Of a stretch of 64,000 nt of DNA, positions 1 through 64,000 are shown one piece after another (the first letter of the stretch is position 1; each line of letters starts with the position of its first letter). This stretch comes from Humidesulfovibrio mexicanus (GTDB lineage Bacteria; Desulfobacterota; Desulfovibrionia; Desulfovibrionales; Desulfovibrionaceae). The position numbers and the translations under genes were made by a program. Location of the stretch: the NCBI RefSeq assembly GCF_900188225.1, contig NZ_FZOC01000003.1:248001-312000 (forward strand), read 5' to 3'. The notes below the pieces were generated by a model that was not told the origin of the DNA, made no database searches, and saw only the letters and a list, made by a program, of their open reading frames with translations.

Positions 1-592
1 CGTTCGCGTCCGTCAGGTGAAAGACGACTCGCAAAAAGGTTTCGTGTGCGTCGATGATCACCCGGCTGACCAGGTGGCCGCGCAGGGAGTTGAGCCTGGG
101 CGCGTCGTTCTGCCACAGGCCGTGCAGCTCCACCACGTGGCGCGCGGGCCCGCGCAGGAAGTAGACCCTTGCCTGGCCGGGCTCGCGGTCGGTGGCGAAA
201 ACGGCGGCAAAGCCCTTGGCCGTTTCGGAGAACTGGTGGGAGCGCAGGCGGAAGGGGGCGTCGTCGTCGGGCTGGTCCTCTTCGCCCGCGCCGCCAGCCA
301 GGCCTTCCAGGCGCTTGCCCTGGGTCTGCAGCCGGGCGGCCTCGGTTTCCAGCGCCTTGCCCGCGTGGTCCAGCAGCCAATGCCCGGCCTCCTGCTCGGC
401 CAGGCGCAGACGGCTTACGGCCCGGCGGATTTCGCCCTTGGCCGGACGCTCGGCCCACAGGCTGGACAGGCTGAGCACGCCGGGCAGGTGCAGGGCGTCC
501 GTTCCTGCTGCCAGGGAAAAGAGCGTGAAGGCGGCGCAGAGGAACCCGCACAAGAGGGCCCAGGGGATGAGGCGTGCCGGGAGCCGGTTCAT
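1..592 (-). CDS. Secreted AMIN-like domain protein, 3' end cut by window edge
   Basis: The gene starts at an ATG that overlaps the tssM stop (ATGA) and runs off the left edge, leaving about 197 residues visible. The N-terminus (about residues 1-30) is a hydrophobic signal or anchor segment. An alpha-helical charged stretch follows, then an acidic linker (EEDQPDDDA). The last 60 or so visible residues alternate beta-strand-like blocks (VYFLRGPARHVVELHG) resembling AMIN domains, which bind periplasmic polymers such as peptidoglycan. Because it is translationally coupled to the membrane-complex gene tssM, it may help anchor the secretion complex to the cell wall. The domain call comes from pattern resemblance only. 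Confidence 0.65.
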   Translation of the reverse strand, partial: MNRLPARLIPWALLCGFLCAAFTLFSLAAGTDALHLPGVLSLSSLWAERPAKGEIRRAVSRLRLAEQEAGHWLLDHAGKALETEAARLQTQGKRLEGLAGGAGEEDQPDDDAPFRLRSHQFSETAKGFAAVFATDREPGQARVYFLRGPARHVVELHGLWQNDAPRLNSLRGHLVSRVIIDAHETFLRVVFHLTDAN

Positions 593-3500
593 TGCTGGCC
601 TCCCGCGCCGTTGGGGGCTTCGGCGGCAACGCCGGAGGCGTCGCCCCCCAGGCCCCGCCCGCAGGCGGCCACGGTCTGCGGCAGGCGCAAGACCGGGTAG
701 TCGCCCAGGTTCAGCACGGCCTTGGCCCCGGTGAGCTTGTAGGACACCTGGATGCTGGTGACGCCCAGGCCCTCCAGGATGGTGCGCTTGTCCGGGAAAT
801 CGCGGGGCACGAAGACCTCCCGGCCGTCGCGGAAATCGCGCACGAAGTCGCGGAAGCCGAAGGCTCCGGGCCAGGTCTTCTTGAGCACGCCCTCCCGGAA
901 GGCGATCTCCAGGGTCACGTCTCCGCAGGTCGCGGGCTCCCACACGAAATCGCGGGAGTCCGGGTAGTTGTAGTTGTCCAGCTGCTGTTGCCCCGCCGCG
1001 CACTGCAGGCGCAGGGTGGCGGAGTAGGGTTCGCTTTGCGCTTCCTGGTTCACGTTCACGGGCAGGGCCTCCACGCGCACGGTGTACTTGGGCTGCACCT
1101 GCTGCCTGCGCAGGGAGCCCGCGTCGAGCACGTCCAGGAAGGACGCTTCGAAGGGGAAGGGCACGCCAAGCCAGCTGCCGCTGAACCACCCGCGCGAGTG
1201 GCGGCGCAGGAAGGGCTTGGCCGGACCCTGGGCGAAGGCGTTCACCAGCCCTTTTTCGCCGAAAAGCGCCTCCCATTGGCCGGACTCGGGCACGTTGCGC
1301 GCCTCGGCCAGCACCTGCGCCTCCCACAAATCGTTCAGAGCGCAGGCGGATTCGTCCGTCGTCAAGATGACCAGGAAGGTGAGCGGCCCGCCCATGATTT
1401 GCCACATGGGCTCTTCCTCGGGCTTGCCGTCGCCCGCCAGCAGACGCAGGCGGTGCAGGGCGGCCACGGCAAGGTCCACGGCTGTGGGTTGGCCTCCAGC
1501 CGGGGCGGTCTGGGCCTGGACGTTTTTGCCGGAGGGCTGCGGCGCCGCGCCCCCCGCGCCGCCGTAATGCTGCGAGGCGAAGCGGAACGCGGCCTCCTTG
1601 GAGGCGGTCACGGGCTGGAAGGCCTCAAGTTGCTTCATGTATTCGTCAAAGGCGGCCGTGGCCTGGACGATCTTGTCCGTGCGGTTGCGCACGTGCTCGC
1701 TGAAGGCGCCCAGCATCTTGCCCAGGCCCACCTTGACCTCTCCCTCCACCTTGGCCTCCAGCGAGGCGCTTTGCTCCTTGGAGCGCTGGTATTCCAGCAG
1801 CACCGTCGCCCGCTCGGGAATGTGCGTCCAGGCAGGCTGTGGTCCGAGCTTGGCCACGGAGGCGAACTCCGTGCGCATCCGCTGCAGCAGGCGGAAATAG
1901 GGGTTGTCCAGGGTGGACATGGCGGCGCCGGCCGAAAGCCAGTCCGCGCGCACGGCCAGTTTGTCCTGGCCCATTTGGAAGTCCGTGGCGAAAAGCCTCC
2001 ATTCTTCGTAGAACCGCTGCTGGTACCACAGCCAGAAGGCCGCAATGCGGCCCTGGAAGTGTTTGGGATCCTCCACGGTCTGCTCCAGCCCTGCCAGCAG
2101 GCTGACGATGGCCTCCCTGCCCTTGGCGGTGAAGGCCGCGCCCACCTGGGGACCGGCGGGCGCCTGCCCCAGGCCGGGCCAGAAGTCGTCCAGGGTCACC
2201 TCGGCCAGTTCCGGGCGCGATCCGGCCCATTGGGCCAGCCAGTGCAGGTTCACGCCTTCGGCGTCGATGAGCCGCGCGGCCCAGGCCTGCAGCTCCTTTC
2301 GCTCGCGTTCCAGCATTGGGGCGTCTTCTTCCCAGGCCGCGTAGGAGCGGTACATGTCCGGGAAGAAGGCGGCCACCTCCGGCAGCCTGCCGCCGAAGGC
2401 CAGGGCCAGTCCGTCCACAGGGTCGCGGCCGTCCAGCCTCGGCTGCGACTTCGTCTCCCGCGCGGTGAGCACATCGATGCGCCAGACCAGATACTCCAGG
2501 CCCTTGGCCATGGAATCGTCGGTTCGGCTTGCGTCCATTGCCGCCAACTGCGCGTTCATGGCCTTGTCCATGTGGTTCAGGGTGTGCTGGCGGAACCATG
2601 TGCAATAGCGCCGCTTGAGCTCCGCCAGGGTCTGCTCGCCCTCTTCGAAGCCCATGAGCGGCCAGAAGCCGCCGTGCAGGTCGCGCTCCATGTCCACGAT
2701 GCGGTCGCGCAAAAGCCCCAGCTGCACCATGTCCGCGTCCAGGCCAAGGCCCAGGGCCGGGGCCTTGGGAAAGGCCGCGTACACGGGGTCCATGGCGCGG
2801 CGGGTCTTCACGTAGGCCATGGAGGACAGGCCCACCACGGCCAGCATGGCCAGCAGCCAGGCCAAAAGCCCAAGGCCGCGCGTGGCCGTGCGCCAGGTGA
2901 TGTATTCGTCGATGTGGCGGAAGAGCCCGCGCTCCCTGGGCAGGATGGTGGAGAAGAAATCGTGCAGGAACAACCCGCGCCCGGTGTCGGGCAGCCGCCA
3001 CTCCTTGCCTTTGAGGGACTCCAGGGCGCCCAGCACGCCGGAGCGCGTCATGCCCGATTGCCGCCCGCTGGAGACGAACAGGCCGCGCAAAAACGGCGTC
3101 TCCTGGTAGGGGTTCTCGCAAAAAGCCCCCTCGATGAAGGCGTCGATGAGCGGGATGAGGCGTTCGAACTCGTCCGGGAACAGGGCCGCCTTGCCGTCGG
3201 CCGCGCCGTTTTCCGCCGCCAGCAGCAGGCGCATGTCCTTGAGCCGACGCGACACGTGGGCCAGGGCCGCATCGGCGAACTGGCGCGGGGCGCGGCGCTC
3301 CTCAGCGTTTAGAAGGCCCACGGCCTGGCCGCGCTCCTCCTTGGGCAGAAGGTCGCACAGGGCGGTCATGCCCAGCACCAGGTCCAGCTTGGTGATGAGC
3401 ACATACACCGGGAACTTGGCCCCCAGCCCGCGCATGAGCTGGTCCAGCCGCAGGCGGATGGAGCGCCCGTACTCGGAGAGCGCATCCGCGTCGTCCGAGA

Positions 3501-4158
3501 GCAGGCGGTTCATGGGCAGGGTCACCACCACGCCGGAGAGGGGTTCGCGGCGGCGGTAGCGGGAAAGCAGGGAGAGGAAGCGCTCCCATTCCTCGCGGTC
3601 GGCCTCCTGGTCCAGGGGGATGGCGTAGCGCCCCGTGGTGTCCAGCACCACGGCCTCCTCGAAGAACCACCAGTCGCAGTTGCGCGTGCCCGCGATGCCC
3701 TTGGCCGGACCCGCGTCGCTGAGGATGGTGGTGAGGCGCGCGTGGGACACCGCGGTGGATTTGCCCGAGGCGGTTTCGCCGAAGACCATGAACCAGGGCA
3801 GGGTGTAGAGCGGGTCGCCGCGCTGCCGCAGTTTGGAGGAGCGCAGCAGGCGCACGGCGGCGGTCCAGCGGTCCTGCAGCTCCTGCAGCTGCCTGCGCTC
3901 ACGCGCCGGGGCCGCTGCCACGGACTGGCTGTCCTGGGCCACCACGCGCTTGATGAACTGGGCCTCGCGGCGGCGGTAGTAGACCCTGCGCAGGAACAGC
4001 GTCAGGAAGACCACGGCCAAGAGCCCGGCCACCATCACCGCGGCGGTCCAATCCGGCCACCCCTCGTGCCGCGCCAGCAGCACGGCCCCCACGGCGGCGG
4101 CGCCGAGCAGGGCCAGCAGCAAAACGATCTTCAGCGCGGTGATGAGCATTCGAGCCAT
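589..4158 (-). CDS. tssM: Type VI secretion inner-membrane protein TssM (IcmF/VasK)
   Basis: At 1189 aa this has the usual length of TssM, the core of the T6SS envelope complex that links TssL in the inner membrane to the lipoprotein TssJ. Two N-terminal membrane helices (about residues 5-28 and 38-57) are followed by a cytoplasmic NTPase domain with Walker A GETASGKS at 127-134. A third helix (LLAWLLAMLAVVGLSSM) begins the long periplasmic part. The C-terminal end is beta-rich, as expected for the TssJ-binding region. An intact Walker A suggests the NTPase-competent form; some TssM proteins lack it. It lies 44 nt after tssL and overlaps the following gene by 4 nt. Confidence 0.97.
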   Translation of the reverse strand: MARMLITALKIVLLLALLGAAAVGAVLLARHEGWPDWTAAVMVAGLLAVVFLTLFLRRVYYRRREAQFIKRVVAQDSQSVAAAPARERRQLQELQDRWTAAVRLLRSSKLRQRGDPLYTLPWFMVFGETASGKSTAVSHARLTTILSDAGPAKGIAGTRNCDWWFFEEAVVLDTTGRYAIPLDQEADREEWERFLSLLSRYRRREPLSGVVVTLPMNRLLSDDADALSEYGRSIRLRLDQLMRGLGAKFPVYVLITKLDLVLGMTALCDLLPKEERGQAVGLLNAEERRAPRQFADAALAHVSRRLKDMRLLLAAENGAADGKAALFPDEFERLIPLIDAFIEGAFCENPYQETPFLRGLFVSSGRQSGMTRSGVLGALESLKGKEWRLPDTGRGLFLHDFFSTILPRERGLFRHIDEYITWRTATRGLGLLAWLLAMLAVVGLSSMAYVKTRRAMDPVYAAFPKAPALGLGLDADMVQLGLLRDRIVDMERDLHGGFWPLMGFEEGEQTLAELKRRYCTWFRQHTLNHMDKAMNAQLAAMDASRTDDSMAKGLEYLVWRIDVLTARETKSQPRLDGRDPVDGLALAFGGRLPEVAAFFPDMYRSYAAWEEDAPMLERERKELQAWAARLIDAEGVNLHWLAQWAGSRPELAEVTLDDFWPGLGQAPAGPQVGAAFTAKGREAIVSLLAGLEQTVEDPKHFQGRIAAFWLWYQQRFYEEWRLFATDFQMGQDKLAVRADWLSAGAAMSTLDNPYFRLLQRMRTEFASVAKLGPQPAWTHIPERATVLLEYQRSKEQSASLEAKVEGEVKVGLGKMLGAFSEHVRNRTDKIVQATAAFDEYMKQLEAFQPVTASKEAAFRFASQHYGGAGGAAPQPSGKNVQAQTAPAGGQPTAVDLAVAALHRLRLLAGDGKPEEEPMWQIMGGPLTFLVILTTDESACALNDLWEAQVLAEARNVPESGQWEALFGEKGLVNAFAQGPAKPFLRRHSRGWFSGSWLGVPFPFEASFLDVLDAGSLRRQQVQPKYTVRVEALPVNVNQEAQSEPYSATLRLQCAAGQQQLDNYNYPDSRDFVWEPATCGDVTLEIAFREGVLKKTWPGAFGFRDFVRDFRDGREVFVPRDFPDKRTILEGLGVTSIQVSYKLTGAKAVLNLGDYPVLRLPQTVAACGRGLGGDASGVAAEAPNGAGGQQ

Positions 4159-4202
4159 TGTCCAGCGTATCCTTGCGGCGGGGGCTCAGGCCCCGCTGTC
4201 TT

Positions 4203-4916
4203 TCAATTCAGGTGGCCGAGCCACTGGCGCGCCCAGGCCGCCAGAAGCGAGGCGTAGGCCGCGTGCAGGTAAACGGCCGTGGCCAGGGGCACGCCCAGCA
4301 GCGCCAGCAGCTTCAGGGCCGGAACCAGCCGTCGGGGCGGCTCGGCCGCGCCGCGCCGGGCATAGGCCTCGGGAAACAGGCGGCCATCCAGGTCCGGGCC
4401 GCGCACCAGCAGGCGGTCCAGGCTCTCGCGCGTCAGGCTCGACAGCTCCTCGCGCCCGCCCTGGCCGTAGTAGCGCCCGGTAAAGCCCATGGTCAGGCAG
4501 GCGGCGTAGATCTCCAGCACCCCGCGCACGCGTCCGGTCGCGTCCTCTTCCTCGAAGAGCGCCCCTTGGGCCCCCTGGCCCGCCTGGACCCTGGCCTTGA
4601 GGGCGGCCAGACGCTCGTAGAATTCCTCGCCCGCGTTCACCGTGCCGAAGCGTTCGCGTTGCAGGCTTTTTTTGAGCCATTCGTGCCGCCCCGGCCATTG
4701 GGAGCTGAGCACGGCCTCGTCGGCGAAGGCGCACACGGCGAACAGGGCGTCCTCGACATCCTCGGCCCGTTGCGCGCGCGAAGCCGCAACGGCCTGGTCC
4801 AGCAAACGGTCCATGTCCGCCCTGGCCGTGGCGAAGGGCACGTCGGCCAGCTGCGGCTCGCGGGCCAGCAGGGCGGCGAAGGCCGCCGGAGGGAGGAACC
4901 TGTCCACAAGCGCCAT
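4203..4916 (-). CDS. tssL: Type VI secretion inner-membrane protein TssL (DotU/IcmH)
   Basis: This 237-aa protein matches the short TssL form: a cytoplasmic helical DotU domain followed by one C-terminal membrane helix (about residues 200-230, LLALLGVPLATAVYL) and no peptidoglycan-binding extension. The family signature is visible as an aromatic and acidic helix around FAVCAFADEAVL and the GxxxFYERL-like segment (GEEFYERLAAL). TssL binds TssM, and with TssK recruits the baseplate. The absence of an OmpA/SPOR domain means wall anchoring must come from another protein, perhaps the AMIN-like protein at the left edge. It starts 3 nt after the tssK stop. Confidence 0.95.
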   Translation of the reverse strand: MALVDRFLPPAAFAALLAREPQLADVPFATARADMDRLLDQAVAASRAQRAEDVEDALFAVCAFADEAVLSSQWPGRHEWLKKSLQRERFGTVNAGEEFYERLAALKARVQAGQGAQGALFEEEDATGRVRGVLEIYAACLTMGFTGRYYGQGGREELSSLTRESLDRLLVRGPDLDGRLFPEAYARRGAAEPPRRLVPALKLLALLGVPLATAVYLHAAYASLLAAWARQWLGHLN

Positions 4917-4919
4917 GGG

Positions 4920-6311
4920 CTATCTCCCGATGACCGCGAGCTGGGCGTCCAGATCGGCCGGGGCCTCGTCCCAGTATATGGACAGGCTGCGGCTGGCCGC
5001 CACATCGGCCCATTGCGGGCTTTCCACGCCGATGCGGAAATAGAGGGCTCCCGGCCTGCGGGGCAGCCCGGCGGGCGGATGTTCGCTGAAGCCCAGGGGA
5101 ATGCCCGGCACGGCCCGCACCAGAAGCGAGGCCATGCCGCCCGTGGCCGAGAGCTTGAGCAGCCGCTGGGCCGAGGCGCGCATGGACTCCGGATCTGCGG
5201 AATCCGAAGCCAGGGCCAGCCAGAATTCGCCGCCCTCGGCGAGCACGGGTTGCGGTATCTCCAGGCTCCAGTACGGATCTTTGAAGGCGAAGCGCGCGGC
5301 CCAGCGCGGCCCGGCGGAGATGGCGTCCACCAGCTTGACCACAACGTCGCGCGCGGTGCGGAAGCAGCGGCCCAGGTCCTCGTGGTCGTATTCGGGCAGG
5401 AGCTTGCCGCCCTCCCAGGTCTCGCCCAGGGCGCCCACCTCAAGGGAGAACACCGAAAGTTCGGCCACCAGCTCGCGCACGATGCCGTACGCCTCCCACG
5501 GGGAGAGGGCCGGGGAGCGCAGGGCGTGGTCCAGGCGCGCGGCGAAGCGCGACAGGCTGCGCAGGGCCATGAGCAGCACGGCCAGCTCGCCCACGGCCCC
5601 GCCGCGGCCGGAGAGGTTCTTGTAGCCCTCCAGCTGGCGCGCCTTGCCCACCACGCGGTCGCGCATCTCGTTGACCAGGGCGGCCAGGCAGGGCGCGGCG
5701 CGCACCGTGAGGCTGGCCGGGGCGAAGCCGGGATCCAGGCGCAGGGTCTCGCCTTCGCGGGTCAGCCGGGCCAGGGGCACCAGGGAGTGGCCGCCCAGGT
5801 CCGTCACTTCCGGCTCGAAGACGATGCGCAGCACGCTTTTCAGGCGGCTCACGCCTGCATCCGGCCCGTCGCCGTACTGGTCGCGCAGGGTCTCGGGCTC
5901 GGCCAGCACGGCCCAGCGGGTGGGGGCTTCGGCCAGGGCGTCCGGCGTGTCGACCTCGGTGACGTTGGGCTCGTCCGGGCGGATGGAGCGCAGGGCCACG
6001 TAGACGGTCATGCCGCCATCGGCGGGTATGGACTCCAGCGGCACGCGGCGCGGTGCGCACACGGCGTCGCCGGGGAAATTGGCCAGCAGCAGGCCGCAGC
6101 CGGCCGGGAACAGCACCGAGAGCTTTGCGAACTCCATGCGCCCGGCGGCCAGCGCCCCGGCGTCCGGCTCCATCTCGGCCACGCCCCACAGCCAGGGGCG
6201 CACGGTGGAAAGCAACGATTCCAGGGACTCCGCCAGCCGCCTGTCGGTGAGCTGGAGGTGCTGGGGCTGCAGGAACAGCCCGTGGTGCCAGTAGACGGGG
6301 CCTTCGGACAC
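4920..6311 (-). CDS. tssK: Type VI secretion baseplate protein TssK
   Basis: A 463-aa protein with the characteristic TssK N-terminus (PVYWHHGLFLQPQHLQL), the shell domain shared with phage receptor-binding proteins. TssK trimers connect the TssEFG baseplate wedges to the TssJLM membrane complex. The start codon is GTG, and its first G is also the last base of the tssJ TAG stop, so translation is probably coupled. The length is normal for the family and no frame disruption is visible. Confidence 0.96.
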   Translation of the reverse strand: MSEGPVYWHHGLFLQPQHLQLTDRRLAESLESLLSTVRPWLWGVAEMEPDAGALAAGRMEFAKLSVLFPAGCGLLLANFPGDAVCAPRRVPLESIPADGGMTVYVALRSIRPDEPNVTEVDTPDALAEAPTRWAVLAEPETLRDQYGDGPDAGVSRLKSVLRIVFEPEVTDLGGHSLVPLARLTREGETLRLDPGFAPASLTVRAAPCLAALVNEMRDRVVGKARQLEGYKNLSGRGGAVGELAVLLMALRSLSRFAARLDHALRSPALSPWEAYGIVRELVAELSVFSLEVGALGETWEGGKLLPEYDHEDLGRCFRTARDVVVKLVDAISAGPRWAARFAFKDPYWSLEIPQPVLAEGGEFWLALASDSADPESMRASAQRLLKLSATGGMASLLVRAVPGIPLGFSEHPPAGLPRRPGALYFRIGVESPQWADVAASRSLSIYWDEAPADLDAQLAVIGR

Positions 6312-6961
6312 TAGTCGCCTCCCATGCGCTGAATGGAGCGGGGCCCGAGCAGCAGGTCCATCTGCAGGCTTCCGGGGCTGTACACGTCGGACTTCCAGAA
6401 AAGCATTCCCTCCTGGTCCACCTTGAGGGGGAACTGCCAGGAGCGCGTCACCATTCCGGGGTCAAGGTCGTAATACCCGGCCGCCACGGCCAGAAACTGC
6501 GCGCCCTCGGCCCGGTCCAGCACCAGCGTGGTCTGGCTGCCGGGGCTTATGTAGCGCCGCTCGAAATGCACCACGGACTTGTCGAAGCGGTCGCAGGCCA
6601 ACAGCTTGCGGATGCCGCCCTGGTTGGCCGCCAGCTCCTCGAAGGCCGCGGTGTCGCTCAGCTGAAAGATGCACAACAGCACGTTGTGCGAGTAACCGTC
6701 GTAGCTGTTCAGCTCCGGGTCGGCGTTGAGTTCAAGGGTCAAGGCGTGCGGCGCGTAGCCCCATTTGACCGCCTGCGGGCTGTCGGCCTTCTGCGGCACT
6801 TCGTAGGGCTTGGGCGGCGGCAGCGGCGGTTTGCTGGAGCACCCGCCCGCAAGCGCGGAAGCCATGGCCAGCGCGCAGGCGAGCAAGAGCGCGGCAGACC
6901 GCGAACGGGCTGTCCGGCCTGGGCGCGGCCTTTCGGTTTTTTGCGCAGCGGCGCTTGGCAT
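6311..6961 (-). CDS. tssJ: Type VI secretion outer-membrane lipoprotein TssJ
   Basis: A 216-aa lipoprotein. A basic N-region (RPGRTARSRS) precedes a hydrophobic core and the lipobox ending ALAGGC, with lipidation expected on the Cys at about residue 41. The mature part carries the SciN/VasD-type beta-sandwich pattern, including VVHFERRYISPG and LAVAAGYYDLD. TssJ anchors TssM to the outer membrane. The N-region is long for a signal peptide, so an internal start is possible. The gene is followed without a gap by tssK. Confidence 0.93.
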   Translation of the reverse strand: MPSAAAQKTERPRPGRTARSRSAALLLACALAMASALAGGCSSKPPLPPPKPYEVPQKADSPQAVKWGYAPHALTLELNADPELNSYDGYSHNVLLCIFQLSDTAAFEELAANQGGIRKLLACDRFDKSVVHFERRYISPGSQTTLVLDRAEGAQFLAVAAGYYDLDPGMVTRSWQFPLKVDQEGMLFWKSDVYSPGSLQMDLLLGPRSIQRMGGD

Positions 6962-6994
6962 CAGCGTATTCCTCCAGCCATTCTTCTCGCTACC

Positions 6995-7762
6995 TCATGC
7001 CAAATCAACAGTAAAGACGCTGGCGTCGTCGGCGTCGGGGAAGGCCCCGAACACCAGGGACTCTGGGGTCTCGTTCAGGCGCACGAAATAGGACTCCGCG
7101 GCTGTGAGTTCGTTCTGCACGCCCCAGGCCGTGAATTCCCGCCCGCCCAGGTCCAGGCGCATTCCGCGCACGGGGTAGTGCAGGGTGCTGGTCTGCGGAA
7201 TGCTTCCGGCCTGGCCCACGCCGTGGGCGTCGGGCTCCGCGCCGGTTGCGCCCAGCATGGCCCCGCGCCAGGGGTCGCGGCCCGGCCCCACCTCCAGCCA
7301 GAAGCCCAGCCCCGGCAGCGGGTGCGGCGCAAGGCGGTATTCCTGCGCGTTGTTCTGCCTGGGCGCGTTGGCGCGGGCCACGGCTTTGACCCCCAGGCCC
7401 TGCGGGGCCACCTCCGCGCCCTTGAGGGGCGTGGGCAGCTCCGCCGCCGCCACCTTGCCGCCCGAGGGCGACAGCAGGATGGGAAAGCCGTGGCCGTGGG
7501 CCGCCTGGGCGGCCAGGGCCAGGCAGGAGAGCCCCTGCCTGGTGGTCTTCTCCGCGAAGCGCGCGGCCTGGCCCACGATGATCCAGCAGCCGCACTGGGG
7601 GGCGCACAGTTCTGGCGCGGCCGCGGCCCAGGCCATGTTCGGCAGGTCGTCGGCCCAGAAGTGGCCGCCGGGCGCAAGGCCGTAGCGGGCTATCTCCTGG
7701 TAGAGCAGCCGGGCCAGGCCCTCGTCCTTGTCCAGCATGGTGATGAAGGCGCTCTTTTTCAT
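6995..7762 (-). CDS. Hypothetical protein inside the T6SS operon
   Basis: A 255-aa protein of unknown function. Its ATG overlaps the clpV stop (ATGA) and it ends 33 nt before tssJ, so it is part of the operon. No signal peptide or membrane helix is visible. The N-terminus (MKKSAFITMLDKDEGLARLLYQEI) is helical and the remainder is Gly, Pro and Ala rich with beta-strand-like blocks (CWIIVG, GFPILLSP, FWLEVGPG). The closing segment (ESYFVRLNETPESLVFGAF) looks like a compact conserved end. It could be a cytoplasmic accessory or chaperone of this T6SS subtype, but this is inferred from position alone. Confidence 0.85.
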   Translation of the reverse strand: MKKSAFITMLDKDEGLARLLYQEIARYGLAPGGHFWADDLPNMAWAAAAPELCAPQCGCWIIVGQAARFAEKTTRQGLSCLALAAQAAHGHGFPILLSPSGGKVAAAELPTPLKGAEVAPQGLGVKAVARANAPRQNNAQEYRLAPHPLPGLGFWLEVGPGRDPWRGAMLGATGAEPDAHGVGQAGSIPQTSTLHYPVRGMRLDLGGREFTAWGVQNELTAAESYFVRLNETPESLVFGAFPDADDASVFTVDLA

Positions 7763-10413
7763 TGCTCCCCCTGGGCGAAGGTCATGGTGAAGCCGCCGTC
7801 CTCGCCCACGTCCAGGGCGACGGAGGCGGGCATTCCGGCCCCGGACATGTGCGCCAGGATCTCCTGGGACATGCGCGGCAGGATGGTGCCGGAGAGGATG
7901 TATTCGATGTTGCGCGCGCCGGTCTCCACCTCGGTGCAGCGGGCGGCGATGGTCTCGGGCACGGCGTCGGTCCAGCTCAGGCGCATCTTGTTGTTGGCCA
8001 TGAGCCGACGCTTGAGGGCGTCGAGCTTGAGCAGGGCGATGCGGCCCAAGGCCTCGGCCGAAAGGCTGCGGTAGGGCACCACGCTCATGCGGGCCAGCAG
8101 CGCGGGCTTGAAGTGCTCGGAGAGGATGGGCCGCACGGCGGCGAGCAGGGTGTCCAGGTCCAGCTCCGCGCCGCTTGCGGTCATCTCCTGGATCACGTCG
8201 GAGGCGAGGTTGGAGGTGAGCATGATCACCGTGTTGCGGAAGTTGATCTCCTTGCCCTCGCCATCGGTGAGGCTGCCCTTGTCGAAGACCTGGTAGAACA
8301 GGTTCAGCACGTCCAGGTGCGCCTTCTCCACCTCGTCCAGCAGCACCACGGAGTACGGGCGCTGGCGCACGGCCTCGGTGAGCATCCCGCCCTCGCCGTA
8401 GCCCACGTAGCCCGGCGGGGAGCCGATGAGGCGGCTCACGGTGTGCTTTTCCTGAAACTCGCTCATGTTGATGGTGACCACGCTCTTCTCGTCGCCGAAG
8501 AGCAGATCCGCCAGGGCCAGCCCGGTCTCGGTCTTGCCCACGCCGGAAGGCCCCACCAGCAGGAACACCCCGGCGGGCTGGTCCGGGGAGCGCAGCCCGG
8601 CCTTGCTGGCCTTGATGGCCTGGGTCACCGCGGCGATGGCCGCCTCCTGGCCCTTGATGCGCTCGGAAAGGCGATGCTCCAGGTCGGCCACCAGGGCGGC
8701 CTGCTCGCGGGCCACCTTGCCCAGGGGGATGCCGGTCCAGTCGCTGACCACGCGGGCCACCACGTCCGGCGTCACCTCGATGCTGACCAGCCCGTCGCCC
8801 CAGCGCGCGGCCTCGAAGGCGGCGCGGGCCTCGGCCAGGGCGCGCCGGGCGTCTTCCGGAGCCTGGCCGTCCGATGCGTCTTTCGTGGCCTCGGCCTGGG
8901 CCGTGCGCGCGTCGACGAGGACGGTGGCCGCGGCCAGTTCGCGCTGCCAGCCCGCGAGGATCTCCTGGGCCTGTGTTTGCGCGTCGGCGATGATCCCGGC
9001 CAGCTCCGCAATGCGCGCGGGGTCCACGGGCGCGCCGTTGGCCTGGTCGCGCAGCAGGGCCTTGCGCTCGCGCTCTGCCGCCTGCCCGGCGCGTTCCCTG
9101 TCCTCCAGCTCGGCGGGCTTGGAGGAGAGGCTCACCTTCACCCGGGCGCAGGCGGTGTCCAGCAGGTCTATGGCCTTGTCCGGCAGGAAGCGGCCGGTGA
9201 TGTAGCGGTGGGCGTATTCGGCCGCCGCGGCGATGGCGTCGTCGCGGATGACCACGCGGTGCGCCTTCTCGTAGGAGTCGCGGATGCCGCGCAGGATGAG
9301 GGCGGCGGTCTGCGGGCTGGGCTCGTCCAGCTTCACCAGCTGGAAGCGCCGGGCCAGCGCCGGATCCTTTTCGAAGTACTTCTTGTATTCCTTCCAGGTG
9401 GTGGCCGCGCAGGTCTTGATCTCGCCGCGCGCCAGGGCGGGCTTGAGCAGGTTGGCCGCGTCGCTTCCGCCGGACTGGCCGCCCGCGCCCACCAGCATGT
9501 GGGCCTCGTCGATGAACAGCACGATGGGCTTTTCCGAGGCCTTGATCTCGTCCAGCACGCCCTTCAGGCGGCGCTCGAACTCGCCCTTCATGCCCGCCCC
9601 GGCCTCCAAGAGGCCCATGTCCAGGCCGAGCAGGGTCACGCCCGCGAGCACCTCGGGCACGTCGTTCTCCACGATGCGCAGGGCCAGGCCCTCGATGACG
9701 GCGGTCTTGCCCACGCCGGGCTCGCCCACCAGGATGGGGTTGTTCTTGCGCCTGCGCGCCAGGATGTCCACCATCTGCCGAATCTCGGCGTCGCGGCCGA
9801 ACACGGGGTCGATCTTGCCCTTTTGCGCCTTGGCGGTGAAGTCCTCGCAGAACTTGGCGATGAAACTTTCGCCCCCGGCTTGGGCCGCGCCGCCCCCGGC
9901 CGCGTCTCTGCCCGTTTCACCGCCGGTTTCGCCCCCTGTCTCGGAAGACGCCTTCATGAGCTCCCAGAAGCCCTTTTGCAGATCCTCCCGGTTCACGGGG
10001 CCGAAGAGTTCGGCGTAGCCGCCCTGGGCGTAGAAGCCGGGCTTGCGCAGAAAGGCCAGCAGCGCCGCGCCCGAGCGCACCCGCGAAAGCCCCAGGTCCA
10101 CGGAGCTGACCAGCCAGGCGGCTTCCAAGAGCTCCACCAGGATGGGCGAGAACACCGGGCGGCCGGAATTGCCCGCGCGGAAGTCCTCCAAGGCGTCGTT
10201 CAGCGCCTTTTTGACCCTGCCCGCGTCCACGCCGAAGCGCGCCAGGGCCAGGGAGGCGTCGCAGGCGGGGTCCTCCAGGCAGCAGAGCAGGAAGTGCTCC
10301 ACCGCGACCTCGTAATGGGTGCGGTTGACGGTCTGCCCGGCGGCCGCGTGCAGGGCCTGGGTGCAGAAGCCGTTCATCTTCTCCAGCAGCGCCTTCATGT
10401 CCACGCCGATCAT
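7759..10413 (-). CDS. clpV: Type VI secretion AAA+ ATPase ClpV (TssH)
   Basis: An 884-aa Clp/Hsp100 ATPase that disassembles the contracted TssBC sheath for reuse. An N-terminal Clp_N domain (about 1-150) is followed by a Gly/Thr-rich linker with repeated GGET units, then two AAA+ modules with Walker A motifs GEPGVGKT and GPSGVGKT. A coiled middle domain lies between them (about 420-540). The ClpP-binding loop typical of ClpA is not seen, in keeping with ClpV rather than a protease partner. The ATG overlaps the tssG stop; an in-frame second Met five codons later is also possible. Confidence 0.97.
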   Translation of the reverse strand: MIGVDMKALLEKMNGFCTQALHAAAGQTVNRTHYEVAVEHFLLCCLEDPACDASLALARFGVDAGRVKKALNDALEDFRAGNSGRPVFSPILVELLEAAWLVSSVDLGLSRVRSGAALLAFLRKPGFYAQGGYAELFGPVNREDLQKGFWELMKASSETGGETGGETGRDAAGGGAAQAGGESFIAKFCEDFTAKAQKGKIDPVFGRDAEIRQMVDILARRRKNNPILVGEPGVGKTAVIEGLALRIVENDVPEVLAGVTLLGLDMGLLEAGAGMKGEFERRLKGVLDEIKASEKPIVLFIDEAHMLVGAGGQSGGSDAANLLKPALARGEIKTCAATTWKEYKKYFEKDPALARRFQLVKLDEPSPQTAALILRGIRDSYEKAHRVVIRDDAIAAAAEYAHRYITGRFLPDKAIDLLDTACARVKVSLSSKPAELEDRERAGQAAERERKALLRDQANGAPVDPARIAELAGIIADAQTQAQEILAGWQRELAAATVLVDARTAQAEATKDASDGQAPEDARRALAEARAAFEAARWGDGLVSIEVTPDVVARVVSDWTGIPLGKVAREQAALVADLEHRLSERIKGQEAAIAAVTQAIKASKAGLRSPDQPAGVFLLVGPSGVGKTETGLALADLLFGDEKSVVTINMSEFQEKHTVSRLIGSPPGYVGYGEGGMLTEAVRQRPYSVVLLDEVEKAHLDVLNLFYQVFDKGSLTDGEGKEINFRNTVIMLTSNLASDVIQEMTASGAELDLDTLLAAVRPILSEHFKPALLARMSVVPYRSLSAEALGRIALLKLDALKRRLMANNKMRLSWTDAVPETIAARCTEVETGARNIEYILSGTILPRMSQEILAHMSGAGMPASVALDVGEDGGFTMTFAQGEQ

Positions 10414-11519
10414 TGCGCACTCCTTTGCTCGTTGCGGTCAGTGTGCCGTCGCAAATCCCGGAACAAGGCCCGGGGGGTCTCCTGTTCCCGCACGCCCAGC
10501 CAGGCGTCGCAGCCCAGCCGCGACCAGTGGCCCTGGCCCAGGCGCGCGCCCTTGGCCTCGGCAGGGTCCAGCAGGAACAGCACGTCGAATTCCAGCGGCT
10601 CGGTGCAGTAGAAGCGCACCAGCCGCACGATGGCCGCGTGCCAGTCTCCGCCGGGGATGACCCTGCGGTAGTTCTCCACGCACAGGGGGCCGACCTCGAG
10701 GCGGATCTTGCCGGTGTCGTCGCGGGCCTGCTGGCCCAGCCAGGCGGTTTCGCCCAGAGTGGCGGTGTCCTGGCCCAGGCGACAGCGTTGGTCCGTCGGA
10801 ATGGTCGCCTGGCGCGACACGCACTGCACCACAGTCACCGGCGCGCCGGAGCGTTCCGCCAAAAGGCCCCGGAGCCCCGCTGCCGAGCGCGGGAACTGCG
10901 TGAGCAGGCCCATGGAGCGCAAAAGCAGCCCGGGCTGCGAAAACAGGGAGCGCACCTCCGGGTCGCCCAGGCCCACCAGGCTGTAGAGCCGCTCCATGGT
11001 GTCCGGGTCGCGCTCCTCGCAGGCCTTGAGGGACAGCCGGTGCCGCGTCCAGGCGAGGAAGAACAGGGTGAAGAAGCCGTCGCCCACCACGTCCAGGAAG
11101 TCGCGGCTCACGGAGCGGTCCTCGGACTGCTCGTCCAGCAGTTCCTCGGTGTAGAAGGTGGGCAGCGGCGAGGACGGACCGTAGAGCCCCAGGAAGGTGG
11201 CGGTCAGCCGGACCCGGCCGGCCTCCCCTGCGGGGTCGTCCTCGGCTGCGGGCAGTTCCTCCAGCGCGGCCAGGTCCGTGGCGGGGAAGCCCAGGGAAAG
11301 CAGGGCGCGCACGCGCAGCCGCTCGCGCAGGAAATGCTCGGAGCGGGTTTTGTCCGCCCCGCCGTGGGCCTGGCGCAAGAGCCGCACGGCCTGCGCAAAG
11401 GAGAAGGAGCGCGGGCTCCGGCGCAGCTCGTCCAGGGGCGAGGGGGCGCTTTTCGCCGCCGCCGCACCGGCGTCTGGCGCGCCTAGAGCAGGGGCCTGTC
11501 GCCCAGCCTTTCCGGCCAT
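10410..11519 (-). CDS. tssG: Type VI secretion baseplate protein TssG
   Basis: The reading frame stays open far upstream, but the start is placed at the ATG at 11519 giving 369 aa, the usual size of TssG. The protein then begins MAGKAGRQAP and soon reaches the family block SFSFAQAVRLLRQ. Further TssG hallmarks are FLGLYGPSSPLPTFYTEEL and HRLSLKACEE. TssG pairs with two TssF copies in each baseplate wedge. It overlaps tssF by 37 nt and the clpV start by 4 nt, indicating coupled translation. Confidence 0.95.
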   Translation of the reverse strand: MAGKAGRQAPALGAPDAGAAAAKSAPSPLDELRRSPRSFSFAQAVRLLRQAHGGADKTRSEHFLRERLRVRALLSLGFPATDLAALEELPAAEDDPAGEAGRVRLTATFLGLYGPSSPLPTFYTEELLDEQSEDRSVSRDFLDVVGDGFFTLFFLAWTRHRLSLKACEERDPDTMERLYSLVGLGDPEVRSLFSQPGLLLRSMGLLTQFPRSAAGLRGLLAERSGAPVTVVQCVSRQATIPTDQRCRLGQDTATLGETAWLGQQARDDTGKIRLEVGPLCVENYRRVIPGGDWHAAIVRLVRFYCTEPLEFDVLFLLDPAEAKGARLGQGHWSRLGCDAWLGVREQETPRALFRDLRRHTDRNEQRSAQ

Positions 11520-13216
11520 GTGAAGCGCTCCTTGCGCAGGTTGTCCTCGGCGGTGAGCCGCGTGAAAGAGTTGATGGCCGCGTAGTTGCCCAGAAACACG
11601 TCCAGCACCGAGCCGAAGAGGTACATGTCGCCCTCTCCGGCAAAGCCCTGCCTGTCCAGGGTCAGGCTGATGTCCTGGCCCCGGGCGATCTTGCCGCGCA
11701 CGAAGCGCTCCGTGGCGCGCACCTGCAGACCCGTTATGGCGTCCGCCCGGCGGGTGTTGGCCAGCACGGCCATGCGGTCGCGGGTTTCGGGAAAGATGTA
11801 GAGCTTGAGCATGGAGCGCAGATTCTCCGCCGTGGCCACGGAGAGATAGTTCAGGTACATGTGCGACAAGAGCCGCCAGAGCATGTTGCGGCCCAGCGGC
11901 GGCTGCACCGGCGCGGTGGGCGGCCGGATGCTGGTGAAGTCGGCCAGCTCGGGCGAGGTCTCGGTGGGCATCCGCACGTCGCCCGCGCGCAGGGTTTCCG
12001 GCAGGGAGGCGTTGGTGCACAGAATGTCCACGGACAGGGTCTCCTGCCGGGGCATGTCGCCGGAACCGGGGTAGGCCACGGAGAGGTGCAGCTCGGCCTT
12101 GCCGCCAAGGGGCGACAGCCTGTGGTGCAGCGAATACACCGGCGTGGCCTCCACCTGCGGATTGAACATCTCGAAGGGCAGGTAGTCGCGCTCCGTGACC
12201 GAACCCTGGGCGAAGCCGGTGACCGCGTTCACCGTGAAGACCTGGTAATGCTCCGGGTTCTGGGTGGAGGGGCGGACGGGGTATTCCGGCTTCTTGTGGT
12301 CCAGCAGGATGGGGTCCGCGTGGTAGGGGAAAAGGTTCAGCGCCGGGGTGACGTAAAGCTGGAAATGCTCGGCGCGCATGGACGGCATGTCCTGGGGCAG
12401 CCGCTCAAAGAGGAACTCCACCGAGAAGCGGCCGCCCTGTCCGCGCGTGCGCCAGGCCTCAAGCCCGGTGAGGTCGAAGAACAGGAATTTTTCCGGGAGG
12501 GTGAAGTATTCCTGCAGCACGCGGTAGCCCGGAAACGAGCGGGCCGGAAAGGGGATGAGGGCCTCCTCCTCGGTGAAGCCCACGGGGCGGATGCGCGAGG
12601 GCTTGAGGCTTAGGGGCGCGCCGCCCTCGCCGGGGACCAGCCGAACCTCTTTGAGCCGCGTGAACAACAGCCAGTAGCGGCGCGTGGCCTCGGCGTAATC
12701 CCCCCCCAGGTGGAAGCGCAGACTTTTGGCCGCAAACGCCTCCAGCCGCACCTTGGAGAGCTCCAGGCCGAGGGTGAACCTGCCGCCGTCCGCGCCCAGG
12801 GTCTCGAATGTCCCGCCGGTCACGGCCAGGGGGTGCAGGTCCACGTCGTAGCCGGTGGTGAAGGTGCAGCGCGTGCCTTCGCTCTCCACCGAGTCGATGG
12901 CGCAGCCGGCCTTCACGCGCACGGTCTCCATGAGGCTTTTCTTGGGCGTGAAGCGGATGAGCGTGGAGGACGGGATGGGCCGCAGATAGTGCGGAAAGAG
13001 CAGTTGGATGAGCCCGTGGACGATCTCCGGGAAGTCGTCGTCGAGCTTTTCGTATACCAGGCCGGAGAGGAAGGCCGTGCCTTCCAGAATGCGCTCCACG
13101 TCCGGGTCGGCAGAAGGGCCGGACAGAAGCGGCGCAACGGCGGGATGCGCCTTGGCGAATTCCGCCGCCAGGTCGCGCAGGTGCGAGAGTTCGCGCTGGT
13201 AGTACTTGTCGATCAC
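11483..13216 (-). CDS. tssF: Type VI secretion baseplate protein TssF
   Basis: A 577-aa protein opening with the typical TssF start (YYQRELSHLRDLAAEFAKAHP) and continuing with DPDVERILEGTAFL and LIQLLFPHYLRPIPS, all characteristic of the family. TssF makes up two subunits of each baseplate wedge with TssG and TssE and surrounds the VgrG hub. The gene begins 13 nt after the tssE stop. Length and composition fit the family, with no oddities. Confidence 0.97.
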   Translation of the reverse strand: MIDKYYQRELSHLRDLAAEFAKAHPAVAPLLSGPSADPDVERILEGTAFLSGLVYEKLDDDFPEIVHGLIQLLFPHYLRPIPSSTLIRFTPKKSLMETVRVKAGCAIDSVESEGTRCTFTTGYDVDLHPLAVTGGTFETLGADGGRFTLGLELSKVRLEAFAAKSLRFHLGGDYAEATRRYWLLFTRLKEVRLVPGEGGAPLSLKPSRIRPVGFTEEEALIPFPARSFPGYRVLQEYFTLPEKFLFFDLTGLEAWRTRGQGGRFSVEFLFERLPQDMPSMRAEHFQLYVTPALNLFPYHADPILLDHKKPEYPVRPSTQNPEHYQVFTVNAVTGFAQGSVTERDYLPFEMFNPQVEATPVYSLHHRLSPLGGKAELHLSVAYPGSGDMPRQETLSVDILCTNASLPETLRAGDVRMPTETSPELADFTSIRPPTAPVQPPLGRNMLWRLLSHMYLNYLSVATAENLRSMLKLYIFPETRDRMAVLANTRRADAITGLQVRATERFVRGKIARGQDISLTLDRQGFAGEGDMYLFGSVLDVFLGNYAAINSFTRLTAEDNLRKERFTWPERLGDRPLL

Positions 13217-13229
13217 GCTGCTGTTCCGG

Positions 13230-13646
13230 TTATTCCATGACCGTGATGCGGCCGTCGGGGTTCAGGATGGTTTCGAACACCACCGGGGTTTGTCTGCCCT
13301 CGCCCGTGAGCCGCGCCGAGAGGCGGAAGGCCAGCGAGAAGGGCCGGTCGGCCTGGGGCTCGAAGCTCACCTTCACCCCGCTCAGACGGGGTTCGTAGCG
13401 CAGGATGACGGCGGTGATGGCTTCCTCCACCTGGCCGACGCTTTCCGCGCCAAAGGTGCTGGCGATGGAGGTGAAGTCCGGCACGCCGTAGTCCTGGGCG
13501 ATGGGCGCGCTGCCCTGCCGGGTGTTGAGCATCTTGGCGATGTGCTCCAGCACCGAGCGCACGCCAGCCGCCGGGTCCGCGCCGCCGCGCCAGTCGGGGT
13601 TGAGCTCCACCGCCCGCAGGCGCTCAAGAAGCCTTTTTTCGCGCAT
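13230..13646 (-). CDS. tssE: Type VI secretion baseplate protein TssE (gp25-like)
   Basis: A 138-aa gp25/W-family protein that initiates sheath polymerisation on the baseplate. Visible family features are the N-terminal LLERLRAVE, the central block SVLEHIAKMLNTRQGSAPIA and the following DYGVPDF; the R and G of this region belong to the conserved gp25 core. The C-terminal half is a short beta-rich domain (LSARLTGEGRQTPVVFET). It lies 70 nt after hcp, separated by a strong GC hairpin that may set the expression ratio. Confidence 0.95.
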   Translation of the reverse strand: MREKRLLERLRAVELNPDWRGGADPAAGVRSVLEHIAKMLNTRQGSAPIAQDYGVPDFTSIASTFGAESVGQVEEAITAVILRYEPRLSGVKVSFEPQADRPFSLAFRLSARLTGEGRQTPVVFETILNPDGRITVME

Positions 13647-13675
13647 CGAGCCAGGATCTCCCCGTGTTCACGCAG

Positions 13676-13707
13676 GCGCGGGCGCGCCGTTTCCAGCGCG
13701 CCCGCGC
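13676..13707 (-). terminator. Perfect 12-bp GC hairpin between hcp and tssE
   Basis: Arms at 13676-13687 and 13696-13707 are exact reverse complements (GCGCGGGCGCGC) with an 8-nt loop. It sits 10 nt past the hcp stop and has no U-run, so it is more likely a partial terminator or 3' mRNA stabiliser than a full stop. Such an element would allow more Hcp than downstream baseplate protein to be made. The effect is inferred. Confidence 0.55.
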
Positions 13708-13716
13708 ATGTCTCGG

Positions 13717-14196
13717 TTAGCCTTTCCAGTTGTCCACGTACTCGATGTTGCCGTCGGTGTAGGTCCACGTGATCTTGGAGTAGGTGAAGGAGACGTCCTC
13801 CATGTCGTGGTAGGGCTTGTTCTCCGGCAGGAAGGTGAGCGGGCTGTATTCGCGCAGGCTCACCACGATGGCCTCCTCCATCTTGACCGTGTAGTACTTC
13901 TGCTCCCGGCCGGTGGGGTCGATGCGGTAGTAATCCAGGGTGATGGTGCACTGTTCGCCGGTGCAGCAGGCCTTGAACAGCTTGGGGCTGGCCTGGTCCT
14001 TGTGCTTGGTCACGGTGAAGGGGTGGTGCACGCGCTGGCCCGTGGGCAGGCCGGTGTGCGTGTCCTTCGGGATTTCCACGGTGTGGTCTGAGCCGTAGAC
14101 GAGGATCTTGTCCTTTTTGTCGCCGCTTTGCGAGCCGTCGCCCTTGATGTCTCCCTGGGTGTTGCCCTTCACTGCCATGTACGCGATCAGAGCCAT
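13717..14196 (-). CDS. hcp: Type VI secretion tube protein Hcp (TssD)
   Basis: A 159-aa Hcp that forms the hexameric rings of the secreted inner tube. It shows the beta-barrel family pattern: AYMAVKGNTQGDIKG at the start, HHPFTVTKHKDQASPKL in the middle and a C-terminal EDVSFTYSKITWTYT strand pair. A Cys pair (CC at about 92) is unusual but not unknown. No C-terminal toxin extension is present, so it is a structural Hcp. A strong ribosome-binding site (AAGGAGG) precedes the ATG. It lies 40 nt after tssC. Confidence 0.98.
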   Translation of the reverse strand: MALIAYMAVKGNTQGDIKGDGSQSGDKKDKILVYGSDHTVEIPKDTHTGLPTGQRVHHPFTVTKHKDQASPKLFKACCTGEQCTITLDYYRIDPTGREQKYYTVKMEEAIVVSLREYSPLTFLPENKPYHDMEDVSFTYSKITWTYTDGNIEYVDNWKG

Positions 14197-14236
14197 GGGA
14201 AATCCTCCTTGATGCGGGGGTTGCGGTTATGGGACG

Positions 14237-15718
14237 TTATTCCTTGTCCAGCTTGCCGACGAGGGAAAGGGTGAAGCTTGCGCCCATGTACTTGAAATGC
14301 GGCCGGGCCTTGAGCGTTACCGAATACCAGCCCGGATCGCCCGCCACATCGTTGACCTCGATCTTGGCCAGGCGCAGGGGCCGCTTGCTGCGGGTGGTGG
14401 GGTCGGGATTGTCCATCTCGGTCACGTACTGGCTCACCCACTTGTTCAACTCGCTTTCCAGGTCGGTGCGCTCCTTCCAGGTGCCGATGTTCTCGCGCTG
14501 GATGACCTTCACGTAGTGGGCCAGGCGGTTCATGATCATCATGTAGGGCAGTTGGGTGCTGAGCTTGAAGTTGAGCTCTGCCTCCTTGCCCTCGGGCGTG
14601 TTGGCGAAGACCTTGCCCTTCTGGGCGGAGTTGGCGGAGAAGAAGGCCGCGTTGTCCGAACCCTTGCGCATGGTCAGCGCGATGAAGCCCTCTTCGGCCA
14701 GTTCGTATTCGCGCCGTTCGCTGATGAGCACCTGCGTGGGGATCTTGGTCTGGGTCTGGCCCATGGCCTCGAACTGGTACAGGGGCAGGTTCTCCACCGC
14801 GCCGCCGCCCTGCGGGCCGATGATGTTGGCGCACCAGCGGTATTTTGCGAAGCTGTCCGTAAGGCGCGAGGCGAAAGCGAAGGCCGTGTTGCCCCAGCAG
14901 AAGTCCTCGTTGTCCTCGGCGGTCTCCTGGAAGTTGAAGCTCTTGGCCGGCACGGTGTTGGCCCCGTAGGGCAGCCGGAGCAGGAACTTGGGCAGGGTCA
15001 GCCCCACGTAGCGGGCATCCTCGCTCTCCCGGAAGCTTCTCCACTTGGCGTACTGGGGCATCTCGAAGATGGAGTGCAGGTCCTTCAGGTTGGGCAGCTC
15101 CTCCCAGGACTCGACGCCGAAGAACTCCTTGCCCGCCGCGGCGATGAAGGGCGCGTGGGCCATGGCCGAGGCCGAGGCCACGTACTGCAGAAGCTCCACG
15201 TCCTGGGGGCCGGGGCCGAAGTCGTAGTTGGCCACCATGGCCCCTATGGGCTGGCCGCCGAACTGGCCGTATTCGGCCGTGTAGATCTGCTTGTACAGGC
15301 CGCTTTTCACCACCTCCATGGAGTCCTGGAAGTCGGCCAGCAGGTCCTCCTTGGACACGTTCATGAACTCCACCTTCACGTTCTGGCGAAAGTCCGTGCG
15401 GTCCACCAGGAACTTCAGCGAGCGCCATGCGCCCTCCAGTTTCTGGAACTGCTCGTCGTGCATGATGGCGTTGACCTGGGAGGAGAGCTTGCGGTCGATC
15501 TCGGCCAGCATGTCGTCCACCTGCGCGCCGGAGACCTTGGCCTCGCCGCCGGTCTGCACCAGCTGGGCCAGGAAGGCCTGCAAACCCGCCTTGGTGGCGG
15601 CGAAGCCCTCGTCCGTGGGTTTGAGCTTGGAGGCCTCCACGATCTCGTCGAGGAGGCTTGGGCCTTCCCCGGTCTGGGCGGCCTGTGCTGCCGATGTCTG
15701 GAGCTGTTCGTCTGCCAT
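14237..15718 (-). CDS. tssC: Type VI secretion sheath large subunit TssC (VipB)
   Basis: A 493-aa sheath protein. The family's central blocks are clear: LEGAWRSLKFLVDRTDF, YDFGPGPQDVELLQ, and the C-terminal region containing KERTDLESELNKWVSQYV. TssC dimerises with TssB and polymerises around the Hcp tube to form the contractile sheath. It starts 13 nt after the tssB stop, so the two partners are likely produced together. No anomalies are visible. Confidence 0.98.
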   Translation of the reverse strand: MADEQLQTSAAQAAQTGEGPSLLDEIVEASKLKPTDEGFAATKAGLQAFLAQLVQTGGEAKVSGAQVDDMLAEIDRKLSSQVNAIMHDEQFQKLEGAWRSLKFLVDRTDFRQNVKVEFMNVSKEDLLADFQDSMEVVKSGLYKQIYTAEYGQFGGQPIGAMVANYDFGPGPQDVELLQYVASASAMAHAPFIAAAGKEFFGVESWEELPNLKDLHSIFEMPQYAKWRSFRESEDARYVGLTLPKFLLRLPYGANTVPAKSFNFQETAEDNEDFCWGNTAFAFASRLTDSFAKYRWCANIIGPQGGGAVENLPLYQFEAMGQTQTKIPTQVLISERREYELAEEGFIALTMRKGSDNAAFFSANSAQKGKVFANTPEGKEAELNFKLSTQLPYMMIMNRLAHYVKVIQRENIGTWKERTDLESELNKWVSQYVTEMDNPDPTTRSKRPLRLAKIEVNDVAGDPGWYSVTLKARPHFKYMGASFTLSLVGKLDKE

Positions 15719-15731
15719 GTCGCGTCTCCTC

Positions 15732-16220
15732 CTACTCGCCCTTTATGCCCAGTTCCTGGAGCAGCCGTTCGCGCGCGCCGGGGTCCTTCACCAGCTCCTG
15801 CACCTTTTTGCGGAACTCCGGCACGTTGGCCAGAGGGCCTTTCAAGGCCTTCAGGGCCTCGCGCAGCTCCATGAGCTTGGCCAGCTCCGGCACGTTGCGC
15901 ACAATGGCGTCCGGGTCGAAGTCCTTGAGGCTCTCGAACTTCATGTGCATGGCCAACTGGTCGTCCTCCTTGCCGGAGAGGCGATTGGGCACGTTGAGCG
16001 AAAGCTCCAGCCCCTGGCCCTTGAGCACGTCGTTGAAGTTGTCCTTGTCCACGGACACGGGGTCGCGGTTTTCCACCATGCGGTCATCGGGCTTGAGGGT
16101 GAAGTCCCCCAGCACCATGAGCTTGAGGGGCAGCTCGACCTCTTCCTTGGCGTCGCCGGTGGCCGGCCTGTACACGATGTTCACCCGCTCCTTGGGGGCG
16201 ACGGAACCTTCCTGCGCCAT
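15732..16220 (-). CDS. tssB: Type VI secretion sheath small subunit TssB (VipA)
   Basis: The frame is open further upstream, but the ATG at 16220 is preceded by a good Shine-Dalgarno (AAGGAGGAG) and gives 162 aa, the family size. The protein carries the TssB signature RVNIVYRPATGDA near the N-terminus, ELPLKLMVLGDFT, and MHMKFESLKDFDPDAIV. TssB forms the sheath protomer with TssC; the ClpV contact helix is normally on TssC. It lies 79 nt after tssA and just ahead of tssC. Confidence 0.97.
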   Translation of the reverse strand: MAQEGSVAPKERVNIVYRPATGDAKEEVELPLKLMVLGDFTLKPDDRMVENRDPVSVDKDNFNDVLKGQGLELSLNVPNRLSGKEDDQLAMHMKFESLKDFDPDAIVRNVPELAKLMELREALKALKGPLANVPEFRKKVQELVKDPGARERLLQELGIKGE

Positions 16221-16299
16221 GATGCTCCTCCTTGCCAAACGTGCGGATTCTGCGTGAGCCGGAGCGCATTGGCCCCGGCGGTCCAATTCGTTGCGGGCC

Positions 16300-17817
16300 T
16301 TAGCCCGAAAGGTGCAGCGCGGCCGAGGGCCGGATGCGCGCCGCCCGTGACGCGTAGGCCCCTGCCCTGGCCGGGGCGTCGTCGCCGCCCTGGCCCAGCA
16401 CGGCCTCCCGCGCGGCGAGAAAGGTCTCCACCGCCAATTCCGGGTCCCAGTCCTCCAGGCCTCGGCGCTCCACCTCGGCCACGGCCTCCTCGGCCAGGCT
16501 TGTGGCCAGCGGCCAGTGCCCGGCCCGGCACAAAAGCGACATCTGCGCCAGGGACAGCCGGAGCCGGGTGGGGCCGTCGTCAGCCTGGCGCGAGGCCTGC
16601 CCCAGCAAATCCAGTGCTCCGGCCACGTCCTGCCGTTCGAAAAGCGCCTCGGCCTCGGCCCTGGCCTTGGCGGCCTCGCCGCGCGCCGGGCGCGTTGCCG
16701 CGTCCGGGCGGGGGGGCGCGCCTTGGATCCCGGCGAGCCAGTCCAGGGTCTCGGCATCGGCAAAGGGCGTGCCGTCGGCGAAGCTCAGGCGCTCCAGGCC
16801 GGGCAGATGCGCAAGCAGGAGCCCCAGTTCGGCCAGCACGGCCTCGCGGGCGGCGGCGTAGTCCGACCCCAGGGCTTCCAGGGCCTGGACCGCCACCCGG
16901 TGCGGGTCGAGCCAGAACAGATGCTCGGGGATCTGCTCCTCGGCGGTCTGGGCGGCCAGCAGAAAGTTGCCCTGGTCCAGCAGGCTCAGCAGGGCGGCCT
17001 TCACCGCCGGGTCCGGCGGGGGCAGCAGGGTGCGGCCGTTTTCCTCGGGCGGCAGGCCGCCGATGCGCAACCAGGCGGCGATGCGCGTGGCCCGCCAGGC
17101 CCAGGGGTCGGCTGGGGTCTCGCGTCCGGCCAGGGCGGCGAAGGTGCGCGCGGCCTCGGCCAGGACGGCGCGCGCGTCCTCGGCGTTTGCGGGGGCGGTG
17201 TTCTGGGGCTGGGCGGCCTGCCGGGGCGTGGTCTGGCCGCTTTCACCGGCCGGGGGCTGCGGCGCTGGAGCCGCCTCGGCCTGGACAGGAACCCGCGAGA
17301 GGACCTCCAGCAGGTCGCGCAGGGGCGGCAGGTCGGGCAAGAGCCCGCTCAGGGTCTGGTCCAGGGCGCGCACGGCCTCCATGAGGGTAAGGTGGGCCTG
17401 GGCGGGCAGAGGGGGGAGATCCTGGGCGTTCTTGAGCCAGGCGAGACATTTTTCCTGCCACCAGGAGAATGCGGCCATGCGTCCGCGCAGGCGGTTTTTG
17501 GGCGGCGTGCAGGAGTCCCAGAAGGTTGCGGCCATGTCGCGCAGGATGCGCGCGCCGGTGCCCAATCCTTCCAGGCCGCGAGTTTGGGTGAGGCCAACGC
17601 CCAGGTAGGCCGCGGCCGTGAGGTCCTTTGCCGTGGTGGAGAGCACCTCCGCAGCCAGGTCCACCACGCGGGCCCAGTCCACCGCGCCTGCGGCGGTGAT
17701 GGAGGAGAGTTTGTCGATCTCGGCCTTGAGCTGGACGAAGGCTGGCTCGAACTGCGCGGTCTGCCAATCCCTGGCAGGGCCGGGAAGAGGCGCGCGTCCG
17801 ATGTCGTCCAGATTCAT
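16300..17817 (-). CDS. tssA: Type VI secretion assembly protein TssA (ImpA N-domain, VasJ-like C-domain)
   Basis: The start is placed at the ATG at 17817 behind GGAGAG, giving 505 aa beginning MNLDDIGRAPLPGP. The N-terminal third is the ImpA domain that caps the growing tube-sheath (YLGVGLTQTRGLEGLG, ending near MAAFSWWQEK). A Pro/Ala/Gln-rich linker follows, and a helical VasJ-like C-terminal region (LAQMSLLCRAGHWPLATSLAEEAV) ends the protein. TssA coordinates recruitment of the tail to the baseplate. It is the first gene of the visible operon. Confidence 0.92.
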   Translation of the reverse strand: MNLDDIGRAPLPGPARDWQTAQFEPAFVQLKAEIDKLSSITAAGAVDWARVVDLAAEVLSTTAKDLTAAAYLGVGLTQTRGLEGLGTGARILRDMAATFWDSCTPPKNRLRGRMAAFSWWQEKCLAWLKNAQDLPPLPAQAHLTLMEAVRALDQTLSGLLPDLPPLRDLLEVLSRVPVQAEAAPAPQPPAGESGQTTPRQAAQPQNTAPANAEDARAVLAEAARTFAALAGRETPADPWAWRATRIAAWLRIGGLPPEENGRTLLPPPDPAVKAALLSLLDQGNFLLAAQTAEEQIPEHLFWLDPHRVAVQALEALGSDYAAAREAVLAELGLLLAHLPGLERLSFADGTPFADAETLDWLAGIQGAPPRPDAATRPARGEAAKARAEAEALFERQDVAGALDLLGQASRQADDGPTRLRLSLAQMSLLCRAGHWPLATSLAEEAVAEVERRGLEDWDPELAVETFLAAREAVLGQGGDDAPARAGAYASRAARIRPSAALHLSG

Positions 17818-18388
17818 TCGCTCTCCGTTGGGTTGGGGGCGTCCGCCGCCAGCGTTTCGCTCCACCGCACTGCCATGGCCTTGGGAAGTATGCGTAAGGC
17901 GTGCGGGAGTCTCTCCCGACGGTTGCTTGGGGGGGTCCCCGGCATGGACTGGCGGGGACGCTGGGCCGGTCTCCTCATCCAATGCATTGTCACCATGCCT
18001 TGAACCGCGTCAAAAGCCAAGAGGTTTTCTCTAGCGGATGCGTAATGTGCGGGGTTCGCGCGTCCCGTTGTCTATCCCTGTGCGCAGAGGGAAAGAATCC
18101 CGTCGGCGCGATCATTTCCCCGCCAAGCCGAACGATGCGCATTCTGGTGCGCGGCGGTCGCAGCACGGGTGCGCACGGGGGGCGCCACGCTTCCCCGCCG
18201 CGTCTTTCGGGGCGTTGTCACACGTTCGCCGTGCTGAGGCCGCTGTTTCGTATCGGCATTGTGCACGGTCCAGGACCACGGGACGCGCTCCCAGGACGCC
18301 GCCGGGCATGTGTCGCCAGAACCCGCGGCCATCTCTTGGCGGGATGGCTGCTTGTCGGTGGGCTGGGCCAGCGGTCGCGGGCTTCGGG
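17818..18388. other. 571-bp intergenic region upstream of the T6SS operon
   Basis: No convincing gene is seen here. It separates the aroC 3' end from tssA, both on the minus strand, so it should hold the T6SS promoter. A sigma-70-like candidate is listed separately. I looked by eye for a GG-N10-GC sigma-54 element and did not find a good one. No U-tract terminator is evident after aroC. Confidence 0.6.
17985..18013 (-). promoter_or_regulatory. Candidate sigma-70 promoter for the T6SS operon
   Basis: Read on the minus strand, TTGACG (18013-18008) is followed after 17 nt by ACAATG (17990-17985). The -35 is good and the -10 is weak. It lies about 170 nt before the tssA ATG. This is pattern matching only. 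Confidence 0.3.
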
Positions 18389-19447
18389 CTATCGGCCCAG
18401 CCTGCGCTGCAAGAGGACGAAGTCCGCCAGGACCAGGGCGGCCATGGCCCCCAGCACTGGCACGATACGGGGAATGGCGCAGATGTCGTGCCGACCGCCG
18501 ATGGTGATGCTGCGCGCCTCGCCGTCGCGGCTCACGGTCCGCTGGGGCAGGGCGATGGACGGGATGGGCTTCACCGCTGCGCGGACCACGATCTCCTGCC
18601 CGCTGGACATGCCGCCCAGGATGCCGCCCGCGTTGTTGGACAGGAAGCCCTGCGGGGTGATGGGGTCGTTGTTGGCGCTGCCGGTTGCGCGCGCGCTGGC
18701 GAAGCCCGCGCCCACCTCCACGCCCTTCACCGCGCCCACGCCCATCAGCGCGCAGGCCAGGCGCGCGTCGAGCTTGTCGAACACAGGCTCGCCCAGACCG
18801 GCGGGCACGCCGCTGGCGCGGAGCTCCACCACGCCGCCCAGGGTGTCGCCCTGCGCCTTCACGGCCTGCACGCGCTCGGTCCAGGCGTCCACGGCCTCGG
18901 GGTCGGCGCTGAAAAAGGGCCGGTCCTGCGCGCCGTCGAAGTCCCTTGCCTGGGCCGGAATGCCGCCGAGTTCGATGGTGGCGGCCCGAACGACGATGCC
19001 CAGGCTGTGCAGGAAGGCCCGCGCCACGGCCCCGCCCGCCACGCGCGACACGGTTTCCCGGCCGGAGGAGCGTCCGCCGCCCCGGTAGTCGCGCAGGCCG
19101 AACTTGGCCTCGAAGCCCAGGTCCGCGTGGCCGGGGCGGAACACGTCCTTGATGGCCGAGTAGTCGCGGGAGCGTTGGTCCTCGTTCATGATGACGAAGC
19201 CGATGGGCGTGCCGGTGGTCAGCCCCTCGAACACGCCGGAGAGCAGGCGCACGGTGTCGGATTCCTTGCGGGCGGTGGCCGCGGGGCCGCCCTGGCCGGG
19301 CTTGCGGCGGTCAAGCTCGCGCTGGATGGCCTCCTCGCTTACGGCCAGGCCCGGCGGGCAGCCGTCCACCACGCCGCCCAGGCCCACGCCGTGGGACTCG
19401 CCAAAGGTGGTGAGGCGAAACAGGGTGCCGAAGGTGTTGCCGCTCAT
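18389..19447 (-). CDS. aroC: Chorismate synthase
   Basis: A 352-aa enzyme converting 5-enolpyruvylshikimate-3-phosphate to chorismate with reduced FMN. The start is the ATG at 19447, where the protein begins MSGNTFGTLFRLTTFGESHG, the classic AroC N-terminus with its active-site His. Other signatures are FRPGHADL, DYRGGGRSSGRET and the C-terminal GRHDICAIPR. The length is normal. It is the last gene of the aroL-to-aroC run, starting 14 nt after the HprK-like gene. Confidence 0.97.
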   Translation of the reverse strand: MSGNTFGTLFRLTTFGESHGVGLGGVVDGCPPGLAVSEEAIQRELDRRKPGQGGPAATARKESDTVRLLSGVFEGLTTGTPIGFVIMNEDQRSRDYSAIKDVFRPGHADLGFEAKFGLRDYRGGGRSSGRETVSRVAGGAVARAFLHSLGIVVRAATIELGGIPAQARDFDGAQDRPFFSADPEAVDAWTERVQAVKAQGDTLGGVVELRASGVPAGLGEPVFDKLDARLACALMGVGAVKGVEVGAGFASARATGSANNDPITPQGFLSNNAGGILGGMSSGQEIVVRAAVKPIPSIALPQRTVSRDGEARSITIGGRHDICAIPRIVPVLGAMAALVLADFVLLQRRLGR

Positions 19448-19461
19448 GGTGGTGCTCCTGG

Positions 19462-20658
19462 TCAGGGCTTGGGGTGCAGAAGGTCGAGACAGGCCTCCGT
19501 CGCCGCGGAGAAGATCGAGCCGCCCGAGAGCTCCAGGGTGGGCACGCCGGAAAGGGCGGCCAGACAGTCCGTTTTGGAGAGCCGCGCGCGGGCGAGGGCG
19601 TGGGGCAGGTAGAACACGCCGGGGGGCTTGCGCAGGGCCGGAAGCAGGTCCGGCCGCTCGGCGAGCGCCACCCGCCGCGCCCGCATGGGGCCGCCGCCGT
19701 GCTTCCAGTTGAGCACGGCCAAGCCGGCCAGGGGCGCGGACAGGCGGAAGCGCCCCGGCGCGCCCCTGGCGGTGCTGCGGGCTGCGGGCTTGTGGGCGCT
19801 GAAGCACTCGTCGATGATGGCGTCGAACTTGTCCTCGATGCCGTACAGGGCCTGGGGCGGCAGGTTTGCGTAAGCCGCGCGCAGCGACCGGGGCAGGGCG
19901 CGGGAGAGGAAGGGCGCCAGCTCCGGATTGCCCAGCGCGGTGCCGGGGTTCAGCCGGGGATGCTTGGGGATGCCGTGCAGCACGGGGCCGTGTCCGGGGC
20001 TTGCCGGTTCGATGAGCACGCGGTCGTTGCTCAGGAAGTCCAGTCCGCGCGCGGCCAGGTGCAGGGCCAGGGTGCTTTTGCCCATGCCCGCGAAGCCGCA
20101 CAGGGCCAGTCCGGCGCCGCCCCGGTCCAGCGGCAGGGCCACGCCCGCGGCATGGCCAAGCAGCCAGCCCTGGGCCACGCGGCGCTCCATGTAGCGCGCG
20201 CAGATGAAGTTCACCAGCTGGTTGCGGTTGGCCGCGCAGGGCCCTATGGCGATGTTCCGGGCGAGCCCGGAGGCGCTGGCCGGGCCTCCGGGGCCGAACA
20301 GAAAGAGCATCCCGGTGGCCTGCTTGCGCACCAGGCGGCCCAGCACGGCGCCGTCCGCGCCGGGGAAGTCGGCGAAACGCTCCTTGTCCGGCCGCTTGCC
20401 CGGCAGGTGCGGACGCACGGCCAGGGGCACCGGCGGCTCCTGCGCCGGGGCGTCCAGCAGCAGCACGGAGATGTCCGCCTCGGCCGCGCCGGGGCTCGCG
20501 AAGGGAGCGAAATAGGCGCGCAGATCGTCCATGACGGCCTGGGAGTTGCCCCGCACGCAGACGCTCAGCTCCTCCAGCCGCAGATGGAAGCCGAAGGAAG
20601 CGGGGAAGCGCGCGGTCCAGTCCCCGGCCAGGGCGTCGAAGCCCGGGGCGGCGCTCAC
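19462..20658 (-). CDS. HprK-related kinase B (GAK-type system)
   Basis: A 398-aa P-loop protein. The start is a GTG that overlaps the stop of the ATP-grasp gene (GTGA), giving MSAAPGFDALAG. The N-terminal half (1-170) has no recognisable motif. The C-terminal half resembles the HPr kinase/phosphorylase fold: Walker A GFAGMGKST at 188-196, then FLSNDRVLIE and a later RARRVALAERPDLL. This matches the family I know as HprK-related kinase B, always found with an ATP-grasp and an amphi-Trp protein. The substrate is unknown; a small molecule or a partner protein is possible. Membership is from resemblance. Confidence 0.8.
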   Translation of the reverse strand: MSAAPGFDALAGDWTARFPASFGFHLRLEELSVCVRGNSQAVMDDLRAYFAPFASPGAAEADISVLLLDAPAQEPPVPLAVRPHLPGKRPDKERFADFPGADGAVLGRLVRKQATGMLFLFGPGGPASASGLARNIAIGPCAANRNQLVNFICARYMERRVAQGWLLGHAAGVALPLDRGGAGLALCGFAGMGKSTLALHLAARGLDFLSNDRVLIEPASPGHGPVLHGIPKHPRLNPGTALGNPELAPFLSRALPRSLRAAYANLPPQALYGIEDKFDAIIDECFSAHKPAARSTARGAPGRFRLSAPLAGLAVLNWKHGGGPMRARRVALAERPDLLPALRKPPGVFYLPHALARARLSKTDCLAALSGVPTLELSGGSIFSAATEACLDLLHPKP

Positions 20659-21575
20659 CCGGCGAGCTCCTTGAGGGCGTAGGCGACGAAGGCCTCGGCC
20701 ACGTCGATGCCGTGGGCGGCCTTGAGGCCCCGGAACCCGCCGAAGGCCGAGACCTCGAAGACGTAGGGGCCGTCGGCGGTAAGGGCCACGTCGACGCAGG
20801 TGAAGTCCAGGCCGAAGGGCGCGCCAGCGCGCCAGGCCAGATCGATGATGTCCTGCGGGGGCTCGAAGGGGGCGTAGCGGCCGCCGCTGGCGGTGCTGGT
20901 GTTCCAGGCCGCGGGGCCGTCGTCCTGGGCGTCGGGCTCCTTGCGGCGGGCGTAGGTGCCCAGATACTGGCCGCCCAGGAAGCACACGCCCAGGTCCTGG
21001 CCGCGCAGGTCCAGGGCCTTCTGGATGTAGAGCACGGGGTTGCGCGCCTGGAAGCCCGCCACGGCCCGGACCAGCTCCGCCGCGTCCAGGGCCTCGGCGT
21101 CCACAAGGGCCATGCCGCGCGCCTTGGAGGTGAACAGGGGCTTCAGGATGGCGCGGCCGTATGCGCGCAGGGCGTCCAGGGCCTGCTCCGGGTCCTCGGT
21201 GATGGTGGTGGGCGGCAGGGGCACGCCGACGGAGGCCAGGGTGACGGTGCAGGCCAGCCGATCCACCAGCCGCAGGATGCGCGCCGGATCGGAAAACACG
21301 CGCACGCCGCGCGCCGCGGGAATCCGCAGCATCTCCAGGCGGTCGAGCATCTCCGGAGAGTAGCTCCGGGCGACTTTCTTCACGCACAGGGCGTCCAGGG
21401 CGCACAGGTCCACCGGCCGCCCCAGCTGGTCCGGGCACAGAAGCCGTCCGCCGGGCAGGTCCAGCCGGGCGCGGTCCAGGTCCACCAGAATGCGTTCCCC
21501 GGTGGCCCGGCCAACGGCGTCGGCCAGAACTTCCGAGGACCAGGCCCCGTGGATGCCCACCACTGCGATGCGCAT
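20655..21575 (-). CDS. GAK-system ATP-grasp enzyme
   Basis: A 306-aa ATP-grasp-fold ligase. The ATG at 21575 gives MRIAVVGIHGAWSSE, a pre-ATP-grasp Rossmann-like start. The ATP-grasp core shows the Lys of AILKPLFTSKARGM and a Mg-binding C-terminal block (FTCVDVALTADGPYVFEV, with the acidic V-F-E-V strand and a following Asn-lacking SAFGGFRG). The layout recalls RimK or glutathione-synthase-type enzymes, which join a carboxylate to an amine or thiol. It begins 11 nt after the PhoU fusion gene and overlaps the kinase start. The substrate is unknown. Confidence 0.85.
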   Translation of the reverse strand: MRIAVVGIHGAWSSEVLADAVGRATGERILVDLDRARLDLPGGRLLCPDQLGRPVDLCALDALCVKKVARSYSPEMLDRLEMLRIPAARGVRVFSDPARILRLVDRLACTVTLASVGVPLPPTTITEDPEQALDALRAYGRAILKPLFTSKARGMALVDAEALDAAELVRAVAGFQARNPVLYIQKALDLRGQDLGVCFLGGQYLGTYARRKEPDAQDDGPAAWNTSTASGGRYAPFEPPQDIIDLAWRAGAPFGLDFTCVDVALTADGPYVFEVSAFGGFRGLKAAHGIDVAEAFVAYALKELAG

Positions 21576-21586
21576 GGCCGCCTCCC

Positions 21587-23230
21587 CTAGTAGAACAGGA
21601 TGGGCCTGGGCAGGCGGTAGTCCTCCCAGGGCTTGCCCTGATGCGCGGCCAGGCCTTCCATCAGGTAGTGCGCGCGCTGGAACATCTCCCGCGCGAAGTC
21701 GTAGTTGAGCTCGAAACGCGTGCTGGTGGCGAAGGAGCGCGCCAGCCCCATGGCCAACCGCGCCTGCCAGGTCGCGTCGCCGATGTCGTCGGCGAAGTCC
21801 GCCGCGTAGTCGTAAAACGAGGCGATCATGTGGTTGATGCGCCGCCGCATGGCCGACTCGAACACCGGGATGCGGAAGAAGGACACCAGGAACACGGAAA
21901 CGTCCTGCACGAAGTCGCCCCGGCGGGTGCGGTGCAGGTCCACGTAGTGCACGCGCGGCGCGCCCTGGTCGAAGACGATGTTGTTGGCGTTGAAGTCGCC
22001 GTGCAGCAGCACGGTCATGGGCGCGCGCAGGGCGCCCTCGATGTCGCGGCAGCGGGCCACCAGCTCCTCCGTGCCGGGTATCGCCGCCGCGCCCAGCTGC
22101 GCGGCCTGGCGGAAAAAGTCCGGATGCACGTGGCGCACCGCGGCCATGCGCTCGGAGAGCTGGCCCATGGCGTCCAGCGGGGCCTCGCCCTTCTCCAGCG
22201 TGGAGCGCCAAATGTCGCCCACGGTCTGCTCGAAGATGAAGATGGCGTCCTCCAGCACATCCTCGGCCGCGGTGAGCACCACTTCCGTCCAGGTGCAGCC
22301 GGGCAGGAACTCCACCAGCATGGAGGCGCTGTCGCCCTCCTCGTGATAGCTGAAGATGCGCGGCCCGGTGCCCGGCGACACGCGCGCCCAGAACTCCAGG
22401 TTTTCGCGTTCGCGGCGGATCTTCTTGAGGTTGCCCTCCTTGAAGATACCGCCCTGGGCCACGTCGGACGGGGCGGCCTTGGGGCTCACCCGGCCGATGC
22501 GGCAGCCCGAGCGCGTGCCCCAGATGGAGCGGAAGTCGATGTCGCCCAGGTCGCCCTCGAAGCCGGTCTTGGAGAGGGTCTGCTGCAGGGCCTGGAACTG
22601 CTCGATCTTGATCTTCTCCCCGATGACGGAGAAGAGCAGGGCCTCGCCGATGTTCAAAAGCGAGTCGCCGATGCGCTCCAGGTAGCGGAAGATGAAGATG
22701 GCCGTGACGCCGTTCTGCACGTCGCGGCCCAGGCGCATCTCCTCCATCAGGGCGTCGAAGGCGTCCTTGTACAGGCTGTCCAGGTCGAATTCGGCCCGGC
22801 AGATGCTGAGCGCGCCCGCAACCTCGGCCCTGGAGCGCACCTCAAGGATGCGCGAAAGGCCGTCCTCGATGATGTCGAAGAGCGGGCCGGGCTTGTGCCG
22901 CGACAGCACGGAAAGATCCTTGAGGTAGCGCATCTGCCCGGCGATGTTCACGCAGTAGTCGGCGATGCGCTCCAGGTTGGCGGAGATGATCTGCACGCCG
23001 CGGATGCGGTCGATGTCGCGCTTGGAGAGGCCGCGCGCGCCATGGATGCGCGAGTAGCACTTGTCCTCCACGATGTTCTTGAGGTTGTCGATGTAGTCGT
23101 CGCGCGAGACGACCTTGTCGTACAGCTCGTGGCTGGGCGCGGCCACAAAGGCGCGCGTGTCGCTCATCTGCCCGGTGACTTCAAGCACCAGGAAGCGGAA
23201 GTTTTCCTCCAAGCCCTCCAGGGAGTTCAT
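21587..23230 (-). CDS. PhoU-domain / aminoglycoside-phosphotransferase-like kinase fusion
   Basis: A 547-aa two-part protein. Residues 1-220 form a PhoU-type helical tandem with the two metal-site motifs ERIADYCVNI (about 88-97) and ERIGDSLLNI (about 185-194). Residues 240-547 form a protein-kinase-like phosphotransferase of the APH/choline-kinase type, with the catalytic loop HGDFNANNI at 410-418 and the metal-binding YVDLHRTRRGD at 429-439. A P-loop-like stretch with Lys at about 264 precedes it. PhoU normally regulates phosphate uptake, so the fusion suggests a kinase controlled by a PhoU-like sensor. It starts 1 nt after the amphi-Trp gene and may act with the GAK enzymes. Confidence 0.85.
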   Translation of the reverse strand: MNSLEGLEENFRFLVLEVTGQMSDTRAFVAAPSHELYDKVVSRDDYIDNLKNIVEDKCYSRIHGARGLSKRDIDRIRGVQIISANLERIADYCVNIAGQMRYLKDLSVLSRHKPGPLFDIIEDGLSRILEVRSRAEVAGALSICRAEFDLDSLYKDAFDALMEEMRLGRDVQNGVTAIFIFRYLERIGDSLLNIGEALLFSVIGEKIKIEQFQALQQTLSKTGFEGDLGDIDFRSIWGTRSGCRIGRVSPKAAPSDVAQGGIFKEGNLKKIRRERENLEFWARVSPGTGPRIFSYHEEGDSASMLVEFLPGCTWTEVVLTAAEDVLEDAIFIFEQTVGDIWRSTLEKGEAPLDAMGQLSERMAAVRHVHPDFFRQAAQLGAAAIPGTEELVARCRDIEGALRAPMTVLLHGDFNANNIVFDQGAPRVHYVDLHRTRRGDFVQDVSVFLVSFFRIPVFESAMRRRINHMIASFYDYAADFADDIGDATWQARLAMGLARSFATSTRFELNYDFAREMFQRAHYLMEGLAAHQGKPWEDYRLPRPILFY

Positions 23231-23231
23231 C

Positions 23232-23504
23232 TCAGGCCTCTATTTTGAGGGTGTTCCCCTGCTTGGGGGTTTCCTCCTCCGGGCAGCGCCAGGAGATGGT
23301 CAGCGAAAGCCGCCCCGCGCCGCCGCGCTTGCGCGCCTTGACGGCGAAGGTCAGCAGCTCACGCGGCTGGAGCACGAATTCCTCCTGCCCGGCGCTCACC
23401 ACCAGCCGCCCCTTGTGCAGCCCCTCCATCACCGCCTCCAGGTACTGCCGAATGCTCTCGGCGTCCTGTATGGATTCGAACACGAATTTCTGGTCGTAGC
23501 CCAT
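23232..23504 (-). CDS. Amphi-Trp domain protein (GAK system)
   Basis: A 90-aa protein with the look of the amphi-Trp family. A short N-terminal strand (KFVFESIQ) leads into an amphipathic helix (IRQYLEAVMEGLHKG), then two beta strands alternating hydrophobic and polar residues (RLVVSAGQEEFVLQP, LLTFAVKARKR) and a final strand ending in a conserved Trp (LSLTISWRC). It may be a small binding or scaffold protein. The start is supported by a strong GGGGGAGG site. It is the small partner that defines the GAK gene set; its function is unknown. Confidence 0.8.
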   Translation of the reverse strand: MGYDQKFVFESIQDAESIRQYLEAVMEGLHKGRLVVSAGQEEFVLQPRELLTFAVKARKRGGAGRLSLTISWRCPEEETPKQGNTLKIEA

Positions 23505-23521
23505 GCGCCCTCCCCCGGTGC

Positions 23522-24661
23522 CTAGCCGTCCAGCCGGGCGGCGTATTCCTCGATGACGCGCGCGCGGTCCATGTCGGCCACGATGAGTTTCTTGCCGATG
23601 GCGAGGTCGTCCCATGCGGGCTGCAGACCGATCTCGCGCCGGGCCTTGGCCGGATCGCTGACGGCCAAGGTCTTTTCGCCCATGTGGGTGTCGTCGCCCA
23701 TGAACACCAGCATTCGCCGCTCGCCGTCGCGGCGCAGGCGGTTCTTCTCGCACAAGACGGAGATGAGGAACTCCGTGTAGCGCTGGGACTGCGGGTTCCA
23801 GACCTCGTAGCCGTCCACGTCGTAGTTGGCCAGCAGAATGGGCCAGAACTGCTCCGGGTGGGGAATGACCACTCCGCCGCCAAGGCCCCGGACTTCCTCG
23901 ATGAATTCCGATGTGCGGTAGAAATAGGTGAGGGGGAAGCGCGCCTTGACCACGGCCTTGACCTCTTTCAGGAACACCTGCACGCGGTTGGCCAGGGCGT
24001 TGCCCAAGACCGGGCGCTGGCCCTCCACGAAGTTGCGCACCAGCTTGTTTTTGATGGCGTCCACCGGGATGCTGCCCTCGTGCTTTTCCAGCAGGGCGGC
24101 AAGCTTCAGGCAGCAGGCCCGCGCGCAGGCCACCACGGCCTCGTCCGAGCCGGACTCCCGCGCGGCCAGGGCCAAGCGCTCTTCGTCGGGTTTGGTCACG
24201 GTGAACAGATAGTCGAACAGCTGGCCCGAGCGGTAGGCGTGGGTGTGGGCCAACATGCTTTTGAGCACATGGGCATCGCCCATGCGTTCGGTGCGGAAGT
24301 GCAGCAAAAGCTGCACCTTCTGGTTGAAGCCACGGGAGTAGCAGTCCACCTCCACCCCGGAATAGGGTCCGTACTCCAGCAGTTGGTTATGCTGGGTGGG
24401 AATGATGAGGCTTGTGCGCATGGCCGGGTAGCTGGCCTCGATGCGCTGGCGGAGCAGGTCCATGGGCACGTGCTCCGGGTGCCAGTGCACGGCCAGCACG
24501 GACTGCTGCGCGGGCATGACCACGCCCGGCGTGCGGATGCGTTCGCGCATGGCCGCATCGAGCGTGGTGTCCACCAGGACGGCGAAGAGCCGCTCGTCCG
24601 CCTCGGTGACCTCCGCCGTCAACCCGGCCGCCAGACCGTCGAGATCGAAATCTGCCGTCAT
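23522..24661 (-). CDS. Unknown protein of the GAK-type cluster, PHP-like C-terminal features
   Basis: A 379-aa protein I do not recognise as a named family. The ATG at 24661 follows AAGGAG. Soluble, with no signal peptide or membrane helix. Notable blocks are an internal His-rich segment (LAHTHAYRSGQLF), a Cys-rich helix (ACARACCLKL), and a C-terminal region VVIPHPEQFW then GYEVWNPQS and FMGDDTHMGEK. The GYEVWNPQS block recalls the strand that closes the metal site of PHP-type phosphoesterases, so a metal-dependent hydrolase is conceivable, but the usual N-terminal HxH of that fold is not in its normal place. It lies between the XXXCH and amphi-Trp genes with gaps of 50 and 17 nt. Confidence 0.8.
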   Translation of the reverse strand: MTADFDLDGLAAGLTAEVTEADERLFAVLVDTTLDAAMRERIRTPGVVMPAQQSVLAVHWHPEHVPMDLLRQRIEASYPAMRTSLIIPTQHNQLLEYGPYSGVEVDCYSRGFNQKVQLLLHFRTERMGDAHVLKSMLAHTHAYRSGQLFDYLFTVTKPDEERLALAARESGSDEAVVACARACCLKLAALLEKHEGSIPVDAIKNKLVRNFVEGQRPVLGNALANRVQVFLKEVKAVVKARFPLTYFYRTSEFIEEVRGLGGGVVIPHPEQFWPILLANYDVDGYEVWNPQSQRYTEFLISVLCEKNRLRRDGERRMLVFMGDDTHMGEKTLAVSDPAKARREIGLQPAWDDLAIGKKLIVADMDRARVIEEYAARLDG

Positions 24662-24711
24662 GCATGGCTCCTTGTCCCGCGTGGCGGGGCGTTCTGTATC
24701 GGCCGGCCGTT

Positions 24712-25356
24712 TCAACGATACTGCGCGTGGCAGGCGCTTCTGCGCCGTGCAAGGCGCGCCAGAACCTGGGCACAGGCCGACACGTCGCGCGCGTCGAACG
24801 CCCGGCGCAGGGACTGCGCGTCCTCCAGAAAAGCGGTGTTGCCCCGGGCCAGCTCCCCTGCCTCCGGCCCGTGCGCGTCCTTCACCGGCTGCGGCAGCGC
24901 GGCCATGCCCTCGGCCAGGGCCAGGAAGGACTCCAGCGTGTCGCGCTGCGGCACAGCCCCGGCTTCGACGGCGCGCGACAGGGCCGAAAAGTCCGCCTGC
25001 AGGGCCTTTTTGAGCTGGCGGTACTTCTCGCGCGCCAGGGCCTGGGCCTCGCCGGGCCGGGGGCTGGCGGCTTTCCCCGGCGCTCTCGCGGCCATCTGGC
25101 TCCCGGCCGGAACAGGATTCTTGCCCTGCGTGCGCGCCTGCCCGGCCGTGATCCGCACGGCAAACCCGCCGTCCTCCCGCGCCTCGGCCACCAGTTCCAG
25201 CCGCTGCGCGGACCCCTGGCCACAAAAGGGCTGCACTCCGGCGAAGTCGCCGCCAGCGCGCCGATCCCCCGCGCCCTCCAGGGCGTCGGCCAGGTCGCGC
25301 AGCACACGCGGCAATCCGCCCGCGTCCACGTTCTTTTCATACATCCACGGGCACAT
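24712..25356 (-). CDS. XXXCH-type protein of the GAK system
   Basis: A 214-aa helical protein. An N-terminal part (1-70) contains beta-strand-like LELVAEARE and an amphi-Trp-like look; a basic, Pro/Ala-rich linker follows; and the C-terminal 110 residues are predicted helices with regular Leu and Lys spacing. It ends SACHAQYR, so a Cys-His pair lies six residues from the end, the trait that names the XXXCH family. Such a pair could bind haem or a metal, but only one CH is present and no signal peptide is visible. The start at 25356 has GGAGG close by; a second ATG four codons later is an alternative. It starts 40 nt after aroL. Confidence 0.72.
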   Translation of the reverse strand: MCPWMYEKNVDAGGLPRVLRDLADALEGAGDRRAGGDFAGVQPFCGQGSAQRLELVAEAREDGGFAVRITAGQARTQGKNPVPAGSQMAARAPGKAASPRPGEAQALAREKYRQLKKALQADFSALSRAVEAGAVPQRDTLESFLALAEGMAALPQPVKDAHGPEAGELARGNTAFLEDAQSLRRAFDARDVSACAQVLARLARRRSACHAQYR

Positions 25357-25396
25357 GGGGCCTCCGCGTCGTCACGGCCGGGGCCGCGCCGCCATG

Positions 25397-25960
25397 CTAC
25401 GAGATTCGGCCCCGCCCGGCAACCGCGGCCTTGTCGCCGCCGATGCGCGCCACCTCGGCCAAGGCCAGGTCCAGCAGGTCGTCCAGGGGGGCCTCCGCCG
25501 GGAGCACCGCGTGGGCGCAGGAGAGATACACGGCCCCGCGCTCCGCGAGCACCCGCGCGATCTCCTCCGCCACGCCGCCGCCCGTGAGCGATGGCCGCTG
25601 GGCCTCCAGGGGGTTGCGCAAAAGCCGCTCGGCCAGCGCCTCGGGCGAGGCTTTCAAATAGAGCACGATGCCGCCGGAGAGCCTATGGCGGTTCTCCTCG
25701 CGCAGCACAATGCCCCCCCCGCAGGACACCACCTGGCCGGAGAACATGGCCACTTCGGCCAGCGCCACGCTCTCGGCGTCGCGGAAGGCCTCCCAGCCGC
25801 CCGCGTCCACCAGTTCGGCCACGCTTTTGCCCGTGCGCAGGCGCACCCGCGCATCCGTGTCCACAAAGGGCCGCCGGAGCCTGGCCGCCAATTTCCTGCC
25901 TAGCGTGGTCTTGCCGCTTGCGCGCGCGCCGATGAGATAGATGTTCCGCTCGCCCGACAT
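25397..25960 (-). CDS. aroL: Shikimate kinase
   Basis: A 187-aa P-loop kinase that phosphorylates shikimate at O3. Walker A GARASGKT lies at 11-18, followed by the DTD shikimate-binding motif (FVDTDARV) and the GGG motif (VVSCGGGIV) with its Arg downstream. LRNPLEAQRPSLT is the lid region. The symbol aroL rather than aroK is tentative. It is divergent from the YchF-like gene (180-nt gap) and heads the run that ends with aroC, so two shikimate-pathway genes flank the GAK genes. Confidence 0.93.
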   Translation of the reverse strand: MSGERNIYLIGARASGKTTLGRKLAARLRRPFVDTDARVRLRTGKSVAELVDAGGWEAFRDAESVALAEVAMFSGQVVSCGGGIVLREENRHRLSGGIVLYLKASPEALAERLLRNPLEAQRPSLTGGGVAEEIARVLAERGAVYLSCAHAVLPAEAPLDDLLDLALAEVARIGGDKAAVAGRGRIS

Positions 25961-26140
25961 GCCTTGCGCCTCCCCATGCGGGCAAAGGCCCGCGCAAGGC
26001 CCTCTTACGGCAAATCCGGTCCGGAGACAAACGGCCGTCCTCCCGCGCGGGGCATCACGCCTTGCATACGGCCGCGCTTGCGCCTAGGATGTTCCACTTC
26101 CGGGCGCTTGCCGCCCGCATCCCACACGCAAGGAACTGCA

Positions 26141-27154
26141 ATGAAAACCGCTATTTTTGGCTTCTCCGGCTCCGGCAAGACCGACATGTTCGCCGCCCTG
26201 GCGGGCGAAAAGGCCGCAGGCGCGGGCAACCGCGCCATGGTCAAGGTGCCCGAGCCCCGCCTGGACCCGCTCATCAAGCTGTTCACCCCCAAGAAGATCA
26301 CCTTGAGCGAAATCGAATACCTGGACGTGCCCGGCGGCGGCGGCAAGGGCCATGGCCTGGGCGAGCGCGTGTTGAACGACATCCGCCCGTACGACTGCCT
26401 GCTGTGCGTGCTGGACGCCTTTACCGGCCTTTCCGACCCCAGGCAGCAATTCGGCGCGGTTGAGGCCGACCTGCTGGTGAGCGACCTGGCCGTGGTGGAG
26501 AAGCGCCAGGAGCGCATGGCCCTGGACAAGCGCAAGAACGCCAGCCTGGTGGACGCCAAGGAGGAGGAGTGCCTGGCCAAGGCCCGCGCCCTGCTGGAGG
26601 ACGAGAAGCCTCTGCGCCTGGACCCGGCCCTGTGCGCCGAGCCCGCCATGCGCGGCTTCCGTTTCCTGTCCGCCAAGCCCATTCTCTACGCGTGGAACGT
26701 GGCCGAAACCGCCATGGACTCCTTCGAGGTCCCGGCCGATGCGCCGGGCCAGATGCACATGAGCGTGTCCGCCCGGCTTGAACGCGAGCTGGCCGCCATC
26801 ATCGACCCCGAGGAGCGCGCCATGTTCCTGACCGACCTGGGCCTTACGGAGAGCGCGCTCGACAAGGTCATTTCGCGCACCTACAAGCTGCTCGGCCTCA
26901 TGAGCTTCCTCACCGCCGGGGACAAGGAGGTGCGCTCCTGGCCGGTGCGCGTGGGCGCAACCGCCCCGGAGGCCGCGGGCGTCATCCACACCGACTTCCA
27001 GAAGGGCTTCATCCGCGCGGAGGTCATCGGCTACCAGGACTTCCTCAGGGCCGGGGACTTCAAGAAGGCCAAGGAGCTCGGCCTTGCCCGCCTGGAAGGC
27101 AAGGAGTACGTCGTGCAGGATGGCGACATCATCGAATTCCGTTTCAACGTCTAG
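26141..27154 (+). CDS. YchF/Obg-like GTPase
   Basis: A 337-aa protein, slightly shorter than classical YchF (about 363). The ATG at 26141 gives MKTAIFGFSGSGKT with the P-loop at 7-14. The switch region contains EYLDVPGGGGKGHG, matching the YchF G3 motif with Pro in place of Ala. A coiled stretch follows, and the C-terminal 80 residues are a TGS-like/DUF933 domain (HTDFQKGFIRAEVIGYQDF), diagnostic of this group. YchF proteins hydrolyse ATP or GTP and associate with ribosomes. The shorter length and altered G-motifs suggest a divergent paralogue rather than the housekeeping copy. Confidence 0.9.
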   Translation: MKTAIFGFSGSGKTDMFAALAGEKAAGAGNRAMVKVPEPRLDPLIKLFTPKKITLSEIEYLDVPGGGGKGHGLGERVLNDIRPYDCLLCVLDAFTGLSDPRQQFGAVEADLLVSDLAVVEKRQERMALDKRKNASLVDAKEEECLAKARALLEDEKPLRLDPALCAEPAMRGFRFLSAKPILYAWNVAETAMDSFEVPADAPGQMHMSVSARLERELAAIIDPEERAMFLTDLGLTESALDKVISRTYKLLGLMSFLTAGDKEVRSWPVRVGATAPEAAGVIHTDFQKGFIRAEVIGYQDFLRAGDFKKAKELGLARLEGKEYVVQDGDIIEFRFNV

Positions 27155-27182
27155 GACGCCGCGCTAAACCGGGAGGGACGCC

Positions 27183-27404
27183 ATGCCGGGCCAGGATCTG
27201 CACGAAGTGTTGCTCGACCTCTCTCGCTGCAACGCCTGCTCCGGCTGCTCCGGGGTCTGCCCCGAGATCTTCGGCTGGGACGAGGACATGGAGCGGCCCT
27301 ACCTCAGGCGGCACTTCGCCACGCATGACGAGGTGCGCGAGGCCATCGCCCTGTGCCCCAAGCGCTGCATCAGCGCCGAAGGCTGGCCCGAGGAAGACTA
27401 CTAG
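27183..27404 (+). CDS. Ferredoxin, single [4Fe-4S] cluster type
   Basis: A 73-aa ferredoxin like the Desulfovibrio monocluster proteins. Cys16-x2-Cys19-x2-Cys22 and the Cys58-Pro pair supply the four cluster ligands. Cys26 and Cys62 are two additional cysteines that could form a disulfide, as seen in some Desulfovibrio ferredoxins. The helix HDEVREAIALCP is the usual one before the last ligand. It is an electron carrier of the cytoplasm. It lies 28 nt after the GTPase and has GGGAGG before the ATG, so both may be co-transcribed. Confidence 0.92.
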   Translation: MPGQDLHEVLLDLSRCNACSGCSGVCPEIFGWDEDMERPYLRRHFATHDEVREAIALCPKRCISAEGWPEEDY

Positions 27405-27453
27405 CCACGGCTGCGGCGCGGCGCGCCTCCCTGGCGCCATGTCGCGGCAGGCC

Positions 27454-29205
27454 TTACGCCCGCGCCGCTCCATCGGGCCTGAAGCACTCCCCGCTGAGCG
27501 CCCGGCGGATGCGTCCCTGCGGGTCGGCCTGGGCCAAGGCCTGCTCGCAGACCGCGCCATGTCCCGCCTGAGCCGCCGTGTGCAGGGCCAGGCGCAGCTC
27601 CTCAAGCCCCGGACCGGGGCGGAAGCACCGCAGCGAGGCAAGCCCCAGCGCAAGGTTCACGCGCCAGTCTTGGGGCTCGCGCAGGCTCAAATCGGAAAGC
27701 AGGCCCACGCGCAGGGCCTCGGCGCCGGGTTCGGCGGACAGCAGGGCGTCCAGGGCGCGCAGTGCCTCGGTGTTGCCCGGCGCACGATGCAGGACGGCGT
27801 ACAGGCATTCGGCGGCGCTTGCGGGCACATGCCGGGCCGGGTCGAAGCCGAAGCCGCCGCGCGGGGGAACGCCCAGAGCCTGGAGGCGCGCGGCCCAGTC
27901 TAGAAGCGCCCGAATGCGCCCGGCTTCCGGATCGCCCGGCGCGGGCTCCGAGGAGGGGATTCCCGCAAGCCGGCCGAACCGCAGGGCGCGTTCCGTGTCG
28001 GGCTGGCCGGGAGCCGCCGCGCCGAGCCCCAGGCACAGCATGGAGCATGTGCAGGCCAAACGCGGAGCACCGGCCGACATGGGCTGAAAGAGCCGCTCCT
28101 GGTCGGCCTCGATACGTCGCAAGAGCGCGCCGACGCCTTCCTCGTCGTCGTGCAGCCTGGCCAGACGCAGCCGGGCGTCAAGGACAAGGGCCTGCGCATC
28201 GCAGGCGTCCAGGGCCTCCGGGGCCATGTCCGCAAGGCCTGCGGCGGCTCCGGCGTCCATGCGGCCGGCCTCGCACAGCCGGGCGGCGGCGAGCGCCAGC
28301 CAAAGCCCCGCGTCCCGCGCGGTCGCCCCCCGGCGTGTGGCGGCGCGGGCGGCGTTCAGCACGGCCTGCGCGCGCGCGGTCGGCATATGGTCGGCCTGGG
28401 CGCGCTCCCATGCCGCGCGGCCCATGGCCTCGGCCAGGCGCGGACGGGCGGCCAGCAGCCGCAGGGCGTCCGCAAGCTCCAGGGCGTCGCCGCACACGAG
28501 CATTTCGCGTCCTGGCGCGAACAGCGCCTCCTGCTCCGGCCCCAGGTCCTGGGCCAAAACAACGCATCCGCAGCCTGCGGCCTCGAAAAGCCGAAGATTC
28601 ACCTCGCCGGTGATGGATTCATTGGGCACGACCCTGGTCTGGCAATAGAAATCAAGCATGGCGTCCACGTCCAGACCGTCGGCCAGCTCGAAATCATCGG
28701 GCGCCACCTGGCGCATGAGCGCAGCCAGCCAGGTGCGGGCGGAGCGCGTGGGGCCCAGGCGGCCGACGAACCCGGAAAGGCGCGGGCGCTGGTCGAACGG
28801 AACGAAGGGCCTGTTCTGCGCGTGCCAGGGAAGGTGCAGGGGGGGCGGCGCTCCGCAGTCGGCCAGCTGCCGCGCCCAGCGCGACTGGGTGGAGAAGGCC
28901 ACGTCGAACAGCCGGACATAGGGCGCCTGCCAGAACGCGTTCAGGTGCGGGTCAAGCGCCCAAAACATGCGCACGGCCGTGACCTCCTCCAGTCCGGCCA
29001 GCAGCAGACGCGGCCCCAGGCGCTCGAACTGGAGCAGGATGTCCGGTTCAAAGCCCCGGCGCGACAGCTCCTCGGACACGTCGAACACTCCGGACAGCTC
29101 CGGCGCAAGCACAAGCACCTCGCAGCCGAGTTCGCGCAAGGCTTGGGGAAGCGGGCCGGAAGGATGGACGAGGCAGACGCGCAGCGGCTGATTCATATGT
29201 CGCAT
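27454..29205 (-). CDS. CgeB-like glycosyltransferase with C-terminal helical repeats
   Basis: A 583-aa protein whose first 300 residues resemble the glycosyltransferase-1/CgeB group common in Desulfovibrio. The blocks are CLVHPSGPLPQALREL, AVRMFWALDPHLNAFW, SGFVGRLGPTR, and the nucleotide-sugar site NLRLFEAAGCGCVVLAQD followed by GPEQEALFAPGREML. The last 280 residues are Ala/Leu/Arg-rich helices resembling TPR-like repeats. The role (protein, LPS or flagellar glycosylation) is not shown by the sequence. It could begin at 29205 or at the next Met, three codons on. An in-frame FlgM-like gene lies nearby but diverges. Confidence 0.85.
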   Translation of the reverse strand: MRHMNQPLRVCLVHPSGPLPQALRELGCEVLVLAPELSGVFDVSEELSRRGFEPDILLQFERLGPRLLLAGLEEVTAVRMFWALDPHLNAFWQAPYVRLFDVAFSTQSRWARQLADCGAPPPLHLPWHAQNRPFVPFDQRPRLSGFVGRLGPTRSARTWLAALMRQVAPDDFELADGLDVDAMLDFYCQTRVVPNESITGEVNLRLFEAAGCGCVVLAQDLGPEQEALFAPGREMLVCGDALELADALRLLAARPRLAEAMGRAAWERAQADHMPTARAQAVLNAARAATRRGATARDAGLWLALAAARLCEAGRMDAGAAAGLADMAPEALDACDAQALVLDARLRLARLHDDEEGVGALLRRIEADQERLFQPMSAGAPRLACTCSMLCLGLGAAAPGQPDTERALRFGRLAGIPSSEPAPGDPEAGRIRALLDWAARLQALGVPPRGGFGFDPARHVPASAAECLYAVLHRAPGNTEALRALDALLSAEPGAEALRVGLLSDLSLREPQDWRVNLALGLASLRCFRPGPGLEELRLALHTAAQAGHGAVCEQALAQADPQGRIRRALSGECFRPDGAARA

Positions 29206-29428
29206 CTACACGAGTTTTTTGGAAATGACTACGAAAAATGAAATGTGCGTAGCAGGGGTAATCCCTCACTCAAGCAGGGTCGATAAGACGCCAACGAAGG
29301 ACATCGCAGGGGGCATCCTGTCCGGGTGACGCTTCTTGACCAAAGCGCTGCACAGTCCTTCGGCACCGCGCGCACGGGGCATGACCAGCAATCGGCGCGC
29401 GGGGTCTTGAGCCGAACGGGAGGGGCAC

Positions 29429-29620
29429 ATGAACAATGGTGACAGCCGGTCGCTTGGGCCGAGAGAAGGTCCGCCGAGCGTCGTGGAAGATGAGGACGCG
29501 CACACGGAGCGCCTGGCATATCTCGACGACCTGAAAAGCCAGATACGCAGCGGTGTGTACCGGCCGGAGGTGCGCGACCTTGCGCGCTCGCTAGCGAGCA
29601 TGTTGGTGCGGGATCTGTAA
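29429..29620 (+). CDS. FlgM-like anti-sigma-28 factor
   Basis: A 63-aa protein. A disordered, acidic N-terminus is followed by the helix YLDDLKSQIRSGVYRP and then VRDLARSLASML, which matches the C-terminal sigma-28-binding half of FlgM (Ixx-I-xxG-xY-x-hydrophobic-xxxA). The start has a strong GGGAGGGG site. The protein is shorter than most FlgM (about 90-100 aa). FlgM holds FliA inactive until the flagellar hook is built. No flagellar gene is next to it in the window. Confidence 0.65.
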   Translation: MNNGDSRSLGPREGPPSVVEDEDAHTERLAYLDDLKSQIRSGVYRPEVRDLARSLASMLVRDL

Positions 29621-29701
29621 GAGAAGAGGAAAGGGCTCGGGCCGTGCATTTTTTTCTTGCCAAGATGCGGGCACTTCGGGTAGTTGACCTTTCTCACGCA
29701 C

Positions 29702-29777
29702 GCCGAGGTAGCTCAGTTGGTAGAGCAGGGGACTGAAAATCCCCGTGTGGGGAGTTCAATTCTCTCCCTCGGCACCA
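29702..29777 (+). tRNA. tRNA-Phe (GAA)
   Basis: A 76-nt cloverleaf with acceptor GCCGAGG pairing CCTCGGC, discriminator A and encoded CCA. The anticodon loop is CTGAAAA, giving GAA. The T-loop TTCAATTC is present. Its 3' end directly borders the accessory island to the right, as expected for an integration site. Confidence 0.97.
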
Positions 29778-29787
29778 GAGAATACAG

Positions 29788-29818
29788 GCCCTTACGAGGA
29801 AACTCGTGAGGGCTTTTT
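29788..29818 (+). terminator. Rho-independent terminator after tRNA-Phe
   Basis: Arms GCCCTTACGAG (29788-29798) and CTCGTGAGGGC (29803-29813) pair along 11 bp with one G-T wobble, GAAA loop, then TTTTT. It ends the tRNA transcript before the convergent ATPase gene. Confidence 0.9.
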
Positions 29819-29871
29819 CGTTGTGGGGGTGATTTGTCCCACTCCTGTCCCACTTTTGTCAAAAAAATGGG

Positions 29872-31935
29872 TTACTTCAACCGCGAATCTTCGAACTGAA
29901 TCGCTCTAAAGAGTTCGTCGAGAACCCTCTGAAATAGAACCCAGAACTTATCTGGTATCTCTTCACCCGTCCCCGCGAGATCTTCCGCGAGAAATTCATC
30001 AAGCTGGTCGTTGACTACTTTTTTGATATTCAAATGATTAGAATTAATCCTGTACATTCGTACGCGGACCAAAGCCTTATGCAGCACAGGGTATGCTGAT
30101 TTGATTGTTGTCCAAAAATAATTGTTATCTCCTATACTCTTCCCGTATGCATCTATGGACTCAACAAATGCAAGGTGAAGTGGATCGATGTTTTTATCGA
30201 AATCGTCCCACGAGACAGGCGGAGCAATTTTAGTTAATCTATCAGCATAAGGAAAAGAATTTGGGCCAAAAAGCAATGGGGCGCAATCTTTATTTTTTAT
30301 TCTCTTTTCGAACCCACGCAAATCGGCAATGATCTCTTCAACGCGCGTTTGGACAAAACTGGTGCGCTCATCAGCAGGTACGACAGGATAAAAAGTCGGG
30401 CGATCATGCTTTCTTGCATCTTCAATTGCAAGATACTCAGCAACTACATCTACGGTGATATAGGGCGAATCGCCCTCGTTGCTAACTATACCATAGAGAT
30501 ATAAGTATCGCCCAGCAGACGACGACTTCGTTGTTTTAACAAAGTAGACATATTCGCCAAGGGCTAAAGATTCTAGCAGTTTGTACTCTTCCGGATAGTA
30601 ATCAGAAAGCTCACTGATGACGTGATTGATATAAAAAACTAGCTCACGATCACGAGTACTAGCGTGGCCCTGGATCGCGTTCGCGGTAATCTTCGAAGGA
30701 AAAGATGTTGTGAATTTTCTTGAGTGCTCTAGCTCATAGGCACATGCTAAGCGTGTCAGTAATGGGTGTCCGCCATAGCTCCGGTAAAGAAATGTGATCG
30801 CCGAGTTATCGAATACAGACCCCGAGACTTTTGATAGCTTTTTAATCATATTTGATGTTTCAGATTCTGAAAATCCCTTAAGGTAAATTTGGTTTATTAT
30901 ACCAAAGAGAGGATTTTGCTGCCCCTCAAAGCGGTCTATGTCCGAGCACAATGAACTTAATCCTGCAACCATAATGCTTAAGTTGCGGTTGCTTGTTTGA
31001 AAAGACCGAATAGTTTGGAAAAATCGCCTATAATCTTCAGCCCAGTGCTTTTCTGCTGCTGTTGGCGGCGTAATTTGCTCAATCTCGTCAAACATGATGA
31101 CAATGCGCTCTATCCCTGAGCGTTCACATTCGCCAACCACCTTAGCGAAAGAGGCTCCAGCTTCTGTTTCCGAGAACGAATGGCGATTTTTTTGAAGTTG
31201 TTGTGCAATTTTCTCAATAAGACCGTTCCAGCGAAGCATGTTGTTTGCAGTATCTTGTAGCTGAACAAGCAAAAATTTAACCTGCGCGGACTCCAACTGC
31301 CGTTGCAATTTCAATAGAAGTGAAGTTTTCCCAGTTTTTCGCAACCCAAAAACACCGGTATTCTCTTTCTTTTGATATGATTCAACGGCCTTGTTAATTT
31401 CTTTTTCTCTTCCAAAAAAGTACACATCTGATTCAATTGGAAGATTGTCTTTGAACTTGTTAACCGCGAAGTAGTTTTTCTCAATTTCTTTAAGCACATG
31501 CGAGACTGGCTGGTCGAGGACTGCTTGGGCTCTGAGTGGGATTACAACTTTTTCATCTTTGTGCTCAAGCATATATGATGCAACCCAGCTCTCAGGGTCT
31601 TTATTTTCGGATACCAGGAGATACAGCGTTGATTCAACGCGCCCCTTTGCTGGCAAAGAGCTCATGTATCTGTCTATTGCCTGAAATGTGCGTGGCTCTA
31701 ATGTCTCAAACTTGTTGTAGACCATTAATAGCTCATATTCTAAGCTGAATAATTCTTTTATGTGATCACTTGGTGACAAAAATGCCACAGTAATCTCAGT
31801 CCGATGTGATATTATTTTCGTCGCCCTTGTTATCCTGAATCCAGATGAAGAAACCTTCTCGATAACACTTTTGGCCCTTGGATGCAGTGATGCAAGATCA
31901 ACTTCGCTATGCACATCATCGCATGTCTTAGACAT
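29872..31935 (-). CDS. AT-rich P-loop ATPase, possibly a defence or STAND-like protein
   Basis: A 687-aa protein. The first in-frame start codon is TTG, but the ATG at 31935, preceded by GGAGA, gives MSKTCDDVHS and is preferred. Residues 1-165 hold no known motif. The ATPase core has GREKEI at about 175, Walker A GLRKTGKTS (197-205) and Walker B IVIMFDEIEQ (D283-E284), a layout like archaeal-type ATPases or STAND proteins with an Orc/Cdc6 flavour. The C-terminal 330 residues are helical. Base composition is visibly AT-rich compared with all neighbours, so it was acquired separately. It converges on tRNA-Phe. A role with the restriction system is plausible but unproven. Confidence 0.88.
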   Translation of the reverse strand: MSKTCDDVHSEVDLASLHPRAKSVIEKVSSSGFRITRATKIISHRTEITVAFLSPSDHIKELFSLEYELLMVYNKFETLEPRTFQAIDRYMSSLPAKGRVESTLYLLVSENKDPESWVASYMLEHKDEKVVIPLRAQAVLDQPVSHVLKEIEKNYFAVNKFKDNLPIESDVYFFGREKEINKAVESYQKKENTGVFGLRKTGKTSLLLKLQRQLESAQVKFLLVQLQDTANNMLRWNGLIEKIAQQLQKNRHSFSETEAGASFAKVVGECERSGIERIVIMFDEIEQITPPTAAEKHWAEDYRRFFQTIRSFQTSNRNLSIMVAGLSSLCSDIDRFEGQQNPLFGIINQIYLKGFSESETSNMIKKLSKVSGSVFDNSAITFLYRSYGGHPLLTRLACAYELEHSRKFTTSFPSKITANAIQGHASTRDRELVFYINHVISELSDYYPEEYKLLESLALGEYVYFVKTTKSSSAGRYLYLYGIVSNEGDSPYITVDVVAEYLAIEDARKHDRPTFYPVVPADERTSFVQTRVEEIIADLRGFEKRIKNKDCAPLLFGPNSFPYADRLTKIAPPVSWDDFDKNIDPLHLAFVESIDAYGKSIGDNNYFWTTIKSAYPVLHKALVRVRMYRINSNHLNIKKVVNDQLDEFLAEDLAGTGEEIPDKFWVLFQRVLDELFRAIQFEDSRLK

Positions 31936-32005
31936 TTGATTCTCCAACGAGTGTTATTGTTTGTACAGAGATGGTCTTCAACCGACCGTCTGTTCCCTCT
32001 TTGCC

Positions 32006-34324
32006 CTACCCCTCATACAAATATCTCTGAAACCCCACAAACATCCCCCGGATTTCCTCCGGCTGCCCAAGCTCTGCCGCAGCGTCGGCGATGGCGCTGT
32101 ACTTGAGCCGGAGCAACGGTGAGAGCTTCTCCTGGTCCAGCTCGTCCACGCCCTCCCGCACGTACTGCGAGAGCACGAACTCCAGGAACGCCTGCTGCTT
32201 GTCGTTAAAGCGAGTATGCACGGCCTGGCGGGCCTTGTCCGCCCGTTCTGCGCGGGTGAACGGGTGCAGCGCAAAGGCCACATACGCGAGCACATCGAAC
32301 AGGTCGCTGTTCTCGGCCTCGATGATCTTCTGGATCTCGGCCATGGGCTCCCTGCCGAAGCCCTTTTCCGCCAGGCCGAGCAGGAACGCCTTGCGCGTGC
32401 TTGGATCGCTCCAGATTTCTCGCAGCTCCTCTTCGTCCTTGAAGAAGTCGGGCAGCACGCCGTAGAGGCTTTCCAGGAACTGCGCGGCGGACATGGGCCG
32501 CCCGTCGGCGCTCCAGAAGCTCGTGGCGGCCATGAACTGAATCGAGCGCTCCTTGCCGTCGGCCAGCCGGACTTTGATCCTCTGGGGCCGCTCTGGCGGC
32601 TTTGGTGACTCTCCAGGCCTGGGCTTCGGCTCGCCTGGGGCAGGCCTTGGCGTTGGCGCTTCGGGCTCGATGGGCTCGCCGTCCCATTCCGGGTCGCTGA
32701 AGTGGTGGTGCGCCTTCACGAAGTCGTAGATTGTGAAGTAGTCCTTTCCGTCGAACAGCCGCGTGCCGCGCCCGATGATCTGCTTGAACTCGATCATGGA
32801 GTTGATGGGCCGCATGAGCACGATGTTGCGCACGTTGCGGGCGTCCACCCCGGTGGAGAGCTTCTGCGAAGTGGTCAGGACGGTCGGAATGGTCTTGTCG
32901 TTGTCCTGGAACTCGCGCAGGAACTGCTCGCCCGCCGCGCCGTCGTTGGCGGTCACGCGCACGCAGTAGTTCGGGTCGCGGCAGGTCTTCATCTGGTTGA
33001 CCAGGTCGCGCACGGCCAGGGCGTGGTCCTGGGTGGCGCAGAACACCAGGGTCTTCTCGCGCTGGTCGATCATGTCCATGAACAGCTTTACGCGGAACTT
33101 CTCGCGCTCCCGGATCTCGATGACGCGGTTGAAGTCGGTCTCGACATACCGCCGTCCCTCCTCCACCTCGCCCTCGATGAGCTGGTCGTCCGGCGTGTAC
33201 ACGTACTCGTCCAGGGTGGTGGCGATCTGTTTGACCTTGAACGGGGTCAGGAAGCCGTCGTTGATGCCCTCCTTGAGCGAGTAGATGTACACCGGCTCGC
33301 CGAAATAGGCGTAGGTGTCGGCGTTGTCCGTGCGCTTGGGCGTGGCGGTAAGGCCCAGCTGCACGGCGGGCGCGAAGTAGTCCATGATGCCGCGCCAGTT
33401 GCCCTCGTTGTTGGCCCCGCCCCGGTGGCACTCGTCGATGACGATGCAGTCGAAGAAGTCCGGCGGATAGTCGCCGAAGGAGGGGCTGCCGTCCGGGCCG
33501 CACATGAAGGTCTGGAAGATGGTGAAGAAGATGCTGCCGTTCTTGGGCACCTTCCCCTTCTTCCTTATGCTCTCCGGGTCGATGCGCACCAGGGAGCCGG
33601 GGCTTGTGTCCTCAAAGGCGGAAAAGGCGTTGTAGGCCTGATCCGCAAGTATGTTGCGGTCGGCCAGGAACAGGATGCGCGGACGCCGCGTGGGCGCATT
33701 GCCGCTTTTCCAGTCCAGCAGGTTCCAGCGGCTGTGGAACAGCTTCCAGGCGATCTGGAAGGCTATGAAGGTCTTGCCCGTGCCGGTGGCCAGGGTGAGC
33801 AGCACGCGCGATTTGCCCTCCGCGATGGCCTCCATGACGCGGTTGACCGCAATGTCCTGGTAGTAGCGCCCGCCGAAGGTGCCGCCCCTGTCCTCGAAGG
33901 GCACGGCTGCGAAGCGGTCGCGCCAGGCGTTTTGCGTGGCAAAGGTGCGGCTCCACAACTCTTCCGGGCTGGGGAACGCGGGCGCGTCGCCCTCGGCCCC
34001 GGTGTCCATGTCGATGCCATAGATGGCCTGGCCGTTGGTGGAGTAGGTGAAGCGGGTCGCCAGCTTCTGCGCGTAGCGCTTGGCCTGGGCTGCGCCCTCG
34101 GTGTGCGGCAGGTCCCACTTCTTGGCCTCGACCACTGCCAGTTTGCGGTTGCGGAACACCAGCACATAGTCGGCGATTTCCGGCCTTGTGCGCGTGCCTG
34201 CGCCCTGCAAGCGGCCTTGGGTGATTTGGAATTCGCGCAGAATGCGGCTGCCTTCCACCACGCCCCAGCCCGCCGCTTTCAGGGCGGGGTCGATGTGCTC
34301 GGCGCGGGTTTCGGCTTCGTTCAT
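32006..34324 (-). CDS. hsdR: Type I restriction enzyme, R subunit
   Basis: A 772-aa motor-nuclease. The start at the ATG at 34324 overlaps the Bro-N gene stop (ATGA). The N-terminal nuclease has the PD-(D/E)xK residues D52 (IADYVLVF) and E66-x-K68 (VVEAKKW). SF2 helicase motifs follow: GTGTGKTF, the DECH box (IVIDECHRGG), ATPKR and the later LTTSQKLSTG and GRGTRLF. The C-terminus is helical and probably binds HsdM. It is somewhat short compared with EcoKI HsdR but normal for related families. The enzyme cuts unmodified DNA after translocation. It lies last in the minus-strand hsd operon. Confidence 0.95.
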   Translation of the reverse strand: MNEAETRAEHIDPALKAAGWGVVEGSRILREFQITQGRLQGAGTRTRPEIADYVLVFRNRKLAVVEAKKWDLPHTEGAAQAKRYAQKLATRFTYSTNGQAIYGIDMDTGAEGDAPAFPSPEELWSRTFATQNAWRDRFAAVPFEDRGGTFGGRYYQDIAVNRVMEAIAEGKSRVLLTLATGTGKTFIAFQIAWKLFHSRWNLLDWKSGNAPTRRPRILFLADRNILADQAYNAFSAFEDTSPGSLVRIDPESIRKKGKVPKNGSIFFTIFQTFMCGPDGSPSFGDYPPDFFDCIVIDECHRGGANNEGNWRGIMDYFAPAVQLGLTATPKRTDNADTYAYFGEPVYIYSLKEGINDGFLTPFKVKQIATTLDEYVYTPDDQLIEGEVEEGRRYVETDFNRVIEIREREKFRVKLFMDMIDQREKTLVFCATQDHALAVRDLVNQMKTCRDPNYCVRVTANDGAAGEQFLREFQDNDKTIPTVLTTSQKLSTGVDARNVRNIVLMRPINSMIEFKQIIGRGTRLFDGKDYFTIYDFVKAHHHFSDPEWDGEPIEPEAPTPRPAPGEPKPRPGESPKPPERPQRIKVRLADGKERSIQFMAATSFWSADGRPMSAAQFLESLYGVLPDFFKDEEELREIWSDPSTRKAFLLGLAEKGFGREPMAEIQKIIEAENSDLFDVLAYVAFALHPFTRAERADKARQAVHTRFNDKQQAFLEFVLSQYVREGVDELDQEKLSPLLRLKYSAIADAAAELGQPEEIRGMFVGFQRYLYEG

Positions 34325-35172
34325 GATTTCTTGGGGGTTAGCGGCTTCTTGGCGCTTTTGCTTGGCGGCAGCATGTTGTCCCCGGTCACGACTTTGGTTC
34401 CAGTCCGTTCTTCCAGCTCTTGCCGCGCCTTGCGGGCGATGGCTCCCCCGGTCTTGGCCGCCTGCTGGTTTTCCCCCATGCCTGTCGCCTCGACGCTCTC
34501 GGCTATCTGCCGGGTCGAAAGCTCGGCCAGTGCCGTGAAGATCAGTTCCGCCTCGGTCATGTGGTCGCGCAGGTTCTGGGTGCTCAGGCCCTTTAGCCCC
34601 TTGTGCGACTTCACGCTGACGCCGGACCACTCCTGGTGGATGATGTTGGTGAGGATGGCGTATTCCTCGCCCTTCTTGATGTCGTGTTCGGACCAGTAGT
34701 CGGTGAGCTTGTTGCGCGTCTGCTGCCCGAGCATGCGCTGCTGAATCCACTTCTCGCTGCGCCCGTGCTGTTGCCAGGTTTCGCGGGCGCGGTTCAGCGA
34801 AAGCGCGGGGTCGGCCATTTCCTGCATCCGCTCGTACCCCACCTTGGCCAGCCAAAGCTTGATGGGCTCGGCCCTGGGGCTCGGCACGGACTGCACAAGG
34901 CGCAGCAGCGTCTCGGCGGTGGCGACGTCGGTGAGATATTTTTTGCCGTCGGCTGCGGTCAATTTCAGTCGGTTACATTTTGTAACCAACTCGCTTCCTT
35001 CCTTCCCAAGACGGTTTTTCAAGACCTTCCAGTAGTTTCTGGCCGCTTGGTAGTCCGGCTGCTGGGTCAGCACCTGCACAATGTCGACCACGGAAAACCA
35101 CCAGATTTCAGCCGCTTCGTCGTAGACGCGGCGAATCTGGTGCTCGTCGAAAAGGGCGGTCTGCGTTTCCAT
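34321..35172 (-). CDS. Bro-N/DinD-like protein between hsdS and hsdR
   Basis: A 283-aa protein. The ATG at 35172 gives METQTALFDEHQIRRV and then the Bro-N-like pattern IWWFSVVDIVQVL with ARNYWKVLKNRL, as in phage antirepressors. The C-terminal half resembles DinD-type proteins (EYAILTNIIHQEW, TGMGENQQAAKTGG). It is inserted 10 nt after hsdS and overlaps hsdR by 4 nt, so it is made with the restriction enzyme. A control or anti-self function at the DNA level is a guess; similar proteins recur in type I loci in other bacteria. Confidence 0.8.
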   Translation of the reverse strand: METQTALFDEHQIRRVYDEAAEIWWFSVVDIVQVLTQQPDYQAARNYWKVLKNRLGKEGSELVTKCNRLKLTAADGKKYLTDVATAETLLRLVQSVPSPRAEPIKLWLAKVGYERMQEMADPALSLNRARETWQQHGRSEKWIQQRMLGQQTRNKLTDYWSEHDIKKGEEYAILTNIIHQEWSGVSVKSHKGLKGLSTQNLRDHMTEAELIFTALAELSTRQIAESVEATGMGENQQAAKTGGAIARKARQELEERTGTKVVTGDNMLPPSKSAKKPLTPKKS

Positions 35173-35182
35173 ATGCCTGCCC

Positions 35183-36307
35183 CTATAACTCGCCGCTGAA
35201 GGCTTTGTGAAGCAGGGATTTCTTGAGTTCGTCCAGGGCGGCCTGCTTTTGCTGGTAGATGGATTCGAGGCGCTGAACCTCAGTGCTGAGGTCGTCCAAT
35301 TGCTTCGTGATCTCCTCTTGGACCGAGAGGCTTGGGAAAAAGAAAAGTTCGTTTTCAAACGTGCCAAGGTTGATATTGTCTTGAGCGCTTCCTTTTCCCT
35401 TAGCCTTCAAGGCTGCTTTCACGGCTTGGAGCAGGTATTCAAGGAAGTGGTTGCTGGTATGCTTATCGTCGACGACTATGCCAATCACACTATCTGGGAA
35501 GCAGGCATCAAAGTTCAAAATGCCTGTCTCTGCAATGTTCGCAGCAATGGTTATACAGAGCGTTCCTTTCGGCCAAAGCTTGCTTTGCGCAAGCCCAGCT
35601 TCGCTGTAGGTCTGCGTGTACTCGGTAATCAGGTGCTCTGAATTTCGGACATCCCCGGTCTGGATGAAGGGATACGGCCCTCCGTAGAGTTTGGGGGCAT
35701 TGCGTGGCCGGTGCTTGGATTTGCCCCGCCCAAAGTCTACGGCGACTTGGCGTAGTGTTTTGCCTTCCCACCCCTCGCCCCGCTGCGTGAACACCGCCTG
35801 CAAATGGCTCTCGAACAACTCCCGCGCGTTTTTGAGGTTCTGCTCGGCGTTGGCCTTGGCAGTGGCGATGCCGTCGAAGGCGTCGTCGAGGAGGGCGACG
35901 ATGCGCTGTTGTTCGGGGAATTGTGTGTATCTTATATTAATAGATTTCAATAGTTTGTAGTGCCGCGCATACCCGAGAGAATCAAGGTTAACACTCTGGA
36001 GTTGATAGTAGAAAAATTTAGTAGAAAGGAACTCCTTTGGCAGGAGAATTTTCACACCGTCTGCACCAATCACAAAGTCAAAGTCCACGTATTTTAGAAC
36101 TTTTGTGTGGTCGCCAAAAATTATGACAGGCCTGTCTACTCGGTAAAGTGCTGTGTCATCATCCCAGTAACCATTAATAAAGGCGACTTCCTGCGACACT
36201 ATCGGGTGTTGGCCCTTTTCCAGAAAATCCTTTCGCTGAACCTTGGGCGTGTAGACTACATGCAGGATGCAGTCTTCGAAAGGACGAGTCTTCCACCCCT
36301 CCTTCAC
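35183..36307 (-). CDS. hsdS: Type I restriction specificity subunit S
   Basis: A 374-aa protein with two target-recognition domains, about residues 1-150 and 190-335, each followed by a conserved long helix (QQRIVALLDDAFDGIATAKANAEQNL and IYQQKQAALDELKKSLLHKAFSGEL). The start is GTG and overlaps the hsdM stop. The first domain region (roughly 35.93-36.30 kb) is visibly more AT-rich than the second, pointing to exchange of recognition domains. The recognition sequence cannot be told from the protein. Confidence 0.94.
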   Translation of the reverse strand: MKEGWKTRPFEDCILHVVYTPKVQRKDFLEKGQHPIVSQEVAFINGYWDDDTALYRVDRPVIIFGDHTKVLKYVDFDFVIGADGVKILLPKEFLSTKFFYYQLQSVNLDSLGYARHYKLLKSINIRYTQFPEQQRIVALLDDAFDGIATAKANAEQNLKNARELFESHLQAVFTQRGEGWEGKTLRQVAVDFGRGKSKHRPRNAPKLYGGPYPFIQTGDVRNSEHLITEYTQTYSEAGLAQSKLWPKGTLCITIAANIAETGILNFDACFPDSVIGIVVDDKHTSNHFLEYLLQAVKAALKAKGKGSAQDNINLGTFENELFFFPSLSVQEEITKQLDDLSTEVQRLESIYQQKQAALDELKKSLLHKAFSGEL

Positions 36308-37758
36308 AACAGCCCCCTCACCCTCGCCAGCACTTCCGCGCTCTCGGCGTCGAGCCGGGCGATCTCGTCCATGATGTCTTCCGGGCTGCGGAGAGAGACC
36401 TCCTCACCGCCCTTCGGGTTCTTCACCGAGAGATCGAAGGTGCCCTGGTCGATGCTGGCCGCATCCACGGACCAGGACTGCGGCGAGTCGGCAAAGGTCT
36501 TCTGCTGGGCCAGGAAGTCGGCCAGGTCGTCGTCGTTCAGCGGGTTGGTCTTGCCCATGTTCCGGCCAGGGTTCAGCTGGTAGTACCAAACCTTGCGCGT
36601 GGGCGCGCCCTTCTCGAAGAAGAGCACCACGGTTTTTACGCCCGCGCCCTGGAAGGTGCCGCCCGGCAAATCGAGCACCGTATGCAGGTTGCAACTCTCC
36701 AACAAGAGCTTGCGCAGGCTCACGGAGGCGTTGTCCGTGTTGGACAGGAAGGTGTTCTTGATGACGATGCCGGCCCGGCCCCCGGCTTTGAGAATCTTGA
36801 TGAAGTGCTGCAGGAACAGGAACGCGGTTTCCCCGGACTTGATGGGGAAGTTCTGCTGCACCTCCTTGCGCTCCTTGCCGCCAAAGGGCGGATTGGCCAG
36901 CACCACGTCGTAGCGGTCGCGCTCCTGGATGTCGGCCAGGTTCTCGGCCAGCGTGTTGGTGCGGATGATGTTCGGCGCCTCGATGCCGTGCAGGATCATG
37001 TTCATGATGGCGATGACGTAGGCGAGGCTCTTCTTCTCCTTGCCGTAGAAGGTGCGCGTTTGCAGCGTGTCCAGGTCGCTGGTGGTCAGGCCCGGCGTGC
37101 GGGTCAAGGAGTCATAGGCCTCGCACAAAAAGCCCGCGGAACCCACTGCGCCGTCGTAGATGCGCTCGCCAATCTTGGGTTGCACCACCTGGATGATGGC
37201 GCGGATGAGCGGGCGCGGGGTGTAGTACTCGCCGCCGTTGCGCCCGGCGTTGCCCATGTTCTTGATCTTGGCCTCGTAGAGGTGCGAGAGTTCGTGCTTC
37301 TCCACCTGCGACCGGAAGCGCAGCTCGTCGATGTGCTCGATGATCTCGCGCAGGTTGTAGCCGCTATGGATCTTGTTCTTGATCTCGCTGAAGATCTCGC
37401 CGACCTTGTACTCGATGGTGTTGGGGCTGCTGGCGCGCTGCTTGAACCCGCGCAGATAGGGGAACAGCTTGTGGTCCACGAACTCGGTCAGGTCAGGCCC
37501 GCCCAGCGCAGTGTTGTGGTCGAGTTTGCCGTCCGGCCCTTTGGGCGCGGCCCAGCTTTCCCAGCGATAGGGCGCGTCGAGGATGAATTCGTAAGTCTTG
37601 CCGGAAAGCACGGCCTCCATGGCCTTTTCGCGCTCCAGGTCGTCCAGGTACTTGAGGAAGAGCAGCCAGGAAGTCTGCTCGGTGTAGTCCAGTTCGGTGG
37701 CGCAGCCAGCCTCTTTCCAGAGGATGTCGTCAACGTTCTTGAAGGCTTGTTCGAACAT
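36304..37758 (-). CDS. hsdM: Type I restriction DNA methyltransferase, M subunit
   Basis: A 484-aa N6-adenine methyltransferase. The start is the ATG at 37758 giving MFEQAFKNVDDILWKEAG. Residues 1-150 are the HsdM N-terminal helical domain (YTEQTSWLLFLKYLDDLE). The SAM-binding block YDGAVGSAGFL (201-211) corresponds to motif I, and the catalytic motif IV NPPFGGKE is at 289-296. With HsdS it modifies the recognised sequence. A degraded copy of residues about 66-126 lies far away beside tRNA-Asp. It is the first gene of the hsd operon. Confidence 0.96.
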   Translation of the reverse strand: MFEQAFKNVDDILWKEAGCATELDYTEQTSWLLFLKYLDDLEREKAMEAVLSGKTYEFILDAPYRWESWAAPKGPDGKLDHNTALGGPDLTEFVDHKLFPYLRGFKQRASSPNTIEYKVGEIFSEIKNKIHSGYNLREIIEHIDELRFRSQVEKHELSHLYEAKIKNMGNAGRNGGEYYTPRPLIRAIIQVVQPKIGERIYDGAVGSAGFLCEAYDSLTRTPGLTTSDLDTLQTRTFYGKEKKSLAYVIAIMNMILHGIEAPNIIRTNTLAENLADIQERDRYDVVLANPPFGGKERKEVQQNFPIKSGETAFLFLQHFIKILKAGGRAGIVIKNTFLSNTDNASVSLRKLLLESCNLHTVLDLPGGTFQGAGVKTVVLFFEKGAPTRKVWYYQLNPGRNMGKTNPLNDDDLADFLAQQKTFADSPQSWSVDAASIDQGTFDLSVKNPKGGEEVSLRSPEDIMDEIARLDAESAEVLARVRGLL

Positions 37759-38035
37759 GGGGCGCGGGTTCCTTGCAGGGGGCGTTTGCCGGACGCGGGC
37801 CAGGGCGGGCGAGCGCGAGGCTGGAGAAGTCACTAGCGGCTAGGCCAGGGTATGTCAAAACGGGGAGGAGAGGTGCGTGATACTCGGCCCATGCTACCCT
37901 ACCTTTGGCCCATGCTACCCCGAAAAACCGCCATGCTCCCCCGCAAGGGAAATGCGCAAGCAACGTGACCCGTCTGCCCCTTTTCGGACCAGTTGAAACT
38001 TGCGAGAGCGGCCCCCAGAGAAGCAAGGGGGAGCC

Positions 38036-38299
38036 ATGAGGAAGGGATGATTTTCCGAGGAGCAGATGGTGGGCATCCTGCGCGAAGCCGACTGCGATCC
38101 GGTGGCCCAGGTGGCCAGGAAGCACGGCATCAGCGAGCAGACGATTTACACCTGGCGCCAGCGCTTCAGCGGCATGAACGCTGACGAAGTGAAGCGTCTG
38201 CGGCAGCTGGAGCACGAGAATTCGCGCCTGAAAAAGCTTCTGGCCGAGCGCGACCTCGAAATCGAGGTGATGAAGGAGAGAGCCGCAAAAAAATGGTGA
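38036..38299 (+). pseudogene. IS3-family OrfA (helix-turn-helix), opal-interrupted
   Basis: The ATG at 38036 reads MRKG and meets TGA at 38048-38050; beyond it the frame continues FSEEQMVGILREAD, the normal OrfA N-terminus, through the HTH (VARKHGISEQTIYTWRQ) and the leucine-zipper-like coil (LRQLEHENSRLKKLLAERDL). One CGA-to-TGA type change would restore it. Initiation at an internal codon is conceivable but a missing start region makes function unlikely. Confidence 0.8.
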
Positions 38300-38820
38300 G
38301 CGTACCCGCCAGACGCCAGCAGGCGGCCTTTGCGCTTCGGCGCGGGGTGTCCCAGCGCAAGGAGTGTGCGCTGTTCTCCTAGGCCCGTTCAGCGCTCTGC
38401 TACGAGTCGCGCATGGCGCTTCGGGACGCCACGCTCGTGGCGTTGCTGATGGTGCGGCCGGCCCAATACCCCCGATACGGCTACCGCCGGATTGCGGTGT
38501 TCATGGAGCGCGAAGGCCATAAAATGGGGCCGGACAAGGCCTACCGACTCTGGTGCGCGGCAGGCCTGCAAGTGCCGAGGAAGCGTCCTCGCAAGCGGGT
38601 TGCAGCCTTCCGGCCCAGGCCAAGCGCGCCGAGTGTCGCCAACGGGGGCCGGGCATACGACTTCGTATTCGACGCCTGCGCCAACGGCCAGCAGGTGAAG
38701 TGCCTGACCGTCGTCGATGAGTTCATCCGCGAGAGCCTGGCCATCGACGTTGCCGGGAGCATCCGTTCGGGCCGTGTGATTGGAGTGCTTGCGCGCCTTG
38801 TCAGCGAGCGCCCTCGGGCA
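38296..38820 (+). pseudogene. IS3-family OrfB (DDE transposase), amber-interrupted and truncated
   Basis: Reading begins with GTG overlapping the OrfA stop (GTGA). A TAG at 38380-38382 interrupts the frame. After it the protein continues with the HTH_21 part (RPAQYPRYGYRRIAVFMEREG) and the first DDE aspartates (AYDFVFDACANG, VVDEF). Similarity ends near 38818, so the second and third catalytic residues are lost. Confidence 0.8.
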
Positions 38821-38877
38821 GGGCGTTGGGGGACGGGTGCAGACCGCCTGAATCCAATGCGCACCCGTGGTCCAGGG

Positions 38878-39618
38878 CTAGTCCCTCGCATCGGCGACGC
38901 TTTTTACCGCAAAGGCGTAGGCGGCCAGAGAGCAGGCCGCCAGCACCAGCAGCGAGACCATGGGCGGCTCCGTGCCCGTTGCGGCGGCCCTGGCCGCGCG
39001 CGAGGCATGGGTCAGAGGCAGGCAGAGCAGGATGGTCTGCGCCCAGTCCGGCAGACGCTCCACGGGAAAGAACGTGCCGCCCAGGAAGGCCATGGGCGTG
39101 ATGACAAAGCTGGTGAGCATGGCCTGGTCCGCGTGGGACTTGATGCGCATGGCCAGCCCCACGGCCAGCGAGGCGAAGAAGAAGGCGTTGAGCCCAAGGG
39201 CAAGCCAGAGGCCAGGCCCCAGACCGGGCCGGATGCCGAAGGCCAGCCCCAGGCCCAGCACGGCGAGCACCGCCAGAAAAGCCCTGGTCATGCCCGCCAG
39301 CACCTCGCCCAGCACGTATCCTCCGGGCGACACCGGCGCGGCCTGGATTTCCTCGAAGATGCGCCAGTAGAAGCGGGCGATGTTGATCTCTCCGGCGATG
39401 GCCCAGGACTGGGTCATGCTGCTCATGGCCGCAAGGCCGGGCAGCAGGAAACGCAGGTACTCGCGGCCAAGTCCGCCGCCCTCGTGCTGCCCCATGGCCC
39501 AGCCAAAGGCCAGCAGGTACAAGAGCGGCGACACGCTCATGGTGGCCAGGGTCTTCCACAGCCTGCGCCGCAGAAGCAGCGCCTCGCGGTAGTATACGGC
39601 GCTCCAGCCCCGGATCAT
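38878..39618 (-). CDS. ABC-2 type exporter permease (NodJ-like)
   Basis: A 246-aa membrane protein with about six helices, among them SPLLYLLAFGWAMG, AFLAVLAVLGLGLAFG, FFFASLAVGLAM and VSLLVLAACSLAAYAF. The block TSFVITPMAFLGGTFFPVERLP is the conserved ABC-2 signature before the last helix. It pairs with the ATPase upstream by a 4-nt overlap. Members export drugs, lipids or saccharides; the cargo is not evident. It begins the chromosomal region right of the island. Confidence 0.92.
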   Translation of the reverse strand: MIRGWSAVYYREALLLRRRLWKTLATMSVSPLLYLLAFGWAMGQHEGGGLGREYLRFLLPGLAAMSSMTQSWAIAGEINIARFYWRIFEEIQAAPVSPGGYVLGEVLAGMTRAFLAVLAVLGLGLAFGIRPGLGPGLWLALGLNAFFFASLAVGLAMRIKSHADQAMLTSFVITPMAFLGGTFFPVERLPDWAQTILLCLPLTHASRAARAAATGTEPPMVSLLVLAACSLAAYAFAVKSVADARD

Positions 39619-40466
39619 GCGGAGGCCCCGTTGGTGAGCTTGCGCCCGGTGGTGGCGTGGAACACGTCCTCCAGGTTCACCCGCCGCAGGGTGAAACTGC
39701 CCGGCCCGGCTGCGCCAAAAGCCTGCGCTTCCTCGCGCCCGCGGAAGCAGGAGGTGCGCATGTCCGCGCCGTTCAGCACGTCCACGGCCCAGGCGCCCAG
39801 GCCGTCCATGAGCTCGGACGGGGGGCCCAGGGCCACCACGCGCCCCCGGTCCAGGAAGGCCACGCGGTCGGCCAGGAACTCGGCCTCCTCAATGTAGTGC
39901 GTGGTGAGCAGGATGGTGGTGCCGGACTCGCGGATGCGCTTCATCACGGCCCAAAGCTTGCGGCGGATGGAGGGGTCAAGCCCCACGGTGGGTTCGTCCA
40001 GGAACAGCACGCGCGGCTCGTGCATGAGGGCGCGGGCGATCATCACCCGACGCCGCTGCCCGCCTGAGAGTTCGCGCACCAGCGATCTCCGCCGCTCGGC
40101 GATCTCCAGCTTTTCCAACGCCTCGGCGGCGCGGCTTCGGCGCATCGCGGCGGACATGCCGAACAACCGGCCATGCACGTCCAGATTCTCGGCCACCGAC
40201 AGGTCCTGATCCAGGTTGACGGCCTGCGCCACCACCCCGCACAGCGCTTTGACCCGCGTTGGCTCGGCAACAACATCGACCCCGTCGATCAGCGCACGCC
40301 CTCCATCGGGCAGGGACAGGCCGGTGAGGATGCGGATGGTCGTGGTCTTTCCCGCGCCGTTGGGGCCCAGGTAGGCAAAGAGCTCACCGGGCCGCACGCG
40401 CAGGTCCACCCCGGCAAGGGCTTTCCTGGGGCCGTAGTTCTTGGCGAGACCTTCTAGAACTATCAC
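39615..40466 (-). CDS. ABC exporter ATP-binding subunit
   Basis: A 283-aa ATPase for the ABC-2 permease. Walker A is GPNGAGKTT, the signature LSGGQRRRV and Walker B VLFLDEPTVGLDPS; the H-loop His is in LLTTHYIEEAEFL. The C-terminal extra 60 residues (MRTSCFRGREE and RRVNLEDVFHATTGRKL) form the DrrA/NodI-type tail. It is divergent from the binding-protein gene at 40593 with a 126-nt shared upstream region. Confidence 0.94.
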   Translation of the reverse strand: MIVLEGLAKNYGPRKALAGVDLRVRPGELFAYLGPNGAGKTTTIRILTGLSLPDGGRALIDGVDVVAEPTRVKALCGVVAQAVNLDQDLSVAENLDVHGRLFGMSAAMRRSRAAEALEKLEIAERRRSLVRELSGGQRRRVMIARALMHEPRVLFLDEPTVGLDPSIRRKLWAVMKRIRESGTTILLTTHYIEEAEFLADRVAFLDRGRVVALGPPSELMDGLGAWAVDVLNGADMRTSCFRGREEAQAFGAAGPGSFTLRRVNLEDVFHATTGRKLTNGASA

Positions 40467-40592
40467 ACAGAATTCTCCAGAATCTCATTTTCGAGGGCGT
40501 TGTTAGCATACGATGCCGACATTGAAAAGTGCCTTGTGCTACGTTTTGTTATTGGGTATGCACCACTGCGAGCAATCTGTTCAGGGGGGGCC

Positions 40593-41663
40593 ATGCTGGG
40601 GAAGAGAACCGCCAAGAGGGCTGCCGGACGGGCCTGCCTGGCGCGCGCCGTCGCGTTCGTGTGTCTGCTTGCGCTGTGCGCTTGCGGCCGCGGGAGCGGA
40701 AACGACGGCACGGGCGAGGCCGTGCGTGTCGCCGACGCCACGGGCCGCGAGGTGCTGGTCAAGCGCAACCCCATGCGCGTGGTGACGCTGAACAAGAACG
40801 CCGCCGAGCTGCTGCGGCTCATGGGGGTCATCGACCGCGTGGTGGGCGTGTCCGACTGGATTCCCAAGAACCCGGACTACTGGCCGGAGCTTGTCGGCGC
40901 CCGCAACGTGGGCAAGTTCAACGCGCCCGACGAGGAGGCCATCGCCGCCCTTAAGCCGGACCTCGTGCTGTGCTACCAGAACTCGCCCGGACCGGGCTTT
41001 GACGAGAAGATGCGTGCCGCAGGCATCCAGGTGCTGCGCCTGGAACTCTACCGTATCAGCGCCCTGCCCCGTGACGTGGAGGGGCTGGGGCGCATCTTCG
41101 GGCGCGAGGACACGGCCCGCGAGTACCTGGACTGGCTCAAGGTCCGCATGGACGAGGTGGCCCGACGCGTTGCCGCCAGCAAAAACAGGCCCGACGTGTA
41201 CATCGAGGGCTATTCCGACTTTGCGGCCTGCGGCTCCAGTTCCGGTATGCACGAGCGCCTGGAGTTCGCTGGCGGACGCAACATTTCGGAGACCGTGCAG
41301 GCCGCCAACACCCCCGTGTCGCCGGAGTGGGTGCTGGAGCGCCAGCCCTGGGCCGTGATCAAGATGAGTTCCCAGAACGGCTGCTACACCCACGACGGCC
41401 CCGAGGGCATGGTGGCGCACCGCGAGGCCCTGCTGGCCCGCACGGGCTGGGACAAGACCCCGGCGGGCAAGGCCGGGCGCGTGTTCCTCATGACAACGGA
41501 CGTCACCAGCGGGGCGGCCAGCGTGGTGGGCGTCGCCTGGATAGCCAAGTGGCTGCACCCGGACACCTGCGCCGATTTGGACCCCAACCAGTGGCATCGC
41601 GAGTTCATCGAGCGCTTCCAAGGCAGGCCCTGGCGCGGCGTGTACGTGTACCCGGAGCGCTAG
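40593..41663 (+). CDS. Lipoprotein periplasmic binding protein (FecB/BtuF-like)
   Basis: A 356-aa substrate-binding protein of the metal-chelate (cluster A-II) type. The N-terminus is a signal with lipobox LCAC (lipidation at Cys31). The family opening VADATGREVLVKRNPMRVV is followed by LNKNAAELLRLMGVIDRVVG and later YIEGYSDF. Such proteins bind siderophores, haem or corrinoids. It heads a tight operon with permease, ATPase, TonB receptor and chelatase genes. Its start follows a G-rich stretch acting as Shine-Dalgarno. The ligand cannot be told from sequence. Confidence 0.9.
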   Translation: MLGKRTAKRAAGRACLARAVAFVCLLALCACGRGSGNDGTGEAVRVADATGREVLVKRNPMRVVTLNKNAAELLRLMGVIDRVVGVSDWIPKNPDYWPELVGARNVGKFNAPDEEAIAALKPDLVLCYQNSPGPGFDEKMRAAGIQVLRLELYRISALPRDVEGLGRIFGREDTAREYLDWLKVRMDEVARRVAASKNRPDVYIEGYSDFAACGSSSGMHERLEFAGGRNISETVQAANTPVSPEWVLERQPWAVIKMSSQNGCYTHDGPEGMVAHREALLARTGWDKTPAGKAGRVFLMTTDVTSGAASVVGVAWIAKWLHPDTCADLDPNQWHREFIERFQGRPWRGVYVYPER

Positions 41664-41665
41664 CC

Positions 41666-42685
41666 GTGCGGGCCGTTGCGGAAAAAACAGGCGTGGAGGC
41701 CTACGGCGCGCTCACGGGCAGGCGCACGGCGCGCATCGCGGTCCTTGCGGCCCTGCTGGCTGCCTCGGTTCTGGTCTCCCTGGCCGTGGGCAGCAGTTCT
41801 GCTGGTGTGTTCGATACGCTGCGCGCCGGGCTGGACGGGGTCATCTTCTGGGAACTGCGCGTGCCTCGCGTGCTCATGGGGCTGCTGGTGGGCTCCGGCT
41901 TGGCCGTGGGCGGGGCCGTGACCCAGGCCGTGCTGCGCAATCCGCTGGCCTCGCCCTTCACCCTGGGCGTGGCTTCCGGCGCGGGCTTCGGCGCGGCGCT
42001 GGGCATCGTGCTGGCCGGGGCCATCGCCAAGTGGGCCGTGGCGGGCGGGGCGTTCGCCTGTGCGCTTTTGACCGCGCTGTTCATTCTGGGCGTGGCGCGC
42101 ATGAAGAGCTCCACCCCGGAAACCCTCGTGCTGGCTGGCGTGGCCATCATGTTCCTGTTCTCAGCCGGAACCTCGCTTTTGCAGTTCCTGGGCACCGAGC
42201 AGCAGATCCAGGCCATCGTGTTCTGGAGCTTCGGCAACCTCTCGCGCGCCTCCTGGACCGACATCGTCATCGCCGCAGGCATGATTCTGCCCGCTCTGCC
42301 CCTGCTCTTCCTGCGCGCCTGGGACCTGAATCTGCTGCTGGCGGGCGACGAGATGGCCGCCAGCCTGGGCGTCAACGTGGACCGGCTGCGCCTGACGGCG
42401 CTCTTGCTGGCCGCGCTCATGACCGCCGGGGCCATCTGCTTCACCGGCGTCATCGGCTTCATCGGTTTGGTTGGGCCGCACCTGGCGCGAATGCTGGTGG
42501 GAGGCGACCACCGCTTCCTGCTCCCGGCCTCGGCCCTGTCCGGCGCGCTTCTGGTGCTGGTGTCCGACTGCCTGGGCCGCACGCTGTTCGCCCCGCACAT
42601 GATTCCCATCGGCATCGTCACGGCCTTCCTGGGCGTGCCGTTCTTCTTCGCGCTGCTCATTCGCCGCAAGCGGGAGTTTTGGTGA
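41666..42685 (+). CDS. FecCD-family ABC permease
   Basis: A 339-aa permease starting at GTG, two bases after the binding-protein stop. About ten membrane helices are visible, with the FecCD signatures LRVPRVLMGLLVGSGLAVGG, QAVLRNPLASPFTLGV and the cytoplasmic loop GFIGLVGPHLARMLVGGDHR that contacts the ATPase. It transports the ligand delivered by the lipoprotein. Its stop overlaps the ATPase start by one base (TGATG). Confidence 0.95.
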   Translation: MRAVAEKTGVEAYGALTGRRTARIAVLAALLAASVLVSLAVGSSSAGVFDTLRAGLDGVIFWELRVPRVLMGLLVGSGLAVGGAVTQAVLRNPLASPFTLGVASGAGFGAALGIVLAGAIAKWAVAGGAFACALLTALFILGVARMKSSTPETLVLAGVAIMFLFSAGTSLLQFLGTEQQIQAIVFWSFGNLSRASWTDIVIAAGMILPALPLLFLRAWDLNLLLAGDEMAASLGVNVDRLRLTALLLAALMTAGAICFTGVIGFIGLVGPHLARMLVGGDHRFLLPASALSGALLVLVSDCLGRTLFAPHMIPIGIVTAFLGVPFFFALLIRRKREFW

Positions 42686-43458
42686 TGCTCACGGCCCGCA
42701 ACATCTTTTATGACTATCCGGACCGGCCTGTGCTTCACGGGGTTTCGCTCACCCTCTCCCCCGGCGAGGTGTTGGCCGTGCTCGGCCCCAACGGCGCGGG
42801 GAAGTCCACCCTGCTGCGCTGCCTGGCCGGGGCGCTGTCGCCCAGAGGGCAGATTGAGTTGGACGGGCGCCCGCTTTTGTCTGTGCCGCCCGGCGAGCGC
42901 GCCCGGCTGCTGGCGTTCGTGCCGCAGCACATCCCCCCGCGCCTGCCCATGACCGTGTTCGAGGCCGTGCTGCTCGGGCGCAGGCCCTACTTGTCCTGGC
43001 GGCCAAGGCCGCAGGACCTGGAGGCGGTCTGGGAGGGCTTGTCGCTCTTGGGGTTGGAGGATCTGGCGCAGCGCGAGTTCTCCGAGATATCCGGCGGCCA
43101 GCGCCAGAAGGCCGCCCTGGCCCGCGCCCTGGCCCAGGAGAGTCGCCTGCTGGTCATGGACGAACCCACCAGCAGCCTGGACCTGCGGCACCAGCTTGAG
43201 GTGATGACCCTGCTTTGCGCCCAGGCGGAGAGGCGCGACACCGGAGTCATCCTGGCGGTGCACGACCTGAACCTGGCCGCGCGCTTCGCGCACCGGGCCA
43301 TTCTGCTGCACGAAGGACGCGTGGAGGCAGATGGCCCTCCCTCCGAGGTGCTCACCGAGGAGAGCATCCGCCGGGTGTACGGCGTGGAGGTGCTGCGCCT
43401 GAAGGCCGGAGCCGAAACCATGTTTTTCCCCCTGTCCGCCGCAAGCGGCACAGCCTGA
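42685..43458 (+). CDS. ABC transporter ATPase (FecE/BtuD-like)
   Basis: A 257-aa ATPase partner of the FecCD permease. Walker A GPNGAGKST, Q-loop in LAFVPQHIPPRLP, signature ISGGQRQKAALARALAQ, Walker B LLVMDEPTSSLD and H-loop ILAVHDLNLAARF are all intact. The length and layout are typical of siderophore or vitamin B12 import ATPases. Together with the two preceding genes it makes a complete importer. Confidence 0.95.
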   Translation: MLTARNIFYDYPDRPVLHGVSLTLSPGEVLAVLGPNGAGKSTLLRCLAGALSPRGQIELDGRPLLSVPPGERARLLAFVPQHIPPRLPMTVFEAVLLGRRPYLSWRPRPQDLEAVWEGLSLLGLEDLAQREFSEISGGQRQKAALARALAQESRLLVMDEPTSSLDLRHQLEVMTLLCAQAERRDTGVILAVHDLNLAARFAHRAILLHEGRVEADGPPSEVLTEESIRRVYGVEVLRLKAGAETMFFPLSAASGTA

Positions 43459-43487
43459 GCAAGAACACCCCCTGGAGGAGATACGAA

Positions 43488-45527
43488 ATGAAATGGAGCG
43501 CCCCGTTTGCCGCCCTCGGCCTGACCCTTGCTTTGGTCCTTCCTGTCCAGGCGGACGAGAGCTCGATCAAACAAGCCCCCAAGGCCGACCGCCTGGACGA
43601 GGTGCTCGTCACCGCCACCAGCCACGAGTCCAGGGTGGACATGGTTCCCGAGGCGGTGACGGTCATCACCCGCGAACAAATCGACCAGATGGTGGCCCCC
43701 ACCACCATCGACATCCTGAAGGACGCCGCAGGCGTCGAGGTCTACAACGCCCGGGGACCGCTTTCGTCCAGCTCAAACAACCGCGTCATCATGCGCGGAC
43801 AGGGCTCCGTTGCGGCGCGCGTCCTGGTGCTGTTGAACGGCGTGCCGCAGTCTGGCGGTCAGTCCGGGGAATTCGAATGGAGCTTCGTCAACCCGCGCGA
43901 CATCGAACGCATCGAGGTGGTGCGTGGTCCCGGTTCCGCGCTGTACGGCTCGCAGGCCATGGGCGGCGTCATCAACATCATCACCAGAAAACCGACAAGC
44001 GAGAAGGGCGAGACCACGCTGGAAGCGAAGTACGGCACCATGAACACCACCTCGCTTGGGGCCGCGCATTCGCAGAAATACGGCGACTGGGGCTTCTACG
44101 GTTCCGGCACCGTCGGCGGCACCCAGGGCTACAGGGTTGCGCCACAGGTCAGCAAGTCCGGCGGCCAGCCGACGAACTCCCGCAACATGCGGCAACGCAA
44201 TGACTGGGAACGTGGCGTCGTCACCTACGACATCGACCCCAGTTCCAGCCTGAGCATGAACCTCATGCACGGCCACTATAGCAATCGTGGCACCTACGAC
44301 TACATGCCCGACTTCCAGCTTTTCGATAACCAGCGGGAGCAGGGCGACCTGAGCTACGTCAAGCGTTTCAAGGGCGGCGAAATCAGCGCCTACGGCTCGG
44401 TGAGCTACCAGTCCTCCACCTATGACAACGCGGCTGCCTCCAAGACCATAAGCGGCACCTCGCCGGCCAAGCAGATGGACTACCAGGGCGGAATGAAGAC
44501 GCATTACGACCTTGGGGACTACAATACGGTGAGTTTCGGCGTGGACCTCAAACGCACCGCCTATGACCGCCGCAACAACAACTACGCCACCGGGACCGAC
44601 GCCTACGGTTCGAGCGGTGGCGATTCCCTGACCTACGGGGCTTTCCTGCAGGATGAACTGAAGCTGTTCGACGGGCGCGTGGTCATCGTTCCCGGAATGC
44701 GCTACGAGTACACCAGCCTGTTCGACGGCTACAATGAACTGCGCGCCGTGGGCATTGCGCGGCAAGACATCTCGAAGAAGATTCTGCGCTCCCTCACCAG
44801 CCGGATTGGCGCCCGCTATACCGCGACGGACTGGATATCCTTCCGCGCCGCCTACGGCGAAGCCTTCCGCGCGCCCACGCTGCACGAACTGTACGGAGTG
44901 AGCAACATCGGCACGAGCCGGTACTACGGCAACGAGGCCTTGAAGCCGGAGCGCCTCAAATCCATCGAGGGCGGGGTGGACATCACACCGCTGGACGACC
45001 TGCGCCTGTCCGTCACGGTCTATAAGAACCACGCCACGGACTACATCGACAACGTGCTGACGGCTGCCGGCCCCCCGAAAGTCTACAACAGGCAAAACAT
45101 CGGCACGGTGGACACCGGCGGCATCGAGACCGAGCTTGAATACCGTTTCCTCGAACACTGGCGCAGCTTCGTCAACTATCAGCGCTGCGATCCCAAGCTC
45201 ATGACGGGCGCCTACAGGGGCCAGCGCATCACGGGCACGCCGCTGTCCACCACCTCTGTCGGCTTGACCTTCAACGACCCAAAGTTGTTCAGCGTTTCCG
45301 TGGTCAACCGCTGGGTGGGCAAGATCTTCAACGACGCCAACAACACCACGGCCTATGGCAAGTATGACGTGCTGAACGTCAAGCTGGCCAAGGCCTTTGA
45401 ACTGGACGCCTCCAAGCTTGAGGTCTCTTTGGACGTATCCAACGCCCTTGACGTGACCGTACAGGAAACCTCCACCTCGGAAGCTCCGGGCAGGCTCATC
45501 ACCCTGGGCCTGGCCTGGCTCTTCTAG
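43488..45527 (+). CDS. TonB-dependent outer-membrane receptor
   Basis: A 679-aa receptor. The signal peptide ends near residue 22 (LPVQADES). A TonB-box-like segment DEVLVTATS lies at about 35-43. The plug domain is visible (VTVITREQIDQM, GVEVYNARG, RVLVLLNGVPQ, ERIEVVRGPGSALYGSQAMGGVINI), and the barrel ends with the C-terminal LGLAWLF aromatic signature. It should import a scarce chelate across the outer membrane, energised by TonB. GGAGGAG precedes the ATG, and it lies 29 nt after the ATPase. Confidence 0.96.
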   Translation: MKWSAPFAALGLTLALVLPVQADESSIKQAPKADRLDEVLVTATSHESRVDMVPEAVTVITREQIDQMVAPTTIDILKDAAGVEVYNARGPLSSSSNNRVIMRGQGSVAARVLVLLNGVPQSGGQSGEFEWSFVNPRDIERIEVVRGPGSALYGSQAMGGVINIITRKPTSEKGETTLEAKYGTMNTTSLGAAHSQKYGDWGFYGSGTVGGTQGYRVAPQVSKSGGQPTNSRNMRQRNDWERGVVTYDIDPSSSLSMNLMHGHYSNRGTYDYMPDFQLFDNQREQGDLSYVKRFKGGEISAYGSVSYQSSTYDNAAASKTISGTSPAKQMDYQGGMKTHYDLGDYNTVSFGVDLKRTAYDRRNNNYATGTDAYGSSGGDSLTYGAFLQDELKLFDGRVVIVPGMRYEYTSLFDGYNELRAVGIARQDISKKILRSLTSRIGARYTATDWISFRAAYGEAFRAPTLHELYGVSNIGTSRYYGNEALKPERLKSIEGGVDITPLDDLRLSVTVYKNHATDYIDNVLTAAGPPKVYNRQNIGTVDTGGIETELEYRFLEHWRSFVNYQRCDPKLMTGAYRGQRITGTPLSTTSVGLTFNDPKLFSVSVVNRWVGKIFNDANNTTAYGKYDVLNVKLAKAFELDASKLEVSLDVSNALDVTVQETSTSEAPGRLITLGLAWLF

Positions 45528-45553
45528 CCTGGCGGCAGCCAAGGAGCCAGCGC

Positions 45554-48500
45554 ATGAAAATCACCGCCATCGTCTGGAACAGCCATGCCGAGATTCTGTG
45601 CCGGGCCGCAGAAACCCTGCCCTGGCTCACCCTGCGCCTGTATCCGGCCAAGAGCCTGGAGGACAGCCCGGAGCGCCAGGCCCAGGCAATGGCCGACCTG
45701 CGCGGCTCGGACGCCGCTTTCCTGTATCGCGCCACGGAGCCGTTCTGGGACGATCTGGAGGCGGATCTGAAGGATGCGGGGAAAAGCGTGCCCACGGTCT
45801 GCCTGAGCTACGACCCCTCGCTCTGGGGCCTCTCAACGGCCCGGCCCGAGTTGGTGCAGGATGCGCACCGCTATGTGACCTTCGGCGGCATCCAGAACGT
45901 GGCGGCCATGCTCAAGGCGTTGGCTCGCGAGTTCGGCGGGCCGGAGTTTACGGAGCTGGATGTGCCCCCCCCGGCCCCGGTGCCTTGGGAAGGCCTCTGG
46001 CACCCGTGTATGCCGACCTCCGGCGGGGCGCGGCGGCACTTCGCCAGCCTGCCGGAATACCTGGCCTGGTACACTGACCACTGCGCCGGACGTCCCATGG
46101 CCGACGGCCCCTGGGTGGGGCTGGTGCTGGGGCGCCACTACTGGGTGGGCGAAACCCTGGAAGTGGAGCAGCTGCTCATCAGCGACCTGGAAGAGCAGGG
46201 CCTGCGCGTCGTCCCCATCTTCACCAACACCATCAAGGACGACGGCCTGGGCAACAAGGGCGCGCTGGGCTGGCTGCGCGAAGTGTTCCTGGCCCCGGAT
46301 GCGCCCAGGCCCTCGGCCGTCATCAAGCTGGTGAGCTTCTTTTTGGGCCATGCGCGCAGCGCAGCGGGAAATCAGGAGGACGCGGCGGCAAGCGGCGTGG
46401 CGGCGCTCAAGGAGCTGGGCGTGCCGGTGTTCCAGCCCGTGTTCTCGTCCTCCAAGTCCGTGGAAGAATGGCAAAACGACCCCCAGGGCCTGGGGAGTGA
46501 GGTGGCCTGGAGCGTGGCCATGCCGGAGTTCGAAGGCGTTATCGAACCCGTCTACCTGGGCGGCGGCAGCAAGTACGAGAGCGCTGCCACCGGGGCTGCC
46601 CTGGAACGCCGCGTTCCCGTGGCCGAGCGCAGCCTGCGCCTGGCGCGGCGCGTGGCGGCCTACATCCGGCTTGCGCAAAAGCCCGTGGGCGAGCGCAAGG
46701 TGGCCTTCATCCTGCATAACGACCCCTGCGCCTCGGTGGAGGCCACGGTGGGCGGCGCGGCCAAGCTGGACAGCCTGGAGAGCGTGGCGCGCATCCTGGC
46801 GGCCATGAAGGGGCACGGCTACAGCGTGGACCCGCCCGCCACCGGCGCGGCACTCATCGAGACCATCATGGGCCGCAAGGCCATCAGCGAGTTCCGTTGG
46901 ACCACGGTGGACGAAATCGTGCAGAAGGGCGGCGCCCTGGCCCAATTGCCAGAGGAGACCTACCTGCGCTGGTGGGCCGGGTACCCCCAGGCCGTGCGCC
47001 AGCGCATCGCCGCAGCCTGGGGCGACCCGCCGGGCCGCGAGGTGAACGGCGTGCCCCCGGCCATGATCCATGACGGAAAGATCGTCATCACCGGCGTGGC
47101 CTACGGCAACGCTGCGGTGTGCGTGCAGCCCAAGCGCGGCTGCGCGGGTTCGCGTTGCGACGGCCAGGTGTGCAAGATTCTCCACGACCCGGACATTCCG
47201 CCGCCGCACCAGTACATCGCCACATACAGGTGGCTGCAGGACGAGGCCGACGGCTTCGGGGCGGACGTGCTCATCCACGTGGGCACCCACGGCAACCTGG
47301 AGTTCCTGCCCGGCAAGGGCGTGGGCCTGTCCGGCTCCTGCCTGCCGGACCTCTGCCTGCACGAGGTCCCGCACCTGTACATCTACAACGCGGACAACCC
47401 TCCCGAGGGCACCATCGCCAAGCGCCGCAGCTACGCGGCCCTTGTGGACCACATGACCACGGCGCTGACGCACACCGAGCTCTACGAGGACCTGGAGGAG
47501 CTGGGCCGCCTGCTGGGCGAGTGGGAGCAGGCCAGGGACGCGGACAAGACCCGCGCCCACATGCTGGAGCACCTGGTGCGCGACGTGGCCGAGAAGGCCA
47601 ACCTGCTGTCCGGCATCAAGGGTGGGGCGGACATGGACTTCCCCCGGCTGGCCACTGCCCTGCACGAGTCCCTGGACCTTGTGCGCGGAACGCAGCACGA
47701 CGACGGAATGCACATCTTTGGCGGCGCGCCGGAGGGCGAGCGCCTGAACGCCTTTCTTTGGTCCATTTTGCGCTACGACGCGGACGACCCGCGCTCCCTG
47801 CGCCGCAGCCTGTGCCGCATGACGGGGCTGGACTTGGACCGGCTGCTGGAGGAGCCCGGCGCGGTGGACGCCCGGCTCAGGGCCAGCCACTCGGAGCTGC
47901 TGGCAGACATCGAGGCCATGGGCCGCGAGGCCTGCGGCCTGGCCTTTGCCTGCGCGGACGCGGACGCCTTCGCCCAGGGCGTGCGGGAGCTTGTCGGCGT
48001 GCGGCTGGCGAAGGACGCCATGACCGAGGAGCTTGTCCGCGACCTCGCCGACTCCTGGCGGCGCCTCCTGGACGTGAAGCGCCGCGTGGACGATTCGAAG
48101 GAAATCGACGCGCTGCTCACCGGCATGGCGGGGGGCTACATCGAGCCGGGGCCGTCGGGCATCATCACCAGGGGGCGCGAGGACATCCTGCCCACGGGCA
48201 GGAACTTCTACTCCCTGGACCCGCGCCGCCTGCCCACACGGGCCGCGCACATGGTGGGCATGCGTCTGGCAGACGCCATCATCGCCAAGCACATGCAGGA
48301 GGAGGGGCGCACGCCGGAGAACGTAGCCATGTTCTGGATGTGCAACGACATGATGTGGGCCGACGGCGAAGGCATGGCGCAGATTTTCCACCTCATCGGG
48401 GTGCGGCCCGTCTGGAAGAAGGGCGGCCATGTGAAGGGCTTCGAGGTCATCCCCCTGGCCGAGCTGGGACGGCCCCGAGTGGACGTGACCATCCGCGTGT

Positions 48501-49495
48501 CCGGCCTTCTGCGCGACAGCTTCCCCGAGCAGATGGAGCTTGTGGACGAGGCCATCCACGCCGTGGCCTGCCTGGACGAGGCCGACGAGGACAACTTCGT
48601 GCGCAAACACGCGCGGGCGACACTTGAGAAATCCGGCGAGACGGGCGGCGAGGCGTGGCGGAAGTCCACCCTGCGGCTGTTCTCCTCCAAGCCCGGCACC
48701 TACCAGGCCGGGGTCAACTTGGCGGTGTACGCCTCGGCCTGGCAGACCGAAGCCGACCTGGCGGACATCTTCGTGTACTGGAATTCCTACGCCTATGGCC
48801 GGGGGGTTTACGGCGAGCAGCGACCCCGGCAGCTGGAGGCCGCGCTGTCCACCGTGGACGTGAGCTACAACAAGGTGGTGTCGGACGAGCACGACCTGTT
48901 CAACTGCTGCGGCTACTACGGCACCCACGGCGGGCTCACGGCCGCGGCCCGGCAGCTCAAAGGCGGCGAGGTGAAGGGCTACTACGGCGACACCCGCGAG
49001 CCCGGCCGCGTGCAGGTGCGCGACCTGGCCGACGAGATACGCCGCGTGGTGCGAACCCGCCTGCTCAACCCCGCCTGGATAGAGGGCATGAAACGCCACG
49101 GCTACAAGGGCGCTGGCGACATGGCCAAACGCGTGGGCCGCGTGTACGGCTGGGAGGCCACCACCCGCGAGGTGGACGACTGGATCTTTGACGACATCGC
49201 CAGGACCTTCGTCATGGACGGGGAGAACCGCGAGTTCTTCCGCAAGCACAACCCCTGGGCGCTGGAGGAGATCGGCCGCAGGCTCCTGGAGGCCCAGTCG
49301 CGCGGGCTCTGGCAGGCGGACCCGGAAGTGCTGGACGCCCTCAAGGAATCCTACCTGGAGATGGAGGGCTGGCTCGAAGAGGACATGGGCGACGTCACGG
49401 GCGACTTCCAGGGCGGCGGCGTGGACATCATGCGGCCAGAGGACGTGGAGCAGTGGCAGGAGATGATGCGGGCCATGAAAGAAAAGCCCGCCTAA
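45554..49495 (+). CDS. cobN: CobN/BchH-family chelatase large subunit
   Basis: A 1313-aa protein of the cobaltochelatase/magnesium-chelatase H subunit family. Family landmarks are HVGTHGNLEFLPGKGVGLSG (with the Glu and His near the metal site), the late block TGRNFYSLDPRRLPTRAA, and the C-terminal ADDIFVYWNSYAYGRG-like region. In CobN and BchH this subunit binds the tetrapyrrole and the ATPase subunits drive metal insertion. AAGGAG precedes the ATG, 26 nt after the TonB receptor. Aerobic cobalamin makers use CobNST, but Desulfovibrio usually uses CbiK, so this copy may act on a different ligand, possibly one imported by the neighbouring transporter. The symbol reflects family only. Confidence 0.9.
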   Translation: MKITAIVWNSHAEILCRAAETLPWLTLRLYPAKSLEDSPERQAQAMADLRGSDAAFLYRATEPFWDDLEADLKDAGKSVPTVCLSYDPSLWGLSTARPELVQDAHRYVTFGGIQNVAAMLKALAREFGGPEFTELDVPPPAPVPWEGLWHPCMPTSGGARRHFASLPEYLAWYTDHCAGRPMADGPWVGLVLGRHYWVGETLEVEQLLISDLEEQGLRVVPIFTNTIKDDGLGNKGALGWLREVFLAPDAPRPSAVIKLVSFFLGHARSAAGNQEDAAASGVAALKELGVPVFQPVFSSSKSVEEWQNDPQGLGSEVAWSVAMPEFEGVIEPVYLGGGSKYESAATGAALERRVPVAERSLRLARRVAAYIRLAQKPVGERKVAFILHNDPCASVEATVGGAAKLDSLESVARILAAMKGHGYSVDPPATGAALIETIMGRKAISEFRWTTVDEIVQKGGALAQLPEETYLRWWAGYPQAVRQRIAAAWGDPPGREVNGVPPAMIHDGKIVITGVAYGNAAVCVQPKRGCAGSRCDGQVCKILHDPDIPPPHQYIATYRWLQDEADGFGADVLIHVGTHGNLEFLPGKGVGLSGSCLPDLCLHEVPHLYIYNADNPPEGTIAKRRSYAALVDHMTTALTHTELYEDLEELGRLLGEWEQARDADKTRAHMLEHLVRDVAEKANLLSGIKGGADMDFPRLATALHESLDLVRGTQHDDGMHIFGGAPEGERLNAFLWSILRYDADDPRSLRRSLCRMTGLDLDRLLEEPGAVDARLRASHSELLADIEAMGREACGLAFACADADAFAQGVRELVGVRLAKDAMTEELVRDLADSWRRLLDVKRRVDDSKEIDALLTGMAGGYIEPGPSGIITRGREDILPTGRNFYSLDPRRLPTRAAHMVGMRLADAIIAKHMQEEGRTPENVAMFWMCNDMMWADGEGMAQIFHLIGVRPVWKKGGHVKGFEVIPLAELGRPRVDVTIRVSGLLRDSFPEQMELVDEAIHAVACLDEADEDNFVRKHARATLEKSGETGGEAWRKSTLRLFSSKPGTYQAGVNLAVYASAWQTEADLADIFVYWNSYAYGRGVYGEQRPRQLEAALSTVDVSYNKVVSDEHDLFNCCGYYGTHGGLTAAARQLKGGEVKGYYGDTREPGRVQVRDLADEIRRVVRTRLLNPAWIEGMKRHGYKGAGDMAKRVGRVYGWEATTREVDDWIFDDIARTFVMDGENREFFRKHNPWALEEIGRRLLEAQSRGLWQADPEVLDALKESYLEMEGWLEEDMGDVTGDFQGGGVDIMRPEDVEQWQEMMRAMKEKPA

Positions 49496-49514
49496 GCATA
49501 CGGAGCGAGACATC

Positions 49515-50549
49515 GTGAAGAACCATACCTTCGCCTATCCCTTTTCGGCCATCGTGGGCCAGGAGGAAATGAAGCTGGCCCTGCTTCTGAACGTGGTGAA
49601 CCCGGCCTTGGGCGGGGTGCTCATCCGGGGCGAGAAGGGCACGGCAAAGTCCACCGCCGTGCGCGCCCTGGCCGGGCTGCTGCCGGAGATCGACGTGGCC
49701 GAGGGCTGCCCCTTCGCCTGTAATCCCCTCGGAGACGACCTGTGCGAAGCCTGCGCTGTGAAAGCCCAGGCTGGAACATTCGTCCCGGCGCGCCGCCGCA
49801 TCCGGGTGGTGGACCTGCCCGTGGGCGCTACCGAGGACCGGGTGCTGGGCACCCTGGACATGGAGGCGGCCATCAAGAAGGGCGAGCGCCGCTTCGAGCC
49901 GGGCATCCTGGCCGAGGCGCACCGGGGCATCCTCTATGTGGACGAGGTGAACCTGCTGGACGACCACATCGTGGACGTGCTGCTCGACGCCGCGGCCATG
50001 GGGGTCAACACCGTGGAGCGCGAGGGAGTGAGCTTCAGCCACCCGTCGCGCTTCGTGCTGGTGGGCACCATGAACCCGGAGGAAGGCGAACTGCGGCCCC
50101 AGCTGCTGGACCGCTTCGGCCTGTGCGTGCAGGTGGAGGGCATCGCGGACATCGACGCCCGCGTGGAGGTGGTGCGCCGCCGCGCGGCCTTTGAGGAGAA
50201 TCCGCAGGGCTTCGCCGAGGCCTGGGCCGCGCAGGAGGCAGAGGTGGCGCGAAAGGTGGAGGCCGCCCGCGCCCTTTTGCCGCGCGTGGGCTTCCCGGAC
50301 GCGCTCTTGCGCCTGGTGGCGCGCATCGCCGTGGACATGGCGGTGGACGGCCACCGCGCCGACCTGGTGATGATGAAGACCGCGCGCGCCATGGCCGCCC
50401 TGGACGGCCGCGACATTCCCGGCCGCGACGACGTGGAGCGCGCGGCGCGGCTGGCCCTGCCGCACAGGATGCGCAGAAAGCCTTTCCAGGACGTGGGCCT
50501 GGACCAGGCGGCCCTTGGGGCCAGCGTGGAGAAGGGTCTTGCCCGCTAG
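49515..50549 (+). CDS. ChlI/BchI-type AAA+ chelatase ATPase
   Basis: A 344-aa AAA+ protein starting at GTG, 19 nt after cobN. It shows an I-subunit layout: FSAIVGQEEMK, Walker A GEKGTAKST (39-47), Walker B ILYVDEVNLLDDHIV, LVGTMNPEEGELRPQLLDR (sensor-1 and Arg finger region) and the helical C-terminal lid. Four cysteines (C65, C69, C77, C80) form a C-x3-C-x7-C-x2-C set within the N-terminal AAA part, which could bind zinc or an iron-sulfur cluster. It should form the hexameric motor with the following fusion protein. Confidence 0.92.
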   Translation: MKNHTFAYPFSAIVGQEEMKLALLLNVVNPALGGVLIRGEKGTAKSTAVRALAGLLPEIDVAEGCPFACNPLGDDLCEACAVKAQAGTFVPARRRIRVVDLPVGATEDRVLGTLDMEAAIKKGERRFEPGILAEAHRGILYVDEVNLLDDHIVDVLLDAAAMGVNTVEREGVSFSHPSRFVLVGTMNPEEGELRPQLLDRFGLCVQVEGIADIDARVEVVRRRAAFEENPQGFAEAWAAQEAEVARKVEAARALLPRVGFPDALLRLVARIAVDMAVDGHRADLVMMKTARAMAALDGRDIPGRDDVERAARLALPHRMRRKPFQDVGLDQAALGASVEKGLAR

Positions 50550-52653
50550 GCGGCCCGCGTACCCCTTCACGGCCATTGTGGGCCAGGAGCGCCTGAAGCG
50601 GGCGCTCCTGGCCTGCGCCGTGTGCCCACAGATCGGCGGGGTGCTGGCGCGTGGGCAAAAGGGGACCGCCAAGTCCACGGCCGTGCGCGCCCTGGCGGCG
50701 CTGCTGCCCCATGTGGAGGTGGTGCGTGCGTGCCCCTTCTCCTGCGCGCCCGAAGGCCCCCACTGCCCGGACTGCGCGGCGCGCTTCCATGCTGGTCAGG
50801 CCTTGCCCACGGACTGGCGGCCCGCCCGTCTAGTGGAACTGCCCCTTGGCGCCACCGAGGACCGCGTGTGCGGGGCCCTGGACCTGGAGGCCGCCATACG
50901 CCACGGCCGCGCCCGGCTGGAGCCGGGGCTGCTGGCACGCGCCAACCGGGGCCTGCTCTACGTGGATGAGGTGAACCTCCTGGCCGACCATCTGGTGGAC
51001 GCGCTGCTGGACGCCGCCAGCCTGGGCGAGAACGTGGTGGAGCGCGAGGGCGTGAGCCTGCGCCACCCGGCGCGCTTTGTGCTGGTGGGGACCATGAATC
51101 CTGAGGAGGGCGAAATCCGCCCGCAGCTTCTGGACCGCTTCGGCCTGTGCGTGGAGCTCTCCGCTCCGGAGGACATCGACGCCCGCGTGGAGGTGCTGCG
51201 CCGCCGCGCGGCCTTCGAGGCCGACCCGAAGGCATTCGCCGAAGCCTGGGCCGGGGAGGAGCGCGCCTGCGCACGGGCCATTGTTGAGGCCCGGCACGCC
51301 CTGCCCCTGGTGCGCTTCCCGGCGGCGCTCATGCGCCGCGCATCGGAGCTTTGCCGCGAGGCATTCGTGGCCGGTCACCGGGCGGACATCGCCCTGCGGC
51401 TCACTGCGCGCGCCCTGGCCGCGTTGGCCGGGCGCGAGGACGTGCGCGACGGCGACCTGGACGAGGCCGCGGAGCTGGCCCTTGTGCACCGCCGCCGCAT
51501 GGCCCCGCCCCCACCGCCCGAGCAGCCTGAGCAGAGCGATCAGCCCGACCAAAAGGACCAGCAGGAAGACCAGCATCGGCACGAGTCCGAACAGGAGCAG
51601 CAGGAACGGCAAACAGGGCCGCAGCAGGCCGAGCCCAGGCCGATGGACGCCAGCGCGAACGAAGACGAGGGCGACCTGGACCAGCCCGACGAATCCGAGT
51701 CCGACGAATCCGAGTCCGAAGGCGCATCCGCCTCCGCCGTGCTGGAGACCATCTTTCCCGTGGGCGCGGCCTTCCGCGTGGCGCCCTTGGACTATCGCAA
51801 GGACCGCGTGCAGCGCACGGGCTCCGGCAGGCGCACCCGCTCGCGCACCAGCCAGAAGGCCGGGCGCACGGTGAAGGCCCGGCCGCACCCTGAGCCCACG
51901 GACTTGGCCTTGGACGCCACCTTGCGCGCCGCCGCGCCGCACCAACTGCGGCGCAGGGCGGCCATGGCCGCCGCGGCGGATGTTGCGGAGCTGGCGGCAG
52001 ACGTGGCCCTGCTTGTGCGCGGGGCAGACCTGCGCCAGCGTGTGCGCGAAAGGCGCATGGGGCACTTCGTGGTCTTCGTGGTGGACGCCAGCGGCAGCAT
52101 GGGCGCGGGCCGCCGCATGGTGGAAGTGAAGGGCGCGGTGCTCTCCCTTTTGCTCGACGCCTACCAGAAGCGCGACAAGGTGGCCCTGGCGGCTTTCCGG
52201 GGCCAGGGCGCGGAGCTGCTTTTGCCGCCCACCTCCAGCGTGGACCTGGCCTACAGGCTCTTGGAAGAACTGCCCACCGGCGGCAAGACGCCCCTGGTGC
52301 ACGGCCTGTCCCTGGGGCACGAACTCCTGGCGCGCCAGCTGCGGCGCGATCCCACCTGCCTGCCGCTGCTGGTGGTCATCTCCGACGGCAGGGCCAATGT
52401 GTCCGCGGCGGGCGGCAAGCCTCTGGAAGAGGTCCGCCTGGCCGCCCGCGCCATCGCCGGGGACGCGCGCATCCGCTCCCTGGTGGTGGATGTGGAGCGC
52501 GCGGGGCTGGTGCGCTTCGGCCTGGCCCGCGACCTGGCCCAGGAACTGGGCGCGCAGTACCGCCGCATCGAGGACTTGAAGGCCCGCGACCTGGTGGACG
52601 CCGTGCGCGGCGCGAGGCGCTGGGGAGACCCGCAGCATGGTGGAGTCGGCTGA
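50539..52653 (+). CDS. Fused ChlI-like AAA+ and ChlD-like von Willebrand A chelatase subunit
   Basis: A 704-aa protein starting at TTG at 50539 (another TTG lies 8 codons upstream), overlapping the previous gene by 11 nt. Residues 1-320 are a second AAA+ domain paralogous to the previous gene, with Walker A GQKGTAKST (39-47) and cysteines C65, C69, C76, C79 as above. Residues 320-400 are a Pro-, Gln-, Asp- and Glu-rich linker as in BchD. The C-terminal VWA domain carries the metal-ion adhesion motif DASGS (D516-S518-S520). The D subunit bridges the I-ring and the H/CobN subunit. Thus cobN, I and ID make a complete chelatase. Confidence 0.9.
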   Translation: MPARRPAYPFTAIVGQERLKRALLACAVCPQIGGVLARGQKGTAKSTAVRALAALLPHVEVVRACPFSCAPEGPHCPDCAARFHAGQALPTDWRPARLVELPLGATEDRVCGALDLEAAIRHGRARLEPGLLARANRGLLYVDEVNLLADHLVDALLDAASLGENVVEREGVSLRHPARFVLVGTMNPEEGEIRPQLLDRFGLCVELSAPEDIDARVEVLRRRAAFEADPKAFAEAWAGEERACARAIVEARHALPLVRFPAALMRRASELCREAFVAGHRADIALRLTARALAALAGREDVRDGDLDEAAELALVHRRRMAPPPPPEQPEQSDQPDQKDQQEDQHRHESEQEQQERQTGPQQAEPRPMDASANEDEGDLDQPDESESDESESEGASASAVLETIFPVGAAFRVAPLDYRKDRVQRTGSGRRTRSRTSQKAGRTVKARPHPEPTDLALDATLRAAAPHQLRRRAAMAAAADVAELAADVALLVRGADLRQRVRERRMGHFVVFVVDASGSMGAGRRMVEVKGAVLSLLLDAYQKRDKVALAAFRGQGAELLLPPTSSVDLAYRLLEELPTGGKTPLVHGLSLGHELLARQLRRDPTCLPLLVVISDGRANVSAAGGKPLEEVRLAARAIAGDARIRSLVVDVERAGLVRFGLARDLAQELGAQYRRIEDLKARDLVDAVRGARRWGDPQHGGVG

Positions 52654-52723
52654 CCGTCGCAGAGACGGAATTGGGGCGGTTTTTGTCGGGCCACACGCGG
52701 ATGCTCGTGCCCTGCCGAGGTTC

Positions 52724-52786
52724 TTCGGACCACTCAATTCTTGAGGGTGCCCGTGCTTTCAAATTTCAACTGGTCCGAAAGAGCCG
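52724..52786. repeat. Inverted repeat resembling the ends of the decayed IS3-like element
   Basis: TTCGGACCA (52724-52732) faces TGGTCCGAA (52771-52779). The right copy, read in reverse, continues TTTCGGACCAGTTGAAA, the same string as the left end of the IS relic at 37.98 kb, with one mismatch in the next four bases. It looks like two IS ends brought close together by deletion, or the site of a lost element. Confidence 0.5.
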
Positions 52787-52854
52787 GGCAGGTCGTGCGC
52801 ATCCTTCCTCGTCGGGCCATGATGAATGCCGTCCCCGTTATGGGTCTGCTCCGT

Positions 52855-53072
52855 CGCTGTGTGTGATGCTCTCGCTGAGGATCTCGCCGACCGTGCACTC
52901 GATGGCGTTGGGATTGCTGGCGCAGGGCGAGAATCCAAGCCGACGGGGAAGGGCGCGTGGTCCACAAACAAGCGCAGGTTGTCGCCGGAGGGCGTGATGG
53001 TGGGGTCGGTCTTGCCGTCCGGCCCTTTGGACGCGGCCCAGCTTTGCCAGCTGTCGCGCGGGTCGGGCATAT
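52855..53072 (-). pseudogene. Frameshifted fragment of an hsdM gene
   Basis: On the minus strand the reading SWAASKGPDGK (near 53045-53015) and LRLFVDH match intact HsdM residues about 69-96 (SWAAPKGPDGK, EFVDH). A one-base shift then moves similarity to another frame, where NPNAIECTVGEILSE matches SPNTIEYKVGEIFSE. Only about 60 of 484 residues remain. No start or other hsd gene is left. It sits 3' of tRNA-Asp, so it is probably debris of a second or former island. Confidence 0.75.
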
Positions 53073-53154
53073 GGCGGCGGCGGCCGGGGGATGCCCCTTA
53101 GGGCCCTGGTGGGCAGGGACTGGGAAGCCTGTCGAATCGGCGTTTATTCCAACG

Positions 53155-53185
53155 AAAAAGGGCTGAACCCTTCCGAGTTCAGCCC
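53155..53185 (-). terminator. Rho-independent terminator after tRNA-Asp
   Basis: Minus-strand arms GGGCTGAAC and GTTCAGCCC (53177-53185 and 53160-53168) pair along 9 bp, followed by TTTTT. It ends the tRNA-Val-tRNA-Asp transcript. Confidence 0.9.
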
Positions 53186-53196
53186 TTGGCAGTGCT

Positions 53197-53274
53197 GGCG
53201 GAGCGGACGAGACTTGAACTCGCGCCCTCCGACGTGACAGGCCGGCGTTATAACCAACTTAACTACCGCTCCGC
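53197..53274 (-). tRNA. tRNA-Asp (GTC)
   Basis: Acceptor GCGGAGC pairs GCTCCGC; anticodon stem CCGGC/GTCGG with loop CTGTCAC gives GTC. The CCA end is not encoded. It follows tRNA-Val by 13 nt and is presumably co-transcribed with it. Confidence 0.95.
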
Positions 53275-53287
53275 ACTGTATGAATCG

Positions 53288-53363
53288 TGGTAGGCGGAAC
53301 AGGGCTCGAACCTGTGACCTCCGGCTTGTAAGGCCGATGCTCTGCCAGCTGAGCTATCCGCCC
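53288..53363 (-). tRNA. tRNA-Val (TAC)
   Basis: A 76-nt cloverleaf with anticodon loop CTTACAA (TAC), T-loop TTCGAGC and encoded CCA. The acceptor has a G-T pair at its first position. It is the first gene of the two-tRNA unit. Confidence 0.95.
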
Positions 53364-53511
53364 GGAGTTCCTCGAGCGCCCTGTTCTGAAGCGTTGTCAG
53401 GGTGTTTTCCCAACCCGCTTCGTTTGGCTGCCCGCCACGGAGGAAAACCTTTGCCACCTTCGGCCTTGGCTGTCAAAGGTTTTTTGTGGCCGGGGCCATT
53501 TTTTTTCGATC

Positions 53512-54843
53512 CTAGCGGTCGGACCACAGCAGACGACGGCCTTTGCGCGTCAGCCACCCGAGTCCAAGGCCACGAAAATATAAGGGAACAAGCCCGTGCT
53601 CCGGGTTCTTGCCCCGCCCGGCGCCAGGGGCGGGCGCGCATTCCAGGCTTCGGCCCGCCAGCAGGTCCAGAATGGGGGCGGGCTCGTCCAGGTCCAGGCG
53701 GGCCGAGGCGGGCAGGGCGGTCGGCTCGGGCAGTAGCACGCGCGCGCGCGGCGCGGGCATGAAGCGGCCGTCCCGCGTCTGCCCGATCAGAAACCCCTGC
53801 CAGCGCTGGCCGCCGGTGCCCAGGCCGCTGTCGCGCACCAGGCGCAGGGCGTGCGCGTGCAGGAAATAGGTCTTGCCGCCGAATTCGCGCAGTTCGCCAG
53901 GGGGCAGGGCGTCCAGGTCCGCGCCCAGATCCTGCGCGGGGGCAAGCTCCCGGCGTCCCAGGGGACGGCCGGGCAGGGGCGGGAAGTCGCCATCGGCGGG
54001 AGCATCCGCCTCGCCGGTCTTGCGGAAGCGCGCCAGGAAGAAGCCCTGGCCGCCCGCATCGCGGGCCGCTTCCTGGTCGCCGCCCACGCGCAGCACCCCG
54101 GAAAGGCCCGGCAGCTCCAGCGGCACCGGCGCGAAGCCGGGCGGAGCGGGCAGGGGATCCAGGGCCAAGGGCAGGGTCTTGAGCGTCCAGGCGGCCTGCT
54201 CCTCGTTTTCGCGCACGTTGGTGGTGCAGGTGGAGAACATGAGCCTGCCCCCGGGCCTGAGGAGTTCCGCCGCGCGGGCCAGGAGTTCGCGCTGCAGGCG
54301 CACCAGCGTTTCCGCCTTTTCCGGGGTCCACAACTCCAGCACGTTGGGGTTTTTGCCCACCGTCCCCCAGCCGCTGCAGGGCGGGTCCAGCAGAATGGCG
54401 TCGAAGCTTGCCGGGGCGAGCGCAAGGCGTTGGCTTTCCACGCCGATGGTGGCGGTGTTGGCGGCGTTTGTGCGGCGCAGGTTCTGGCGCAGGGTGGCCA
54501 GGCGGTCGCGGGAGGCCTCCGCCGCCAGCACGAAGCCTTCCGGGCCGGTTTCTCCCGCCAGGAGGCCGGTCTTGCCGCCAGGGCTGGCGCACATGTCCAG
54601 GCACAGATCGCCGGGGGCCGCCCCGAGCATGGCCGGGGGCAGCATGGATGAGCGGTCCTGAATGTAGATGAGGCCGAAGGCCGCGGCCAGCGACGACCCA
54701 AGGGGGAAGGGCTCGGTCAGCAGGCGGCGCGCGGCGGGGTGGTACGGCTCGGCCTCGCAGGAAAACCCCTGGGCGGCGAGCAGGTCCTCCACAAGGGAGC
54801 GCTGTCCTGGTCGGGCTGTGATGCGGAAGGTGCGCGGGTGCAT
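53512..54843 (-). CDS. RsmF/NSUN-family RNA (cytosine-5) methyltransferase
   Basis: A 443-aa protein; the ATG at 54843 gives MHPRTFRITARPGQ. An upstream TTG would add 25 residues without family support. SAM site DMCASPGGKT (83-92), the catalytic loop DPPCSGWG with Cys156, and STCTTN with Cys206, give the two catalytic cysteines of RNA m5C methylases. The C-terminal 180 residues include a PUA-like part of RsmF/YebU type. It probably modifies rRNA or tRNA. The exact target is not shown. It converges on the tRNA operon after 148 nt. Confidence 0.93.
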   Translation of the reverse strand: MHPRTFRITARPGQRSLVEDLLAAQGFSCEAEPYHPAARRLLTEPFPLGSSLAAAFGLIYIQDRSSMLPPAMLGAAPGDLCLDMCASPGGKTGLLAGETGPEGFVLAAEASRDRLATLRQNLRRTNAANTATIGVESQRLALAPASFDAILLDPPCSGWGTVGKNPNVLELWTPEKAETLVRLQRELLARAAELLRPGGRLMFSTCTTNVRENEEQAAWTLKTLPLALDPLPAPPGFAPVPLELPGLSGVLRVGGDQEAARDAGGQGFFLARFRKTGEADAPADGDFPPLPGRPLGRRELAPAQDLGADLDALPPGELREFGGKTYFLHAHALRLVRDSGLGTGGQRWQGFLIGQTRDGRFMPAPRARVLLPEPTALPASARLDLDEPAPILDLLAGRSLECAPAPGAGRGKNPEHGLVPLYFRGLGLGWLTRKGRRLLWSDR

Positions 54844-55039
54844 CCGGCGGCAATAGCGCGGGCGCGGCGCCTTGGCAATGTGCGGGAAAGAGAGCCGTGC
54901 GCACGGCGGACGCGTCAAGGTTTCTTTTGCAAGCCGGGTGCGATGATGCTAATTGCCGGGTTTGGCGGCGCTGCCAGGCGCGTGCGCCGCCGCAATGAGG
55001 AGCCAACCCGCGCCCCCCGAATGGAGGAGGTTTTTCCGT

Positions 55040-56734
55040 ATGTCGTTCAAGCGTTTTTCCGTCGCGCTGCTTCTGTGCGCCGCGCTGACGTTGCCCGCGT
55101 TGCTGCTGGCGCAGAGCCAGGGCGTGCGCACCTATGCCGTGCTGCCCTTCCAGGTCAACAGCGCAAAATTCCAGTACCTGAGCAAGGGCGCGCAGTCGCC
55201 CGTGTCCAACCGACTGACCTGGCTGGGCTACTTCGAGCCCGTGGAGGCCGACAAGCTGTCCCGCGCGGCAGGGCGCTTCCCGAGCAGCCCCGCCGAGGCC
55301 CAGTCCATCATGAGCGCCATCGGCAGCGATTTCCTGGTGGCGGGCGTGCTGAATTTTCAGGACGGCGACAAGCAGATCGACATCACCATGAACGTGTACG
55401 AGCGCACGGGCAAGTCTTGGAGCAAGAACGCCCGCGTGCCCCTGGAGGGCCTGCTGCCCGCCTTGGAGCGCCTGAGCGGCGATGTCCGTTCCGAGGTGTT
55501 CCGTCGCCCCGGCGAGGAAGGCAAGGCTGCGGAGCAGCGCAAGGAGGCCCCCAAGGCCGCCTCGGACGCAAAGGCCGCCGCCCCGCGCAACGCCGACTTC
55601 CTGGTGGGCGACACCGGCGAGGCCCCCGTGGGTCCGGCCGGCGGCCCGGTGATGAACCCGCAGTTCCGCTACGAGGGCGGCGCCGAGACGCCCGGCCGCT
55701 GGCAGAGCCAGAGCCTGCGCTACGCCTCCACCAATATGGTCGTGGGCGACATCGTGGGCGACAAGAAGAACCGAGTGGTCGTCTGCGGCACCAATACCGT
55801 CTACGCCTACGAATATTTCCAGAAGACGCTCAAGCCTTTGGGCGACCTGAACCTGGGGATGCGCGTGCAGGTGCTCCGCGCCAGCCTCTACGACTTCGAT
55901 CGCGACGGCAAGTCCGAGATCATTGTCTCCTGCATCGAGGACCGGGACGGCAACGCCTTCCCGCGTACCTACGTGTTGAGCTACGCCGACGGCAAGTTCA
56001 CCAACTTCATGCCGCCGCAGAAGATGTACCTTTCCGTGGTGCGGGTGCCCCCCTCCTACCAGCCCACCCTGCTTGGCCAGAAAAAGGGTTCCCACCAGCC
56101 CTTTGACGAGGACGGCGTGAGCGAGATGATGTACCAGGACGGCGGCGTGCAACATGTGCGCAAGCTGCGCCTGCCCCACAATGCGAATCTCTTCAATTTC
56201 TCCTATCTGCCGGAAGGCAACAGCTTCAAGATCGTTCTGCTGAACGAATACAACTATATGAAGGTGTTCACCTCGGACCTGGAGCCCCAGTTCAGCCAGG
56301 AAGACGGCTACAACAGCTCCAACAACTACGTCATCGTGGACGAGCGCCTGCCCGGCATGGACATGGGCACCCGCGACACCGCCACCGAGGAATTCTACTA
56401 TGTGCCCATCCGTATGCTGCCGGTGAGCTTCGGCGCCAACGCCAAGTACGAGCTGCTGGCCAACAAGGACATCTCCGTCGCGGTCCAGGTATTCAAGAAG
56501 TTCCGCCGCTTCTCCCAGGGCGAGGTGCACTCCCTGTTCTGGGACGGCGTGGGCATGAGCCTGGCCTGGAAGACCCGGCGCATCAAGGGCACCGTGGTGG
56601 ACTTGGCCATGGCGGACATCCGCAACGACGGAAGCAAGCAGCTCATCGTCTGCGTGAACACCTACTCTGGCGCCATCGGCGCAAGCAGCGAGAAGACCGT
56701 GGTCGTGAGCTACGACCTGAATACCGACCAGTAG
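55040..56734 (+). CDS. Secreted FG-GAP/VCBS-like repeat protein
   Basis: A 564-aa protein with a Sec signal ending near residue 25 (LPALLLAQS). Residues 28-150 resemble a periplasmic TolB-N/GNA1162-like domain (YAVLPFQVNSAK). A charged Ala/Lys linker follows. The C-terminal 360 residues carry repeats with acidic Ca-binding-like loops (YDFDRDGKSEIIVSC, MADIRNDGSKQLIVCV), as in FG-GAP/VCBS propellers. It is probably periplasmic or outer-membrane-associated. GGAGG precedes the ATG. The function is unknown. Confidence 0.82.
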   Translation: MSFKRFSVALLLCAALTLPALLLAQSQGVRTYAVLPFQVNSAKFQYLSKGAQSPVSNRLTWLGYFEPVEADKLSRAAGRFPSSPAEAQSIMSAIGSDFLVAGVLNFQDGDKQIDITMNVYERTGKSWSKNARVPLEGLLPALERLSGDVRSEVFRRPGEEGKAAEQRKEAPKAASDAKAAAPRNADFLVGDTGEAPVGPAGGPVMNPQFRYEGGAETPGRWQSQSLRYASTNMVVGDIVGDKKNRVVVCGTNTVYAYEYFQKTLKPLGDLNLGMRVQVLRASLYDFDRDGKSEIIVSCIEDRDGNAFPRTYVLSYADGKFTNFMPPQKMYLSVVRVPPSYQPTLLGQKKGSHQPFDEDGVSEMMYQDGGVQHVRKLRLPHNANLFNFSYLPEGNSFKIVLLNEYNYMKVFTSDLEPQFSQEDGYNSSNNYVIVDERLPGMDMGTRDTATEEFYYVPIRMLPVSFGANAKYELLANKDISVAVQVFKKFRRFSQGEVHSLFWDGVGMSLAWKTRRIKGTVVDLAMADIRNDGSKQLIVCVNTYSGAIGASSEKTVVVSYDLNTDQ

Positions 56735-56743
56735 CCGCCCGGC

Positions 56744-56781
56744 GGCCCCGGACCGGAGGCCCTTGCCTTCTGTCCGGGGCC
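56744..56781 (+). terminator. GC-rich hairpin after the FG-GAP gene
   Basis: Arms GGCCCCGGAC and GTCCGGGGCC pair perfectly for 10 bp with an 18-nt loop. It sits 9 nt past the stop. There is no U-run, so termination, if any, is weak. Confidence 0.5.
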
Positions 56782-56809
56782 GCTTCGCCTTGGCCAAGGC
56801 GGTTCCGCC

Positions 56810-57814
56810 ATGAGCAGCGCTCCACATCACGACGCCCAGCCCGAAGACGGCGGCCCCGCTTTCGCGCGCGCCCCGCTTGTGGTGACGCCGGAAGAGGCAG
56901 GGCAGAAGCTGCTGCAATTCCTGCAGCGCCGTCTGGGGCGCAGCGTTCCCGGCTCGGCTCTCCTGCGCGTCATCCGCACCGGCCAGGTGCGGGTGGATGG
57001 CGGCCGAAAGAAGCCGTTCTTCCGTCTGGCCGCCGGGCAGCAGGTGCGCGTGCCGCCCCTGACCGACGCAGCGCCTTCCGCTGACGCGCCCGCGGCGGCC
57101 GGACCGGCCGGGTCGGACCAGTCCTTGCCGGGGCTCGACATTTTGCTGGAAACGCCCGGCCTGCTGGCCGTGCGCAAGCCCGCGGGCCTGTGCTCCCATG
57201 CGGGCACCCGCCACAGGGATTCCGTTGCCGACAGGCTCAAGGCCATGTACGCGGGCGCGCCGTTTCTGCCCGTGCTGGCCCATCGGCTGGACAAGGACAC
57301 CTCCGGCATTTTGCTTGCGGCCAAAAGCTATGCCGAGCTGCGCCGCCTGAACGACCTGTTCGCTGGCCGCGGCGTGGTCAAGACGTATGTGGCCTGGGTG
57401 GACGGGGTTTGGGAGGCGGACGGCCCGCAACTGCTGGAGGACCGCCTGGACCGCCTGGAGCTGGAGGCGGGGCGCGTAGCGGGCCGCAAGAAGGTGCAGC
57501 CCGCGGCCGGAGACGGCGGCAAGTCCGCGCGCTGCGAGGCGCGTCCCCTGCTGCGCAAGCGGCAGGCCACGCTGCTTCTGGTGCGCCTCTTGACCGGCCG
57601 CACCCACCAGATTCGCGTGCAGCTTTCCTTGCGCGGGCATCCGGTCATCAGCGACGCGGTGTACGGCCGCAAGGTGCGCGGACTGCCCATGCTGCTGCAC
57701 GCGCTGTGTCTGCGCCTGCCGGAAACCTCCGTCTTCTCCCCCCCGTCGTGGCAGGGGCCCTTCAGTCTGCCCGTCGGGCTTCTGGAAGCGCTTCGGGCCG
57801 AGCTTTCCGCCTAG
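56810..57814 (+). CDS. RluA-family pseudouridine synthase
   Basis: A 334-aa enzyme of the RluC/RluD type. An S4 RNA-binding domain lies at about residues 20-85 (LLQFLQRRLGR, GQVRVDGGRKKP). The catalytic block HRLDKDTSGIL holds the active-site Asp. Later RTHQIRVQLSLRGHPVISD is the conserved RluA motif II. It isomerises uridine in 23S rRNA or tRNA; the target is not inferable. The gene lies 28 nt after a GC hairpin. Confidence 0.94.
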   Translation: MSSAPHHDAQPEDGGPAFARAPLVVTPEEAGQKLLQFLQRRLGRSVPGSALLRVIRTGQVRVDGGRKKPFFRLAAGQQVRVPPLTDAAPSADAPAAAGPAGSDQSLPGLDILLETPGLLAVRKPAGLCSHAGTRHRDSVADRLKAMYAGAPFLPVLAHRLDKDTSGILLAAKSYAELRRLNDLFAGRGVVKTYVAWVDGVWEADGPQLLEDRLDRLELEAGRVAGRKKVQPAAGDGGKSARCEARPLLRKRQATLLLVRLLTGRTHQIRVQLSLRGHPVISDAVYGRKVRGLPMLLHALCLRLPETSVFSPPSWQGPFSLPVGLLEALRAELSA

Positions 57815-57916
57815 ACCCCTGGCGCCTCCCTCTGGCCCCTTGGCCCTTTTTTTGCTAATTCCCCTCCGAGACCGTCGGTTTTCCGGCGCAGCCACAGCAA
57901 CAAAGGAGCCCTGACC

Positions 57917-58471
57917 ATGCCCCGCACCCTTCTGCTCATCGCCTGCCTCTGCCTGCTGCCCAGCCTTGCAGGCTGCGGCACGGCCTACAAGGCCGCCGTG
58001 GACCAGCGCGACGTGGGCACTTTCGTGGACGACGGCCGCATCGAGTCCTCTGTGCGCGCCCTGTACATCAACGACGACCTGGTCAAGCTGCGTGACATCT
58101 CCGTGAACTCCTACCTGGGCACGGTGTACGTGGTGGGCGAGTTCGAGAGCGACAAGCAGAAGATGCGCTCGGTCAAGCTGGCGCGCCAGGTGGACGGCGT
58201 GCGCAAGGTCACCATCGTGCCCTTTCCCAAGCGCGACGACCCCACTTGCGGCACCTCCGACGATCTGGCCCTGTACGCCAAGATCAAGACCAAGCTGGTG
58301 GAGGACACCGACATATGGTCCACCCAGGTGGACGTGAAGCTGGTGCAGTGCAACGCCGTGGTCCTGGGGCTTGTGGGCAGCCAGCGCGACGCCAACGCCA
58401 TCATCCGCCACGTGAACAGCGTGGAAGGGGTGCGCACCGTCCAGAATCTGGTGCGCATCGTCAAGAGGTAG
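57917..58471 (+). CDS. BON-domain lipoprotein
   Basis: A 184-aa lipoprotein with lipobox SLAGC (Cys21). Two BON domains follow: residues about 40-100 (VRALYINDDLVKLRDISV, YLGTVYVVGEF) and about 110-180 (LALYAKIKTKLVEDTDI, CNAVVLGLVGSQRDA). BON proteins such as DolP/OsmY bind membranes and support outer-membrane integrity. It is immediately followed by the NlpC/P60 gene, 2 nt after its stop, so the two are probably co-translated. Confidence 0.92.
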   Translation: MPRTLLLIACLCLLPSLAGCGTAYKAAVDQRDVGTFVDDGRIESSVRALYINDDLVKLRDISVNSYLGTVYVVGEFESDKQKMRSVKLARQVDGVRKVTIVPFPKRDDPTCGTSDDLALYAKIKTKLVEDTDIWSTQVDVKLVQCNAVVLGLVGSQRDANAIIRHVNSVEGVRTVQNLVRIVKR

Positions 58472-58473
58472 CC

Positions 58474-58983
58474 ATGGGGGCCCTGCGAAAGAAGCGTCCG
58501 GTCCGGGCGGCCCTGCTGTTGCTGCTGGGAGCCGTGTGGCTTGGCGGCTGCGCCCCGGCGCACATTCCCGTGGAGCCGCCGCCGCCCATGCCCGAATCCG
58601 GCAAGAACGCCGTGGTGGCCGCCGCGCGCTCCCTCATGGGGGTGCGCTACACGCCGGGCGGCGAATCCCCGAGGACAGGCTTCGATTGCTCCGGCCTCAC
58701 CTGGTGGACCTACCGGCAGGTTGGGGTGACCCTGCCGCGCGTTTCCTATGAGCAGTACGAGGTGGGCCAAGCCGTGGGCCGTCGCGACATCCGCCCTGGC
58801 GACCTGGTGTTTTTCCGCCTGTCCGGAAGCCGCAAGAACATGCACGTGGGCATCGCCACCGAGCGCGGGGCGTTCATCCACAGCCCCAGCAAGGGCGGCC
58901 GCGTGCGCGAGGAGTCCCTGGACATGCCGTATTGGCGGGAACGCTATGTCGGCGCACGGCGCATCGTGCGCTCCGACGGGTAG
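58474..58983 (+). CDS. NlpC/P60 lipoprotein endopeptidase
   Basis: A 169-aa lipoprotein (lipobox LGGC, Cys26) with the NlpC/P60 fold. The catalytic Cys72 lies in FDCSGLTWW; His124 in NMHVGIA and His136 in FIHSPS complete the site. Family members cleave D-gamma-Glu-diaminopimelate bonds in the cell wall. The short Pro-rich stretch after the lipid anchor (PVEPPPPMP) is a spacer. It shares a transcript with the BON gene. Confidence 0.93.
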   Translation: MGALRKKRPVRAALLLLLGAVWLGGCAPAHIPVEPPPPMPESGKNAVVAAARSLMGVRYTPGGESPRTGFDCSGLTWWTYRQVGVTLPRVSYEQYEVGQAVGRRDIRPGDLVFFRLSGSRKNMHVGIATERGAFIHSPSKGGRVREESLDMPYWRERYVGARRIVRSDG

Positions 58984-59003
58984 CGCGCGGCCGACGGGCA
59001 AAA

Positions 59004-59041
59004 CAAACGGGCGGAAGCAGCGCTTCCGCCCGTTTGCGTTT
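59004..59041. terminator. Bidirectional terminator between NlpC gene and modA
   Basis: A perfect 15-bp stem, CAAACGGGCGGAAGC at 59004-59018 with its complement at 59022-59036, loop of 3. A T-run follows on the plus strand and a T-rich tract on the minus strand, so it serves both convergent genes. Confidence 0.88.
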
Positions 59042-59048
59042 TTCTGGC

Positions 59049-59810
59049 CTAGGGTTTCTTGAAGCCGAATTCCTGCAGGATCTTTTGCCCTTCCGGCCCG
59101 GCGACGAAGTCCACGAACGCCTTGGCCTTGGGGTTCTTGCTGGCGGCCACCACGGCGATGGGATAGCGGACGGCCGTGGTTGTGGGCGCTTCGGCCACCA
59201 CGCGCACCTTGGCCCCGGCGACCTTGGCGTCGGTGGCGAACACGAAGCCCGCGTCCGCCTCGCCGCGCGCCACGTAGTCCAGGGTCTGGCGCACGGACTC
59301 GCCCAGCACGAGCTTGGGCGTCACGGCCTCCCACAGCTTGGCCGTCGTGAGGGACTCTTTGGTGTAGCGGCCTGCGGGCACGGTCTCCGGATTGCCGATG
59401 GCGATGCGCTTCACGCTTGGCTGTGTCAGTTGGGACATGCTTTTCAAGCTGGCTTTGGCCCCGGCGGGCTCGATGAGCACAAGGGCGTTCCGCACGAAAT
59501 CGATGCGCGTGGCGGGAACGATGAGATTCTTCTGCGCGGCCTGGTCCATGGTTTTCTGGTCCGCGGAGGCGAACACGTCCACGGGCGCGCCGCTTTCGAT
59601 CTGGCGCAGCAGCGGGCTGGAAGCCGCGAAGTTGGTCACCACGGTCACGCCGGGATTGGCCTTCTCGAATTGCGTCTTGATGACCTTGAAGGCGTCGGTG
59701 AGGCTGGCCGCTGCAGAGACGGTGAGGTCTGCGGCGAAAAGCTGCGCCGGGGCGAGGAACAGGGCCAAGGCCAGGACAAGTGCCTTGGCGGACGAAAGGG
59801 AATTGCGCAT
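59049..59810 (-). CDS. modA: Molybdate ABC transporter binding protein ModA
   Basis: A 253-aa periplasmic binding protein. The ATG at 59810 follows AGGAGG and gives a signal peptide ending FAADL. The ModA block VSAAASLTDAF, then ANPGVTVVTNFAASSPLLRQI and GAPVDVFASAD are characteristic of the molybdate/tungstate site. The C-terminus YPIAVVAASKNPKAKAF is also typical. No modB or modC is next to it within the window. A divergent gene, trmO, lies 317 nt away. Confidence 0.95.
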   Translation of the reverse strand: MRNSLSSAKALVLALALFLAPAQLFAADLTVSAAASLTDAFKVIKTQFEKANPGVTVVTNFAASSPLLRQIESGAPVDVFASADQKTMDQAAQKNLIVPATRIDFVRNALVLIEPAGAKASLKSMSQLTQPSVKRIAIGNPETVPAGRYTKESLTTAKLWEAVTPKLVLGESVRQTLDYVARGEADAGFVFATDAKVAGAKVRVVAEAPTTTAVRYPIAVVAASKNPKAKAFVDFVAGPEGQKILQEFGFKKP

Positions 59811-59901
59811 GATGAGCCTCCTGGGGGTTGCGGGTTTCGTACCGCGCCACCATGCGCGGCTGTACGCCATCTCTTGCCCTGTGCTTGAGCAATATGCATT
59901 C

Positions 59902-60086
59902 CAGACACGAGAGCAGCATTTTTCGTGTCTGCACGCGCTGCACAGGCGCGGGTGTTGCAAGACGCGGCGATATGCGCGACACAGAACACGACGCAGGGCC
60001 TGCGCGCATGTTTTGCGGAGCGTTTTCGTGATTGTGGCGCCCGTGTGCGGCACAATCAGCGTGACAGAATTGCAGGCCTTCTGCAA
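59902..60086. promoter_or_regulatory. Three inverted repeats in the modA-trmO divergent region
   Basis: The 317-bp intergenic stretch carries CAGACACGA...TCGTGTCTG (59902-59931, 9 bp arms), GATTGTG...CACAATC (60030-60057, 7 bp arms) and TTGCAG...CTGCAA (60070-60086). Such palindromes suit repressor binding, for example a ModE-type regulator of modA, but none matches a consensus that I can state. Confidence 0.4.
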
Positions 60087-60127
60087 AATTGTAGATGCGC
60101 CGGGCGTGCACCCGGCGAGGAGGCATC

Positions 60128-60643
60128 ATGCCAGACAAGTCCCCCCGCAGCCTTTTGCAGGCCGTGTCCTGCGTTCCCATCGGCGTGCTGCGCTCGCCCC
60201 ATGTCGATTTGGCCGGGATGCCCATCCAGCCCGTGGGGGCCCGCGGCGTGGCCGGACACATCGAACTTGAGCTGCAGTACGCTCCGGGTCTCAAGGACCT
60301 GGACGGCTTCTCCCATGTCATCGTGCTGTACCATTTGCATGGCAGCACGGGCTTCGATCTCGTGGTGACGCCGTTTCTGGATGACGAGCAGCGCGGCGTG
60401 TTCGCCACGCGTGCGCCCCGGCGGCCCAACCCCATCGGCCTTTCCGTGCTGGAGCTGACCTGCGTGGACGTGGAGCGCGGCGTTGTGGAGCTCATGAACG
60501 TGGACATTCTGGACGGCACGCCTGTGCTGGACATCAAGCCGTATGTTCCGGCCTTCGACGTGTGGCAGCCCGCGCGCACGGGCTGGATCGGCCGCAATGG
60601 CACGGATGCGAGCGTTTGCCGCTCCGACGAACGCTTCCGCTAG
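60128..60643 (+). CDS. trmO: tRNA-Thr N6-methyl-t6A37 methyltransferase TrmO
   Basis: A 171-aa protein of the UPF0066/TrmO family that methylates t6A37 of tRNA-Thr. Conserved blocks are PIGVLRSPH, LDGFSHVIVLYHLHG, the signature RAPRRPNPIGLSVLEL and VDILDGTPVLDIKPYVPAFD. The C-terminal extension is short. A good GAGGAGG site precedes the ATG. It is followed 9 nt later by a hydrolase gene. Confidence 0.93.
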   Translation: MPDKSPRSLLQAVSCVPIGVLRSPHVDLAGMPIQPVGARGVAGHIELELQYAPGLKDLDGFSHVIVLYHLHGSTGFDLVVTPFLDDEQRGVFATRAPRRPNPIGLSVLELTCVDVERGVVELMNVDILDGTPVLDIKPYVPAFDVWQPARTGWIGRNGTDASVCRSDERFR

Positions 60644-60652
60644 GAGGGGCCC

Positions 60653-61366
60653 ATGACGACATTCGTATTGGTGCATGGCGCGTTTCAGGGACCGTGGGTC
60701 TGGGCCGAAACAGCACGCGGACTGGCTCTTTCCGGGCACGAGGCCCTGCGGCCCGCGCTTTCCGGCTGCGGGCACCTGCGTGGCCGCCCCGACGCCGGGG
60801 CCGGACTTCTGGCGCACATCGAAGACTTGGTGCGCTTCATCGAGGACGAGGGGCTTACGGACGTGACGCTTACGGCCAACAGCTACGCCGGGCTTGCCGC
60901 CTGCGGCGCGGCCGAGCGCCTGCCCGGCGCGGTGTCGCGGCTGGTGCTGGCGGACGGCATTGTGCCCATGCGGGGCAAGAGTTTTGCGGACATGGGCGGC
61001 GAGAACTTCCGCAACATGTTGGCCCAGCACGCCCAGCCAGCTCCGGACGGACAGGCCGGGTCGCTGGTGCGGCCCTGGCCCCTGGGCATGTTCGGCGTGC
61101 CCGCCGAGCGCGCCGAGTGGTTCCAGAGCCGTCTGGGGCCCATGGCCCTGGCCGCGTTCACCGATGTCTACCCCGGCAGCGGCAAGCCGCCCCAGGCATC
61201 GCGCACGTTCATCCGCTGCACGCCCGCGGGCACTCCCATGCTGGCCGCCATGGCCGATCGCGTCAAGGCCGAGGGCTGGGCCATGCAGGAACTGGCCAGC
61301 GGGCACTGCGCCCCTGCCTGCGCGCCACTGGAGCTGGCGCGGATGCTGGCGGCCCTGGCCGAGTGA
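60653..61366 (+). CDS. Alpha/beta hydrolase
   Basis: A 237-aa hydrolase-fold protein. The oxyanion region is VLVHGAFQGPWVWAE. The nucleophile elbow reads ANSYAG, with Ser after a small-residue-Asn, a non-standard form of GxSxG. The C-terminal SGHCAPA offers a His of the catalytic triad. The acid residue is not fixed by eye. Its substrate is unknown. It is coupled to trmO. Confidence 0.88.
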   Translation: MTTFVLVHGAFQGPWVWAETARGLALSGHEALRPALSGCGHLRGRPDAGAGLLAHIEDLVRFIEDEGLTDVTLTANSYAGLAACGAAERLPGAVSRLVLADGIVPMRGKSFADMGGENFRNMLAQHAQPAPDGQAGSLVRPWPLGMFGVPAERAEWFQSRLGPMALAAFTDVYPGSGKPPQASRTFIRCTPAGTPMLAAMADRVKAEGWAMQELASGHCAPACAPLELARMLAALAE

Positions 61367-61453
61367 TCCGAGAGGGCGTTCGGGCGTGATCCCTGCCTCC
61401 GGGCGGCTGTGCCCCATGGCCGCCTTTGCCGCCGTGCGCGGAAACTGACTGGC

Positions 61454-61482
61454 TTGACGCCGGTTCTGTCCTCCGCCATATG
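61454..61482 (+). promoter_or_regulatory. Candidate sigma-70 promoter for the Mop gene
   Basis: TTGACG (61454-61459), 17-nt spacer, CATATG (61477-61482). It lies about 53 nt before the first ATG of the duplicated start region and 124 nt before the second. Confidence 0.45.
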
Positions 61483-61525
61483 CTGGTCCTGATCTCAGGC
61501 AGAATCCCGCCAACCAGCAACGACA

Positions 61526-61633
61526 GGAGCAACACATGAAGGTCAGCGCCCGCAATCTCATCCTCAAACCACGTCAGACAGGCGCGGGCGTGCTGGGAGC
61601 AACACATGAAGGTCAGCGCCCGCAATCTCATCC
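61526..61633 (+). repeat. Two 38-bp direct copies of the Mop gene start region
   Basis: 61526-61563 and 61596-61633 are identical, each holding the Shine-Dalgarno GGAGC, the ATG and the first eight codons. The copies are 70 nt apart, which is not a multiple of three, so the first ATG (61536) reads out of frame with the real protein. Confidence 0.95.
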
Positions 61634-61815
61634 CCGGCAAGGTGAAGGGAATCACCATGGGCCCCGTGAACGCGGAAGTCATCATCGAGGTGGCCCCTGG
61701 CATCGAGGTGGTGTCGGTGATTACCGCCCATTCGGTGAAGTCCATGGGCTTGCGGGTCGGCTCCGAGGTCAAGGCCATGATCAAGGCCTCCAACGTCATG
61801 CTCGTCACGGACTAG
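61606..61815 (+). CDS. mop: Molybdopterin-binding protein (Mop/TOBE domain)
   Basis: A 69-aa single TOBE/Mop-domain protein beginning MKVSARNLIPGKVKGITMG, with VNAEVIIEVAPGIEVVSVIT and VKAMIKASNVMLVTD closing the fold. Mop proteins form hexamers that store molybdate. The start at the second ATG gives the full domain; an upstream copy of the start region is out of frame and could lower or regulate expression. Its nearness to modA supports a molybdate role. Confidence 0.93.
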   Translation: MKVSARNLIPGKVKGITMGPVNAEVIIEVAPGIEVVSVITAHSVKSMGLRVGSEVKAMIKASNVMLVTD

Positions 61816-61858
61816 CCGAGCGGGCACGGCCCCCTGCAGGCCGATGCGCAAAAAAACA

Positions 61859-61899
61859 GCCGGGATGGGGGCGATCCCCCTGTCCCGGCCGTGCTTTTT
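61859..61899. terminator. Bidirectional terminator between mop and etfA
   Basis: The stem GCCGGGA-TGGGGG pairs with CCCCCTGTCCCGGC with one bulge, loop of about 4. T-run follows at 61895-61899 and an A-run precedes it (read on the other strand as T), so it serves both convergent genes. Confidence 0.85.
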
Positions 61900-61917
61900 G
61901 CGTGAGACTTGCCCGGA

Positions 61918-62913
61918 CTACTTCAGCAGCTCCGCCAGCTTCTTGGCCACGGCGAAGGCGTCGGCCACGTAGAGCACGTCAGCCTTGCCCTGGGCCCAGC
62001 CGCAGTTCGCGTCCAGGTTCACCGCCCGGCGCTCGCCGATGAAGCGCCAGCCCACCACGTGGGGCTCCTCGCCGTGGCAGCAGGTGGCCAGCCCCTTCTG
62101 GTGGCGGGGGGTGGCGCCGGTCTGCCCCACCTGGTGCATGTGCGTCAAAAACGGCAGGGCCGCGCCCTCGCCGCTCTGGTCCACCAGGGACTTGGAGCTG
62201 CCCAGCGACGCCTGGGTGGCGGAAAGCAGGCCCAGAATGATCTGGCTGGCCTCGTCCAGGTGCTTCTGGCCGTCGGCCTGGGTCTTGCCCCAGCCCGCGC
62301 CCGCCACCAGCAGCAGCTTGGCGTCCGGGCGAATGGTCTGGGCGTCTGCCGCCGGGGCGATGACCCCGGTGACCGTGGTGCGGCTTTGCCCGCTGGCGGC
62401 CACGGCTTCCACCTGGGCCGTTCCCGCGCCCTCGAAGGCCGCGAAGCAGCCCGAGTCCACGGTGACCAGCCAGGGCCGCGTGTCGCGTGCGACCTTGCCG
62501 AGGATGCGCTGGCGGTAGAACCAGCGGGTGCCCACGACCTTGCCGCCAGCCGCCTCCAGGGCGGTGAGGCGGGTGTCCACCGCCGCGCCCAGGCGCGCGG
62601 CCACGCCGGGGGCCACGCGGCTGGCCCGGCTGGTGGAGGGCATGACGATGAGCTCGGCCGCGGCCGCCTTGGCCAGGGCCTCGCAGGCCGCCGCGTCCGA
62701 GGCGTAGCGCGCGGTGGCGAAGTCCGCCCCGGCCACGCCCAGGAACTTCACCGCCCCGCATCCGGCGATCTGGTCCGCAGCCTTCTGCACCTCGGCCCCG
62801 TAGAGGCCCACAACGAGTTCGCCGCCAAGGCCCTTGGCCGCGGAGAGCGCCTCGCACGCGGCCTTGGAGAGGCCTCCATCGGCCTCGGTATGCGCAAGGA
62901 AAAGCACGTTCAT
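61918..62913 (-). CDS. etfA: Electron-transfer flavoprotein alpha subunit
   Basis: A 331-aa ETF alpha. The ATG at 62913 follows AAGGAG and gives MNVLFLAHTE. The N-terminal ETF domain shows PSTSRASRVAPGVAARLG. The C-terminal FAD-binding domain opens as usual (LLLVAGAGWGK, LGSSKSLVDQSGEG) and keeps VGQTGAT, but the following part (CCHGEEPHVVGW) departs from the usual IAVGISGAIQH segment. The protein carries electrons between a dehydrogenase and a partner. It lies 22 nt after etfB. Confidence 0.9.
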   Translation of the reverse strand: MNVLFLAHTEADGGLSKAACEALSAAKGLGGELVVGLYGAEVQKAADQIAGCGAVKFLGVAGADFATARYASDAAACEALAKAAAAELIVMPSTSRASRVAPGVAARLGAAVDTRLTALEAAGGKVVGTRWFYRQRILGKVARDTRPWLVTVDSGCFAAFEGAGTAQVEAVAASGQSRTTVTGVIAPAADAQTIRPDAKLLLVAGAGWGKTQADGQKHLDEASQIILGLLSATQASLGSSKSLVDQSGEGAALPFLTHMHQVGQTGATPRHQKGLATCCHGEEPHVVGWRFIGERRAVNLDANCGWAQGKADVLYVADAFAVAKKLAELLK

Positions 62914-62935
62914 ATCTGTCGCTCCTTCCCGGCCT

Positions 62936-63739
62936 CTAGGCGCGGATCCAATCCGCCAGCTCGCGGGCGATGTCGTCCACCGAGGCGTCCTTGACGATGC
63001 GGGTGTCGCGGCGCTGGCTGGGCACCTCGACGCTCGCGTACGTGAGCCCCTCGCCCTTGAGCGGAGCGGGCGCGGCCTTGGCCAGGGCGGGCATGATGAG
63101 ACGCATGTTGGCCATGCCCACCTGCGGGTTGTTGGGAGGCTCCGGCAGGCTGCCGGTGGCCCAGCCGATGAGCGCGGGCAGGCTCTGGCAGGAGGATTTC
63201 TGGTAGCAGCCGCCTTCAACGCGCTCCAGCACGGTGAAGCCGCCGTCCTCGGCCAGGACGAGTTCGTCCACGCCCTGGAACTGCTCGGTGACGCCCAAGA
63301 GCTCGCCCACCATGGAGAGCACTGCGCCCGTGCTGCGCGAGGCCGACTGCCAGCCCCCGAAGAGGAGCAGCTTGCCCTTGTCCAGGCCGGGAATCTTCTC
63401 CACCCCGGCCGCCAGCGCCTTGGCCGTTTCCGCCGCGTCGGCGAAGCCGCCCGCGGGGCCGTCCAGCACCACGATCTCGAAGGGCACCTTCTGGGCCACG
63501 TTCATCATCACCTGCTGCAGCTTGGCCTTTGGCCCCAGCGCCACCAGGTACACCTTGCCCCCGGTCTTCTTGGCCAGGCTGGCGGCTTCGTACAGGGCGC
63601 AGGCGGCCCAGGGATCCAGCACCGCGGGCAGCATCAGCTCGTTCTTGAGCGCCGGACCGGCCGGGCCGGTGACGGGCTCCAGGGTCTGCAAGGGGTCGGG
63701 CACGATGCTCCCGAGCACCACGATCTGCAATCCGTTCAT
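62936..63739 (-). CDS. etfB: Electron-transfer flavoprotein beta subunit
   Basis: A 267-aa ETF beta. Typical features are LNPWAACALYEA-like LDPWAACALYEAASL, VALGPKAKLQQVMM and GWATGSLPEP. The GDG-type metal/flavin loop is replaced in places by AEDGG. Together with etfA it makes the heterodimeric flavoprotein. Upstream to the right edge no further gene is visible. Confidence 0.92.
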   Translation of the reverse strand: MNGLQIVVLGSIVPDPLQTLEPVTGPAGPALKNELMLPAVLDPWAACALYEAASLAKKTGGKVYLVALGPKAKLQQVMMNVAQKVPFEIVVLDGPAGGFADAAETAKALAAGVEKIPGLDKGKLLLFGGWQSASRSTGAVLSMVGELLGVTEQFQGVDELVLAEDGGFTVLERVEGGCYQKSSCQSLPALIGWATGSLPEPPNNPQVGMANMRLIMPALAKAAPAPLKGEGLTYASVEVPSQRRDTRIVKDASVDDIARELADWIRA

Positions 63740-63768
63740 GGAGACTCCTTGGGAAGAATGGATGTTCG

Positions 63769-63986
63769 CCGGGGGAGGCGGGAAACTTTTTTCAAAAAGT
63801 TTCCCGCCTCCCCCGGACCCCCTCCACCCTTCAAAAACTTTTATATGTGGGGAAGGGGGCTTGTGTTCGTTTCAGCGTGATCGTCCGGGTCGATATATCA
63901 AAACCCTCCCCCCATGAAAAGTTTTCGGGGGGTTGGGGGGTGCGGGGGGAAGGGGACCCTTTTGAAAAAAGGGTCCCCTTCCCCCC
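63769..63986. repeat. Three large hairpins beyond etfB
   Basis: A 23-bp stem (63769-63816, arms of GGGGGAGGCGGGAAACTTTTT type), a smaller one of C6/G6 with T and A tracts (63908-63932), and a 19-bp stem (63944-63962 and 63968-63986). They share G-run/T-run arms. The first could be a strong terminator or promoter-proximal structure; similar elements look like repeated intergenic units. Confidence 0.7.
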
Positions 63987-64000
63987 GTGTTCGCCTAATT

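What the first reader, a model, noticed from the sequence alone, without database searches (positions are those of the whole stretch)
18389..25960. GAK-type kinase/ATP-grasp cluster sits between aroL and aroC as one operon
Six uncharacterised genes (XXXCH protein, 379-aa unknown, amphi-Trp, PhoU-kinase fusion, ATP-grasp, HprK-related kinase) lie on one strand between two shikimate-pathway genes, with gaps of 1 to 50 nt and two start-stop overlaps. The seen facts are order, spacing and motifs. The family knowledge is that ATP-grasp, amphi-Trp and HprK-like proteins co-occur in Desulfovibrio with no known function. The inference is that they form a modification system which joins, phosphorylates or stores a small molecule or peptide, perhaps linked to aromatic synthesis or phosphate status.
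Basis: partly seen in the sequence, partly recalled or inferred. Interest (0 to 1): 0.85.

Follow-up and report, generated by a model that had tools for sequence, protein, structure and literature searches.

The report
Phosphate-linked GAK operon captured by aro
A six-gene bacterial enzyme cluster of unknown function, which elsewhere often carries the DNA switch used to respond to phosphate shortage, has in this genus an extra copy that sits inside an aromatic amino acid operon and lacks that switch, so phosphate stress is the first place to look for what the cluster does.

Summary
aroL, six genes and aroC lie on one strand with gaps of 1 to 50 nt; there is one 4-nt overlap, not two. Four of the six match NCBIfam families of the "GAK" group above cut-off. 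The fifth is a PhoU-APH kinase fusion, and the 379-aa "unknown" is predicted to fold as a PHP-type phosphoesterase.

The aro link looks positional. aroL and aroC are an older neighbouring pair, and GAK lies between them in only two genera seen here.

The phosphate link is well supported for the family. A PhoB box (YGTNAC-N5-YGTNAC) precedes 45 of 110 GAK operons that are neither aro-linked nor behind phoU, against 10 of 360 control genes. In several lineages GAK follows pstSCA, pstSCAB-phoU or phoBR-pstB-phoU on the same strand.

The window's genome carries both forms. A canonical eight-gene copy elsewhere has a perfect PhoB box; the aro copy has no box and no CofD gene. In this genus (Humidesulfovibrio) the box is present in 13 of 13 canonical rows (10 distinct loci) and 0 of 21 aro rows (13 distinct loci).

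Best reading: a phosphate-limitation kinase/ligase module of unknown substrate, whose core was captured by the aro operon outside Pho control. No published function turned up in the searches run.

The parts
25397..25960 (-). aroL, shikimate kinase; first gene of the operon
   Evidence: NF002988 176.5 bits over cut-off 161
24712..25356 (-). XXXCH protein: N-terminal amphi-Trp-like domain plus C-terminal four-helix domain of cytochrome c'/b562 type with a conserved Cys-His
23522..24661 (-). 379-aa protein, predicted PHP-superfamily phosphoesterase; no Pfam or NCBIfam match
23232..23504 (-). amphi-Trp domain protein, 90 aa
   Evidence: TIGR04354 60.7 bits, PF20068 32.7 bits
21587..23230 (-). PhoU domain fused to an APH-type small-molecule kinase
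   Evidence: PF01895 80.4 bits, PF01636 33.8 bits; 78 of 80 conserved columns kept, among them HGDxNxxN
20655..21575 (-). GAK system ATP-grasp enzyme, RimK/LysX/MptN-like
   Evidence: TIGR04356 381.2 bits; nearest solved chains 3vpd and 1uc8; 67 of 67 conserved columns kept
19462..20658 (-). HprK-related kinase B; GTG start overlapping the ATP-grasp stop by 4 nt
   Evidence: TIGR04355 336.1 bits; P-loop kept, 62 of 67 conserved columns kept
18389..19447 (-). aroC, chorismate synthase; last gene of the operon
   Evidence: NF003793 447.4 bits, PF01264 439.4 bits
25357..25396 (-). aroL-XXXCH gap, 40 nt; g29 copies carry a PhoB box in the corresponding gap; no box here
   Evidence: best score 7 of 10 in the whole 18389-26260 stretch; L083 and L118

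Best explanation
The six genes are a core copy of the GAK system, a multi-enzyme module that in many lineages belongs to the phosphate-limitation (Pho) regulon, here captured by an older aroL-aroC operon. Shown by computation: (1) about half of the GAK locus clusters examined have a PhoB box before the operon or a Pho or P-free-lipid gene beside it, and some are joined to pst/phoU/phoBR genes on one strand; (2) the window copy lacks the box, the CofD-like gene and the second amphi-Trp gene that the genome's other copy has, yet keeps nearly all conserved columns under purifying selection, so its expression should follow the aro promoter rather than phosphate. Inferred: the PhoU domain reports phosphate status to its fused kinase; the RimK/LysX-like enzyme joins an amino acid (probably acidic) to a small acceptor, perhaps one of the small amphi-Trp/XXXCH proteins or a metabolite; the two kinases phosphorylate acceptor or partner, and the PHP-type enzyme removes phosphate. 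The aro genes are hosts of the copy, not its pathway.
For: PhoB box (YGTNAC-N5-YGTNAC, at least 9 of 10 positions, within 300 nt): 45 of 110 GAK operons (19 perfect), against 10 of 360 operon-initial genes of 40 control windows (0 perfect), 1.8% of 2,200 Markov shuffles, 0 of 21 aro rows and 0 of 4 directly behind phoU. Spacer 5 is specific: 45 of 135, against 0-10 of 135 for spacers 2-4 and 6-9. In Humidesulfovibrio 13 of 13 canonical rows against 0 of 21 aro rows. The own-genome canonical copy has a perfect box 83 nt before XXXCH. After collapsing at 85% identity, 34 of 98 clusters have the box, 14 of 98 have pst/phoU/phoB genes within 7 kb, and 48 of 98 have a box or any Pho or lipid marker; 1 of 40 control windows has any marker. 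pstS-pstC-pstA-GAK (L136) and pstS-C-A-B-phoU-GAK (L150) run on one strand, with the Pst and PhoU families confirmed. aroL and aroC lie on one strand within 20 kb in 66 of 94 hand-copied genomes, and 28 of the 94 have gaps under 150 nt. dN/dS of the six genes 0.13-0.42 against L039 and 0.25-0.54 against L037. Agt-like gene in 64 of 72 GAK+ and 15 of 77 GAK- genomes; OlsF-like in 63 of 72 and 27 of 77.
Against: 65 of 110 non-aro operons show no box at this threshold. Other operon-initial genes in the same GAK loci have the box in 47 of 634 (23 perfect), above the control windows, in part perhaps because they share intergenic regions with GAK, agt or olsF. pst/phoU/phoB proximity alone (14 of 98 clusters) is only modestly above 1 of 40 controls. 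The box was derived in D. vulgaris and no binding was tested here. In the window copy 5 of 67 HprK-B columns and 2 of 80 PhoU-kinase columns differ from the canonical residue. The origin of the aro copy is unresolved, as gene trees disagree. The ATP-grasp has Ser where RimK/LysX have the motif Asn, so ligase chemistry is not certain.
Confidence: 0.62

Rival explanations
1. The aro location is functional: GAK modifies, stores or consumes a shikimate or chorismate pathway metabolite, or tunes AroL/AroC, in this genus.
For: 9 of 9 same-genus genomes keep the aroL-aroC spacing that holds GAK; tight spacing; purifying selection similar to aroL and aroC; aroL also lies near GAK in g37 and g43.
Against: aroL-aroC are close neighbours in many genera with no room for GAK between; GAK lies elsewhere in most loci read; the aroL-GAK-aroC order was seen in only two genera; g29 copies keep their own PhoB box between aroL and XXXCH.
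Confidence: 0.1
2. GAK is a signalling system, not a biosynthetic one: PhoU-kinase, HprK-like kinase and YvcK-like protein form a phosphate/carbon relay comparable to HprK-Crh-YvcK (that comparison is recalled).
For: PhoU fusion; HprK relation; the CofD-like protein's only other NCBIfam hit is YvcK, not F420 CofD.
Against: Does not need an ATP-grasp ligase or a PHP-type phosphoesterase; the window copy and g26 copies are kept without a CofD gene beside them.
Confidence: 0.27
3. GAK takes part in phosphate-free membrane remodelling beside Agt (PHP plus glycosyltransferase) and OlsF.
For: OlsF-like gene beside canonical GAK in several relatives; OlsF near 8 and Agt-like near 12 of 98 clusters; co-occurrence; OlsF-like found in 5 of 5 genus members with the canonical copy and 0 of 4 without; in D. 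alaskensis G20 genes of these kinds make the replacement lipids (PMC5193443, section 18 read).
Against: No lipid enzyme among the GAK proteins themselves; in the window's own genome the OlsF-like gene lies on another contig; genomes with agt and olsF but no GAK exist.
Confidence: 0.18
4. The PhoB boxes serve neighbouring genes such as agt or olsF, and GAK itself is not Pho-regulated.
For: 21 of 45 boxes have no same-strand gene just upstream, so sharing with a divergent gene is possible there.
Against: 24 of 45 boxes lie behind a same-strand gene (3 of the 24 are called ORFs under 60 aa), among them the aroL-XXXCH gap of L083 and L118; boxes start a median of 130 nt before the GAK start codon; GAK is also joined to pst/phoU on one strand in several lineages.
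Confidence: 0.06

Closest known systems
GAK system as named in NCBIfam (TIGR04356, TIGR04357, TIGR04358 by title; TIGR04354 and TIGR04355 grouped with them from recall)
   Same: Four of these five marker families exceed their cut-offs here, in the usual gene order
   Different: No CofD-like gene at this locus; placed between aroL and aroC; no PhoB box
Canonical GAK copy in the same genome (L032, G000:C7)
   Same: Same six-gene order, 34-60% identity for five of the six genes and 29% over part of XXXCH
   Different: It adds CofD-like and a second amphi-Trp gene, and has a perfect PhoB box 83 nt before XXXCH
PHP phosphoesterases such as 3o0f, RNase AM (9etk, 7ug9) and 2yb1
   Different: No detectable sequence match in PDB, Pfam or NCBIfam
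Cytochrome c' and b562
   Same: Fold of the XXXCH C-terminal domain and, for cytochrome c', the sequence of its last helix with CHxxYK
   Different: No Cys three residues before the conserved Cys-His; fused to an amphi-Trp-like domain; no haem shown
RimK/LysX/MptN ligases
   Same: ATP-grasp sequence relatives
   Different: Ser276 aligned to the Asn of E-V-N in 3vpd
HprK/YvcK regulatory proteins
   Same: HprK-like kinase P-loop; CofD/YvcK-like protein in canonical operons
   Different: Below HprK and YvcK cut-offs; coupled to PhoU, ATP-grasp and PHP-type proteins

Membership tests
GAK system (NCBIfam) | GAK-type ATP-grasp enzyme (TIGR04356) | tested here: met
   381.2 bits, cut-off 300
GAK system (NCBIfam) | amphi-Trp protein (TIGR04354) | tested here: met
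   60.7 bits, cut-off 31
GAK system (NCBIfam) | HprK-related kinase B (TIGR04355) | tested here: met
   336.1 bits, cut-off 200
GAK system (NCBIfam) | XXXCH protein (TIGR04358), an associated marker | tested here: met
   54.5 bits, cut-off 40
GAK system (NCBIfam) | CofD-like protein (TIGR04357) in the same locus, an associated marker that I take not to be part of the acronym (reading recalled) | tested here: not met
   Absent from the window locus; the genome's only match is at the second locus, C7; also absent from g26 loci that hold the core. I therefore file the locus as a variant, not a full system
Pho regulon member | PhoB box upstream (window copy) | tested here: not met
   best 7 of 10 in 18389-26260
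Pho regulon member | PhoB box upstream (canonical copy of the same genome) | tested here: met
   10 of 10, 83 nt before XXXCH in L032
Pho regulon member | induction at low phosphate | not testable with these tools
   no expression data
PHP phosphoesterase (379-aa protein) | PHP fold | tested here: met
PHP phosphoesterase (379-aa protein) | sequence-profile match to a PHP family | tested here: not met
   no Pfam, NCBIfam or PDB sequence match; hhalign against the PHP domain of the Agt-like proteins not significant
PHP phosphoesterase (379-aa protein) | metal-ligand histidines and acids | tested here: inconclusive
   H59, H61, E63, H91, E104, H121, H268, D324, H326 invariant; their assignment to PHP ligands is by motif and recall
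Cytochrome c'/b562 (XXXCH C-terminus) | four-helix fold with C-terminal haem-ligand His | tested here: met
Cytochrome c'/b562 (XXXCH C-terminus) | two-Cys CXXCH haem attachment of cytochrome c' | tested here: not met
   no Cys at the first position in the alignment
Cytochrome c'/b562 (XXXCH C-terminus) | bound haem | not testable with these tools
   needs protein
APH-type kinase | HGDxxxxN catalytic motif (motif recalled) | tested here: met
   H410 G411 D412 N414 N417 conserved, kept in the window copy; PF01636 33.8 bits, cut-off 23.2
RimK/LysX ligase | E-x-N motif (metal role recalled) | tested here: not met
   E274-V-S276 in GAK proteins, aligned to E-V-N of 3vpd
HPr kinase (HprK) | Pfam Hpr_kinase_C above cut-off | tested here: not met
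   20.1 bits, cut-off 33.3

The most novel reading that the evidence does not exclude
GAK is an unrecognised phosphate-limitation pathway in Desulfobacterota and a few other phyla: a PhoU-gated kinase, an amino acid ligase and a PHP-type phosphoesterase build and recycle an unknown phosphorylated conjugate, with a protein of cytochrome c' fold (XXXCH, apparently cytosolic) tying it to redox or gas state. In Humidesulfovibrio a second core copy has escaped Pho control by moving into the aro operon, so both forms run in one cell under different signals.
Probability: 0.15. Interest if true: 0.88.

Novelty: new variant of a known kind. Interest (0 to 1): 0.6.

Why it matters
The GAK system is named in annotation, but the library searches for its family names and for Desulfovibrio with ATP-grasp and HprK returned no paper that describes it. 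Placing it in the Pho regulon gives it a growth condition, a regulator and an assay. The paired copies in one genus, one with a PhoB box and one without, allow a direct test of what phosphate control does for the system. It also separates what looks like an accidental gene neighbour (aro) from an informative one (pst/phoU).

Tried and rejected
Aro as pathway partner: rejected as main reading, because the aroL-aroC pair is older than the GAK placement. F420-like chemistry (CofD plus ligase): weakened, because the CofD-like protein's other family hit is YvcK, F420 CofD is not listed, and the window copy lacks it. LysW-type carrier idea (recalled): no conserved C-terminal Glu was evident in the amphi-Trp or XXXCH alignments; left as a weak lead. 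Amphi-Trp as fatty-acid-binding fold: E 0.007 only, not used. Spacer-4 reading of the PhoB box: 7 of 135 against 45 of 135 for spacer 5. PHP relation by hhalign: not significant; the fold comparison decided it. Single or double insertion into aroL-aroC: the full-set concatenated tree, the subset tree and the single-gene trees place the aro copy differently, and IQ-TREE timed out; unresolved. Glucose diphosphate granules of D. gigas as product: recalled only, no paper found, not used. Foldseek search of the PDB: not accepted in three tries because the machine was busy; VIA-align, which re-aligns Foldseek's top chains, was used instead. Published fitness data for GAK genes: none found; in the main text of the phosphate-limitation study the terms ATP-grasp and CofD do not occur (passages and section 18 read, not the whole text), and whether that strain has GAK was not established.

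Limits of the controls: the 40 control windows are round-number positions that I picked on large contigs of 20 genomes, two each, with gene calls from a self-trained model. For one search, 6 of the 96 OlsF matches (all weaker than E 1e-4.6, i.e. 1e-5 to 1e-6) were not counted, and no genome reached the curated OlsF cut-off (0 of 149), hence 'OlsF-like'; Agt-like means a match to one PHP-glycosyltransferase at E 1e-60.
Full report
WHAT IS THERE. Minus-strand genes run aroL, XXXCH, a 379-aa protein, amphi-Trp, PhoU-kinase, ATP-grasp, HprK-B, aroC with gaps of 40, 50, 17, 1, 11, -4 and 14 nt. Two of the same-genus genomes share contig lengths with records titled Humidesulfovibrio (G134/L103 and G098/L112; others carry looser titles such as Desulfocurvus or Proteobacteria), so I call the genus Humidesulfovibrio.

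TWO COPIES IN ONE GENOME. A family search found grasp_GAK above cut-off in 72 of 149 family genomes, and two copies in the window's own genome. The second (L032) is XXXCH, 379-type, amphi-Trp, PhoU-kinase, ATP-grasp, HprK-B, CofD-like, second amphi-Trp, the commonest order in the loci read from other genera. Among nine same-genus genomes, all nine have the aro copy and five also have the canonical copy; CofD-like is found in exactly those five. The other four (three 99-100% complete, one 87%) show only the CofD-less form.

THE ARO LINK. aroL and aroC lie on one strand within 20 kb in 66 of 94 genomes and 19 of 33 genera, and 28 of the 94 have gaps under 150 nt (hand-copied). In genus g29, two genomes have aroL, GAK with CofD, trkH, trkA, aroC (L083, L118), while a third (G060) has only a 2.17-kb aroL-aroC gap, about the size of trkH plus trkA. 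So the pair is older and GAK came between. g29 copies keep a perfect PhoB box between aroL and XXXCH; the Humidesulfovibrio copies do not. Whether g1 and g29 share one insertion is unresolved. The aro copy is one long-branched clade. The window copy keeps 90 of 90 conserved columns in the 379-aa protein, 67 of 67 in ATP-grasp, 78 of 80 in PhoU-kinase and 62 of 67 in HprK-B; dN/dS of the six genes is 0.13-0.42 against L039 and 0.25-0.54 against L037.

THE PHOSPHATE LINK. The D. vulgaris PhoB box is a direct repeat of (c/t)GT(n)AC (PMC3333781, passages read). The paper gives a 4-bp spacer; with the period of 11 that I found instead (spacer 5), the score is at least 9 of 10 upstream of PhoB in 11 of 11 rows, OlsF-like in 71% of 14, Agt-like in 54% of 13, and unlabelled genes in 6% of 784. 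For the first GAK gene: 45 of 110 operons that are neither aro-linked nor directly behind phoU, 19 perfect; control windows 10 of 360, 0 perfect; Fisher 5e-23, treating rows as independent, which they are not. Other operon-initial genes inside the same GAK loci score in 47 of 634, 23 perfect. After collapsing at 85% identity, 34 of 98 clusters have the box. Other spacings give 0 to 10 of 135. In Humidesulfovibrio it is 13 of 13 canonical against 0 of 21 aro rows (10 and 13 distinct loci), with no aro row above 7, also upstream of aroL (20 of 21 rows had that sequence) or inside it. The window has no site of 9 or more in the operon; its only two are at 31789 and 58091.

Operon fusions agree. 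L047, L090, L094 and L095 have phoB, a phoR-like kinase, pstB and phoU directly before GAK on the same strand. L136 has pstS, pstC, pstA then GAK; L150 has pstS, C, A, B, phoU then GAK; L129 and L168 are similar with an ArsC-like gene and another ORF between. pst/phoU/phoB lie within 7 kb in 14 of 98 clusters; any Pho or lipid marker in 26 of 98 against 1 of 40 control windows. An OlsF-like gene is a neighbour of canonical GAK in several Humidesulfovibrio, though not in the window's own genome, and a PHP-glycosyltransferase that I take for Agt lies on the other side. In D. alaskensis G20 genes of these two kinds make the phosphorus-free lipids at low phosphate (PMC5193443, abstract, passages and section 18 read).

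HOW IT PROBABLY WORKS. Shown: Pho-type boxes on many canonical operons, absence of box and CofD in the aro copy, conserved catalytic motifs. Inferred: PhoU senses phosphate status; kinase, ligase and phosphoesterase act on one small acceptor; the aro copy runs constitutively. The substrate is unknown.

KNOWN OR NEW. GAK is a named annotation family, so membership is not new; the phosphate assignment, the PHP-type and cytochrome-type assignments and the Pho-free aro variant were not seen in the papers that my searches listed (listings only).

Noticed in passing
window 589-17817: Type VI secretion operon on the minus strand just downstream of aroC (IcmF-related, ClpV-like AAA, VipB-type sheath).
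   Followed up: partly
window 26141-27154: YchF-type GTPase divergent from aroL; the same flank in the aro copies with sequence there and in g29.
   Followed up: partly
window 32006-38299: Likely type I restriction-modification genes (HsdM confirmed) with a transposase-type HTH fragment beside them.
   Followed up: no
window 45554-52653: CobN/Mg-chelatase type large subunit with a chelatase-type ATPase and VWA partner.
   Followed up: no
G061:C21 56100-57200 (L037): The HprK-B gene of this aro copy has one in-frame stop and is called in two pieces.
   Followed up: no
L063, L064, L065, L081: In genus g41 the system is split: ATP-grasp with one HprK-B, phosphotransacetylase- and acetate kinase-like genes (by eye) and CofD at one locus, XXXCH to PhoU-kinase with a second HprK-B at another.
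   Followed up: partly
L049, L050, L101: P-type cation ATPase next to reduced GAK cores.
   Followed up: no
L135, L159, L166, L169: GAK-type loci in MAG contigs labelled Phycisphaerae, Zixiibacteriota and Nitrospirae.
   Followed up: no
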